A DNA stretch of 64,000 nt from Amaranthus tricolor. Its lineage: Eukaryota > Streptophyta > Magnoliopsida > Caryophyllales > Amaranthaceae. Below the pieces are notes generated by a model. It was not told the origin of the DNA. It saw only the letters and a list, made by a program, of their open reading frames with translations, and made no database searches. Location: the NCBI RefSeq assembly GCF_026212465.1, contig NC_080056.1, positions 7,782,517-7,846,516 of the forward strand, written 5' to 3'. Shown one piece after another: positions 1 through 64,000 of this stretch; the stretch's first letter is position 1; each line of letters begins with the position of its first letter. Made by a program: the position numbers and the translations under genes.

Positions 1-1338
1 AATATATCAACTAGAAAAGAGGTAACATATAGCAATGAAAAAGAGATAACTTCTCCAAATCTTAGAGAAATTCTAAAATAAGCATCAATTGACAATTTCA
101 CGCTACACAGTTAAGCATATGAAGATGTTTTCACGATGTACGACTGTACAGATACAGCTGCTTGTGTGTAGCATGTTCATGGGTTAAGTTTCAACTTCAC
201 TTGTAGTTGTTGATGACTCAGGGGTCAAGAAAGATGCTGGTGTAGTTTGAACTTGAGTGGGGCAACGTGTAGCTAAATGCACAGGGGAATGAATCTTGGT
301 TCTCGAGTGTGTTCAAGATACTCAAGGGGCAACAAGATATCAAGAAGCGATCTTGCAGCTTCAACATCAAGGGGTTGAAAACAGGCCATGGGATTCATGT
401 TACTTGACTTGATGTATATCCAATATGCAAGCAATATTGTTAGCATTAGTTTCCTATTATTAATACTCCCTTCTATTCAATCTACTTGACCCATTTGCTT
501 TTTAGAAACTATTTAATAATCACTCTTAATTTGTATTGTAATCTTAAACTATAAGTTAAAATATGGTCAAATAGAATCTTGTTCTATTCGTCTAAATGTA
601 AGAATTATTAATATAGACTTTTTAAAATTTTAATTATGCACAATTAGAGAAATTAATGGTTAAAATGTTGTCTCGGCAAGTATGAAAAAGTAAATGGGAC
701 ATGTAGGTTGAATAAGAGGGAGTAGTATTTCGGAACAACAATGTCAAAGTCTTAATCCAACAAATATTGAGACAGCTAAGTGTATTTAAAAAGATGAGAT
801 AATACTTTAGCATATAATTCTATCTAGGATTATTACTAGCTAGTAGCTTCGGAGCAAGTAGTATAGTCCTAGTTTCCTATGTGAGGTAGATTGTTCCTAG
901 CTGACAGTGTTTGTCTAGAAAGAAAAATAACTAGTGAAGAAAAATAGATAAGCCAAAAAGTAGTTTAAGCGACAAACACAGTAATCAAAGAACACTTATG
1001 TGCTCACGAAGGATAAAAGTTTTACGGTAGGTTAGATCAATAGAGACTTATTCATCATCCTTGTAAGACACATAGTATATACATCAATGAATGTCCTGTT
1101 TCATTATTTGGTGATTTTCTACTAACTCTTGATTTAGGACACTAACTTCTTGTGTCCCTTTGTTGATGTTTCTTGTGTTTAATTCCATATTACTGTTGCT
1201 TAGAGATTGCACAATCGAGGTTGCAGCAATCCTAACATACACAAACTCATGTTTATCTAGGAACTAGAAAACTAAAACAGTGTTAGCACAAAAAAAAAGA
1301 AAAAATCTAGCAAATATTATATATTACATAGTACATAC
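1..1338. other. Left edge, no gene recognised apart from a MITE
   Basis: No exon matching the next part of the PUM24-like protein was found here on the minus strand. If that gene is intact, this stretch is intron and the following exon lies outside the window. A Stowaway-like MITE lies at 466-722. The rest is AT-rich DNA with no open frame or RNA structure that I recognise. Confidence 0.5.
466..722. mobile_element. Stowaway-like MITE
   Basis: The stretch starts CTCCCTTCTATTC after TA and ends GAATAAGAGGGAG before TA. These termini are mirror images of each other, and a TA target duplication with a CTCCCT terminus is typical of Stowaway (Tc1/mariner) MITEs. It has no coding capacity. It lies left of the last recognised PUM24-like exon, possibly in an intron. 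Confidence 0.7.
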
Positions 1339-2715
1339 CAATGGAACCCACACTATGTCTTAAAAGTGAAGCAACATGCCCATGAAGTAGGGAAATTAAC
1401 TTTGGTAGCTGAGATTTAGAAGCTGCAAAAGAATATAAACAAAAGTAATTTAAAAGAGCTTGTTTAAATCCAATGTTTGCCATATTTCTTTGATTAACCC
1501 CCCAAAAAAAATATACCATTGTCAAACATTTTGGTCACTAGATGTACAGCATAGGGGCTTGCGGAAAGAGTAAGTAAGTGTGGTTTCAGTTCCTCATATA
1601 TTGCATCTCTCTCAGCATCTGAGCAATACTTAACGCATGTCTGAAAAAGAAAAATCAAGATCACGAAAAACGAAATTAATAAAATGTTTAAAGCTCTATA
1701 AAATGATCTTAATGACTTATTCCAATAAATTGGTGCAAATGATCTCACATCACCTGCAATACACGTGATGAGATATGGGAGCCGGCAATTTCTGGAATTT
1801 TACCCTTCATCTTCTCCAAAGCCTCGGATACAAACCTAGTAAAAGCGAATGCGCATATTAATGAGTGAACATATAACAATCAAGACTAAAACATCACAAA
1901 AAATACATAGAACTCATCATCGGAAACACACTTTGATCTTTCTTCCTTGGAAATATTACGCCGTCTCATTTTCTCCCATAATAAAGCAAGCTCCTGCACA
2001 AAGGTGTATATAAATTTAAACGTAATCACTTGATGTGAAGAAACTAGCTAAATAACAGGTTATCACTTTCATCAACGGCATTTACATATCAGCTTTTATG
2101 CCTTTTCCTACTGCAATTCTAAATCCCAATATCAAAAGTGGACCAACATCGACTAATCAATTACATTTCGCTAATTATTAATTATAGTAACATATATAGA
2201 AATAATTGGGTGCTAATAAGTGATAAATCATTCAAAATAATTTCCACAGGACTACTTCAACAAATTATCAAACAATATGGAATCTCCTAAAGTAGAAAGC
2301 ATTATAGACCATTCTGAGCACAATAAAAAAAGTACCGGAATTTATTAACTCTCAAACATGTCATAACCTAGATTTGTGGACATGGTGATTTTAAATTGGG
2401 TGTGGTGACATCGCATTCAACAACAATAATTATATTTTGATAGAGTTGAAGGAGTAATATTTTCATACCTATTCTTCAGCAAACTGATCTTACATAAACA
2501 TCCTTCCATACTCCTACACATGGCCAAAGAAAATACAGTATATACTTTTCTAACTTTTCAATTTATCTCAATTGCTTGTGTTGAGCTTCTGTGACTTCAA
2601 AATGGGCATGAATTTCATTCAATCTGCCTTTATACTGATGAAAGCTTTTCTTATGTCTACAGAAAGGGAAAGAGCGGAGTCACCAATCACCTTACAACCT
2701 ATTTACTGAGCAATT

Positions 2716-2749
<34 letters not shown>

Positions 2750-3316
2750 CACACACACACACACAAAAAAAAAAGGATGAACATAACAAGTAAATGTCAC
2801 AAATCATCAAGTGAATGTCACAAACACAAAAATGACATTAATAAATAAATTTTGAATGACTCACTTGCTCAAGTGTAAAATGACGCTTTCTCTTCTTCTT
2901 CCTCGCCTCTGCTCTCTCCTGCAAAATACCAAAATGCAAAAAATTAAATCAAATGTCAAATTACAACCATTTACAACACTGAAACTGCCAGCACAACCAG
3001 AAAAAATCCATATTGTTTCTCAAATTAAATTCGAAACCCATAACCCTTATTAACAGTGTTTCGTGATTCATCTAATTATTACCTTGGCAACCTTAAGAAG
3101 CTCTCTCTTGGACAATTGACCATCCTTGGCTTGAATCTCTGGTTTCTTCTTGACGGGTTTCCCAGAAACAGGTTTGCCAGAAACGGATTTTCCAGAAACG
3201 GGTTTACCGAGCTGTTTGGATTTCTTCTTAAAATTGGAGATTTCTGTTGCATCATCTTTACTTCCTGCAATTCGTTTCCTCTTCTTTAATGTCTGGGATT
3301 TATCATTTGGTGCCAT
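1339..3316 (-). CDS. PUM24: Pumilio homolog 24-like protein (PUF6/Penguin type), 5' six exons
   Basis: Plant PUM24 is a nucleolar Puf-repeat RNA-binding protein related to yeast Puf6 and human PUM3 that takes part in pre-rRNA processing. Six exons join in frame with GT/AG borders: 3083-3316, 2865-2918, 1932-1993, 1754-1835, 1517-1640 and 1339-1422 (the last one open at its donor). The start is the ATG at 3316. Exon 1 is a basic, lysine-rich tail with a four-fold GKPVS-like repeat. Exon 2 gives ARKKKRKRHFTLEQ, exon 3 gives LWEKMRRRNISKEERSK, and exon 4 gives KMKGKIPEIAGSHISSRVLQ, a typical start of the repeat domain. Exon 5 continues TCVKYCSDAERDAIYEEL and exon 6 has LHGHVASLLRHSVGS. No stop or frameshift is seen in these exons. 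The remaining Puf repeats and C-terminal domain are absent from 1-1338, so the gene is either cut by the window edge or truncated. The family assignment rests on my recognition of these motifs. Confidence 0.85.
2717..2774. repeat. Poly-C tract with CA microsatellite in a PUM24 intron
   Basis: Thirty-two consecutive C residues (2717-2748) are followed by a short (CA)n run and about ten A. It lies in the intron between exons 2 and 3. Long pure C tracts are unusual in this AT-rich DNA, and the exact length is likely to be variable or poorly sequenced. Confidence 0.9.
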
Positions 3317-3811
3317 TGATATTCAAGTTTTAGACTTTCGTCTTCTGTTGGGTATAAATTAGAATTAGGGTTTAGGGAAGGGTTTTTGGGGGTGGTTTTT
3401 GCTAGCTGCTAATAAGGCTTGGGAGTTCAAAAGCATCAGCATTCGGGTACGGGTTTGCAAATTGCTATATGTTAGTTTATACGTCTCAACGTAAGATGAG
3501 TTTCCAAAAGAGTTTAAATCATTTATATTTAAAATAAAATTAATTGAGTTAAACTATTTAAAATAAAATTAATTGATAAAATTTACAAAGTAATAAACTA
3601 AATTAAAACTGTTTATAAATTTTAAAGAAAATAAAAATTTGGTCAGCGCGATGTCTTACGGTAAGACAATCTTTATAAAAAAATTACCAAAATAAGTTTC
3701 AAGTGTAAAAAGACAAAAAGAATGACAACGTCATGAAAAAGGTGACGATATTTAACAATGCCCTAACATGAAAGAATTTAAACCTTAATAAAACTACACT
3801 AATTTTCAATG
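3317..3811. other. PUM24-like 5' flank, no other gene
   Basis: Intergenic DNA between the PUM24-like start codon and the hAT block. It holds the telomere-motif box at 3365-3377 and otherwise AT-rich sequence without a recognisable gene. Confidence 0.5.
3365..3377 (-). promoter_or_regulatory. Telo-box in the PUM24-like promoter/5' leader
   Basis: On the plus strand the sequence is TTAGGGTTTAGGG, which reads CCCTAAACCCTAA in the gene direction, about 50-60 bp upstream of the ATG. Telo-boxes (AAACCCTA) are common in promoters of plant translation and ribosome-biogenesis genes, which fits a nucleolar rRNA-processing protein. That it acts here is inference. Confidence 0.55.
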
Positions 3812-3819
3812 GAAACTAG
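3812..3819 (+). repeat. Left target-site duplication GAAACTAG of the 44.6 kb block
   Basis: The same eight bases occur immediately outside the right end at 48454-48461. An 8-bp duplication is diagnostic of the hAT superfamily. Confidence 0.85.
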
Positions 3820-4214
3820 TAGAGGTGTTCATTCGGGTCATCGAGTCGGTTTCGGACGGGAGTAATTCGGCTCGGTTGGTTTTCGAATCGGTAAATTTTC
3901 GGTTGTGTACAACAACGGGTCATACTCGGGTCAGATCGGTTAGTTACGGGTCGGTTTAACAACGGTTGTTCGCATTATCGGGTTCAAACCGGTTTGTTAT
4001 CGGTTGAAATTCGAGTCGCGTGTCAATCGAGTTCGGGTTGTCATCGGTCTTACATTAGTTCGGTTTTTTCGGGCACAAATCGGGTTCGAGCTTTATTTTT
4101 CGAGTAGTTATCGGTTACGGACAACTATTGATCGGGTCAATATCGAAATAAGTTAATAGTCGGGTTTTTAATTGATGTATGCTCATTTTATGGCAGATCA
4201 ATTTATTTCAATTA

Positions 4215-4220
<6 letters not shown>

Positions 4221-4278
<58 letters not shown>
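4221..4278. repeat. (AT)n microsatellite in E copy 1
   Basis: A pure AT dinucleotide run of about 58 bp. The same site is longer in copies 2, 3 and 4. Confidence 0.95.
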
Positions 4279-4281
<3 letters not shown>

Positions 4282-5328
4282 AGACTATTATTTAATAATG
4301 CATCATGTTGCTACTTTTAATAATTGATTGAATATTAAAACTCGATAATCGAAACTCGATTTGTTTGAATGAATAAGAATAATCTAAACTATCTCATAAG
4401 CTATTAGTTACGTACTTAGACTTATTAGCTTTATTGAGTACTCGGCTAAACTAATAGTCTCTCCAATTCAGAGTAATTATCTCGATTTTCTTTTTAGGCT
4501 TGTAATTAACTTATTAGAAATTTAGAATATATTACTAGAGGGAGAATTTATGCAAATTCCAAATGAGACATTTGTTTTTAATTCGAGGGAGTATAAGCTA
4601 TTAGAATATACATTACTCTATTACACTAATAATCGATTGTATTTCTAAGTTTGATAATTGAAACTTATTATATATAATAAAGTGAATTAGATTAATCAAG
4701 TAATCATAACCATTTTATATGATATTATGTATTTATACTTATTAGTGACCTTGAATACTTTAAAATAATAAATCTATTACACTAATAATTGATCGTATTT
4801 AATTTAAAGCTTAATAATGTTCGGAACTAGACCTATTGGAGTGAATGAAACTAATACAAACTATCTTATAGAGTTATAGAGTTATAGTTATAGACTATCA
4901 TTGACAGTTAACTCAATGTTATTACTGATCTTAGGGCTGGCAAAAGCTGACCCAACCTGCTAACCTGATCTGAAACCGATCCAAAATTAGCGGGTTTGGG
5001 TTTAGATTTTTGACCCAATTAATTAAATGGGTCAACCCAACCTGATCTGTTTATTAAATGGGTTAGGTTCAGGTTGAATTTTTAAACCCGAAAAAAACAT
5101 GTTTAACCCATTTATTAAATTGGTCAATCAGGTCAGGTCGACCCATATTTTAACCCATTTATTAACCCATTAAAAATTTTGTAAATTCAGTTTTATTACT
5201 ACTCATCCTAACTTACTCTAATGTAAATATCAGTTAACAAGGGATTTCTTATTTCTAATTCTCAAAATACTACATTTTTGGAGTACTTTCCAAAAAAAAA
5301 TTGTTGTAGAGATTAGTGAAAGCACAAT

Positions 5329-5379
5329 ATCCCACATCGGTCAAGAAAAAATAGCAAGGTAATGCTATGCATATAAATA
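5329..5379 (+). promoter_or_regulatory. snRNA promoter (USE + TATA) of U5 copy 1
   Basis: ATCCCACATCG at 5329-5339 matches the plant snRNA upstream sequence element RTCCCACATCG. TATAAATA at 5372-5379 follows after 32 bp. That spacing is the RNA polymerase II type (about four helical turns) used by plant U1, U2, U4 and U5 genes; polymerase III genes use a shorter gap. Confidence 0.8.
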
Positions 5380-5398
5380 ACAAAACCTGCTTCTCTTT

Positions 5399-5520
5399 AT
5401 TCTCACGCTACCATGCAGTGAGCACAAAGCGAACTATTCTTTCGCCTTTTACTAAAGAATACCATGTGCTCGCTTAATTAAGTGGCATACGTTTATTTCT
5501 AGAGGAAGCCTTTATAGGCT
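5399..5520 (+). ncRNA. U5: U5 spliceosomal snRNA gene, copy 1
   Basis: U5 snRNA aligns exon ends in the spliceosome through its conserved loop 1. The loop CGCCTTTTACT (5443-5453) is closed by ATTCTTT/AAAGAAT. A second perfect nine-pair stem (one G-U), AGTGAGCAC (5417-5425) with GTGCTCGCT (5466-5474), lies outside it, and a lower stem GCTAC/GTGGC outside that. A Sm-like site ATTTCTAG (5495-5502) precedes a 3' hairpin AGCCT-TTAT-AGGCT ending at 5520. The length of about 122 nt fits U5. The 5' end is set 27 bp after the TATA start and is approximate. In copies 4 and 5 the Sm-like site reads ATTTCTGG, closer to consensus. The gene is internal to E and was probably mobilised with it. Confidence 0.85.
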
Positions 5521-6391
5521 ATTAATAATTTATAGGCTATTAATAATCGATCGTAATTCAAAGTTTATTTATTGTAATTTGATCTATTATAGTAAATGAA
5601 AATAGTACCCCATCTTTTGTTACTTTGAATTAAATAGCCTAAATTATGCAATTTGATCAAATTCAATAATAAAAATATTTAATATTTGATATAAAATATT
5701 TATATACTCAAATAAATTATTTTAGATAACTAATTGTCCAATTTGATGAATATATTACTCAATTGATACATTACTTATTCTAAGTCGTTGATCTTTGTAT
5801 ATAGACGTGTGAGATCTTACTAATTGTCCAATTTTTGTAATGTGCTTATTGGTTTATAATTGATTTTAATATCATGGGGAATCTTATTTATTTATATATA
5901 ATCTTGTTTACAATGTTTCAATATTAGAAATTAGTTTTCAAATATTCAAAAAATCATAATTAGAAAATTGAAATTGGACCTAATTTGCTGAAATTAGGTG
6001 AAAAATTGATTCGGATTTATAACAGTTCGATTAACAATCGGTTCGGGTTTGTATCAGTTCGGATTAAAAACATTTCGATTAATAATCGATTGGGGTTTGT
6101 ATCAGTTCGATCTTAATCGGTTTTAGTCAGGTTGCATTCGGTTACGTGCATAGTTCGGGTCGGATTTGACTCGGGTCGATCACTGTTGAGTTCGGGTAAC
6201 ATCGATTAACGTTTATATGTCGGTTATAAAATTCGGTTGCAGCTCGAGTTCTATTTTGCCCTTTTCGGTTATCAAACGATTCGAGTGCAGTATCGGTTCG
6301 GATAATTCCGGTTCGGTAAACCTAAAAATTTAACATTTTTTCGGGTCGGATAATTTTCAATTCCGGGTCGGGTTTGTTTTGAACAACTCTA

Positions 6392-6653
6392 ATCTTTCAT
6401 GATATCTAAGCCTTCAGATACTTCCTTATCTGGTAGAAGTGCCGTAATAACTGATCCATCAGAATGTGGATGAACTCCATAAACACGATCAGGACACGAA
6501 CAACGAGGATACATTGCAAATCTTGTTGCTATGGCTCCTTCATCCATCTCATTCAACAAACTATCTTCATCTATTTTTATAGACCTTGACATGGCTTTAA
6601 GGAGGACTCCCAGCATAATTTTTAACCTCAAATTGTATTCCTTGACCAATTCT
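6392..6653 (-). pseudogene. 2OG-Fe(II) oxygenase exon 3 (gene D), left-arm copy, cut by E
   Basis: Mirror of 42609-42870. The exon reads LVKEYNLRLKIML..., AMYPRCSCPDRVYGVHPHSD and ends GLDIMKD exactly where E copy 1 begins. HPHSDGS carries the H-x-D iron ligands of the SRG1-like oxygenase family. The 8 bp at 6392-6399 (ATCTTTCA) are the E target duplication; the partner TGAAAGAT lies at 23004-23011. No downstream exon is attached, so the gene is dead. Confidence 0.85.
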
Positions 6654-7130
6654 CTGCATCATAATTGATTAACAGTTTTTCATTTGTAGATAACAATAAC
6701 ACATTTAAGTAAATACTCAACTTTACTTAATTATTTTACCCGATCTGTCTAAACTAAATCCAATTCAATTTCTTCACAATCTTCTTCCTCTACTTTTTAA
6801 TCAAAATCAAAATTAAATTGAAAAAGAAATTGAAGATGAGAAAGAAGAGTTTTCGATTTTGACCAGTTAACCGTAGAAAACGTTACTTGGTACTCATTGA
6901 AAAAGAAAAAAATTTATTAGGAATTTTTTGACAAAACTTTTTCTATAGAGTACAAAACTTTTTCTATAGAGTACCTTTTGGGAAAAAAAATTTATGTAGT
7001 ACTTTTTAACAATTTTTATTTTAAAAATAGCGTTTTATTAATTTATAACTGGATAACTAACTCAATAACTAAACGAGTTATTTAGTTTGAGGTGAAAAGA
7101 TATTTGTTTGATATGCCAAGCTAAATTTAC

Positions 7131-8678
7131 CTGAAATTGTGTGGTTTTTGAGGCCAAAATTGGAATTTACAAAAATTGTCAGGATGAGTAACAAGAATAT
7201 GTAAACACGATCAGGTAAAAGTGCTGTAATAGTTGATCCATCAGTATGTGGATGAATGCCGTAAACACGATCAGGAGATGAACAGCGAGGATACATTGCA
7301 AATGTTGTTGCGATAACTCCTCCATCCATTTGATTTAACAAGCTATTTTCATCTAATCGTATAGACTTCGCCATCGCTTTTAGGAGAACATCAAACATCA
7401 TTTTTAGCTTCAAACTGTATTCCTTTACCAATTCTCTGCATCAATAATTGATTACCATTATTTCATTTTTAGACAATAACATTACATTTGTATAAATCTC
7501 TATATTTTGGGGCTAACACTAAAATAAAATCGAATGATGTCCATAATAATTAAAAAATTATACTTAAAGAGGTTTGGGCTTAGGTCAGCATTGACATAAC
7601 AAATTTTAACCAACACATGCATATCGTAATATCTTTTAAGTATACCATTTTATATATAAGTAAAATATTGTCAGTTGGCATTATTAAATGACATTAGATA
7701 CACCCCTATTGTATTACTTTACAAAAATAAATTATGTTTTAGCCTTCAGTGCTTGAAAACGTACAATAATAAATTTAATTTCACTCATTCTTTAAAAATA
7801 AATTCAATCTAGTAAATTTTAAGTCAACGATTAAATAGATAGATTTTTATCTTTCCGTAATTTCTTATTATATTTTTATATTAATTTTTTATAAAATTAG
7901 TTTTGTCCAAAATTTACGATATAATTAGATAGATTACTCATATGAACAATAATAATAAAAACTAAAGCAAAATAACAATTAAAAACGATAACTTTAAGGA
8001 ACGGAGGAACTATATAGGTGTAATGATTAGTAGATTAAGAAAATATAAGGTTTTATGCCATAAAAACCTCCTCGCATGCAAACCGTGTTAAATTCCTACG
8101 TGGAAGTAATTAATAATTAGGTTAAGAATATCATCCTTTTTGGACCTAGCTATCATGTAATTTTTAATCGAACTTCGACTCTGACATTATATTTAAGTTT
8201 AGACTTGACTCATTTTGAACGTCAGCATATATAATCGGAAAACACAAGATGATGCTCACACTTCATAAGCCAAATAGATACCATATCAAATCCATATATG
8301 AGGACAGTGGGAGAAAAATCTCCAATGACCTATAAAATATGCAAATCATCTTTAATTTGTAAAAACAACCCAACAATACACACCAAGAAAGTTATGCAAG
8401 TCATATATATACCTGAAGTTGTGTGGTTTTTGAGGCCAAAATCGGAGTTTACGATATTTGTCAGGATGAGCTATGAGAAATAATCTATCATTCCAGTTCA
8501 AAGATTTCTCATCTCCTGCAATAAAGGAGGAATTTGCATACCCATTGAAGTATTTGGTAGTGTTCTTCGATGGAATTGGGCAATATTTCAGTTTCTCATC
8601 TAAAGGAAGCCCAAAAAATTGCTTGGAAACATTTAGCAATTCATCCAAGAATGAACTCGTCATCCCATGATTTATCAC
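7131..8678 (-). pseudogene. 2OG-Fe(II) oxygenase fragment (gene C), left-arm copy, two exons
   Basis: Exon 2 is 8413-8678 (VINHGMTSSFLDELL..., LNWNDRLFLIAHPD) and exon 3 is 7131-7435. In exon 3 the HPHTDGST iron-ligand motif is followed after LLPD by a duplicated, out-of-frame tail of exon 2, ending in a donor-like CAG/GTAAAT. Between the exons (7436-8412) is intron, with a relic of the repeat family seen at 51288-52266. One residue differs from the right-arm copy in the fused tail (GLKNHT here, GLENHT there). Exon 1 and the last exon are absent. Confidence 0.8.
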
Positions 8679-8741
8679 CTAATCAATAATTACCACAAGA
8701 ATTAATCCCTCATTTTGATTTTGTTAGACAATAGTTAGATA

Positions 8742-9107
8742 CTCCCTCCGTTCTTTTTTGATCTTCCACTTTAAGTTTTTCACACATATTAAGGAAGATA
8801 TAATCTTTGGGTTGTAGTGGGTATTATTTTAATTAAATAGTAGTGTGAAGTAATGATTGTATTGGAAGTATGAGGTTGTAGTGAGAATTATTTTAATTAT
8901 ATAGTAGTGTGAAGTAATAATTGTATTGAAAGTATGAGAGAGAAAATAATTATAAATAAAAGCAACGGGGTACATTAAAAGAAAAGAGGGTTTTAAGGGG
9001 TAAAAGTGGGATAAAAACTTTCTAAAAATAGAAAGTATTCTAAAGTGGAAGAACTTTTGAAACTACCCGTTATAGTAATGTGGAAGATCAAAAAAGAACG
9101 GAGGGAT
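8742..9107. mobile_element. Stowaway MITE, left-arm copy
   Basis: The termini are CTCCCTCCGTTCTTTTTTG and its inverse, flanked by TA on the left. The inner TIR extends over GATCTTCCAC. Its mirror is at 40155-40520. Confidence 0.85.
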
Positions 9108-10967
9108 TATTAATTTATCATTTTATGGATGAATTATAAACAACAAATGAATGGTCAATAACACTATCAATAATAATATTAAAACATTGTACAATACAAG
9201 TACTTTTATTCAATGCAACATAATGGCTCTAATGATGGACAATTCTAAGATGAGGCCCTGAATCACAACTCATGGTGTTCATGCTATTCAGCCAGGCTTA
9301 GTGGGGTTAATTTCCAAAAAAGAAAATAATTTAAAATAAGTAGAACAAAATAAATTGAAAATTGATACAAATTTTTGCTACTCTATATGTCCTCATGATT
9401 TTGGAACATACGCTATTGCAGTGTGTGGATAAGATAAATATTAATAGACTGTTTGGTTAATGGTACTAAATGGTGGTAATGAGAATGATTTATAGTGTAA
9501 AAATTCATCAAAAGTTCCATAGCATTTCCATGGTAATGAAACTTTGATCACAAAAAAGTTTTTTTGTTTACAAATTTCCATTACCACCTAATATCACATC
9601 TCCCAATGATAATGCATTGAAATGAATTTTATAAAGAAAATAAGATGATTAAAGTTGGACAAGTATGACCTTTAAGGTAGCCAAAAGATTTTTCAACTAA
9701 AATTATATTAATTTTTCATTTTCAATACCACCCTCTATTATCATCTATCAAATGGATCGTAAATAAAATAAGAGAATATAAATATTTGTGAGGAGTCAAA
9801 ATAAAAATTAAATGCAAATTAAATAGAAATGAGAATATATGGCAGCTGAATTAAGTCTCGGTAAAGTTAGATGTGTTATGAGTACATGAGTAGCTTTCAA
9901 TCTGAGTTGGCAGTCACGTGCCTTTATGAATAACTAAAAGATTGCAAACAAATGATGATGGTATGATGAATAAGAATACAACATGATACGCATTTGCTCA
10001 AATTTCTACGACTTATTTGTTTCACATATTTTTTTTTGACTAATTGGGTGAGTTAAGCTTTAATGGGTTGAACTTAAGAGATGTTTCCCACAAAGAAGAT
10101 CTCTCAAAAGATAGGTTGTATTTTTTTTTATACTAGACCCATTACATGATAATTACATCATTTTGACATTGTACCAAGTATTAAGAACTGATAGTAAAAT
10201 AGAATAAAAGTTAATGATGACAAAAATATAAAAATTAATAAAATATGAAGTAAGATAAAATAAAATAAATAAGACAATTTATAAGTTACTTCCTTTATTA
10301 TGACATGCTCCCTCATATAATATTCTAACCAAATGTGAAATGTTTCATTTAGTTTTGCACACTTATCGATTTTTAGATCGTAAATATCTCTAATCATGCT
10401 TCTTTAAAAACTATACTCCCTCTATTTTTAAATGTTCTTCTCATTCGCTTTTTTCGTATATCTCAATGTAAACTTTAAATCAAATAATGTAAATTGTAAG
10501 TTTTTAAAAATTCTAAAAAGTTGATATTTAAAAGTATATATTTTGAAACAAATCTAACAAGATACCACATGAATATGTTTTTTCTTATAGATCGATTGAA
10601 AATCATAGTCAAAATTTAACACTAAAATTCGTAAATTACATATGAAAATGGAATGAGTAAAAGTTAAATATTAATAAAATTAACATTTAATCATGATAGG
10701 AGTGAATATATAGCAATACAGCATATATTGTGAAACTGATGTAATTAAAAATATAGCAAACATTATGACACAAAGGTGGTATATAATGTTTTTAAATTAA
10801 TTTTAAAAGAAATAGATGTAGAAATATTAGTTTTGAAAGAGAAAAAAATATCAATTATGAAATGAGGAGGGATATTATGATGTGAAAAGTAATTGTATGA
10901 TGTGATTGATTGTCTTCTTAGCCTACTCCTTTAAATGATTAGGATGTCAACTATGCTTATTTTGACT
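9108..10967. other. Left arm, no gene; MITE relics
   Basis: A Tourist-like relic lies at about 9447-9760, with degenerate ends resembling GTTTGGTTAATGG, and a decayed Stowaway-type stretch starts near 10415 (TACTCCCTCTATTTTTAAA). Nothing coding is recognised; the longest open frame (10158-10397, minus) is low-complexity and hydrophobic. Confidence 0.5.
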
Positions 10968-11170
10968 AGGGCCGATCAAAGTTTGATTTAAATTGTAAAT
11001 CAAATCGGATCAAACCGTAATTTAAGTATTTAGTTTAGTCTACGGTCTAAATGGCCTGATCAGTTTTTTTTAAATTACAGTTTCCGATCCGATCTAAGTT
11101 TTAAAAATTTTAGACCAGACCGGACCGAAAAACCATAATATATTCTGGTCTGGTGTAAACCGTGTGACTC
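10968..11170 (+). mobile_element. hAT end relic, left-arm copy
   Basis: TAGGGCCGATCAAAG starts a stretch rich in TCGGATC, GACCGG and similar motifs, resembling a hAT terminus with its subterminal repeats. No opposite end or target duplication was found. Its mirror is at about 38107-38309. Confidence 0.4.
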
Positions 11171-12119
11171 AAACTCAGACTCAAGTTCAAATCCACAACC
11201 AAAGTCTTATACTTCATATTTGAATTCAAACCTATCGAGTTTAATGGGTTTAGGATTTTAAAAGTGTACCTAATGACTTATAGATGGATTGTATTTAATC
11301 ATTTATTTTACCTTTTTTTAACATGGTTGGATCATAAATTAAGTTTAAGAAAAGTTTGAGTCGAATCTAAGTTAAATAAATAGTCAAAAGCACCAATATA
11401 GAGAGAGTGAATGATAATCATTTTCAATAACACAAAAGTCATGACTCATGAGTCGGCCGCCACATTAAGAAGATATCAACTTATTTAATACCTAATTTTA
11501 TATTTATATAAAGTCATTTTAAAATATATAAGGACTATATACATCAAAAAATGTTAAACTAAGGATATTTTCAAGGTTAAGTAAACAAACAATGTCAATA
11601 AATTAGGTGAAAGAACATTTGAGAATTTGTTAAAATTGTTGATAGGGAGCTCAACTAATGAAATAAATGAAGAAAGGAGGGTGTTTATTTGCATCATTGG
11701 ATCAATTTGAATTATTTTAAAATCGGTTCTTGTATTCACATTGATTTTTACATTATTTTAAATTCACTTTAAAGTCGAGTTAAGTTGGATTCAGTTTTAA
11801 ACGTCTCTAGAAAGAATTGAGATTTATATGCTTGCTCGGCACCCCTGAGCGACTTGATTGCTCACTCAAGCTTATGAAGTTGTTTACATTCTGCCTTGCT
11901 CACTCCATAGAATTATCACAACTTCTCATGTTTTGATACTCCAAAATATAAAGTATTTCAAGAATTTAATTTTATGGGAAGGGGAAAATAACGAAAAAAT
12001 TTTAGTGAAATGATCGATAAAATATAATATCACATTGAAGACCATAAGAATTAACACAAAAACTCGAGAAAATTTCAAAACCATCAATTTAGACCAACAC
12101 AATTCATGTGTGTAACATT

Positions 12120-12298
12120 TTTACTATCCTACCCCACTAACCTACAATTACCCCTATCCTACCCTACCCTAAACCCCTATCCTAACCTACCCTAAACCCC
12201 ACTATCCTACCCCACCTTAAACCCCTACCCTATCCTACCCCACTAACCTACAATTACCCCTATCCTACCCTACCCTAAACCCCTATCCTAACCTACCC
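12120..12298. repeat. Telomere-like minisatellite, left-arm remnant
   Basis: Irregular units such as CCCTATCCTACC and CCCTAAACCCCTATCC. It is much shorter than the right-arm array at about 36555-37155 and joins directly onto the truncated LTR at about 12299. Confidence 0.8.
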
Positions 12299-14685
12299 TA
12301 AATTCAATAATCGTTTCGTTTTATTATTTTATTTTTAATGCCGTTTCGAAATTTTATTCCAATCGTTTTTAAGTTCTCGTTTTTCTTTTATATATAATTT
12401 ATTTCTCTTAAAATAAATTATCTAAATATTAAGTCTAGCTAAATTAACTACAATAAGTTAATCTTTTTATTTCCCATATTAATTTATTAAAAATAAAGAT
12501 ATATATTATAATAATAATTAAAAAAAAAAAGGTAAAATTCTAAAAAGTTGGCGGCAAGACTAAAACTAGGTGACAAAAAATTTTAATGTAGTCTTATCCT
12601 TATGATAAAATATCTTGGAGTAATTATATTTGCTTGCACATGAAGGAAAATTAAAACAACAAAAAAATTACAATCCTTAGCCTATAAATAGAACAAGCAT
12701 ACCGTGGGTAAAAGGAAAGGAGGAGAAAAAAAAAATCAGAAAATTTATTCCTAAAAGCAAATTTCTAAAGAAAAATTCTAAAAACCCTAGAAAAATTCCT
12801 AAAAATTCTCAAAAATTTTCTAATAATAGTATTTAGTGTTAATTATAGAAATTCAAGGGGAGGAAGCTAATTTTGTGGCTAGAAATTCTACAACAAAGGG
12901 AATTAATTAATAGTTATATTAGTAAAGGTATAAATTATAGATTTCATTATATTTCAATTTCATATTCTGCAAATTTTGGTGAATTAATTCGTTGTAAATT
13001 AATTTATATGATTTATTCTTTGAAATTGCCAAAAACCGCAAAATCTGAAATAATTTAAATTAAAATAGTTAATATTAATATTTTTAAACGAAATTTTTTC
13101 TGTACATATATATATATGAGATATAGATTTTGTATTAATTTCGTGAAATATTGTTGAGTATAAATATTATTATTAATTTTTTTCTAAAAAAAACAAACCG
13201 CAAAATCTGAAATAATTTTAATTATAATAGTAAATATTAATATTTTTAAACGAAACTTTTTCTGTATATATATAAATATGAGACATGAGTTGTGTATTAA
13301 TTTCGTGAATTGTTGAATATAAATATTATTATTAATTTTTTTTGCTAAAAAACGCATAAAATAAGGAAATTCATAAATTTGGGTTTAAAATAATTAATTC
13401 TGGAAAAAAATAATTTATTTTAGTGTTACTGTATTTTCATTTCATTTAAATTATTTTTGTGAAATTTTATGATATTTAAATTTTAAAGAAATAAATTAAT
13501 AAATTAAATGGTTATTGTAGGCAAAAAGAATAAAAATGAAAGAAATAATTAAAATTAATTTATTTTGGTGAATAAGAATATATGCCAACTCATTTAATAA
13601 ATTATTTATTTTAAAATATTTCGTGTCGATTTTGATCCTAAGAAAATTAATTATTCATGTACAAAATTTAAAAATAAGTTATTAAGAAAATAATAAAGCA
13701 TAATTGAAATTTATCTATAAATAAATACTAAAGACCCATTTTAGTTTTGATTTAGTTTAATAATAAATGAATATTTATATGCAAGATGTTATGAATTTAT
13801 TTCTATTGTATGTTATTGTAATGTTGCATTTATATGAAAACAGTAACATGATAATAAAAAGGCTTGATAGTAAGGAAATTTCGAACCATGCTTCCGGCAT
13901 GTAAAAAACGTGGGACGTGTTTTCCGACACGTAAAATACGGCGAACACAGTAAGGTTGTTTAACCTGGCCTGTGGCTCGAGCAATATTGTACTGGAGGAG
14001 TGACGACTCCCACTAAGTTAGGGGTTTTGGTTTACCTCACCCTAACAGGCCCTTACATATATCAAACAAAGATCATATGTGTTGCATTCATTAAATAAGT
14101 AGTCGGATTCCACGCCCTAACACTTCACACTCAAGCAGAAGTGTTAGTAAATCACGCCCTGGTACTCAAGCAGAAGGACCAGAAGTTATATATATATAAA
14201 TGAATCTAATATGAAAATGAATTCCCTATAATACATAAGATACCTTGCATATTATTTATTGCAATGCACTTATTTTTGCTTATTACTTAATTGTCGTGCA
14301 TATACTATCCATACTTGTATAGTTGCGGTAAATTTTTATACTCGGTTTTTTTTAAAGCTGACCGATTTCCATCGGCTGTTCCCATATTTCGGGAGCAGAT
14401 GCAGCAGGTAACTTTACGTGAAGTTATTAAGAAGATATTGTATTGTTTATGTGAGATTAGGATATAATATGTATATAGTTTATATTACGGACGATAATTA
14501 TGTATTATAGAAAGATGTAATACGTAAAATTATATTTTAATGATTTAAGTTTTCTTTGTTTTAATTGAAAATTCTGTTTTGTCTTATTTGTTTTTCGCAA
14601 TAATCACGGTACGATAGACTTCCGCTTAGCATTACCTACTATTATATTATTATAAACCTAAATTCGAAAAGAACGCTCCGTTACA
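12299..14685 (+). mobile_element. Solo LTR, left-arm copy, 5' end deleted
   Basis: Matches the right-arm LTR 33844-36312 in reverse. It ends GCTCCGTTACA followed by GCCTT, the inverse of the right-arm duplication AAGGC. The first ~38 bp and its flank are missing, apparently by a deletion running into the minisatellite. A promoter-like TATAAATAG lies at 12683-12691. A tandem duplication of about 150 bp (about 13030-13185 and 13195-13345) lies within. No retrotransposon internal region follows. Confidence 0.75.
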
Positions 14686-15138
14686 GCCTTTTAATAGACA
14701 TAACCTGCAACATTGTGTAGATGATATCACTTGAATTTTCTAATGAAACAAAGGGAGTCTTTTTTTTTGTTGTTTTTTTTTTTTTTTGATTTGAAATGAT
14801 GAAATGATGAAACAAGGGAGTTTAATTTGGTTTATAATAAAATTGTGTAAAAGGTAATGTATCAACGGTTGTCAAAATTACTTATTATCTTTTTAAATAA
14901 ATTTTAATTAATAATATTTAATTTATTTTATGATAAATTTTAAAATTTTAAAATACTAAGAAAATACATATGTTACAACAAAATTTAAGATTGAAACTGA
15001 TTATTAATATGAAGCAAGTAATTTTTTGTAGACATGTATTTCAACTCATATATTTAGATCACAAGGATTGTTTAACTTTTTTTAGAGGGAAGTTATGATA
15101 AAACAAAACTTTTTGTAATGAGAAACATTTTGTCAACA

Positions 15139-17090
15139 AAACTTGATCAGGCCGTGCACAACGTGGGTAGATTCCGAATCTTGTGTCTATGGATCCTCGT
15201 TCACCATGCTCCTTTATGACGCTGTCATCCTTTAAATCCAGGCACCGCGCCATGGCTTTCAGCATAATTAATAAGATTACTGTCAAATTCAATGATAACT
15301 CATCCAGAACTTCTCTGCAAGCTCACAAGAACTCGTTTTTCTTAATAAAATCCACTAAATGCATATGAAAAACAATCACTATAAACCCATCAAAAATCAG
15401 TTCTAGTCAGCTCATATCAATTGAAATTTGTAATCAACTGATAGATAGATGTATATGCTATGATGTGACAATTCGTCACATAATCACCCCATGAGCCCAC
15501 TCATGTGGACCCACCAACATGGCACCCATGGGCTCAAACCCACAAACCCATCGACTTGCATACAAAACATGATGAGTTTCACTCTTTTCCAAAACCATAC
15601 GGTATTAAGAGGATTACACATCAAGCATTATATACAAGTCTATAATTCACTATTTTAGTGATTTGAGATCTTCACATGTGAAATAGTTTCAACAGTATAC
15701 TTTCAAATTTAATTACCTTGATGCCAGGCTTCACTTTGACTTCCGCTTGTGAGGGGTGGGGTTTTGGGTAGGATGTACGCACTACGCAACCTTACACTTC
15801 GTGAAAATAATAGGTTGTTTACCAAATATTATGTGTATGTTTGCATTACTAAAAATTACACATGATTTGATGAGCCATTTTGCTCATTATGACCTGAAGC
15901 AAAGAAATATTGAACATCGGCCTATTAGGAATAACTAGGATGAATATGAATATGAGGGGAACACTAGAAATTGACAAAGATCAATTCAACAATAGAATCA
16001 ACAACAATGCGAAAGCCTAAATCCCAAAAGATTGAGTCGTCTACATAAACGCCCATGTGAGATTTTTGGTACATGTTCATGGATGTGACTAAATTTTACT
16101 GAGCTGGTTGTCACTAACTTACCGCTTACCTACCTCTTTTATTCGGGCTTGGGACCTAGGGGAGGAGTTAGCTCAAACAATAGAATAAAAATCAGAATTC
16201 TAAAGGGTTGATAATTGATAATGTACCTAAACTTTTGAGGCTTTTGAGGCCAAAGTTGGAGCTTTCTTTGATCTTCAGGATAAACAGTAAGAAAGAGTCT
16301 ATCATTCCAATTCAGAGACTTATTCCCTGCAATAGTTGCAGCATTCCCATATCCATTAAATAAATCTTCAGCTATTGAGCATTTTAGTCTCTACTCTAAT
16401 GGAAGTCCAAAAAATTGTCTAGTAACCTCAATCAAATCATTCAGAAATGAAATTGTCATCCCATGATTTACAATCTATCATTAATAAGAAAAATTACTTA
16501 ATGATTTGTTTGATCATAAGTGTAATAAACATGTTGGAGTATATAAATATCCTAAGGCCTCAAGCCTACTATCATCGACTTAAGTTTTTGGTTGAGTTGA
16601 TTTCTTGAAATAATATCAAAAGTCAGCATTATAAGAGGTCACATGTTCAAATCATACCTCTTATTTAATTTTTTAAGATAAGAAAATGTATAATCTCAGA
16701 TAATTTTTTAAGATAAGAAAATATATAACCTCAGATATGGAGAGAATCTATGTTACGTCCATATTTTAAGCTCATAGAGACTCTTATGTGAGGGGTATTT
16801 TGCGGTCTCATGACAAAATAAGTAAAGAATCAAAGAAAAAAATAAAAAAATAAAAACCTGGAAGCAACCCCAATCTTGTTAAGCAGAGTGAAGTTTGGTG
16901 AGTTCATTTTGAGCAGCAGTAGAAGGATCATAAACAGAAAGAGGAGAAAAATCAATGAATAAAGATTGATTCCATAAAGTTGGGGAAGCATCAATGGCAG
17001 GAAGTATAACTTCATTTTTAAGGATGTAATTTTCTGGGATTTCTCCTGTACTAATCTTGATGCTATATCTTCATTCCTTGATTCATCCAT
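15139..17090 (-). pseudogene. 2OG-Fe(II) oxygenase (gene B), left-arm copy, three broken exons
   Basis: Exon 1 is 16858-17090, exon 2 is 16227-16474 and exon 3 is about 15139-15314. It carries the lesions described for the right-arm copy (31443-33394): a frameshift in exon 1, an in-frame stop in exon 1 and in exon 2, and loss of sequence after PRCARPDQV in exon 3. Intron 1 holds a SINE relic; intron 2 (15315-16226) has no other recognised feature. Confidence 0.85.
16601..16803 (+). mobile_element. tRNA-derived SINE relic in gene B intron, left-arm copy
   Basis: The stretch TATCAAAAGTC... GAGGTCACATGTTCAAATC resembles a tRNA-like SINE head with a decayed B box (GGTTCGAATC). The following bases match the body of the SINE copies at 50550-51814 in inverse orientation. 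Its mirror is at about 31730-31932. Confidence 0.55.
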
Positions 17091-18099
17091 TTCAACACTT
17101 ATAGGATTCTCAGTTTCTCACTTTCACTTGCTTAATCTTTTAGCTTTCTGTAGATCAAAGCTCTTATCCAATGGTTATGACTTATAACGTACTACTATGT
17201 CAAATAATTTAATTATATGTGACTCGGTCGATGTTCTATTTGCTTTTTTGACACTATTTATCTCTTACTCTTAATTTTTATGTTATTATTAATTTATAAA
17301 TTAAAATTCAGTCAAGTGGAATTTTATTTGATCAATCTAAAGATTATTCATATAAATTTTTCATAATTTTTAATTATGTACAATTAGAGATATTAAGAAT
17401 TGAATAAGTTTATTGAATAAAGTGCATAAAACAAATGAGATGCTAATAGTAAATTGGAGGGACTAGGGAGTATATCTATGTAAATTTATTTCATCGAGAC
17501 GAATCATATAACAGACGAATCAAACAACATCTCACTTGACTATTTTTTTAATTTATAGATTAAAAACTAATCACAGATTAAGAGTAATAAATGAATTGTA
17601 CAATATTTCTAAGTGATATTGAAACAGAGAAAGTAATAATTTCCACTGTTTTTTGATGACTACATACAATAGACTCTTTTGGCATTAAATATTCTCAAGT
17701 ATTATAACAAAAAATTATAATAAGTTGATATTATAAAAATATATATTAGAAAGAATTAAATAAAATTTCAGTTGACTATTTTTTTTTATACATTGAAAAA
17801 AAATTGTAAAATAAAATTAAGCAATATATAAATTAATTATCGACATCCTTAAAGGGGCAACAACTTGGTAAAAAGAAATGTCCCATTTGCTTTTTGGACA
17901 TTATTCATCTCTTACTCTTAATTTGTATTCTATTATTAATCTATAAGTTAAAACATAGTCAAGTGTGATCTTGTTTGATTCATCTCAATGCAAGGATTAT
18001 TTATATCAACTTTTCATAATTTTTAATTACGCACAATTAGAAATATTAAGAATTGAATAAGCGCATTGGATAGAGTGTATAAAACAAATAAAACATTAA
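17091..18099. other. Left arm, gene B upstream flank with decayed MITEs
   Basis: Two AT-rich stretches (about 17215-17470 and 17875-18095) share words such as TCTTACTCTTAATTT and CAATTAGA with the MITE at 466-722, so they look like old relatives. No gene is seen. Confidence 0.4.
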
Positions 18100-18395
18100 G
18101 GGGGTGTTTGGTATGAACTTTTTAATATTGAGTAAGGGATTCAATTACCATTACTCCACATATTTGTTTGGTATGATATTAGGTTAACCCAATCCTTTTC
18201 TTGAGGGTAATGGATACCCTTACTGTGTTACCATCCATTTATGTCAAGTAACAAATTCCTTTTTTATGATCAATTAAGTGTTTTTCTTATATTTTCATAT
18301 CAAACAACATATAACTACAACCCATACCCTTACTCTTACTCCTCTTTATCATTTTCGTTTGCATTACATTTTATATTCCCATACCAAACACCCCC
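18100..18395. mobile_element. Tourist-like MITE A, left-arm copy
   Basis: The ends GGGGGTGTTTGGTATG and CATACCAAACACCCCC are mutual inverses, flanked by TAA on both sides, which fits PIF/Harbinger-type Tourist elements. Its mirror is at 30138-30433. Confidence 0.85.
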
Positions 18396-18548
18396 TAATA
18401 CTGAATTGAAAGAAATATTAAATTATGGATCTACAATCACCAACTTGAAAAACGAAATTTAAAAATAGATAATTAGTGCCCAAAAGTTGCCTCTCATCTT
18501 TTTGTCTGTTTCAGTAACTTTAAGCCATTTTTATTTCAGCTACTCTTT

Positions 18549-18775
18549 TGAGAGACCGTCTCTTTGAGAGATGTCTATTATGCCCAGCCCATTAAAACTT
18601 AATATCTACTTACATTATCCTTAATGCCTACTTATATTATTCTTAATGCCTACTTATCGTATTCTTAATACCTACTCACAGTATCTTAAATGCCTACTTA
18701 CATCATTTTTAATGCTTACTTACAATATTTAAAAAATTATATATTGGGCCGACCCGATTAGAGATGGTCTCTCAC
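18549..18775. mobile_element. MITE D with internal tandem units, left-arm copy
   Basis: The ends GAGAGACCGTCTC and GAGATGGTCTCTC form imperfect inverted repeats. The middle contains about six degenerate copies of a unit like TTAATGCCTACTTA. No superfamily is assigned. Its mirror is at about 29758-29984. Confidence 0.5.
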
Positions 18776-18895
18776 AAGAATTTGTGTTTTTATTTTTAGT
18801 TATGACTAATTTTTTTTATCTCGCATTTTACCACTTTTTCCTATAAAATATTAATTTATTTTATTTTTTTAGTATTTAAATACTATCGCATATTT

Positions 18896-18962
18896 AGAGG
18901 CGTTCAACGGATCGGATCAAAATATTAACGGACCGGGCCATCGGTTTGAACCCGACCCCTTA
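18896..18962 (+). mobile_element. hAT end relic related to E, left-arm copy
   Basis: TAGAGGCGTTCAACGGATCGG-like start followed by GGACCGGGCCATCGGTTT, close to the E left end TAGAGGTGTTCA. No partner end was found. Its mirror is at about 29571-29637. Confidence 0.4.
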
Positions 18963-19479
18963 AGACTTTTTTTAATCTTACGCTTGAAATTAGATATCTA
19001 TAGCACAAGTTTGATAGTAATGACTAATGAGCAGAGTATTTGAAATTAGAAAGCAAAAAACAGAAGCGCCTAAAAGCATTCTACATGTACCTCCGGAATA
19101 ACTAACACAAAGTATTAATTAACGCCATTTTGGTTTAGGCGTTGTGTATGTTTTTTTTCAGTCAACTTGTGTATATGATTATATGAGATTGTCTTATTAA
19201 AATAAAAAATCAAGAGTATATTTAATGATAATAGAGTATTTTATAATCTCTATTAGTTAAAAGTTAAAACGTGAAAATTAACATTCATTAATTTTGTATT
19301 CATGTCTAGTTTCATACTCCATTTAAATTTATTATTTCTATTTTGTTTTATTATCATATTTGGTGAGTAATTTGCCTATATAAAAGTAAAGTCATTGATG
19401 CACTAATCGGATACTTAAAGCTGTAACTCTCTATTTAACTATATTTTAGCGTATGGCTTGAAAATAAAATACACATTAA

Positions 19480-19779
19480 GGGGTGTTTGGTATGAACTCT
19501 TTAATACCAAGTAAGGGATTTAATTATGAATTATTATTACTCCACATTTTTTGTTTGGTATAATATTAGGTTAACCTAAAACCTTTCTTGAGGGTAATGA
19601 ATACCTTATTTTGTTACCTATAATTTATATCAAGTAACAAATTCTCATACTATGATCAAGTAAATGTTTCCTTATATTTTTACGCCAAATAACATATAAC
19701 TACAATCCATACTCTTACCTTTACTCGTCTTTATCATTTCTCTTCCCATTACATTATATATTCCAATATCAAATACCCC
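19480..19779. mobile_element. Tourist-like MITE B, left-arm copy
   Basis: Starts GGGGTGTTTGGTATG after TAA and ends ATATCAAATACCCC before TAA; diverged relative of MITE A. Its right TAA (19780-19782) is also the left TAA of MITE C, so the two abut. Mirror at 28754-29053. Confidence 0.8.
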
Positions 19780-19782
19780 TAA

Positions 19783-20336
19783 CGGCCCGTTTGGTTGATG
19801 GTGATGAAGTAATGGGAATGAAATGTTGTAATGGCAATAGTAATGAAGGAATGGATATTAGAATTGGTCATGAAGATTCTTTTGTTTGGTGTGCATGACT
19901 AAAGAATGGTAATGAAAGATAATATTCCATTTATTGCATTTGGTTGTTATTAATAAAAAATGGTAATGACTCTTAGTTTCATTATTGTATATTTGTATCT
20001 AAAAGCATTATTGTATCTAAATTATTCTATCTAATGATTTCTTTTTTAATAATAATATTTTTTTGGATAATTACATACATTACCTTTTTTTTCTTCATTA
20101 TTTTTTTTTCTTCAACTCGAAACAACATTACCTTATTTTATTACCACAGTAATACTTCATTACCATTACAGCCTAATATCAGGTTGTTTGATGGTAATAA
20201 AAATGGCCCTTTTTGGTAATTTCATTACCTTATTTTATTACCATCCATTACCATTGAAGGCATCCGAACAACCAAATTTTTTATTACTTAATTTATTACC
20301 ATTACCGCCCTCTAATACCATGTACCAAACGGGCCG
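19783..20336. mobile_element. Tourist-like MITE C, left-arm copy
   Basis: Ends CGGCCCGTTTGGT and ACCAAACGGGCCG with TAA on both sides, 554 bp. It is rich in ATGGTAATGA-type words and has no coding potential. Mirror at 28197-28750. Confidence 0.85.
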
Positions 20337-20682
20337 TAAGAGTGATCGATGAATAATGTCCAAAAAACAAATAGGATATTTAAAAAGAAACGAAATGAAT
20401 ATATTTTAAATCTAGTATGTGGCAATTGAAATAAGGTAAATTTAATTAGTCTAACTCCAGTGTGTTTAAACCCTTAGCTACGCGTACAATACGTGTGTTT
20501 GCGATAATACCCAAATGGACGATTTCCTTTAGAGAAACTTATAATGATAACATTTTCATCACATTTAGAAGAAAAAAAAAACACTCCACATCAAAGTACA
20601 ACATTTAGAAGAAGGGATAGTTTGAGTAAAGAAAGTTGATGATGCAGACAAAAGTATGAAGAAATTAAGAATACAAATTAAA

Positions 20683-20925
20683 CTAGATTTTGAGAACATC
20701 AATGACCCTTTTGCCTGTAGGGTATGTCTCAAAGAAGAGGTTTCTGTATGTTTGAGTGGACACTCTTTTACACAACTGTGGTTCATTGTTGCATATCAGT
20801 TGATTTACAGGTCCCACTTCACCATCTGGGTTTGGAAAATAAAATGCTGCCACTGTAAACCTTTCCTTCTTTGAATTTGGAATCACCCTGTGTATTACAC
20901 TCTTGAATATCTCATTACTCATCAA
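20683..20925 (-). pseudogene. 2OG-Fe(II) oxygenase last exon (gene A), left-arm copy
   Basis: After an AG acceptor the exon reads LMSNEIFKSVIHRV... ERFTVAAFYFPNP... and ends GKRVIDVLKI stop. The His of IHRV is the distal iron ligand and ERFTV holds the 2-oxoglutarate-binding Arg (normally R-x-S, here R-F-T). The natural stop is preserved here, unlike the right-arm copy. With no attached upstream exons in this arm it cannot be a working gene. Confidence 0.85.
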
Positions 20926-21298
20926 CTGCATTTTAAAGCCATCATTTAAGACTACAATCAGGTTAAGAACTCATCATACACTAGATATACATATATTATT
21001 TACATGGAGTATAGATGTGTATGTGTCTAGACCCAGAGTCGACCCTAATTTGAGGGTCTCACTCTTTTTTTGGACCCTATAAATCTAGGATATGAGTCCT
21101 AAATTTTCAACTTCAAAGGATTTGAGTTTGGATTTGGGTCCTACAAAAAATAAGGTGTAAATCTCAGTTTGCTAGACCCTATTCGAATCCTACTCATACC
21201 CCTTCTTACTAATCTTGAGACTTTGACTAATCAGCTTAAGCTTAAGAAAATACCTGATGCTTTAAATATAATGGTATATAGTCGATAACTCAAGTCAA

Positions 21299-21399
21299 AA
21301 ATAAACGTATGCCACTTAATGCAGCGAGCACATGGTATTCTTTAGTAAAAGGCGAAAGAATAGTTCGCTTTGTGCTCACTGCGTGGTAGCGTGAGAATA
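21299..21399 (-). ncRNA. U5: U5 snRNA gene, copy 2, 3' truncated
   Basis: The USE (21458-21468) and TATA (21418-21425) are intact with the standard 32-bp gap. Loop 1 and both main stems are intact. The element breaks at the Sm-like site, so the usual 3' hairpin is gone. The joined sequence happens to recreate ATTTTTGA, a better Sm-site match than the parent. Whether a stable 3' end forms is unknown. Confidence 0.75.
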
Positions 21400-21417
21400 A
21401 AAAGAAGCAGGTTTTGT

Positions 21418-21468
21418 TATTTATATGCATAGCATTACCTTGCTCTTTTTTCTTGACCGATGTGGGAT
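21418..21468 (-). promoter_or_regulatory. snRNA promoter (USE + TATA) of U5 copy 2
   Basis: Minus-strand ATCCCACATCG, 32 bp, then TATAAATA, exactly as in the other copies. Confidence 0.75.
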
Positions 21469-22514
21469 ATTGTGCTTTCACTAATCTCTACAACAATGTT
21501 TTTTTTTGGAAAGTACTCCAAAAATGTAGTATTTTGAGAATTAGAAATAAGAAATAAGAAATCCCTTGTTAACTGATCTTTACATTAGAGTAAGTTAGGA
21601 TGAGTAGTAATAAAACTGAATTTACAAAATTTTCAATGGGTTAATAAATGGGTTAAAATATGGGTCGACCTGACCTGATTGACCAATTTAATAAATGGGT
21701 TAAACAGGTTTTTTTCGGGTTTAAATATTCAACCTGAACCTAACTCATTTAATAAACAGATCAAGTTGGGTTGACCCATTTAATTAATTGGGTCAAAAAT
21801 CTAAACCCAAACCCGCTAATAAACAGATCAGGTTAGCAGGTTGGGTCAGCTTTTGCCAGCCCTAAGATCAGTAATAACATTGAGTTAACTGTCAATGATA
21901 GTCTGTAACTATAACTCTATAACTCTATAAGATAGTTTGTATTAGTTTCATTCACTCCAATAGGTCTAGTTCCGAATATTATTAAGCTTTAAATTAAATA
22001 CGATCAATTATTAGTGTAATAGATTTATTATTTTAAAGTATTCAAGGTCACTAATAAGTATAAATACATGATATCATATAAAATGGTTATGATTACTTGA
22101 TTAATCTAATTCACTTTATTATATATAATAAGTTTTAATTATCAAACTTAGAAATACAATCGATTATTAGTGTAATAGAGTAATGTATATTCTAATAGCT
22201 TATACTCCCTCTAATTAAAAACAAATGTCTCATTTGGAATTTGCATAAATTCTCCCTCTAGTAATATATTCTAAATTTCTAATAAGTTAATTACAAGCCT
22301 AAAAAGAAATCGAGATAATTACTCTGAATTGGAGAGACTATTAGTTTAGCCTTTAGAGTACTCAATAAAGCTAATAAGTCTAAGTACGTAACTAATAGCC
22401 TATGAGATAGTTTAGATTATTCTTATTCATTCAAACAAATCGAGTTTCGATTATCGAGTTTTAATATTCAATCAATTATCAAAAGTAGCAACATGATGCA
22501 TTATTAAATAATAG

Positions 22515-22517
<3 letters not shown>

Positions 22518-22604
<87 letters not shown>
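22518..22604. repeat. (AT)n microsatellite in E copy 2
   Basis: A pure AT run of about 87 bp at the same position as in the other E copies. Confidence 0.95.
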
Positions 22605-22610
<6 letters not shown>

Positions 22611-23003
22611 ATTGAAATAAATTGATCTGCCATAAAATGAGCATACATCAATTAAAAACCCGACTATTAACATATTTCGATATTGACCCGATCAATAGTT
22701 GTCCGTTACCGATAACTACTCGAAAAATAAAGCTCTAACTCGATTTGTGCCCAAAAAAACCGAACTAATGTAAGACCGATGACAACCCAAGCTCGATTGA
22801 CACGCCACTCGAAGTTCAACCGATAACAAACCGGTTTGAACCTGATAATGCGAACAACCGTTGTTAAACCGACCCGTAACTAACCGATCTGACCCGAGTA
22901 TGACCCGTTGTTTTATACAACCGAAAATTTACCGATTCGAAAACCAACCGAGCCGAATTACTCCCGTCCGAAACCGACCCGATGTCCCGAATGAACACCT
23001 CTA

Positions 23004-23079
23004 TGAAAGATGATCAATGGTTCAAGGTTCCTGTCATCCCTGGTGCACTTTTTGTTAATCTTGGTGATTTTTTGGAGAG
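23004..23079 (+). pseudogene. 2OG-Fe(II) oxygenase exon 3 remainder, beyond the E insertion
   Basis: Begins with the duplication TGAAAGAT and reads MKDDQWFKVPVIPGALFVNL then GDFLER up to a GTAAAT donor. It is the exact continuation of the exon that ends DIMKD at 42870 (and 6392), so one exon was split by E. WFKVPVIPGALFVNLGD is a typical SRG1-family segment. Joining to the last exon at 27617 would be two bases out of phase, so the splice is damaged or the pieces come from different paralogues. Confidence 0.85.
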
Positions 23080-23322
23080 GTAAATCATTAATCACTCCTA
23101 CCATGCATGCTTTTAAACATCAATACTCGTTAGTTGGTTTGCATTTTAAGATCAACGATCTGATTGAAGAAATTTGAGAGGAAGTTTGAATAAATTTGTT
23201 TTCTTTTTGGTAGTTAGTGGGGTGGGTTTTATGCTGAGCATTTCCATGAAATTCTATTTTTTCTAAAGAAAAATTTGGAGTGAAATAATTTTCTTTTAAT
23301 AGCCCAAGTGTTACGTACTTCG

Positions 23323-24405
23323 AAAATTTGAAAAAAATGAGATTATTTATCTACTTAATTCCAAATATAAGATTGGGAAAAACTTATGTCCCAAAATAAA
23401 CTTCCGTACATCCAATCCTAGCTTCGGGTAGAGTCGCTTTTAGTAACAGCGAAAGTGAAAAAAAAAAAAAATTAAAAGCCCAAAGTCGCTGTTAGTAACA
23501 GCGACCTAAAAAAAAAATAAAAAATTAAAAGCCCAAAGTCGCTGTTACTAACAGCGACTAAAAAAAAAATATATTTTTTTTTTAATTTAAGTCGCTGTTT
23601 GTAGTAATAAAAAAAAAGAGTATGGGTTTCTTTTTTTTCTATCCGAATCTGACACTTAGACTTGTGGCCATGGCCAATTATGGTTGTTGAATCTTTGTAA
23701 CAATTACATACACCGATACCTCTACCAATCTTCCCTTCCCCTGACTGTACTCTGTTGATTGCTTCTAGCTCTGATAGCCACCATCCTCTCTAGCGCTCAT
23801 CGCACTGCCTTGCCCTACATTTTCTTTATCCTTCCCGTTTTCTTTTTTTATCCTATCAACATGATTGAGGCCTTTTGGGGGGTTTTAAAGTACATTTTTT
23901 AGGAGTAGCAATGTCAATTTCCTTCTCTTTAGGTATTAAAGGTCTAAATTAAGGAGCTTCTATGGTTCATAACTCCTACAATCTTTATTGGCTTTGAATT
24001 CCCTTATTTTATACTTACAAGTACTCTGCTGATACATCATACTGATCAGTGTTGACAATTATCTCTTAAAGTGTCTTGTCTCTTGCTATCATTGTATTTC
24101 AGATCCAAAATACTACTCATAGTCAGGTTAAATCCAAAATTTAATGTTAAGGTTACTACTAACAGCGACTTAAATTAAAAAAAAAAAATTTTTTTTTAAG
24201 TCGCTGTTAGTAACAGCGACTTTGGCCTTTTAATTTTTTTTTAGGTCGCTGTTACTAACAGCGACTTTGGGCTTTTAATTTTTTTTTTTTCACTTTCGCT
24301 GTTACTAACAGCGACTCTACCCGAAGTTAGGATTAGATGTACGGAAGCTTATTTTGGGACATAAGTTTTCCCCAATCTTATATTTAGAATTAAGTAGATA
24401 AATAA
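23323..24405. mobile_element. Fold-back element with GTCGCTGTTA palindromes
   Basis: Long imperfect terminal inverted repeats (about 125 bp, near 23323-23455 and 24285-24405) include TTCCGTACATCCAATCC and TTCGGGTAGAGTCGC. Just inside them are several copies of a 21-bp palindrome built from GTCGCTGTTA and its inverse, separated by A/T tracts. The middle (about 23620-24150) is non-repetitive and unrecognised. It could be a MULE-type or fold-back transposon; no clear target duplication was found. Confidence 0.6.
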
Positions 24406-25551
24406 TCTCATTTTTTTCAATCTTTCTACGTACTACTATATAAAAGTTGCGCAAGTCTTATATGAACATATCACTCTAAAACTATAAAAAATAATCGCTT
24501 ATAATAAGTGATCATTTAAGATAATAAGTACACATTGGATAATCTCAATAAAGATGTTCTCACTGTGAGATCATCTCATTTGAATATCAACAAGTCTTGC
24601 AAGCAATCGTCTCATATTAAGCCCAATAGGTCAACTATATATAATTAATCATTTTAATGTTTGTATTGATCATTTTAATTTTTAACGTTGAAATTGAATA
24701 CTTTAAAAAAATTGATTTATTTAAGGTTATAAACTTATAGGTAGAAATTAATCACTTTAATGTCAAAATTGATCACTTTTAGATCAACATTGAAATTTTT
24801 TTTATTGATTGCTTTTAAACAAGGTTTTTTGGATCGAGATTTTGCGTAGGATCGTTGAGGAAGTAGGATCGAAATCGTTAGAATTGGATCGTGGAATCGT
24901 GTGATCTTACAAATATGCATTAATATGCTTTAGATAACTAATTATCAAATATATTTGTTTATTTTTAAAGTTTTAAGGTGTAAATAAAAACTTATTTGAC
25001 TTGAATTATTAGGTTTGAAATTTAAATAAAAATACTTTTAATAATAATTTTAAATTACGAATAAAAAAAACTTGAATTTGGGCTAGCCTATTAATACCCA
25101 CCTCATAATAAGGTGGTGAGGCAATCTTTTGTGAGGTTTTGCGAAGTAATATATTGACTATAGTTTTTAAATAACAAAAACTAATATTGTTATGCTTAAC
25201 TTGTGCAAATAAACAATGTCATACATTCATAAATAAGTTACATCTATATCTATAGATGTGTAATTCACATGTTTCTAAGAGTTTTCAGATAAGTCATACT
25301 TCTATATGAACAACTCTAATAATATAATATAATTATAATTTTTATATGTCTTGCATGGCGCATACATATAAGTAGTAGTTAGAGATGAAAAAAATAAAAT
25401 TATTTGAGTTTCAATCAAATATGGGTATGAATTATTGTGTAACGGGTACATATGCGTATGAATTTGGTGAGTAGTGAGTGGATATGGGTATAAAAAGTTT
25501 AACTTGCCATGGGTAATGGATAAGTGGTGGGTATGAAATCTTACCGGCTTC
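24406..25551. other. Spacer right part, nothing recognised
   Basis: AT-rich DNA without a convincing gene. It ends ...CCGGCTTC directly before the left end of E copy 3; this octamer has no partner in the window. Confidence 0.5.
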
Positions 25552-25943
25552 TAGAGGTGTTCATTCGGGTCATCGGGTCGGTTTCGGACGAGAGTAATTC
25601 GGCTCGGTTGGTTTTCGAATCGGTAGTTTTCGGTTGTATACAACAACGGGTCATACTCGGGTCAGATCGGTTAGTTACGGGTCGGTTTAACAACGGTTGT
25701 TCGCATTATCGGGTTCAAACCGGTTTGTTATCGGTTGAAATTCGAGTCGCGTGTCAATCGAGCTCGGGTTGTCATCGGTCTTACATTAGTTCGGTTTTTT
25801 CGGGCACAAATCGGGTTCGAGCTTTATTTTTCGAGTAGTTATCGGTTACGGACAACTATTGATCGGGTCAATATCGAAATAAGTTAATAGTCGGGTTTTT
25901 AATTGATGTATGCTCATTTTATGGCAGATCAATTTATTTCAAT

Positions 25944-25948
<5 letters not shown>

Positions 25949-26031
<83 letters not shown>
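25949..26031. repeat. (AT)n microsatellite in E copy 3
   Basis: A pure AT run of about 82 bp. Confidence 0.95.
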
Positions 26032-26035
<4 letters not shown>

Positions 26036-27073
26036 CTATTATTTAATAATGCATCATGTTGCTACTTTTGATAATTGATTGAATATTAAAACTCGATAAT
26101 CGAAACTCAATTTGTTTGAATGAATAAGAATAATCTAAACTATCTCATAGGCTATTAGTTACGTACTTAGACTTATTAGCTTTATTGAGTACTCTAAAGG
26201 TTAAACTAATAGTCTCTCCAATTCAGAGTAATTATCTCGATTTCTTTTTAGGCTTGTAATTAACTTATTAGAAATTTAGAATATATTACTAGAGGGAGAA
26301 TTTATGCAAATTCCAAATGAGACATTTGTTTTTAATTAGAGGGAGTATAAGCTAGTAGAATATACATTACTCTATTACACTAATAATCGATTGTATTTCT
26401 AAATTTGATAATTAAAACTTATTATATATAATAAAGTGAATTAGATTAATCAAGTAATCATAACCATTTTATATGATATCATGTATTTATACTTATTAGT
26501 GACCTTGAATACTTTAAAATAATAAATCTATTGCACTAATAGTTGATCGTATTTAATTTAAAGCTTAATAATGTTCGGAACTAGACCTATTGGAGTGAAT
26601 GAAACTAATACAAACTATCTTATAGAGTTTTAGAGTTATAGTTACAGACTATCATTGACAGTTAACTCAATGTTATTACTGATCTTAGGGCTGGCAAAAG
26701 CTGACCCAACCTGCTAACCTGATCTGTTTATTAGCGGGTTTGGGTTTAGATTTTTGACCCAATTAATTAAATGGGTCAACCCAACTTGATCTGTTTATTA
26801 AATGGGTTAGGTTCAGGTTGAATATTTAAACCCGAAAAAAACCTGTTTAACCCATTATTAAATTGGTCAATCAGGTCAGGTCGACCCATATTTTAACCCA
26901 TTTATTAACCCATTGAAAATTTTGTAAATTCAGTTTTATTGCTACTCATCCTAACTTACTCTAATGTAAAGATCAGTTAACAACGGATTTCTTATTTCTA
27001 ATTCTCAAAATACTACATTTTTGGAGTACTTTCCAAAAAAAAACATTGTTGTAGAGATTAGTGAAAGCACAAT

Positions 27074-27124
27074 ATCCCACATCGGTCAAGAAAAAAGAGC
27101 AAGGTAATGCTATGCATATAAATA
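27074..27124 (+). promoter_or_regulatory. snRNA promoter (USE + TATA) of U5 copy 3
   Basis: ATCCCACATCG (27074-27084), 32 bp, TATAAATA (27117-27124). Confidence 0.75.
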
Positions 27125-27143
27125 ACAAAACCTGCTTCTCTTT

Positions 27144-27243
27144 ATTCTCACGCTACCACGCAGTGAGCACAAAGCGAACTATTCTTTCGCCTTTTACTAA
27201 AGAATACCATGTGCTCGCTGCATTAAGTGGCATACGTTTATTT
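27144..27243 (+). ncRNA. U5: U5 snRNA gene, copy 3, 3' truncated
   Basis: Mirror of copy 2. Loop 1 and its stems are intact (ATTCTTT/AAAGAAT from 27181). Single-base differences from copy 1 include CACGCAGTG and GCTGCATTAAG. The 3' hairpin is replaced by oxygenase intron DNA. Confidence 0.75.
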
Positions 27244-27616
27244 TTGACTTGAGTTATTGACTATATAGCATTATATTTAAAGCATCAGGTATTTTCTTAA
27301 GCTTAAGCTGATTAGTCAAAGTCTCAAGATTAGTAAGAAGGGGTATGAGTAGGATTCGAATAGGGTCTAGCAAACTGAGATTTACACCTTATTTTTTGTA
27401 GGACCCAAATCCAAACTCAAATCCTTTGAAGTTGAAAATTTAGGACTCATATCCTAGATTTATAGGGTCCAAAAAAAGAGTGAGACCCTCAAATTAGGGT
27501 CGACTCTGGGTCTAGACACATACACATCTATACTCCATGTAAATAATATATGTATATCTAGTGTATGATGAGTTCTTAACCTGATTGTAGTCTTAAATGA
27601 TGGCTTTAAAATGCAG

Positions 27617-27859
27617 TTGATGAGTAATGAGATATTCAAGAGTGTAATACACAGGGTGATTCCAAATTCAAAGAAGGAAAGGTTTACAGTGGCAGCATTT
27701 TATTTTCCAAACCCAGATGGTGAAGTGGGACCTGTAAATCAACTGATATGCAACAATGAACCACAGTTGTATAAAAGAGTGTCCACTCAAACATACAGAA
27801 ACCTCTTCTTTGAGACATACCCTACAGGCAAAAGGGTCATTGATGTTCTCAAATCTAGT
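27617..27859 (+). pseudogene. 2OG-Fe(II) oxygenase last exon (gene A), right-arm copy
   Basis: Same exon as 20683-20925: IHRV supplies the distal iron ligand and ERFTV the co-substrate Arg. One A has been lost near the end, so the stop after DVLKI is missed and the frame runs on through unrelated hydrophobic residues to about 27976. One other residue differs (QLYKRV here, QLCKRV in the left arm). The intron upstream (23080-27616) contains the fold-back element and E copy 3. Confidence 0.85.
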
Positions 27860-28196
27860 TTAATTTGTATTCTTAATTTCTTCATACTTTTGTCTGCATC
27901 ATCAACTTTCTTTACTCAAACTATCCCTTCTTCTAAATGTTGTACTTTGATGTGGAGTGTTTTTTTTTTCTTCTAAATGTGATGAAAATGTTATCATTAT
28001 AAGTTTCTCTAAAGGAAATCGTCCATTTGGGTATTATCGCAAACAATACGTGTAGCTAAGGGTTTAAACACACTGGAGTTAGACTAATTAAATTTACCTT
28101 ATTTCAATTGCCACATACTAGATTTAAAATATATTCATTTCGTTTCTTTTTAAATATCCTATTTGTTTTTTGGACATTATTCATCGATCACTCATA

Positions 28197-28750
28197 CGGC
28201 CCGTTTGGTACATGGTATTAGAGGGCGGTAATGGTAATAAATTAAGTAATAAAAAATTTGGTTGTTCGGATGCCTTCAATGGTAATGGATGGTAATAAAA
28301 TAAGGTAATGAAATTACCAAAAAGGGCCATTTTTATTACCATCAAACAACCTGATATTAGGCTGTAATGGTAATGAAGTATTACTGTGGTAATAAAATAA
28401 GGTAATGTTGTTTCGAGTTGAAGAAAAAAAAATAATGAAGAAAAAAAAGGTAATGTATGTAATTATCCAAAAAAATATTATTATTAAAAAAGAAATCATT
28501 AGATAGAATAATTTAGATACAATAATGCTTTTAGATACAAATATACAATAATGAAACTAAGAGTCATTACCATTTTTTATTAATAACAACCAAATGCAAT
28601 AAATGGAATATTATCTTCCATTACCATTCTTTAGTCATGCACACCAAACAAAAGAATCTTCATGACCAATTCTAATATCCATTCCTTCATTACTATTGCC
28701 ATTACAACATTTCATTCCCATTACTTCATCACCATCAACCAAACGGGCCG
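28197..28750. mobile_element. Tourist-like MITE C, right-arm copy
   Basis: Mirror of 19783-20336. One flanking TAA has changed to TAT/ATA. Confidence 0.85.
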
Positions 28751-28753
28751 TTA

Positions 28754-29053
28754 GGGGTATTTGATATTGGAATATATAATGTAATGGGAAGATAAATGAT
28801 AAAGACGAGTAAAGGTAAGAGTATGGATTGTAGTTATATGTTATTTGGCGTAAAAATATAAGGAAACATTTACTTGATCATAGTATGAGAATTTGTTACT
28901 TGACATAAATTATAGGTAACAAAATAAGGTATTCATTACCCTCAAGAAAGGTTTTAGGTTAACCTAATATTATACCAAACAAAAAATGTGGAGTAATAAT
29001 AATTCATAATTAAATCCCTTACTTGGTATTAAAGAGTTCATACCAAACACCCC
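28754..29053. mobile_element. Tourist-like MITE B, right-arm copy
   Basis: Mirror of 19480-19779, abutting MITE C through one shared target triplet. Confidence 0.8.
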
Positions 29054-29570
29054 TTAATGTGTATTTTATTTTCAAGCCATACGCTAAAATATAGTTAAAT
29101 AGAGAGTTACAGCTTTAAGTATCCGATTAGTGCATCAATGACTTTACTTTTATATAGGCAAATTACTCACCAAATATGATAATAAAACAAAATAGAAATA
29201 ATAAATTTAAATGGAGTATGAAACTAGACATGAATACAAAATTAATGAATGTTAATTTTCACGTTTTAACTTTTAACTAATAGAGATTATAAAATACTCT
29301 ATTATCATTAAATATACTCTTGATTTTTTATTTTAATAAGACAATCTCATATAATCATATACACAAGTTGACTGAAAAAAAACATACACAACGCCTAAAC
29401 CAAAATGGCGTTAATTAATACTTTGTGTTAGTTATTCCGGAGGTACATGTAGAATGCTTTTAGGCGCTTCTGTTTTTTGCTTTCTAATTTCAAATACTCT
29501 GCTCATTAGTCATTACTATCAAACTTGTGCTATAGATATCTAATTTCAAGCGTAAGATTAAAAAAAGTCT

Positions 29571-29637
29571 TAAGGGGTCGGGTTCAAACCGATGGCCCGG
29601 TCCGTTAATATTTTGATCCGATCCGTTGAACGCCTCT
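29571..29637 (-). mobile_element. hAT end relic related to E, right-arm copy
   Basis: Mirror of 18896-18962; reads GTTGAACGCCTCTA at its outer end. Confidence 0.4.
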
Positions 29638-29757
29638 AAATATGCGATAGTATTTAAATACTAAAAAAATAAAATAAATTAATATTTTATAGGAAAAAGT
29701 GGTAAAATGCGAGATAAAAAAAATTAGTCATAACTAAAAATAAAAACACAAATTCTT

Positions 29758-29984
29758 GTGAGAGACCATCTCTAATCGGGTCGGCCCAATATATAATTTT
29801 TTAAATATTGTAAGTAAGCATTAAAAATGATGTAAGTAGGCATTTAAGATACTGTGAGTAGGTATTAAGAATACGATAAGTAGGCATTAAGAATAATATA
29901 AGTAGGCATTAAGGATAATGTAAGTAGATATTAAGTTTTAATGGGCTGGGCATAATAGACATCTCTCAAAGAGACGGTCTCTCA
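29758..29984. mobile_element. MITE D with internal tandem units, right-arm copy
   Basis: Mirror of 18549-18775. Confidence 0.5.
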
Positions 29985-30137
29985 AAAGAGTAGCTGAAAT
30001 AAAAATGGCTTAAAGTTACTGAAACAGACAAAAAGATGAGAGGCAACTTTTGGGCACTAATTATCTATTTTTAAATTTCGTTTTTCAAGTTGGTGATTGT
30101 AGATCCATAATTTAATATTTCTTTCAATTCAGTATTA

Positions 30138-30433
30138 GGGGGTGTTTGGTATGGGAATATAAAATGTAATGCAAACGAAAATGATAAAGAGGAGTAAGAG
30201 TAAGGGTATGGGTTGTAGTTATATGTTGTTTGATATGAAAATATAAGAAAAACACTTAATTGATCATAAAAAAGGAATTTGTTACTTGACATAAATGGAT
30301 GGTAACACAGTAAGGGTATCCATTACCCTCAAGAAAAGGATTGGGTTAACCTAATATCATACCAAACAAATATGTGGAGTAATGGTAATTGAATCCCTTA
30401 CTCAATATTAAAAAGTTCATACCAAACACCCCC
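30138..30433. mobile_element. Tourist-like MITE A, right-arm copy
   Basis: Mirror of 18100-18395 with the same GGGGTGTTTGGTATG termini. Confidence 0.85.
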
Positions 30434-31442
30434 TTAATGTTTTATTTGTTTTATACACTCTATCCAATGCGCTTATTCAATTCTTAATATTTCTAATTGT
30501 GCGTAATTAAAAATTATGAAAAGTTGATATAAATAATCCTTGCATTGAGATGAATCAAACAAGATCACACTTGACTATGTTTTAACTTATAGATTAATAA
30601 TAGAATACAAATTAAGAGTAAGAGATGAATAATGTCCAAAAAGCAAATGGGACATTTCTTTTTACCAAGTTGTTGCCCCTTTAAGGATGTCGATAATTAA
30701 TTTATATATTGCTTAATTTTATTTTACAATTTTTTTTCAATGTATAAAAAAAAATAGTCAACTGAAATTTTATTTAATTCTTTCTAATATATATTTTTAT
30801 AATATCAACTTATTATAATTTTTTGTTATAATACTTGAGAATATTTAATGCCAAAAGAGTCTATTGTATGTAGTCATCAAAAAACAGTGGAAATTATTAC
30901 TTTCTCTGTTTCAATATCACTTAGAAATATTGTACAATTCATTTATTACTCTTAATCTGTGATTAGTTTTTAATCTATAAATTAAAAAAATAGTCAAGTG
31001 AGATGTTGTTTGATTCGTCTGTTATATGATTCGTCTCGATGAAATAAATTTACATAGATATACTCCCTAGTCCCTCCAATTTACTATTAGCATCTCATTT
31101 GTTTTATGCACTTTATTCAATAAACTTATTCAATTCTTAATATCTCTAATTGTACATAATTAAAAATTATGAAAAATTTATATGAATAATCTTTAGATTG
31201 ATCAAATAAAATTCCACTTGACTGAATTTTAATTTATAAATTAATAATAACATAAAAATTAAGAGTAAGAGATAAATAGTGTCAAAAAAGCAAATAGAAC
31301 ATCGACCGAGTCACATATAATTAAATTATTTGACATAGTAGTACGTTATAAGTCATAACCATTGGATAAGAGCTTTGATCTACAGAAAGCTAAAAGATTA
31401 AGCAAGTGAAAGTGAGAAACTGAGAATCCTATAAGTGTTGAA
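30434..31442. other. Right arm, gene B upstream flank with decayed MITEs
   Basis: Mirror of 17091-18099; no gene recognised. Confidence 0.4.
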
Positions 31443-33394
31443 ATGGATGAATCAAGGAATGAAGATATAGCATCAAGATTAGTACAGGAGAAATCCCAGA
31501 AAATTACATCCTTAAAAATGAAGTTATACTTCCTGCCATTGATGCTTCCCCAACTTTATGGAATCAATCTTTATTCATTGATTTTTCTCCTCTTTCTGTT
31601 TATGATCCTTCTACTGCTGCTCAAAATGAACTCACCAAACTTCACTCTGCTTAACAAGATTGGGGTTGCTTCCAGGTTTTTATTTTTTTATTTTTTTCTT
31701 TGATTCTTTACTTATTTTGTCATGAGACCGCAAAATACCCCTCACATAAGAGTCTCTATGAGCTTAAAATATGGACGTAACATAGATTCTCTCCATATCT
31801 GAGGTTATATATTTTCTTATCTTAAAAAATTATCTGAGATTATACATTTTCTTATCTTAAAAAATTAAATAAGAGGTATGATTTGAACATGTGACCTCTT
31901 ATAATGCTGACTTTTGATATTATTTCAAGAAATCAACTCAACCAAAAACTTAAGTCGATGATAGTAGGCTTGAGGCCTTAGGATATTTATATACTCCAAC
32001 ATGTTTATTACACTTATGATCAAACAAATCATTAAGTAATTTTTCTTATTAATGATAGATTGTAAATCATGGGATGACAATTTCATTTCTGAATGATTTG
32101 ATTGAGGTTACTAGACAATTTTTTGGACTTCCATTAGAGTAGAGACTAAAATGCTCAATAGCTGAAGATTTATTTAATGGATATGGGAATGCTGCAACTA
32201 TTGCAGGGAATAAGTCTCTGAATTGGAATGATAGACTCTTTCTTACTGTTTATCCTGAAGATCAAAGAAAGCTCCAACTTTGGCCTCAAAAGCCTCAAAA
32301 GTTTAGGTACATTATCAATTATCAACCCTTTAGAATTCTGATTTTTATTCTATTGTTTGAGCTAACTCCTCCCCTAGGTCCCAAGCCCGAATAAAAGAGG
32401 TAGGTAAGCGGTAAGTTAGTGACAACCAGCTCAGTAAAATTTAGTCACATCCATGAACATGTACCAAAAATCTCACATGGGCGTTTATGTAGACGACTCA
32501 ATCTTTTGGGATTTAGGCTTTCGCATTGTTGTTGATTCTATTGTTGAATTGATCTTTGTCAATTTCTAGTGTTCCCCTCATATTCATATTCATCCTAGTT
32601 ATTCCTAATAGGCCGATGTTCAATATTTCTTTGCTTCAGGTCATAATGAGCAAAATGGCTCATCAAATCATGTGTAATTTTTAGTAATGCAAACATACAC
32701 ATAATATTTGGTAAACAACCTATTATTTTCACGAAGTGTAAGGTTGCGTAGTGCGTACATCCTACCCAAAACCCCACCCCTCACAAGCGGAAGTCAAAGT
32801 GAAGCCTGGCATCAAGGTAATTAAATTTGAAAGTATACTGTTGAAACTATTTCACATGTGAAGATCTCAAATCACTAAAATAGTGAATTATAGACTTGTA
32901 TATAATGCTTGATGTGTAATCCTCTTAATACCGTATGGTTTTGGAAAAGAGTGAAACTCATCATGTTTTGTATGCAAGTCGATGGGTTTGTGGGTTTGAG
33001 CCCATGGGTGCCATGTTGGTGGGTCCACATGAGTGGGCTCATGGGGTGATTATGTGACGAATTGTCACATCATAGCATATACATCTATCTATCAGTTGAT
33101 TACAAATTTCAATTGATATGAGCTGACTAGAACTGATTTTTGATGGGTTTATAGTGATTGTTTTTCATATGCATTTAGTGGATTTTATTAAGAAAAACGA
33201 GTTCTTGTGAGCTTGCAGAGAAGTTCTGGATGAGTTATCATTGAATTTGACAGTAATCTTATTAATTATGCTGAAAGCCATGGCGCGGTGCCTGGATTTA
33301 AAGGATGACAGCGTCATAAAGGAGCATGGTGAACGAGGATCCATAGACACAAGATTCGGAATCTACCCACGTTGTGCACGGCCTGATCAAGTTT
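31443..33394 (+). pseudogene. 2OG-Fe(II) oxygenase (gene B), right-arm copy, three broken exons
   Basis: SRG1-like non-haem iron dioxygenases oxidise specialised metabolites or hormones; the substrate here cannot be told. Exon 1 (31443-31675) begins MDESRNEDIASRLVQE, then shifts frame. The second frame reads GEIPENYILKNEVILPAIDA and later ELTKLHSA, stop, QDWGCFQ before a GT donor. Exon 2 (32059-32306) reads IVNHGMTISFLNDL... FFGLPLE, stop, RLKCS... LNWNDRLFLTVYPEDQ and ends at a GT donor. Exon 3 (33219 to about 33394) reads EVLDELSLNL... YPRCARPDQV and then breaks off before the H-x-D motif. Intron phases are consistent with the family. At least three lesions make it a pseudogene. A 7 kb stretch with the solo LTR separates it from the next fragment. 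Confidence 0.87.
31730..31932 (-). mobile_element. tRNA-derived SINE relic in gene B intron, right-arm copy
   Basis: Mirror of 16601-16803. Confidence 0.55.
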
Positions 33395-33843
33395 TGTTGA
33401 CAAAATGTTTCTCATTACAAAAAGTTTTGTTTTATCATAACTTCCCTCTAAAAAAAGTTAAACAATCCTTGTGATCTAAATATATGAGTTGAAATACATG
33501 TCTACAAAAAATTACTTGCTTCATATTAATAATCAGTTTCAATCTTAAATTTTGTTGTAACATATGTATTTTCTTAGTATTTTAAAATTTTAAAATTTAT
33601 CATAAAATAAATTAAATATTATTAATTAAAATTTATTTAAAAAGATAATAAGTAATTTTGACAACCGTTAATACATTACCTTTACACAATTTTATTATAA
33701 ACCAAATTAAACTCCCTTGTTTCATCATTTCATCATTTCAAATCAAAAAAAAAAACAACAAAAAAAAAAGACTGCCTTTGTTTCATTAGAAAATTCAAGT
33801 GATATCATCTACACAATGTTGCAGGTTATGTCTATTAAAAGGC

Positions 33844-36312
33844 TGTAACGGAGCGTTCTTTTCGAATTTAGGTTTATAATAATATAATAGTAGGTAATGC
33901 TAAGCGGAAGTCTATCGTACCGTGATTATTGCGAAAAACAAATAAGACAAAACAGAATTTTCAATTAAAACAAAGAAAACTTAAATCATTAAAATATAAT
34001 TTTACGTATTACATCTTTCTATAATACATAATTATCGTCCATAATATAAACTATATACATATTATATCCTAATCTCACATAAACAATACAATATCTTCTT
34101 AATAACTTCATGTAAAGTTACCTGCTGCATCTGCTCCCGAAATATGGGAACAGCCGATGGAAATCGGTCAGCTTTAAAAAAAACCGAGTATAAAAATTTA
34201 CCGCAACTATACAAGTATGGATAGTATATGCACGACAATTAAGTAATAAGCAAAAATAAGTGCATTGCAATAAATAATATGCAAGGTATCTTATGTATTA
34301 TAGGGAATTCATTTTCATATTAGATTCATTTATATATATATAACTTCTGGTCCTTCTGCTTGAGTACCAGGGCGTGATTTACTAACACTTCTGCTTGAGT
34401 GTGAAGTGTTAGGGCGTGGAATCCGACTACTTATTTAATGAATGCAACACATATGATCTTTGTTTGATATATGTAAGGGCCTGTTAGGGTGAGGTAAACC
34501 AAAACCCCTAACTTAGTGGGAGTCGTCACTCCTCCAGTACAATATTGCTCGAGCCACAGGCCAGGTTAAACAACCTTACTGTGTTCGCCGTATTTTACGT
34601 GTCGGAAAACACGTCCCACGTTTTTTACATGCCGGAAGCATGGTTCGAAATTTCCTTACTATCAAGCCTTTTTATTATCATGTTACTGTTTTCATATAAA
34701 TGCAACATTACAATAACATACAATAGAAATAAATTCATAACATCATGCATATAAATATTCATTTATTATTAAACTAAATCAAAACTAAAATGGGTCTTTA
34801 GTATTTATTTATAGATAAATTTCAATTATGCTTTATTATTTTCTTAATAACTTATTTTTAAATTTTGTACATGAATAATTAATTTTCTTAGGATCGAAAT
34901 CGACACGAAATAATTTAAAATAAATAATTTATTAAATGAGTTGGCATATATTCTTATTCACCAAAATAAATTAATTTTGATTATTTCTTTCATTTTTATT
35001 CTTTTTGCCTACAATAACCATTTAATTTATTAATTTATTTCTTTAAAATTTAAATATCATAAAATTTCACAAAATTAATTTAAATGAAATGAAAATACAG
35101 TAACACTAAAATAAATTATTTTTTTCCAGAATTAATTATTTTTAACCCAAATTTATGAATTTCCTTATTTTATGCGTTTTTTAGCAAAACAAATTAATAA
35201 TAATATTTATATTCAACAATAATTCACGAAATTAATACACAACTCATGTCTCATATTTATATATATACAGAAAAAGTTTCGTTTAAAAATATTAATATTT
35301 ACTATTATAATTAAAATTATTTCAGATTTTGCGGTTTGTTTTGTTTTAGAAAAAAATTAATCATAATATTTATACTCAACAATATTTCACGAAATTAATA
35401 TAAAATCTATATCTCATATATATATATGTACAGAAAAAATTTCGTTTAAAAATATTAATATTTACTATTTTAATTTAAATTATTTCAGATTTTGCGGTTT
35501 TTGGCAATTTCAAAGAATAAATCATATAAATTAAATTACAACGAATTAATTCACCAAAATTTGCAGAAAATGAAATTTAAATATAATGAACACATATAAA
35601 AATTTATGGGCATAATTTCATGTAAATAAATATATGTAAGAATTTATACCTTTACTAATATCAATATTAATTAATTCACTTTGTTATAGAATTTCTAGCC
35701 ACAAAATTAGCTTCCTCCCCTTGAATTTCTATAATTAACACTAAATACTATTATTAGAAAATTTTTGAGAATTTTTAGGAATTTTTCTAGTGTTTTTAGA
35801 ATTTTTCTTTAGAAATTTGCTTTTAGGAATAAATTTTCTGATTTTTTTTTTCTCCTCCTTTCCTTTTACCCACGGTATGCTTGTTCTATTTATAGGCTAA
35901 GGATTGTAATTTTTTTGTTGTTTTAATTTTCCTTGATGTGCAAGCAAATATAATTACTCCAAGATATTTTATCATAAGGATAAGACTACATTAAAATTTT
36001 TTGTCACCTAGTTTTAGTCTTGCCGCCAACTTTTTAGAATTTTACCTTTTTTTTAATTATTATTATAATATATATCTTTATTTTTAATAAATTAATATGG
36101 GAAATAAAAAGATTAACTTATTATAGTTAATTTAGCTAGACTTAATATTTAGATAATTTATTTTAAGAGAAATAAATTATATATAAAAGAAAAACGAGAA
36201 CTTAAAAACGATTGGAATAAAATTTCGAAACGGCATTAAAAATAAAATAATAAAACGAAACGATTATTGAATTTGTCGAAATATTTAAGATTAAGAAAAA
36301 CGGTCTGTTACA
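33844..36312 (-). mobile_element. Solo LTR with 5-bp duplication AAGGC
   Basis: 2469 bp, starting TGTAACGG and ending CTGTTACA on the plus strand, with perfect TGTAAC/GTTACA ends. AAGGC lies on both sides (33839-33843 and 36313-36317). On the minus strand a promoter-like TATAAATAG (35886-35894) sits about 420 bp from the LTR start, giving the orientation. No primer site, polypurine tract or coding region is attached, so it is best read as a solo LTR left by recombination between the two LTRs of a retrotransposon. Ty3/gypsy is likely from the size, but not shown. Confidence 0.8.
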
Positions 36313-36316
36313 AAGG

Positions 36317-36554
36317 CGATGTGGGATAGCATGTATGAAACATTTCAATTCATGGGTGAATTGCAACACATCCGATCCCACATCCTAAAATGAAAGATGG
36401 GAAGCTCCTACTTTCTTATAAATAGTCTCATGTGAATTCCAATGGTTTTGCTTAAGTGTTCCCATTGGCTATCTTCTTACTTTAGAAGGTTGGGCTATAT
36501 GGGCATAGTATAGAATAGTGTGTAGGGAGGTTTGGGTTTCTAGGGTCGGGTGAG
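36317..36554. other. Right-arm-only segment with snRNA-like promoter boxes
   Basis: This piece is deleted in the left arm. It contains CGATGTGGGAT at 36317-36327 (a USE on the minus strand, cut off from its downstream side by the LTR). It also has ATCCCACATCC on the plus strand followed by 31-32 bp and TATAAATAG near 36420. No snRNA structure was recognised downstream. It may be a remnant of another repeat. Confidence 0.45.
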
Positions 36555-37155
36555 GGGTTAGGATTAGGATAGAAGGCTTTAGAGCCATAAGGGAGGGGGA
36601 CTAACTTAGGATAGGATAGGATAGGGTAGGGGCTTAGAATAGAAGGTATATGTTTAGGTTAGGATAGTGCCTAGGGGAGGGTTAGGGTAGGATAGGATAG
36701 GGGCTTAAGGTAGGGTATGATAGGATAGGGTAGGGGTTTAGGGTGGGGTAGGATAGGATAGGGGTTTAGGCTAGGGTAGGATAGAATAGGGGTTTAGGGT
36801 AGGATAGGATAGGATAGGGGTTTAGGGTAGGGTAGGATAGAATAGGGGTGTAGGGTAGGATAGGGTAGGGGTTTAGGGTAGGATAGGATAGGGGTTTAGG
36901 GTGGGGTAGGATAGAATAGGGGTTTAGGGTAGGATAGGATAGGATAGGGGTTTAGGGTAGGGTAGGATAGAATAGGGGTGTAGGGTAGGATAGGGTAGGG
37001 GTTTAGGGTAGGATAGGATAGGGGATTAGGGTGGGGTAGGATAGGGTAGGGGTTTAAGGTGGGGTAGGATAGGATAGGGGTTTAGGGTAGGTTAGGATAG
37101 GGGTTTAGGGTAGGGTAGGATAGGGGTAATAGTAGGTTAGTAGGGTAGGATAGTA
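36555..37155. repeat. Telomere-like minisatellite (GGGGTTTAGGGTAGGATAG)n, right arm
   Basis: About 600 bp of irregular units mixing TTTAGGG, the plant telomere unit, with GATAGG and GGTAGG. Higher-order copies of 100-130 bp recur, for example from GGGGTGTAGGGTAGG. The left arm keeps only about 180 bp of it. Confidence 0.9.
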
Positions 37156-40154
37156 AAAATGTTACACACATGAATTGTGTTGGTCTAAATTGATGGTTTT
37201 GAAATTTTCTCAAGTTTTTGTGTTAATTCTTATGGTCTTCAATGTGATATTATATTTTATCGATCATTTCACTAAAATTTTTTCGTTATTTTCCCCTTCC
37301 CATAAAATTAAATTCTTGAAATACTTTATATTTTGGAGTATCAAAACATGAGAAGTTGTGATAATTCTATGGAGTGAGCAAGGCAGAATGTAAACAACAT
37401 CATAAGCTTGAGTGAGCAATCAAGTCGCTCAGGGGTGCCGAGCAAGCATATAAATCTCAATTCTTTCTAGAGACGTTTAAAACTGAATCCAACTTAACTC
37501 GACTTTAAAGTGAATTTAAAATAATGTAAAAATCAATGTGAATACAAGAACCGATTTTAAAATAATTCAAATTGATCCAATGATGCAAATAAACACCCTC
37601 CTTTCTTCATTTATTTCATTAGTTGAGCTCCCTATCAACAATTTTAACAAATTCTCAAATGTTCCTTCACCTAATTTATTGACATTGTTTGTTTACTTAA
37701 CCTTGAAAATATCCTTAGTTTAACATTTTTTGATGTATATAGTCCTTATATATTTTTCAATGACTTTATATAAATATAAAATTAGGTATTAAATAAGTTG
37801 ATATCTTCTTAATGTGGCGGCCGACTCATGAGTCATGACTTTTGTGTTATTGAAAATGATTATCATTCACTCTCTCTATATTGGTGCTTTTGACTATTTA
37901 TTTAACTTAGATTCGACTCAAACTTTTCTTAAACTTAATTTATGATCCAACCATGTTAAAAAAAGGTAAAATAAATGATTAAATACAATCCATCTATAAG
38001 TCATTAGGTACACTTTTAAAATCCTAAACCCATTAAACTCGATAGGTTTGAATTCAAATATGAAGTATAAGACTTTGGTTGTGGATTTGAACTTGAGTCT
38101 GAGTTTGAGTCACACGGTTTACACCAGACCAGAATATATTATGGTTTTTCGGTCCGGTCTGGTCTAAAATTTTTAAAACTTAGATCGGATCGGAAACTGT
38201 AATTTAAAAAAAACTGATCAGGCCATTTAGACCGTAGACTAAACTAAATACTTAAATTACGGTTTGATCCGATTTGATTTACAATTTAAATCAAACTTTG
38301 ATCGGCCCTAGTCAAAATAAGCATAGTTGACATCCTAATCATTTAAAGGAGTAGGCTAAGAAGACAATCAATCACATCATACAATTACTTTTCACATCAT
38401 AATATCCCTCCTCATTTCATAATTGATATTTTTTTCTCTTTCAAAACTAATATTTCTACATCTATTTCTTTTAAAATTAATTTAAAAACATTATATACCA
38501 CCTTTGTGTCATAATGTTTGCTATATTTTTAATTACATCAGTTTCACAATATATGCTGTATTGCTATATATTCACTCCTATCATGATTAAATGTTAATTT
38601 TATTAATATTTAACTTTTACTCATTCCATTTTCATATGTAATTTACGAATTTTAGTGTTAAATTTTGACTATGATTTTCAATCGATCTATAAGAAAAAAC
38701 ATATTCATGTGGTATCTTGTTAGATTTGTTTCAAAATATATACTTTTAAATATCAACTTTTTAGAATTTTTAAAAACTTACAATTTACATTATTTGATTT
38801 AAAGTTTACATTGAGATATACGAAAAAAGCGAATGAGAAGAACATTTAAAAATAGAGGGAGTATAGTTTTTAAAGAAGCATGATTAGAGATATTTACGAT
38901 CTAAAAATCGATAAGTGTGCAAAACTAAATGAAACATTTCACATTTGGTTAGAATATTATATGAGGGAGCATGTCATAATAAAGGAAGTAACTTATAAAT
39001 TGTCTTATTTATTTTATTTTATCTTACTTCATATTTTATTAATTTTTATATTTTTGTCATCATTAACTTTTATTCTATTTTACTATCAGTTCTTAATACA
39101 TGGTACAATGTCAAAATGATGTAATTATCATGTAATGAGTCTAGTATAAAAAAAAATACAACCTATCTTTTGAGAGATCTTCTTTGTGGGAAACATCTCT
39201 TAAGTTCAACCCATTAAAGCTTAACTCACCCAATTAGTCAAAAAAAATATGTGAAACAAATAAGTCGTAGAAATTTGAGCAAATGCGTATCATGTTGTAT
39301 TCTTATTCATCATACCATCATCATTTGTTTGCAATCTTTTAGTTATTCATAAAGGCACGTGACTGCCAACTCAGATTGAAAGCTACTCATTCTAACTTTA
39401 CCGAGACTTAATTCAGCTGCCATATATTCTCATTTCTATTTAATTTGCATTTAATTTTTATTTTGACTCCTCACAAATATTTATATTCTCTTATTTTATT
39501 TACGGTCCATTTGATAGATGATAATAGAGGGTGGTATTGAAAATGAAAAATTAATATAATTTTAGTTGAAAAATCTTTTGGCTACCTTAAAGGTCATGCT
39601 TGTCCAACTTTAATCATTTTATTTTCTTTATAAAATTCATTTCAATGCATTATCATTGGGAGATGTGATATTAGGTGGTAATGGAAATTTGTAAACAAAA
39701 AAAATTTTTTGTGATCAAAGTTTCATTACCATGGAAATGCTATGGAACTTTTGATGAATTTTTACACTATAAATCATTCTCATTACCACCATTTAGTATC
39801 ATTAACCAAACAGTCTATTAATATTTGTCTTATCCACACACTGCAATAGCGTATGTTCCAAAATCATGAGGACATATAGAGTAGCAAAAATTTGTATCAA
39901 TTTTCAATTTATTTTGTTCTACTTATTTTAAATTATTTTCTTTTTTGGAAATTAACCCCACTAAGCCTGGCTGAATAGCATGAACACCATGAGTTGTGAT
40001 TTAGGGCCTCATCTTAGAATTGTCCATCATTAGAGACATTATGTTGCATTGAATAAAAGTACTTGTATTGTACAATGTTTTAATATTATTATTGATAGTG
40101 TTATTGACCATTCATTTGTTGTTTATAATTCATCCATAAAATGATAAATTAATA
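37156..40154. other. Right arm, no gene; MITE and hAT relics
   Basis: Mirror of about 9108-12120. It includes the hAT end relic (about 38107-38309, ending GATCGGCCCTA) and a Tourist-like relic (about 39502-39823). Confidence 0.5.
38107..38309 (-). mobile_element. hAT end relic, right-arm copy
   Basis: Mirror of 10968-11170. Confidence 0.4.
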
Positions 40155-40520
40155 ATCCCTCCGTTCTTTTTTGATCTTCCACATTACTATAACGGGTAGT
40201 TTCAAAAGTTCTTCCACTTTAGAATACTTTCTATTTTTAGAAAGTTTTTATCCCACTTTTACCCCTTAAAACCCTCTTTTCTTTTAATGTACCCCGTTGC
40301 TTTTATTTATAATTATTTTCTCTCTCATACTTTCAATACAATTATTACTTCACACTACTATATAATTAAAATAATTCTCACTACAACCTCATACTTCCAA
40401 TACAATCATTACTTCACACTACTATTTAATTAAAATAATACCCACTACAACCCAAAGATTATATCTTCCTTAATATGTGTGAAAAACTTAAAGTGGAAGA
40501 TCAAAAAAGAACGGAGGGAG
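40155..40520. mobile_element. Stowaway MITE, right-arm copy
   Basis: Mirror of 8742-9107; ends GAACGGAGGGAG before TA. Confidence 0.85.
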
Positions 40521-40583
40521 TATCTAACTATTGTCTAACAAAATCAAAATGAGGGATTAATTCTTGTGGTAATTATTGATTAG

Positions 40584-42131
40584 GTGATAAATCATGGGAT
40601 GACGAGTTCATTCTTGGATGAATTGCTAAATGTTTCCAAGCAATTTTTTGGGCTTCCTTTAGATGAGAAACTGAAATATTGCCCAATTCCATCGAAGAAC
40701 ACTACCAAATACTTCAATGGGTATGCAAATTCCTCCTTTATTGCAGGAGATGAGAAATCTTTGAACTGGAATGATAGATTATTTCTCATAGCTCATCCTG
40801 ACAAATATCGTAAACTCCGATTTTGGCCTCAAAAACCACACAACTTCAGGTATATATATGACTTGCATAACTTTCTTGGTGTGTATTGTTGGGTTGTTTT
40901 TACAAATTAAAGATGATTTGCATATTTTATAGGTCATTGGAGATTTTTCTCCCACTGTCCTCATATATGGATTTGATATGGTATCTATTTGGCTTATGAA
41001 GTGTGAGCATCATCTTGTGTTTTCCGATTATATATGCTGACGTTCAAAATGAGTCAAGTCTAAACTTAAATATAATGTCAGAGTCGAAGTTCGATTAAAA
41101 ATTACATGATAGCTAGGTCCAAAAAGAATGATATTCTTAACCTAATTATTAATTACTTCCACGTAGGAATTTAACACGGTTTGCATGCGAGGAGGTTTTT
41201 ATGGCATAAAACCTTATATTTTCTTAATCTACTAATCATTACACCTATATAGTTCCTCCGTTCCTTAAAGTTATCGTTTTTAATTGTTATTTTGCTTTAG
41301 TTTTTATTATTATTGTTCATATGAGTAATCTATCTAATTATATCGTAAATTTTGGACAAAACTAATTTTATAAAAAATTAATATAAAAATATAATAAGAA
41401 ATTACGGAAAGATAAAAATCTATCTATTTAATCGTTGACTTAAAATTTACTAGATTGAATTTATTTTTAAAGAATGAGTGAAATTAAATTTATTATTGTA
41501 CGTTTTCAAGTACTGAAGGCTAAAACATAATTTATTTTTGTAAAGTAATACAATAGGGGTGTATCTAATGTCATTTAATAATGCCAACTGACAATATTTT
41601 ACTTATATATAAAATGGTATACTTAAAAGATATTACGATATGCATGTGTTGGTTAAAATTTGTTATGTCAATGCTGACCTAAGCCCAAACCTCTTTAAGT
41701 ATAATTTTTTAATTATTATGGACATCATTCGATTTTATTTTAGTGTTAGCCCCAAAATATAGAGATTTATACAAATGTAATGTTATTGTCTAAAAATGAA
41801 ATAATGGTAATCAATTATTGATGCAGAGAATTGGTAAAGGAATACAGTTTGAAGCTAAAAATGATGTTTGATGTTCTCCTAAAAGCGATGGCGAAGTCTA
41901 TACGATTAGATGAAAATAGCTTGTTAAATCAAATGGATGGAGGAGTTATCGCAACAACATTTGCAATGTATCCTCGCTGTTCATCTCCTGATCGTGTTTA
42001 CGGCATTCATCCACATACTGATGGATCAACTATTACAGCACTTTTACCTGATCGTGTTTACATATTCTTGTTACTCATCCTGACAATTTTTGTAAATTCC
42101 AATTTTGGCCTCGAAAACCACACAATTTCAG
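40584..42131 (+). pseudogene. 2OG-Fe(II) oxygenase fragment (gene C), right-arm copy, two exons
   Basis: Exon 2 (40584-40849) is open and well conserved: INHGMTSSFLDELLNVSKQF, then FNGYANSSFIAGDEKSLNWN, ending PQKPHNFR at a GT donor. Exon 3 (41827-42131) reads ELVKEYSLKLKMMF... AMYPRCSSPDRVYGIHPHTD with the H-x-D motif. After LLPD it continues with the last ~75 bp of an exon 2-like sequence, out of frame, to CAG/GTAAAT. The word CCTGATCGTGTTTAC occurs both at the proper PDRVY site and at the fusion point, so unequal exchange at this repeat is a likely cause. Exon 1 and the terminal exon are missing. Confidence 0.82.
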
Positions 42132-42608
42132 GTAAATTTAGCTTGGCATATCAAACAAATATCTTTTCACCTCAAACTAAATAACTCGTTTAGTTATTGA
42201 GTTAGTTATCCAGTTATAAATTAATAAAACGCTATTTTTAAAATAAAAATTGTTAAAAAGTACTACATAAATTTTTTTTCCCAAAAGGTACTCTATAGAA
42301 AAAGTTTTGTACTCTATAGAAAAAGTTTTGTCAAAAAATTCCTAATAAATTTTTTTCTTTTTCAATGAGTACCAAGTAACGTTTTCTACGGTTAACTGGT
42401 CAAAATCGAAAACTCTTCTTTCTCATCTTCAATTTCTTTTTCAATTTAATTTTGATTTTGATTAAAAAGTAGAGGAAGAAGATTGTGAAGAAATTGAATT
42501 GGATTTAGTTTAGACAGATCGGGTAAAATAATTAAGTAAAGTTGAGTATTTACTTAAATGTGTTATTGTTATCTACAAATGAAAAACTGTTAATCAATTA
42601 TGATGCAG

Positions 42609-42870
42609 AGAATTGGTCAAGGAATACAATTTGAGGTTAAAAATTATGCTGGGAGTCCTCCTTAAAGCCATGTCAAGGTCTATAAAAATAGATGAAGATA
42701 GTTTGTTGAATGAGATGGATGAAGGAGCCATAGCAACAAGATTTGCAATGTATCCTCGTTGTTCGTGTCCTGATCGTGTTTATGGAGTTCATCCACATTC
42801 TGATGGATCAGTTATTACGGCACTTCTACCAGATAAGGAAGTATCTGAAGGCTTAGATATCATGAAAGAT
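42609..42870 (+). pseudogene. 2OG-Fe(II) oxygenase exon 3 (gene D), right-arm copy, cut by E
   Basis: After an AG acceptor the exon reads ELVKEYNLRLKIMLGVLLK... AMYPRCSCPDRVYGVHPHSD... KEVSEGLDIMKD. HSD gives two iron ligands. The next base is the first of E copy 4 (TAGAGTTGTTC), whose TAG makes an immediate stop. TGAAAGAT at 42863-42870 is the target duplication. The frame up to that point is undamaged, so the E insertion may have been the inactivating event. Confidence 0.88.
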
Positions 42871-43744
42871 TAGAGTTGTTCAAAACAAACCCGACCCGGA
42901 ATTGAAAATTATCCGACCCGAAAAAATGTTAAATTTTTAGGTTTACCGAACCGGAATTATCCGAACCGATACTGCACTCGAATCGTTTGATAACCGAAAA
43001 GGGCAAAATAGAACTCGAGCTGCAACCGAATTTTATAACCGACATATAAACGTTAATCGATGTTACCCGAACTCAACAGTGATCGACCCGAGTCAAATCC
43101 GACCCGAACTATGCACGTAACCGAATGCAACCTGACTAAAACCGATTAAGATCGAACTGATACAAACCCCAATCGATTATTAATCGAAATGTTTTTAATC
43201 CGAACTGATACAAACCCGAACCGATTGTTAATCGAACTGTTATAAATCCGAATCAATTTTTCACCTAATTTCAGCAAATTAGGTCCAATTTCAATTTTCT
43301 AATTATGATTTTTTGAATATTTGAAAACTAATTTCTAATATTGAAACATTGTAAACAAGATTATATATAAATAAATAAGATTCCCCATGATATTAAAATC
43401 AATTATAAACCAATAAGCACATTACAAAAATTGGACAATTAGTAAGATCTCACACGTCTATATACAAAGATCAACGACTTAGAATAAGTAATGTATCAAT
43501 TGAGTAATATATTCATCAAATTGGACAATTAGTTATCTAAAATAATTTATTTGAGTATATAAATATTTTATATCAAATATTAAATATTTTTATTATTGAA
43601 TTTGATCAAATTGCATAATTTAGACTATTTAATTCAAAGTAACAAAAAAAATGGGGGTACTAGTTTCATTTACTATAATAGATCAAATTACAATAAATAA
43701 ACTTTGAATTACGATCGATTATTAATAGCCTATAAATTATTAAT

Positions 43745-43866
43745 AGCCTATAAAGGCTTCCTCCAGAAATAAACGCATGCCACTTAATGAAGCGAGCACA
43801 TGGTATTCTTTAGTAAAAGGCGAAAGAATAGTTCGCTTTGTGCTCACTGCATGGTAGCGTGAGAAT
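43745..43866 (-). ncRNA. U5: U5 snRNA gene, copy 4, complete
   Basis: All elements are present: loop 1 CGCCTTTTACT with ATTCTTT/AAAGAAT, the outer stem AGTGAGCAC/GTGCTCGCT, the Sm-like site ATTTCTGG and the 3' hairpin AGCCT-TTAT-AGGCT. The U5 body looks the same as that of copy 5. Confidence 0.87.
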
Positions 43867-43885
43867 AAAGAGAAGCAGGTTTTGT

Positions 43886-43936
43886 TATTTATATGCATAG
43901 CATTACCTTGCTCTTTTTTCTTGACCGATGTGGGAT
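43886..43936 (-). promoter_or_regulatory. snRNA promoter (USE + TATA) of U5 copy 4
   Basis: USE at 43926-43936 and TATAAATA at 43886-43893 on the minus strand, 32 bp apart. Confidence 0.78.
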
Positions 43937-44986
43937 ATTGTGCTTTCACTAATCTCTACAACAATGTTTTTTTTTTGGAAAGTACTCCAAAAATGTAGTA
44001 TTTTGAGAATTAGAAATAAGAAATCCCTTGTTAACTGATCTTTACATTAGAGTAAGTTAGGATGAGTAGTAATAAAACTGAATTTACAAAATTTTCAATG
44101 GGTTAATAAATGGGTTAAAATATGAGTCGACCTGACCTGATTGACCAATTTAATAAATGGGTTAAACAGGTTTTTTTCGGGTTTAAATATTCAACCTGAA
44201 CCTAAACCATTTAATAAACAGATAAGGTTAGGTTGACCCATTTAATTAATTGCGTCAAAAATCTAAACCCAAACCCGCTAATTTTGGATCGGTTTCAGAT
44301 CAGGTTAGCAGGTTGGGTCAGCTTTTGCCAGCCCTAAGATCAGTAATAACATTGAGTTAACTGTCAATGATAGTCTGTAACTATAACTCTATAACTCTAT
44401 AAGATAGTTTGTATTAGTTTCATTCACTCCAATAGGTCTAGTTCCGAACATTATTAAGCTTTAAATTAAATACGATCAATTATTAGTGTAATAGATTTAT
44501 TATTTTAAAGTATTCAAGGTCACTAATAAGTATAAATACATAATATCATATAAAATGGTTATGATTACTTGATTAATCTAATTCACTTTATTATATATAA
44601 TAAGTTTTAATTATCAAACTTAGAAATACAATCGATTATTAGTGTAATAGAGTAATGTATATTCTAATAGCTTATACTCCCTCTAATTAAAAACAAATGT
44701 CTCATTTGGAGTTTGCATAAATTCTACCTCTAGTAATATATTCTAAATTTCTAATAAGTTAATTACAAGCCTAAAAAGAAATCGAGATAATTACTCTGAA
44801 TTGGAGAGACTATTAGTTTAGCCTTTAGAGTACTCAATAAAGCTAATAAGTCTAAGTACGTAACTAATAGCCTATGAGATAGTTTAGATTATTCTTATTC
44901 ATTCAAACAAATCGAGTTTCGATTATCGAGTTTTAATATTCAATCAATTATCAAAAGTAGCAACATGATGCATTATTAAATAATAG

Positions 44987-45110
<124 letters not shown>

Positions 45111-45258
45111 ATTGAAATAAATTGATCTGCCATAAAATGAGCATACATCAATTAAAAACCCGACTATTAACTTATTTCGATATTGACCCGATCAATAGTT
45201 GTCCGTAACCGATAACTACTCGAAAAATAAAGCTCGAACCCGATTTATGCCCGAAAAA

Positions 45259-46325
45259 ACCTTAACATTAAATTTTGGATTTAACCTGACTATGAGTAGT
45301 ACTTTGGATCTGAAATACAATGATAGCAAGAGACAAGACACTTTAAGAGATAATTGTCAACACTGATCAGTATGATGTATCAGCAGAGTACTTGTAAGTA
45401 TAAAATAAGGGAATTCAAAGCCAATAAAGATTGTAGGAGTTATGAACCATAGAAGCTCCTTAATTTAGACCTTTAATACCTAAAGAGAAGGAAATTGACA
45501 TTGCTACTCCTAAAAAATGTACTTTAAAACCCCCCAAAAGGCCTCAATCATGTTGACAGGATAAAAAAAGAAAACGGGAAGGATAAAGAAAATGTAGGGC
45601 AAGGCAGTGCGATGAGCGCTAGATAGGATGGTGGCTATCAGAGCTAGAAGCAATCAACAAAGTACAGTCAGGGGAAGGGAAGATTGGTAGAGGTATCGGT
45701 GTATGTAATTGTTACAAAGATTCAACAACCATAATTGGCCATGGCCACAAGTCTAAGTGTCAGATTCGGATAGAAAAAAAAGAAACCCATACTCTTTTTT
45801 TTTATTACTACTAACAGCGACTTAAATTAAAAAAAAAAATTTTTTTTTTTAGTCGCTGTTAGTAACAGCGACTTTGGGCTTTTAATTTTTATTTTTTTTT
45901 TAGGTCGCTGTTACTAACAGCGACTTTGGGCTTTTAATTTTTTTTTTTTCCACTTTCGCTGTTACTAAAAGCGACTCTACCCGAAGCTAGGATTGGATAT
46001 ACGGAAGTTTATTTTGGGACATAAGTTTTTCCCAATCTTATATTTGGAATTAAGTAGATAAATAATCTCATTTTTTTTCAAATTTTCGAAGTACGTAACA
46101 CTTGGGCTATTAAAAGAAAATTATTTCACTCCAAATTTTTCTTTAGAAAAAAATAGAATTTCATGGAAATGCTCAGCATAAAACCCACCCCACTAACTAC
46201 CAAAAAGAAAACAAATTTATTCAAACTTCCTCTCAAATTTCTTCAATCAGATCGTTGATCTTAAAATGCAAACCAACTAACGAGTATTGATGTTTAAAAG
46301 CATGCATGGTAGGAGTGATTAATGA
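45259..46325 (-). repeat. Inverted copy of spacer segment 23085-24154
   Basis: Reverse complement of part of the spacer, including roughly the left two thirds of the fold-back element and its left end. It is bounded by AACC at the left join and ATGA at the right join, each shared by both partners. Confidence 0.85.
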
Positions 46326-47376
46326 GACTATTATTTAATAATGCATAATGTTGCTACTTTTGATAATTAATTGAATATTAAAACTCGATAATCGAAACTC
46401 GATTTGTTTGAATGAATAAGAATAATCTAAACTATCTCATAGGCTATTAGTTACGTACTTAGACTTATTAGCTTTATTGAGTACTCTAAAGGCTAAACTA
46501 ATAGTCTCTCCAATTCAGAGTAATTATCTCGATTTCTTTTTAGGCTTGTAATTAACTTATTAGAAATTTAGAATATATTACTAGAGGTAGAATTTATGCA
46601 AACTCCAAATGAGACATTTGTTTTTAATTAGAGGGAGTATAAGCTATTAGAATATACATTACTCTATTACACTAATAATCGATTGTATTTCTAAGTTTGA
46701 TAATTGAAACTTATTATATATAATAAAGTGAATTAGATTAATCAAGTAATCATAACCATTTTATATGATATTATGTATTTATACTTATTAGTGACCTTGA
46801 ATACTTTAAAATAATAAATCTATTACACTAATAATTGATCGTATTTAATTTAAAGCTTAATAATGTTCGGAACTAGACCTATTGGAGTGAATGAAACTAA
46901 TACAAACTATCTTATAGAGTTATAGAGTTATAGTTACAGACTATCATTGACAGTTAACTCAATGTTATTACTGATCTTAGGGCTGGCAAAAGCTGACCCA
47001 ACCTGCTAACCTGATCTGAAACCGATCCAAAATTAGCGGGTTTGGGTTTAGATTTTTGACGCAATTAATTAAATGGGTCAACCTAACCTTATTTGTTTAT
47101 TAAATGGTTTAGGTTCAGGTTGAATATTTAAACCCAAAAAAAACCTGTTTAACCCATTTATTAAATTGGTCAATCAGATCAGGTCGACTCATATTTTAAC
47201 CCATTTATTAACCCATTGAAAATTTTGTAAATTCAGTTTTATTACTACTCATCCTAACTTACTCTAATGTAAAGATCAGTTAACAAGGGATTTCTTATTT
47301 CTAATTCTCAAAATACTACATTTTTGGAGTACTTTCCAAAAAAAAACATTGTTGTAGAGATTAGTGAAAGCACAAT

Positions 47377-47427
47377 ATCCCACATCGGTCAAGAAAAAAG
47401 AGCAAGGTAATGCTATGCATATAAATA
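47377..47427 (+). promoter_or_regulatory. snRNA promoter (USE + TATA) of U5 copy 5
   Basis: ATCCCACATCG (47377-47387), 32 bp, TATAAATA (47420-47427). Confidence 0.78.
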
Positions 47428-47446
47428 ACAAAACCTGCTTCTCTTT

Positions 47447-47569
47447 ATTCTCACGCTACCATGCAGTGAGCACAAAGCGAACTATTCTTTCGCCTTTTAC
47501 TAAAGAATACCATGTGCTCGCTTCATTAAGTGGCATGCGTTTATTTCTGGAGGAAGCCTTTATAGGCTA
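47447..47569 (+). ncRNA. U5: U5 snRNA gene, copy 5, complete
   Basis: Full U5 layout with ATTTCTGG as Sm-like site and the terminal AGCCT/AGGCT hairpin. Two copies of TAGGCTATTAATAAT overlap and follow the end. A plant 3'-box was not clearly identified. Confidence 0.87.
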
Positions 47570-48453
47570 TTAATAATTTATAGGCTATTAATAATCGATC
47601 GTAATTCAAAGTTTATTTATTGTAATTTGATCTATTATAGTAAATGAAACTAGTACCCCATCTTTTTTGTTACTTTGAATTAAATAGCCTAAATTATGCA
47701 ATTTGATCAAATTCAATAATAAAAATATTTAATATTTGATATAAAATATTTATATACTCAAATAAATTATTCTAGATAACTAATTGTCCAATTTGATGAA
47801 TATATTACTCAATTGATACATTACTTATTCTAAGTCGTTGATCTTTGTATATAGACGTGTGAGATCTTACTAATTGTCCAATTTTTGTAATGTGCTTATT
47901 GGTTTATAATTGATTTTAATATCATGGGGAATCTTATTTATTTATATATAATCTTGTTTACAATGTTTCAATATTAGAAATTAGTTTTCAAATATTCAAA
48001 AAATCATAATTAAAAAATTGAAATTGGACCTAATTTGCTGAAATTAGGTAAAAAATTGATTCGGATTTATAACAGTTCGATTAACAATTGGTTCAGGTTT
48101 GTATCAGTTTGGATTAAAAATAGTTCGATTAATAATCGATTCGGGTTTGTATCAGTTCGATCTTAATCGGTTTTAGTCAGGTTGCATTCGGTTACGTGCA
48201 TAGTTCGGGTCGGATTTGACTCGGGTCGATCACTGTTGAGTTCGGGTAACATCGGTTAACGTTTATATGTCGGTTATAAAATTCGGTTGCAGTTCGAGTT
48301 CGATTTTGCCCTTTTCGGTTATCAAACGATTCGAGTGCAGTATCGGTTCGGATAATTCCGGTTCGGTAAACCTAAAAAATTAACATTTTTCGGGTTGGAT
48401 AATTTTCAATTCCGGGTCGGATTTTCGGGTCGGGTTTGTTTTGAACAACTTTA

Positions 48454-48461
48454 GAAACTAG
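48454..48461 (+). repeat. Right target-site duplication GAAACTAG of the 44.6 kb block
   Basis: Partner of 3812-3819. Confidence 0.85.
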
Positions 48462-50360
48462 TGTAAGGCTAAGAAAAATGGATTATTACTCCATTATATA
48501 TGGTAAACTCCAAAATATTAAATAATTAATTAAATGTCCTAATATCCAATCTTTAAACAAAAACTACATTACAAAAACTGAAACACTACTCTATATTGTA
48601 TTATATTCACTATTTTCCCATCACACACTGCTCATCTGCAAGTAAATAAGAAAGCAACAAAGAAAACTCCAAAATTGAAAAAGGTAAGTAATTTAAAATC
48701 CATTATTATGTAAAATAATAATGCAGTAAAAATAATTTAAAGTTCTATGATGTTTTAAAGTGAATATTAATATCACAATTAATTAAGGAGAAGAAATAAT
48801 ACGCTTGCAGGCAGGGCAAACCTACTTACAAGCCCACTTCAATCACTATTTATGGGTTTGGACTACAAGTCTAAACAAAAGAAAATTTATAAATATATTC
48901 ATGTGAGATCTTGTTAGATTCGTTTTAAAATATATTTTTTTATTATATATTATTTATGATGTGTATTTAGAGATATTAAGACTTAAAATTACTTTAAAAA
49001 CTGTGCAAAAAGTAAATGGGAAGAACATTAGAAAATAGAGGAAATACTATTTAATAAAGATGAAACTAATTTCAAATGGTGATCTCTGAGCAATTTGCTT
49101 ATGGAGATTGATAATTCATGAAGAAGCCACATTAATGTACTTCCTCTTCTTGCTACTTTTTGGTTGTGTACAAGAAATATTTGCTCTGAAATACTCGCTA
49201 TACTTTACAGTTAGTGATATTAGTTATCTTTTAAGTTTATTTTAAATATTGCAGTTATTGCATAAGAAAAAGTATAGTCAAGTGAGATATTGCTTAATTT
49301 GTTTGATTGCATACTTGATACTTTCATAATATCAAATTTTATACTTTTTAGTTGAGTATAGTTTAAGATATAAATGATTAATATAGTTTAAGATATAAAT
49401 GATCAATATTATGCATTAAATTGCGTAAAGTGAAATGTAGTAAGTATAATAATACATAGGAAGTATGAAAAGAGAGTCTCATTAAGAACAAAATTAAAAT
49501 AATTCTAGTTATGAGATTGGATCCGTGAATAAACATAAGAACATTAAGGGTATAAGAATAAAGTTAGGGTAAAGTAGACTTATATGTGGTTATTTTTTGC
49601 CAAAATAAAAAATGTAGCAAATAATTTGAAACTTGAATTTTTAGTATAAATCTCTAAAATAACATTGACGTTGTCTAGTAATTAGGTGTTCTTTAATATA
49701 CAATTTTTTGTATTATTATTATTATTATTATGAATTTTAAATAAATCTACCCATCGAATAAACTACCTATAATTAATGCTTCGATTTCAAAAAGTTATAA
49801 GATCCGATCACTTATAACCAATATATATTTTATTTGTCTCCGATGCAACTAAGTTTTTTCCAATTATTTTGTGGCTACACAAGTGGTCAATAAGATTCTA
49901 GCACTTTAGTCCATTTCTAATGAATTGCGATCATTTAGACAACTATCCAGCCACATAAGCACTAATCATTGAGAAACCCATAGATTCACCAAATATAACC
50001 ATTTAGGTTAAACTTATAGTAGTTTTTATTTCTCTACTTATTGATAAGTTGGGCTTTAAATTAAATTAGGGTTTTTGTCAAAAAATATAATAGTTTTTTT
50101 TTCTCAAAAATTATTTAAAAAAAATTCAATTATTTCTTTGTTAAAGACTACTAATTATATCTTTGTTAAAGACTACTAATTATTATTAGGTGAATTGCAC
50201 GTGACTTGCACATGTTACACCCACATCATAATGGAGTAAAAAACTGTATTTAAGGCTTGAAAAAACGCAGTCTTTACTTATGGAACACCCTTCTGTCTAT
50301 ATCGACTGTTGGTACATGAATATTGGTGATAAATGAAGCAGGGTTTTAGTCTTGGTCATT
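48462..50360. other. Flank right of the hAT block, no gene recognised
   Basis: AT-rich DNA with short tandem words (for example a duplicated ATAGTTTAAGATATAAATGAT near 49370-49410, and TTATTATTATTATTA near 49715) but no convincing gene. Confidence 0.5.
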
Positions 50361-50373
50361 GTAGGGGTTGGTG

Positions 50374-50550
50374 TGTGTGTGCTACCTTTGGTTTGAAAAG
50401 GATATTGATGAGTTCCAGAAGGCAAAGCCTACCATGATCTCTTCTATCTTTGGAAGAGACCTACGACCAGAAATACAGAGGTACTTTGCCTCACATACAT
50501 ATATGCTGCAAGAATCCACTACATATATAGTTGAGCGGACAGTCAAGTAA
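50374..50550 (+). pseudogene. Retrotransposon gag-like fragment
   Basis: The reading frame contains EFQKAKPTMISSIFGRDLRP then EIQRYFASHTYMLQESTTYI. This resembles the I-S-x-F-x-x-G-L-R-P-E-I-Q segment of plant Ty3/gypsy gag proteins. It is short, has no start of its own, and runs straight into a SINE. Moderate to low certainty. Confidence 0.4.
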
Positions 50551-50780
50551 CCAACTCAACCAAAAGTTTAAGCTGATGGTTGAGGCGCCAAGATATGTTA
50601 TATACTCTAAGTCTCTAACATGACCCCTCACACGAAAGTCCTTTGACCTAAAAGTGTGGATACAATACAAGCTCTCCTTATACGTAGTGCGAATTATTTC
50701 ACTTTGAAATAAGGGATTGATGCGATTCAAACCCGTGACCTTCCGTCACGTAGGTCACGTAGGTTTTTGATACCATGTCA
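50550..50780 (-). mobile_element. tRNA-derived SINE, copy a
   Basis: On the minus strand it opens TGACATGGTATCAAAAACC and carries a GGTCACGGGTTTGAATC stretch resembling a tRNA B box. It ends ...AAGTTTAAACTTTTGGTTGAG-type sequence. The next copy follows without a gap. Confidence 0.55.
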
Positions 50781-51010
50781 AGGAACCAACTCAACCAAAA
50801 GCTTAAGTTGATGGTTGAGGCTCAAAGATATATTATATATTCTGACACGAAGCCAACTGTAATTTTTGTGTTTCTTGCAAGAATATACTCTAACACGTCC
50901 CGAGAGCTCCTTAGGCTAGAAATATGGATTCAAGACAGACCCTTATTTCCGATGCTAAATATCCCACTTGATTTTGACGTGTGGATTTCTTGGCTTCTAA
51001 GACCATGTCA
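50781..51010 (-). mobile_element. tRNA-derived SINE, copy b (diverged)
   Basis: Shares the AACCAACTCAACCAAAAGC end and the terminal CCATGTCA with copy a, but the B box is lost. Confidence 0.5.
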
Positions 51011-51105
51011 AAGAACCAACTTAACCAAAAGTTTAAGCTAATTATTGAGGCCCCTAGATATGTTATATACTCTTACACTAATGCCTCTGATTAATGGCTC
51101 TCATC
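51011..51105 (-). mobile_element. tRNA-derived SINE, copy c (partial)
   Basis: Starts AAGAACCAACTTAACC and fades after about 90 bp. Confidence 0.45.
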
Positions 51106-51244
51106 CATGTGAGATTAAAGTGAGTCGGATAAATGTAATTTTACCCGGGTAATAACATAGAGGCAATATATGCAAATTGCAAAAAATCACCTACAACTTC
51201 ACATTTGACATTCATATATAGAAGTGCACGTAAATTATGTGACA

Positions 51245-51249
51245 CATTG
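51245..51249 (+). repeat. Left target duplication CATTG of the minus-strand copia element
   Basis: CATTG followed by TGTAGAGAAAACTAAAAC, the inverted end of the copia LTR. The partner CATTG is at 56885-56889. Confidence 0.75.
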
Positions 51250-51267
51250 TGTAGAGAAAACTAAAAC

Positions 51268-51600
51268 ACGAGGAAACACGAGGAAATTAGGCTGGACTTA
51301 TTATCAATGCCAGCATATTAACGGGGAAACACGAGGTGCACACACTTCATAAGTCAAGAAGATATATATTATCCCAAAACCATATGGCAATGGGAAGAAG
51401 GTCTCCAATAGCTTATAAAATGTGCACACCATCTTTAATTTTTCGACGTGGAATAAATCATCCCAACACCCCTCCCCCCCTCACATGCGAAGCCTCGTCA
51501 AGTTCGCATGTGGGAGTAATCAATTATGGTAGGAGCGCCATTCTTTTCGGACCTGCCATTTTTATTTTTGATCGAACCATCGGCTTTGATACCATGTCAA
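51268..51600 (-). repeat. Repeat R, copy 1
   Basis: Shares TTAGGCTGGACTTATTATCA, CATATGGCAATGGGAAG and GTGTGCACACCAT-type words with copies 2 and 3. On the minus strand it opens GGTATCAAAGCCGATGGTTC, which looks tRNA-like. It could be a SINE-like element. Confidence 0.5.
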
Positions 51601-51814
51601 GGAACCAACTCAACCAAAAGCTTAAGCTGATGGTTGAGGCCCCAAGATATGTTATAAACTCTAACGTGCCCCGTCACACAAGAGCTCTTTGGGCTATAAG
51701 TGTAGATGCAACACAGGCCCTTATCATACCTGGTGCTAAATATTCCACTTAAATGAGGGGTGGTTAAGATTCGAACCCGTGACCTCTTGTCACACTGGCT
51801 TTTGATACCATGAT
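51601..51814 (-). mobile_element. tRNA-derived SINE, copy d
   Basis: Best-preserved copy. The minus strand reads CATGGTATCAAAAGCC then GGTCACGGGTTCGAATC, an exact B-box match (GGTTCGAATC, near 51768-51777). It sits between repeats R1 and R2. Confidence 0.6.
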
Positions 51815-52119
51815 AAATTAGGCTAGACTTATTATCAATGCCAGCATATTAACGGGGAAAACACAAGGTGTACACACTTCATAAACCAAGGAGATATATA
51901 ACATCCCAAAACCATATGGCAATGGGAAGGGGAACTCTAATAACTTATAAAGTGTGCACACCATTTTCAATTTGTCGATGTGGGATAACTCATCCCAACA
52001 CCCCCACATGCGAACCCCCGTCAAGTTTGTATGTGGGAATAATCAATTAGGTAGGAACGCCATTCTTTTTGGACCTACCATTTATAAATTTTGATCGAAC
52101 CATCGGCTCGGATACCATG
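51815..52119 (-). repeat. Repeat R, copy 2, with USE-like box
   Basis: On the minus strand ATCCCACATCG (51976-51986) is followed after 25 bp by TTATAAG, snRNA-like boxes with shorter spacing. The minus strand opens ATGGTATCCGAGCCGATGG, tRNA-like. Confidence 0.5.
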
Positions 52120-52266
52120 TTAAATTAGGTTGGACTTATTATAAATGTCAGCACGTTAACAGGGAGATACGAGGTGCACACACTTCATAAGTCAAAGAGA
52201 TTTATATTATCCCAAAACCATATGGCAATGGGAAGGACTCCAATAACTTATAAAGTGTGTACACCA
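52120..52266 (-). repeat. Repeat R, copy 3 (partial)
   Basis: Same family as 51815-52119; truncated at its fusion with the plus-strand copia fragment. Confidence 0.5.
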
Positions 52267-52570
52267 TTTTCAAAATCCAATGTTTCATGAGCACACTAAA
52301 CATATTGAAATTGATTGTCACTTTGTGCGAGATGCCATTCAAGATGGTATCAATAATCCTTCTCATGTTCCTTCTACTACACAACTTGCTGATATTTTCA
52401 CTAAGGCTTTGGGGCAAGCTCAGTTTTCTTTTCTTCTTTGCAAGTTGGGCATTTGTGATCTACATGCTCCAACTTGAGAGAGGGTGTTAGAGTTTATTAT
52501 GTATTTGGGCCTATTGTATATAATAGTAATGGGCTCTATGTATTAGGGTTTCCTTCCGCACTTATATAAA
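52267..52570 (+). mobile_element. Ty1/copia 3' fragment, plus strand
   Basis: The reading frame gives the end of copia RNase H (FHEHTKHIEIDCHFVRD, then TTQLADIFTKALGQ) and stops just before a TTGAGAGAGGG purine tract and TGTTAGAG, the start of its LTR (52487). The LTR runs about 85 bp, then meets the inverted LTR of the minus-strand element at about 52570. It is a second member of the same family, closely related and tail-to-tail with the first. Confidence 0.8.
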
Positions 52571-52751
52571 ACCCCTTGTCTTGTTACTACTCATGAGCAA
52601 GGTATTTATACAAGTGTGGAAGGAAACCCTAGTACATAGAGCCCATTACTATTATATATAATAGGCCCAAATACATAATAAACTCTAACACCCTCCCTCA
52701 AGTTGGAGCATGGAGATCACAAATGCCCAACTTGCGAAGAAGAAAAGAAAA

Positions 52752-53567
52752 CTAAGCTTGCCCCAAAGCCTTAGTGAAATTATCAGCTAGTTGTGTAGTA
52801 GAAGAAACATGAGAAGGACTAATGATACCATCTTGAATGACATCTCTCACAAAGTGACAATCAATTTCAATATGTTTGGTGCGCTCATGAAACACTGGAC
52901 TTTGAGCAATGTAGAGAGCATATTGACTATAACAAAACAAAGACATCGCTTTCGGGTGATGCACTCCCAAACTACAAAGAAAACCTTTGAGCCATTTAAG
53001 TTTACAAGTTACGGCAGCCATAGACCTATACTCTGCTTCAGTTGATGATCTAGAGACTGTAACTTGCTTTTTCGTTTTCCACGAAATGGGAGAATGTCCA
53101 AGGAAAACTAGCCAACCTGATAATGAGGGATGAGTAAGAGGACAACTAGCCCAATCTGAATCACACCATCCACTTAAAGATAGATCACAATCCGAACGAA
53201 GAAGAATGCCTTGACTAGGACATCCTTTAAGATATCGAATCACTCGAATAGCAGCATCCCAATGATCGCGACGTGGAGCGCCAAGAAATTGAGAGAGTAT
53301 GTGTACAAAATAAGCCAAATCAGGTATAGTAAAAGTTAGATAAATAGGTCGACCAACTAACCTGTGATACTGCTCACCATTATCAAGAAAAAGACTAATA
53401 GAAGTTGCCAACTTATGATTTTGCTCCATAGGAAAACGAATGGGTTTCGAGCCAAGATTACCTGATTCAGTAATGATATCAAGAGCATAATTCCTTTGAC
53501 ACAAATAAATAAATACTTTTTGAATTTCTGGAAACTTCAATACCCAGAAAATATTTAAGTACACCAA
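52752..53567 (-). pseudogene. Copia RNase H / C-terminal polyprotein segment
   Basis: Motifs in order: YHRLVGRPIYLT, YLKGCPSQGI, GWCDSDWASCP, SRSSTEAEYRSMA and HERTKHIEIDCHFVRD, ending ADNFTKALGQA. D and E of the RNase H site (CDSDWA, EAEY) are present. It is open for 271 residues but separated by frameshift and stop from the reverse transcriptase, whose YVDD box is near 53655. Confidence 0.85.
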
Positions 53568-53721
53568 GATCTTTTATATGAAAGCATGAACACAAATATT
53601 GTTTGAAAGCAGTAAAAGCAGTGGAATCATTCCTAGATTTAATTAAATCATCTACATAAATAAGAATATTAAGCTGAACACGACCTTTCTGATAAATGAA
53701 AAGAGAATAATTTGAATAAGA

Positions 53722-53973
53722 TTACCGAAAACCATAATTTTGAAGAGAAGTAGCCAACTTAGCCAACCAACATCTAGGTGCTTGTTTCAAGCCATAAAGA
53801 GACTTTTGCAACCGATATACCTTACTAGGCTGAGCAGCGTGAAAACCAGGTGGCATTTTCATATAAACTTCTTCAGACAAATCTCCATGCAGGAAAGCAT
53901 TGTGGACATCTATTTGGTGCAACTCCCAATTTTTAGCAGCAGCTACAGGTAGAAAAACACGTATTGTAGTCAT
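53722..53973 (-). pseudogene. Copia reverse transcriptase segment
   Basis: Contains QIDVHNAFLHGDLSEEVYMK and LYGLKQAPRCW, standard copia reverse-transcriptase motifs. The downstream YVDD catalytic box lies in another frame near 53655, so at least one frameshift has occurred. Confidence 0.85.
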
Positions 53974-54192
53974 CTTCGCTACCGGAGCAAAGGTAGCTGA
54001 GTAATCAATCCCTTCAACCTAATGATTGCCAAACACAACCAACCGAGCCTTAAGGCGCTCCACACTACCATCTGAGTTGTATTTAATTCTATATACCCAT
54101 TGACTACCAAGAGCTTTCTTCCCGAGAGGAAGATCTGTCACACGCCAAGTACCATTGTTTTCTAATACTTGAATTTCTTGCTGCATAGCTTC

Positions 54193-55412
54193 TTACCAAC
54201 TAGGGTCTTTCATGGCTTCCTTAAAGAATTGATGTTCTGAGGCTGCGGTAATAGCTGCAAGAAAATTTCGATGCCCCATAAAAAACCTTCCACAATTAAC
54301 AAAATGTGCTATAGGATAAGAAATACCTGAGGTCTGAGACGAAGTAGATGACAGAGGAGAGAAAGACGAACTGACTTTTTGAATTGTATTTGTAATAAAA
54401 CCACATAACTTTGTAGATGAATACCTTATGCACTTGTCTTTTCCTCTTTGATCATTGTCGAGAGTAGTGTGAGTTGCGACAACCTCCTCCCTCAAGGAAC
54501 TATTAGACCCAATACTAGAGGCCACATTATTACTAGGAGCATTGGCCGCAAACTCACTACCACCAATCTAATGGCTAACAATGCTTGTAGGCTAAACTTT
54601 ATCATTGCTCGTGCACACTACCCCCTCGCTACTAGTAGAGTTAGTAGTAACAACCCTCTCATGAACAACACTTCTATCAATAACATCGTCATTCCTACTT
54701 GCTCCAAGACCAAGAAGGTCATCAAAAGAATCATCAATATAATCAAAATTAGGTGCGACAATAATCATTGGAGAAGATGAGGTGGAAGGAGTATTATGAG
54801 CAAAAGGGAATTTGGTTTCATAAAACTTCACATCCCTAGATACAAAATATTCACTTGTTTCAAGATTATATAGTTTCCACCCTTTCTTCCCTTGCGGATA
54901 GCCAACAAATATGCATTTCCTACTCCGACTTATAAACTTATCCCTCTTGGATTTGATGTTATGTACATAGCACAAACACCCAAAGACACGAAGTGTATCA
55001 TAGGAAGGGGAAGTATTACACAAAACCTCATAAGGACTTTTATTGTCAAGCAAAAGATAAGGTGTGCGAGTAATTATATAACTAGCGGCCAAGACACAAT
55101 CACCCCAAAATGATAAGGCAAATTAGCCTGAAAACGTAACGCTCGAGCTACATTCAAAATGTGACGATGTTTACATTCAACCCGTCCATTCTGTTGAGGT
55201 GTATCAACACAAGAAGTTTGAAACAAAATGTCATTATGCTGGAAATAATCTCGCATACAATTGAAATTTGTGCCATTATAGCTTCGTACCATTCTAACTT
55301 TAGCATCAAACTGTCGCTCAATCATGGAAAAAAAAGAACTAAACATCTTATAAACCTCAGTTTTATCAAATAAGAGATACACCCACGCCGCTCTAGAATA
55401 ATCATCAACCAA
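54193..55412 (-). pseudogene. Copia integrase core and C-terminal region
   Basis: The core reads MVDDYSRAAWVYLL (55412 downward) and QQNGRVECKHRHILNVARAL. In place of the usual S-D-N-G the element has RSYNGTNF, so a catalytic Asp appears to be lost. The C-terminal part follows (TRTPYLLLDNKSPYE, FGCLCYVHN, FVGYPQGKKGWKLY). A serine-rich linker and a segment ending EAMKDPSW occupy 54193-54525. Frame changes occur near 55080 and 54590. Confidence 0.8.
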
Positions 55413-55541
55413 AGTAAGAAAATAAGTAGCACCACAAGAGGAGGGAGTATGATACTTCTCCCATAAATCACAATGTATAATTTCAAAACGTTTTGTCGCT
55501 TTGCTGTCACTTATAGGAAATTTATCTCTAGTTTGTTTTGC

Positions 55542-56260
55542 TTAATGACATATATCACAAGCTCTGCTAGAATAGCTACACGATTTAACCAAAAAAGGAA
55601 GTGACCTTATTACTTTATACGAAGGATGACCAAGACGTTGATGCCATAAATTAGAAGAAGAGACCTCATCGATATTCAATGCACTAATCCTAGGAAAGTC
55701 ACGAAAATAGTACAGTCCGTATCTCCGTTCACCCACTCCAATCAAAGTCCTCAAGTGTAGGTCCTGTATAACACAAAATGTTTTAGTGAAAAGCAAAACA
55801 CAACTCATATCATCAGTCAATTGGGTAACAGAAATCAAATTGCATTGTAGATCAGGACCACATAACACATTTCGTAAAACAATATCGGAACGCAATTTCA
55901 CATCACCCTTCATGGTGGAGACAACCTGCTTACCATCTGGAAGTCCAATCAAAAAATTGGTAACAACATGAATATTGCTCAACAAATCAAAATTACCAGT
56001 AACATGATGGGAAGCACCCGAATCAATAGGTCAACAAGAAGTACTACCATTTACACGATTGCGAGAATCGCTTGTTGACGAGTTACCAAGCCATTCACGA
56101 AAATGTTGCCAATGTGCTTTCGGTATCCCAGGCAGAATGTCATTAAAATGTTGACCATAAGCATATTAAGCAACATCGTCATTGTGAGGACTTGATACCG
56201 AAGCTATCACACAAGGTATTTGTGTTTCTTGCACAAAATGTGTTGCCATGATAAATAAAA
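55542..56260 (-). pseudogene. Copia protease and GAG-pre-integrase region
   Basis: PIDSGASHHVTG (near 56000) is the aspartic protease site, preceded by an in-frame stop. LWHQRLGHPSYKVIRSLPF and ACDICH form the GAG-pre-integrase zinc-binding region. Upstream, a reading frame opens MATHFVQETQIPCVIASVSS near 56250 and also contains a stop. Most of gag seems missing or unrecognisable between here and the primer site. Confidence 0.75.
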
Positions 56261-56884
56261 AGGAGAAGACAAATTACCTTAAACTTGTCAAATAAATACC
56301 AATCGGCCAAAACACAAATTAATGGTGCTCAAAAAAAAATTACACTTACACCTACTTTGAATTGCAGATAAAAAAAATTGTTACTGTTGTAGATAAATGG
56401 ACAGAGGAATTACGCCATGTATGGCCAAGCACCAAAACCTTTAATAATGAAAATAAACCAAATCCTTCAATAAAGAAACGAAAACAAATTAGCCAACTGC
56501 ACTTTCTGTTTGCAAATTCAAGAAATTGCAATTATATTAGACCCAATTACTCTTCTCTGCAAACAGAAATCCAATTACTCTTACTATGAAACAAACTAAC
56601 CAAAACAAAAGTGCAAAATAATATGAAACCACTATTCAATTCCTCTGATGCAATTCAATGGAGGCTGTTGATATTTTTTTGTTTTTTTGTTTATTTAGAA
56701 TCAAAATATTGTGGTAGGGGAGGAAAAAATAACCTAGCTCTGATACCATGTAGAGAAAACTAAAACCTCTTGTCTTGTTACTACTCATAAGCAAGGTTTT
56801 TATGCAAGTGTGGAAGGAAACCCTAATACATAGAGCCCATTACTATTATATACAATAAACCCAAATACATAATAAACTCTAACA

Positions 56885-57636
56885 CATTGTTTCTGGGTCA
56901 AGACTCAAGATCAGATCGGTGAACCAGATACATGTTCACTCATTAGTCATTATTGTTATTTAGGTTCAAACAGTCGATATTATGTACATTTGTACTTGAA
57001 GGTTTGATAAAAAAAAATTATATTTATAGGAATGGAAATAAGAAGATAGGCTAAAAACTTAGGAGTATCTCTCAAATAAACATGCAATTATGTCTTCGAT
57101 TCATGACCACCAAGAATAGTCATACAATTTTTGATTACTTACTAATTGATGGGGTTGTGATAAACACTACACAAGAGATTTGTCCATGTAATTGTCAATT
57201 TTGTTTGTCCATGTAATTGTCAATTTTGTTTATTTACTCCATCCATCCAAAAATTGTTTTAATATATAAGGTGTTTAGGTAATTTATTGATTTCTAGGTT
57301 TCATGAGAATAGATTAGTTGGATCTTCATCATCATTAGGGTCTGGGAAGGGAAGGACGACGGCAACTTATACCCATAAAGGAGAGTGCGGCCAAAGAGTC
57401 CCTCGACTCGAGAAAGAATAAAAGATTATAAATTTATTAGGAAAATCTTTTGACAAGTTTACTGGTCATAACTATTATTCTTCAATCATCTATTATGTTC
57501 TCACAAAATCTAATCCGATGAATTATCAATTTGATAAGTTGTATTACGTTGTAATAGAAAATTGTGAACAAAAAACACTTTCTATGATTAAAATTTCATC
57601 AACGGATAAATGACATGATATACATTTTATGAAAAT
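56885..57636. other. Between copia and CACTA elements, no gene
   Basis: CATTG (56885-56889) is the right copia target duplication. A 25-bp unit (TGTCCATGTAATTGTCAATT...) is tandemly duplicated at about 57181-57231. Nothing else is recognised. Confidence 0.5.
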
Positions 57637-57639
57637 TTA

Positions 57640-60334
57640 CACTAGTGGAAAAAAACATCATTTGCTGCGTGTCATTTGCTGCGGTTTTCTTTATACGCAG
57701 CATTAAATAGCAAAAAAAAAAAGAAAAAACAATATATAATACAAATGCTGCGGTTTTCATGATGACCGCAGCAAATAAGCATTATTTGCTGCGGTTTTAT
57801 TAAGCCCGCAGCAAATAAGTGCTTATCAAACGAAAAAAAATAAAAATAAAAATAAATAAACATTATTTGTTGCGGTTTTAATGAAACCGCAGCAAATAAG
57901 TTATAAAAAAAATTTAAAAAAAAAATTTTTTTTTTTTTAATACTTATTTGCTGCGAGCTTCGTAGAACCGCAGCATATAATGCAGATGTTATTGCAAGTC
58001 TGCTTAATTTGCATCCCCCTCTCTCAGTATCTTTCAGCCTAAATCAAATGAAATGTATATTGTTTTTGTACGAAAATGTGCAATATAGACATCCAAGGTA
58101 AATGGAAACCCCCTAGGAATTATGTGTTTATTCATTAGCTTCTATTTCCAGCCATACCTAAGTCACTGTTTACTGAGAGTAATAGAAAGGAGGAAAAAAC
58201 TTCCTTATGCTTCCCTTAATAATAACCAAAGGAGCTGTGTAGGTCGCAAGTGAATCGCAGCTAGAGAAATCACAATCCACTATTTCATCTTTTGGAATAT
58301 GAACTACTTACAAATTCAAAGTACCATCAAATTCTCTTTATAGTTGGTAGAAAGTGTCCAATGGAAGTGATGAAAGGATGAAAAAGAGAACAGACTATGA
58401 AATATAAAGCATTGCAGGAGTACCTGGAGAGTTAATGCACTGGTGTGTTTGGTCACCAAAAAGTTCATTAAATTCACAAAGTAGGCAAGAGCAGAATTAA
58501 AGAGCAAATACCAAACAATGCTGCGATCTTCTCTGGCAAGAGCTACTGTGATCCCAACTACATATTTCTCCAGTGTGAGTACTGTTGGAATAAGGCACAC
58601 AACAGCTATGGGAGCCATGTACATTAGAAGATTCATAGAATTCAGCTTCTTCCTGTCCAATGTAATGTGAATCCATTAAGCCCGCAGCAAATAAGTGCTT
58701 ATCAAACGAAAAAAAAATAAAAATAAAAAAAATAAACATTATTTGCTGCGATTTTAATGAAACCGCAGCAAATAAGTTAAAAAAAAATGAAATTTAATAC
58801 TTATTTGTTGCGGGCTTCTTGAAACCGCAGCAAATAATGCTTATTTGCTGCGGTTTTTTAAGAAGCCCGCAGCAAATAGCCAGTTCAAAAAATATAAAAA
58901 CGCGTTTTGACGTTCAATTGCTTAAAACCCTAAAATAACTTTCTTCAAAATCCTATGATGACGACTGTCTTCTTCTTCAAGCTTATGAATTTCAGAAAAT
59001 TTCTTCAAACACCCAAGAAAAATCTCTTTAAGTTCTTCAAGTTTTTCAAATCATACGACTCCACTGTGTTTTCTCTTCATTTCGTTCATCATCTTCCAAA
59101 CCCCACGACTTTGTTTAAGTTCTAAAACCCACCATTGTTGCTTTTCCTTCAAAAGCCACGAAATTATGGCTAGTCTTGTTCTTTTTCAAGTCATTGTGTT
59201 TTAATAAGGATTTAGTCTTTTTTTATACTAATTTTGATTTGTTTTTTTCATTGTAGGTTACATAATCTTATTCTGGAAACAAAATTATCATATCTCATTA
59301 TCAAGGTATGTATTTTATATTTGAATGTGAATAATTTACTTATGTATGTACATGAATATTTGAATGTGAATAATTTTAATTAATTAGGATTTTTAGGGTA
59401 GATTGAATGTGAATAATTTACTTATGTATATATGTAGTTGTATATTTGAATGTGAATAATTACTTATGTATGTGGTATCAATGGTTCAATGGGTAGTTGT
59501 TCTTGTAAACGATATCATGTAAGATTATAATCATGTAATTTAATTATATATCAATCTTTATTTGGTGATGATAGTTTTTGCTGGTATTAAACCTGCTTTG
59601 CTTTATTATGTGTGTGAAGTAGAAATTTGGAAGTAGGATAGTGACTTTTGCTTATCGACAATCGGCTAAGAAACTGTAAAGATTTAAAGAACCTCAAAAT
59701 GAAATGAGATTTATAGACATTACTTATAAATTAATGTATTATTCATTTTCTATTTTTAGGATTAAGTTGGTATTCTAATGTACTTCTAGGATGTTAATTA
59801 ATTATGTTTTTGGAATGGTTTAATGCTTATTTGTGTTTCGCTGGATTTGTAGATTGATAGTTTGCCATGTCGATGTTTATTTGAAGGACAAAAATTCTCA
59901 ACTCGAATCCACTATTCACTTTCGATTTATTAGGACTTTAATTTGTATATGTACATATTATTATATTATATTATATATACGATCGAGAGTTTTCAAAGAG
60001 ATTATTGGTGATTATCATTGGATTAATTATTGTTTATTACATTGTACATTATTGGATTATTTAATACTATTAAACGAAAAAAGCAAAAAAAAAAAAATTT
60101 TTTTTTTTTCGTTTAATAGACACTTATTTGCTACGGGCTTCTTAAATCCGCAGCAAATAATGCTTATTTGTTGCGGTTTTTTAAGAAGCCCGCAGCAAAT
60201 AGTTAGTTTTTTTGCTGCGGTTCAAAACCGCAGCATTTAAAATAGGTTATTTGCTGCTATCACTATTCCTGCGGGCCAAAATCGCTGCATATTATGGCCC
60301 AAAAACCGCAGCAAATAAGGTTTTTTCCACTAGT
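57640..60334. mobile_element. Non-autonomous CACTA (EnSpm) transposon
   Basis: Ends CACTAGTGGAAAAAA and TTTTTTCCACTAGTG with TTA on both sides (57637-57639, 60335-60337), which is diagnostic for CACTA elements. The subterminal regions are dense in TTTGCTGCGGTTTT and its inverse AAACCGCAGCAAAT. It is 2695 bp with no transposase. Large internal duplications occur: about 57806-57903 recurs near 58676-58780, and about 58800-58880 recurs near 60121-60200. This suggests rearrangement or nesting of two related elements. A captured gene exon lies at 58424-58652. 58880-60060 holds other non-repetitive DNA of unknown source. Confidence 0.9.
58424..58652 (-). pseudogene. Captured exon of a sugar-phosphate/nucleotide-sugar translocator
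   Basis: The exon reads [20 protein letters not shown], then [20 protein letters not shown] and [20 protein letters not shown], ending ALTLQ at a GTACTC donor. This matches a conserved membrane segment of the plant TPT/NST transporter family (triose-phosphate and nucleotide-sugar translocators of plastid and Golgi membranes). CAG precedes the exon, so intron borders came with it. The exon has no stop. It is only about 76 of an expected ~350 residues. It lies inside the CACTA element and is therefore a transduplicated fragment, not a gene. Adjacent non-repetitive DNA (58020-58423) may be captured intron or 3' sequence. Confidence 0.8.
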
Positions 60335-60428
60335 GTTACACTATAAATTAATATTTTTATTACCACAATTTAGTACTGATAATCAACCAAGCCGTCATTG
60401 TAAATATCTAATACTTCTAATGTGCGAG

Positions 60429-60764
60429 CAGTAGCGGACTACATTGGAGTCTACAGGATCACGTGTCCCTAGGGGTTTTTTTTTCAAAAAAAAAATTCTA
60501 AGTAGATTTTTCTATTAGTTAGAGTAAAAGTGCAAAATTAATAATGAAGTCTTTTGATGATAAATAGTCTCTCATTTTAATAATTTTGTCTTATTTTTTT
60601 TAGGTCAGTTGATTTATTTTGTTTCATTTCCTCTTATGGTATGTACTATTTAAAAGTTTAGCAAGCAAGTGTAAAATGTTTGTTAATTTTTACAAACCAA
60701 ACTCTGCTGAAATTTTGTCAATTATTTGGTGCTCCCGAGACTCCAAATCCTAGATCCGCCACTG
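60429..60764. mobile_element. Small hAT-like MITE
   Basis: Ends CAGTAGCGGA and TCCGCCACTG with neighbouring TGTGCGAG and TGTGCTAA, five of eight bases alike, suggesting a decayed 8-bp duplication. About 336 bp, no coding capacity. Confidence 0.6.
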
Positions 60765-60852
60765 TGTGCTAATATACTCCAACAAGGACAATTTAGAAAA
60801 TTTTCCTTGTTATCATGCTTGGTTTTGTCATTCTTGTTTATTGTTGTGCAGA

Positions 60853-60940
60853 TGAAGCAGCAATAATCTTGTCTGTGCCTCCTTTGAAGGAGTCAAAACA
60901 TAGGCACTTTGGTAGATGCGTGGAGTGTGGTTGTCAAGGT
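60853..60940 (+). other. Possible exon fragment, unknown protein
   Basis: Between TGTGCAG and GTAGGT an open stretch reads DEAAIILSVPPLKESKHRHF then GRCVECGCQ. The borders look like splice sites, but I do not recognise the protein. It may be chance. Confidence 0.25.
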
Positions 60941-61478
60941 AGGTTTTCTGCTGCCTAATGAAAGTGTGCGCGTTGAATTGGGGTATAAGGTTCGGCACCA
61001 TAGTGTGAATATTAAATACACGGTTGCAATAACGGAACGGTGATGAATGCGATTACCGTAACACTGAAATGTCAGTTGATCCTAAGATATTCCTTGATAT
61101 GGCCAAAAATGTGATTTTTTTACACCTTTACAACGTGCTAAATGTCGTTTCATTTGTATTGAAAATCCGTACAACGCAATCGATGCAATGCGATGACATG
61201 ATCGAAATTGTATACTTCGATCTATTAATAATTGGATGCTCATGTATGTCATAAAGTAGTTCCTTCCAAAGAATATTGCTATATTTGAGTTCTTCAATCC
61301 AGCTTATTGCTTGTGGTTTAACTGAAATGGAGAATTGCCATCTACATAACTTCATGCGGGAAAAATTGCTATTACTAAGAGGCCAGCTAAGATTTCCTCT
61401 AATCATAGTTAAACCTGGATTGTCGTCCCTTAGTCAACACAAACCAATATCTTATCATAAAAAGTTATTGGTGCTGAA

Positions 61479-61480
61479 GG

Positions 61481-61542
<62 letters not shown>
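61479..61542. repeat. (TAA)n microsatellite
   Basis: About 21 uninterrupted trinucleotide units. Confidence 0.95.
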
Positions 61543-61639
61543 TCGAGATATAGATAAGGTGACTCAAGATATAAGCTCTAAAAATTTTAAATGTATACTC
61601 AAATATTTAAGATATTCAAATGACATTTAAGGTTTGCAA

Positions 61640-61671
<32 letters not shown>
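61640..61671. repeat. Poly-A tract
   Basis: A run of about 32 A residues; no retroposon body with target duplications was identified beside it. Confidence 0.9.
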
Positions 61672-61675
<4 letters not shown>

Positions 61676-64000
61676 CTAATTCGAGGGGAAATCTCTCGGA
61701 AAGCCTCTTTGACGTGTAAATCGTTTGAGATATCAGAAAATTGAATAGTAGTAGTAGTAATGAATGTGTTGTTTAACATTGTTAGGCTAAGTATCTCTAG
61801 TTTTGGTGGATGAATAGAGAATGGAGTGTAGTCTATTCGAAGAATTGACAGAGAGTACAATATTTTGCCCCTTTCCTAGTTTGATAGGAAGGGGTATTCA
61901 TAGTAGAAAATAGGGAGAGAATCAGAGAATGATGAAAAGTTAGCTTATGTTGAAAAAAATAGAGGAGTGATGATAGTGGGTGGTTATGATTTTGACTATT
62001 TCTAAGGTTTCGACCACTCTTTCTAGGCTCTTTCTAGGTTGAGGGTTTTGACTACTTTTCTTAAGGTTAAGTTCAAAATTGGATTTTGAAAATAGAGAGA
62101 AAATCAGAGAATAATGGAAAATTGGATTATGCTCGATAGGAGTCCATGAAAATTGAATTATAAAAATATAGCCCTGGTTCAAAATTGGATAATATTAATT
62201 TTTTTTCAATAACAATAAGTGCTTAGAATAACTTAGCCCCAAACTCTCAACTTTGGGGCTAATCAAAATATGACTTTTATATCCTCGAACAAAATTTAGC
62301 CCTAAATTTTCAATTTGAGGACTAATATGAGTTTGACTTTCAAATTAACAACTTGAAAGTTTGGACCATACAAATCACTCATTTTTGGGTTTTTAGTAAT
62401 AAACCAACTTTCAAAGTAAGTGAAAACTCAGATTTGAAGACTTACACAAATATCGCACAAAATAATGGCCAAAAAAATCGTCTTGAACTTATGAGGATTA
62501 AACTTTCAATTTAGGTGAAAGTTAAAAAATTAAAATACTTAGATGAATAACTCTCAAAATCACTTGTATATGGCTTAATAATAATTTGACTTTCAAACTA
62601 GGTAAACGTTTGAAATATAAAATTCTTAAACAAACATCGGCCAAAATCACTCATTTTGGAATTTAATAATAATCCGACTTTAATACTAGATGAAAGTTCA
62701 AATGATTTCATAGTTAGAAAACTTTCACCCTTAATTCCTGAATTGGGGGCAGTTAGGGGTTCGATTCATCTAGTTCGATGATACTCGGATAAATTAGTAC
62801 TTAATATAATTAACATGCATCAAGGATAAACATAAAACACAAATTTAATTATCATCACCATTTTCTTAATAATCACAAAAAAATAGTATAATGTAAACAC
62901 AAAAATCCATGTTTCATAAGGATAAAATCTCTAATATTAGAGCTAAAACAATTAAACAAGTACAACCAACTCAATAGTTAAGAGTACAAAATTAGAATAT
63001 AGGGTAAATCATTAACAAGAAAAGTTCAAATTATATTATAATTATCATATTTGTGTTTCACTAACAAACAAATCAAAAAGTCCTTTGAAAGCACAACCAC
63101 CTCATGAAAGTCTAATCTCATACCCCACCCATTTAGTTTAGCTCCATAAATCATAATTATCATCTAGTAATTACCAAATAATTTCCTATTGGTTTGATGG
63201 TGAGGTGGTACCAAATCCAAATCATATCCATTATCCAATCTCAGCATCTTTCACACTCATTAGTGATTAGTAGGAGTACTCCTTAAAATTTCCCTAATCC
63301 AACTTAAACCAATATGAATAAGAGAAGGTTAGTTTAGTTAGTTCCTTGATTAACTCTTCACTTTCAAGTACACTACCACTAGCTTCACCCAACTTCCACC
63401 AAGTGGGCACATAATACTCCACGTGTTCCAATCTTAACCTCATTTCAAAATCATAGGTATACCCCCAAAACCATCGTATTCAACCTCTACACAAGAAAAC
63501 TCGTGTGTCTATTTTGGTTTTTACTTTTTACTTTTTACATAATTATATATATTTTTTTTTATATATTTTACTTGTTTTATTTACTTTTTTATATTTGTCG
63601 ATGTAATATTTTAACTCTTAATATCTCTAATTATGTTTAATAAAAAATTATAAAAAAGTTAATATAAATAATCCTTGAATAAAGTAAATGACAAAAAAGT
63701 ACAAATTAAAAGAGATTCGTGAATAGTGACAAAAAGTAAATGAGATAAGTAAAATGACTAGGAGGGAGTAATACATTTTAAAAATCGAGTTAAATCAAAA
63801 TAGGATTTGGTTATAAAGTCAGGTAAGTATCGGATCATCGAGTTTGTTTTATTTTTATTTTTAAATTAGATATAAGATTAGAAGTATTTAAAATAAAAAT
63901 ATAAAATCATATCTTATCCAAAAAAAAATAAATATTAAAATTAAAACATAGTAAAATGAAAAAAAAAAAGACAAATAGAGGGTAATAGGGAGTTACTCAT

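Follow-up and report, generated by a model that had tools for sequence, protein, structure and literature searches.

Can a plant DNA transposon carry a U5 snRNA gene, promoter included, and spread it through a genome? The question is raised by a 64,000-nucleotide stretch of Amaranthus tricolor DNA (hereafter, the window), in which a preliminary description had recognized five copies of a non-autonomous hAT-type element, E, each with the U5 loop, and had proposed that the whole U5 gene moves with E as its cargo.

U5 copies and rearranged E elements in the window

The presence of the U5 loop in all five E copies was confirmed by covariance models: cmscan returned five U5 matches in the window, at 81.8-85.3 bits against a gathering cut-off of 40 (Table 1), and no Rfam family besides U5 reached its gathering score there. 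The loop itself, CGCCTTTTACT, occurs five times, as against a mean of 0.01 in shuffled sequences. Further, the plant USE that had been placed 32 bp ahead of a TATA box is indeed found in 5/5 copies, with the USE TCCCACATCG at -79 and the TATA box TATAAATA at -37 from the U5 5' end, and the spacing of 32 bases is that of the resident genes. The 3' ends fared differently. A Sm-like site and a 3' hairpin, attributed to three copies, are present in copies 1, 4, and 5, but the Sm site reads TTTCTAG or TTTCTGG instead of TTTTTGG and the hairpin is shortened. Copies 2 and 3 keep the Sm site, beyond which the sequence is unrelated, and none of the five window copies has the 3' box CAN3-10AGTNNAA. Each copy is thus damaged at the Sm site or the hairpin, and the idea of a whole U5 gene within the window was rejected, as an intact 3' end is absent from all five.

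Table 1. Positions of the U5 copies, their promoters, and the elements that hold them, numbered from the first base of the window.
Feature	Position	Strand	Remarks
Window	contig C10:7782517-7846516		
U5 copy 1	5409-5523	+	81.8 bits; Sm site changed, hairpin shortened, 3' box absent
U5 copy 2	21276-21388	-	83.1 bits; Sm site intact, downstream unlike U5 3' hairpin
U5 copy 3	27154-27268	+	85.3 bits; as U5 copy 2
U5 copy 4	43742-43856	-	81.8 bits; as U5 copy 1
U5 copy 5	47457-47571	+	81.8 bits; as U5 copy 1
USE TCCCACATCG, U5 copy 1	5330..5339	+	
USE TCCCACATCG, U5 copy 2	21458	-	
USE TCCCACATCG, U5 copy 3	27075	+	
USE TCCCACATCG, U5 copy 4	43926	-	
USE TCCCACATCG, U5 copy 5	47378	+	
TATA box TATAAATA, U5 copy 1	5372..5379	+	32 bases past USE
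E copy 1	3820..6391	+	both hAT-type ends, TAGAGGTGTTCA ... TGAACAACTCTA
E copy 2	21299..23003	-	left end and U5 only; left-end flank ATCTTTCA
E copy 3	25552..27246	+	left end and U5 only; flank CCGGCTTC
E copy 4	42871..45261	-	without left end; right-end flank ATCTTTCA
E copy 5	46322..48453	+	without left end; right-end flank GAAACTAG (48454-48461)
M left part (TAGGGCTGGCAAAAG...) with U5, in E copy 1	4932..5515	+	right end lost
M left end, E copy 2	21864	-	
M left end, E copy 3	26686	+	
M left end, E copy 4	44336	-	
M left end, E copy 5	46978	+	
Half of split 2OG-Fe(II) oxygenase exon	6392..6620	-	other half from 23004, + strand

The E ends TAGAGGTGTTCA and TGAACAACTCTA were both found in the window, where only E copy 1 retains the pair, while copies 2 and 3 end shortly past the Sm site. 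An inverted repeat of about 19 kb dominates the window (4062-23003 versus 25552-45261, 98-99% identity), so that E copies 1 and 4, and likewise 2 and 3, are mirror partners and not separate insertions. Exons of 2OG-Fe(II) oxygenases lie in this repeat (PF03171 at 7078-7440 on the minus strand and 27572-27976 on the plus strand).

Target duplications had been described at two sites, and of these the ATCTTTCA pair marks a true insertion site, but none of the five window copies is matched on both sides. E copy 1 itself has unmatched flanks, GAAACTAG (3812-3819) and ATCTTTCA (6392-6399). The latter sequence (equal to TGAAAGAT) flanks the right ends of E copies 1 and 4 and the left end of E copy 2, and the left flank of E copy 3 differs from it. 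When the ATCTTTCA flanks are joined, they form an unbroken exon, with a 2OG-Fe(II) oxygenase match that spans the junction (E-value 1.2e-14), which indicates insertion of this E into a gene, followed by rearrangement that broke the element up. The other flank, GAAACTAG, recurs at a distance of 44.6 kb, to the left of E copy 1 and to the right of E copy 5 (3812-48461), as if the stretch were one composite insertion (a macrotransposon or a product of alternative transposition) or an E opened by later insertions.

The E copies also contain an (AT)n tract of variable length (4220-4278 in E copy 1). A. tricolor has unusually many long AT tandem repeats, which break its contigs (PMC9847342), and the E family may contribute to them. 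Elsewhere in the window, we observed tandem repeats with a unit of about 28 bases (36604-37166), a pair of inverted arms (2 x 314 bases, 92% complementary, with 8 bases between; 52270-52905), and broken ORFs on the minus strand (52752-56030) that by eye resemble remains of a copia-type retrotransposon; the copia-like ORF at 52752-53573 matched no Pfam family.

E and a nested carrier, M, across the genome

We searched the A. tricolor assembly (519,850,330 bases, 45 contigs) for the U5 loop pattern CTWTTCTTTCGCCTTTTACTAAAGAATA with up to three mismatches and found 218 matches (117 + 101), and none for the reversed control. The U1 5' end gave 18 (8 + 10; reversed control, 0), a comparison that is rough, given that the pattern lengths differ and the sequences drift. 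The first 100 of the 218 loop matches, which are those listed, are all free of mismatches and run from contig C1 to C10. The junction between promoter and U5, CATACCAACTTACGCAGCCACGCCGTGAGC, was found 185 times (92 + 93, up to three mismatches; control, 0), with C1-C15 and C17 all represented among the matches listed, and the resident gene L007 is expected among the 185 by its sequence. Arabidopsis, by comparison, has 14 U5 genes (PMC545797). A search with the U5 family model additionally scored 47 candidates. The 80 loci fetched from these searches reduce to 70 distinct U5 loci, or 75 with the five window copies. Selection of the 70 was not random: 30 had the best family scores, and the others are mismatch-free loops in map order. 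Among the 75, 52 share one 3' flank (the major type), six have the promoter type of the window (L074 and the five window copies), and 17 have neither; at these 17, no E ends were present in the fetched stretch.

On C1-C4, a stretch covered completely, the 57 perfect loops comprise 41 of the major type, one of the L074 type, which is a related full-length element, and 15 without E ends, 10 of which form a single U5 array on C1. The 41 major loci divide into 31 with both E ends and a duplication, two with M alone, and eight with ends missing or unmatched. The array (C1:42632478-42773898) holds ten perfect loops, many of them 4,772 bases apart. U1 is arrayed as well, with U1-like matches about 12,170 bases apart at C2:19765589-19802124 and 36488056-36560720, and four resident U5 genes (L001, L007, L070, and L073) lie 0.9-1.2 kb from a U1 gene.

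The proposal that U5 moves with E was upheld, because at 39 of the 52 fetched major loci, drawn from part of the genome, U5 lies between two E-type ends that are bordered by 8-bp duplications (36 exact and three with one mismatch), 34 of them distinct. The best pair among candidate ends was picked at each locus, with a chance of an exact 8-bp match of about 1 in 65,000 per pair. The other 13 major loci consist of three with M alone and 10 with ends missing or unmatched. Non-redundant E lengths range from 1,427 to 3,127 bases, of which the AT tract is a large part. The terminal inverted repeats (TAGAGGTG, TAGAGCTG, and TAGAGTTG) fit the published plant hAT end pattern [T/C]AGNGNNG (PMC6027215), and 8-bp duplications likewise fit hAT (PMC8903248); by ends and duplications together, E and M would both be members of the hAT superfamily. 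Five U5-bearing E copies on C3 (L013-L017) have one and the same duplication, CTCCTACA, and stand about 47.5 kb apart within two groups, which is a segmental duplication of a 47.5-kb unit. Another common duplication marks L066 and L067 as segmental copies.

E is, however, not the immediate carrier, and our results amend the preliminary description in this respect. Specifically, U5 is bracketed inside E by two further ends, TAGGGCTGGCAAAAG and GTTTGACACCCCTA, which lie 772 bases apart and delimit a smaller hAT-type element, M, whose termini (TAGGGCTG and TAGGGGTG) also fit [T/C]AGNGNNG. M stands alone with exact duplications at three loci (L009, L021, and L022: GTATTGCC, ATATTTAT, and TTTTAAAG), and within E its duplication is TCTGCTAT, with a one-base insertion on one side. 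It occupies three different places in E, one in the major family, one in L074 and L082, and one in the window type, and the corresponding empty sites exist: W1 and L020 lack M at the L074 site, and L074 and L082 lack it at both the major and the window-type site. In the L074/L082 type and the window type, M has lost its right end, so these two insertions are each read from one end. The USE region is doubled in 28/32 M copies, and a FastTree phylogeny of 32 M copies is star-like, with a few supported subgroups, as after a burst.

Complete and amplified U5 cargo

Although a whole U5 gene as cargo did not hold for the 3'-defective window copies, it does hold for elsewhere in the genome. The full hairpin GRAGGAAGCCTTTAATTAAGGTTTCC (up to two mismatches) occurs twice, at L074 on C4 and L082 on C17, which are long E elements whose promoter is of the window type. 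Each has the USE, TATA box, Sm site, complete hairpin (sequence GGAAGCCTTTAATTAAGGTTTCC), and a 3' box, CAATAAATCTAGTCTAA, that fits the published 3' signal CAN3-10AGTNNAA (PMC545797). They score 95.9 and 94.0 bits, respectively, as U5 (Rfam RF00020), with L074 exceeded only by L001 among the loci scored together, and the L074 U5 folds as a complete U5. The duplication at L074, GTATACAG/GTATATAG, matches at 7/8 positions; no matching duplication was seen in the flanks of L082.

The amplified form is 3'-truncated and chimeric. In the major consensus, the hairpin stops after AAGGTT and the 3' box is lost, and position 9 is C (32/34 copies) as opposed to A in the resident genes and L074, which opens a stem pair. 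Over the promoter and the sequence ahead of it (M 182-536), the consensus agrees at about 95% with L007, a resident U5 gene whose 3' end is intact and which has a U1 gene 0.9 kb away. Over the U5 body and hairpin (M 430-551), it agrees at 97.5% with L074, and the body is closer to L074 than to L007. We read the major form as a probable recombinant, in which a U5 carried by M and a resident U5 gene are joined at a point inside the RNA; the promoter's source could be a lost sister gene rather than L007 itself. Major copies diverge from their consensus by about 2%. At 6-7 x 10^-9 substitutions per site per year, the burst would date, very roughly, to 3 million years ago.

The explanation that we favor, with a probability of about 0.9 as a whole, is that a U5 gene was captured in M, that M was nested in E, and that one form was then amplified. 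A chromosomal amaranth U5 snRNA gene, comprising USE, TATA box, RNA, and 3' box, would have been captured by M, a small non-autonomous element of hAT type, presumably by interrupted gap repair with template switching. M would then have jumped into E, a second such element, at three different places, with both presumably moved in trans by hAT transposases encoded elsewhere. One nested form would subsequently have been amplified in a burst, reaching every large chromosome and well above a hundred sites. The promoter of this form matches the resident U5 beside U1, and its 3' hairpin is that of the older U5 on M, which suggests that copying switched between two U5 templates, for example in the repair of an excision gap; the form would be without function. 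The order of these events is the one that we infer, and the window would hold an older side branch of E, rearranged within a 2OG-dioxygenase gene region.

Other explanations account for parts of these observations. Target-specific DNA transposons for snRNA genes exist (PMC3706591), and U5 might accordingly be the mark of a preferred target, into which the transposon inserts, and not its cargo. This is highly improbable and is contradicted by the position of U5 inside the ends, between duplications that differ (34 distinct sequences), as well as by the E insertion in the 2OG-dioxygenase exon, by M alone at three unrelated sites, and by the 15 U5 loci on C1-C4 without E ends. An origin of the family by ordinary segmental duplication, or by retroposition that left RNA-templated U5 pseudogenes in repeats by coincidence, is very improbable. 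Segmental duplication does hold for L013-L017 and for L066/L067, but it does not produce 34 distinct 8-bp duplications over 39 loci, while retroposition is opposed by the promoter upstream of the transcript and the transposon ends traveling along, with copies that stop exactly at the ends of E or M. For the window alone, an assembly artefact might underlie the five copies or much of the inverted repeat, given that long AT tandem repeats break contigs in this assembly (PMC9847342), that E contains an AT tract, and that E copies 4 and 5 begin at or near it. We consider this unlikely, since the arms of the inverted repeat are 1-2% different and therefore not one sequence placed twice, and the genome-wide case for capture and amplification is independent of the window.

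Whether the spread has been adaptive, with transposon-borne U5 transcribed and supplying or diversifying the U5 pool, is a separate matter, and from sequence we regard it as unlikely. In its favor are the two elements in which the gene is complete by sequence, the exact USE at 44/52 fetched major loci, the TATA-like box at resident spacing in the copies inspected, and the consensus U5 body in 15/47 non-redundant major copies; given the counts for USE and body, the transcription of some major copies is possible. Against it stand the stem C, the cut hairpin, and the absent 3' box of the major consensus, and the pattern of divergence. U5 appears better conserved than the rest of the element when its whole body is counted (43/3196, 1.35%), but that figure includes the 28-base core by which loci were chosen; outside the core, 40/2244 positions are changed (1.78%) versus 495/24664 (2.01%) in the E ends and 3' flank (Fisher p 0.53), so that the apparent sign of selection on the U5 copies vanishes. 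Promoters of major copies diverge by 77/2751 (2.8%). C>T and G>A account for 28/40 of the changes in the U5 body and 296/495 of those in the E ends and 3' flank, a pattern that would be expected of methylated transposons. Most U5 copies are probably passive cargo, because neither the window type nor the major type has an intact 3' end and, in the sampled major copies, U5 has diverged as the surrounding transposon has. The suggestion that E offers a way to multiply spliceosomal RNA genes thus stands insofar as U5 copies have spread; as a multiplication of genes it is doubtful, because the amplified type has no 3' box and its U5 is not extra conserved.

More tentatively, and as an unlikely reading, we can envision a loop of exchange, in which complete U5 cargo (as in L074 and L082) might be transcribed at new sites and swap promoters or variants with the resident U1/U5 clusters through homologous copying. 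The hAT family would then be a mobile extension of the U5 gene family that recombines with it and would, perhaps, itself benefit from a strong snRNA promoter, as the doubled USE region in most M copies might hint.

Relation to known systems and significance

Mobile elements with small-RNA gene sequence include the Cassandra TRIM, which has 5S rRNA promoters, and SINEs that arose from small RNA genes; unlike E and M, these are retrotransposons whose own expression unit includes the RNA gene. It is known that non-autonomous DNA transposons capture genes (Pack-TYPE) and that others insert into snRNA genes (Dada). Pack-TYPE elements, including Pack-hAT, and transduplication (PMC8903248) resemble our case in being non-autonomous, with a host gene inside, hAT-type ends, 8-bp duplications, and clustered copies. 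M shares with them the capture of a host gene, as seen in the match of about 95% between M 182-536 and L007. They are, however, described there for coding DNA, and the term "snRNA" is absent from the main text of that report, whereas the cargo here is a Pol II snRNA gene, U5, which is nested in two transposons and mass-amplified, and which in two elements is complete with promoter and 3' box. Dada elements (PMC3706591; PMC8869645) are also DNA transposons linked to snRNA genes, but they are described as inserting into U6, U1, and tRNA genes with 6-7 bp duplications (PMC3706591), whereas in the present case the transposon encloses the snRNA gene and has 8-bp duplications. M is like the plant hAT-type MITEs (PMC6027215, PMC10004981) in its length of 772 bp, its ends, and its duplications, and differs from them, as described, in having a host snRNA gene. 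LINE-made snRNA pseudogenes (PMC4476161) are likewise dispersed, but RNA-templated, whereas the copies here include promoter DNA and transposon ends. We found no report of an snRNA gene as the cargo of a DNA transposon in the open-licence literature.

What appears to be new is the nature of the cargo: pieces of coding genes were known before, whereas the unit carried here is an entire Pol II snRNA gene, short enough to fit into the transposon in full. Its carrier has raised the number of U5-loop loci in A. tricolor to at least 218, versus the 14 U5 genes given for Arabidopsis (PMC545797) and 18 U1 matches in the same assembly. Homology-based snRNA counts in such genomes accordingly count mostly transposons, which is a warning for annotation. 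Beyond this, the U5-bearing elements of A. tricolor are a natural experiment in snRNA dosage and variants, in the dispersal of multicopy RNA genes, and in the renewal of transposon cargo from a host gene family.
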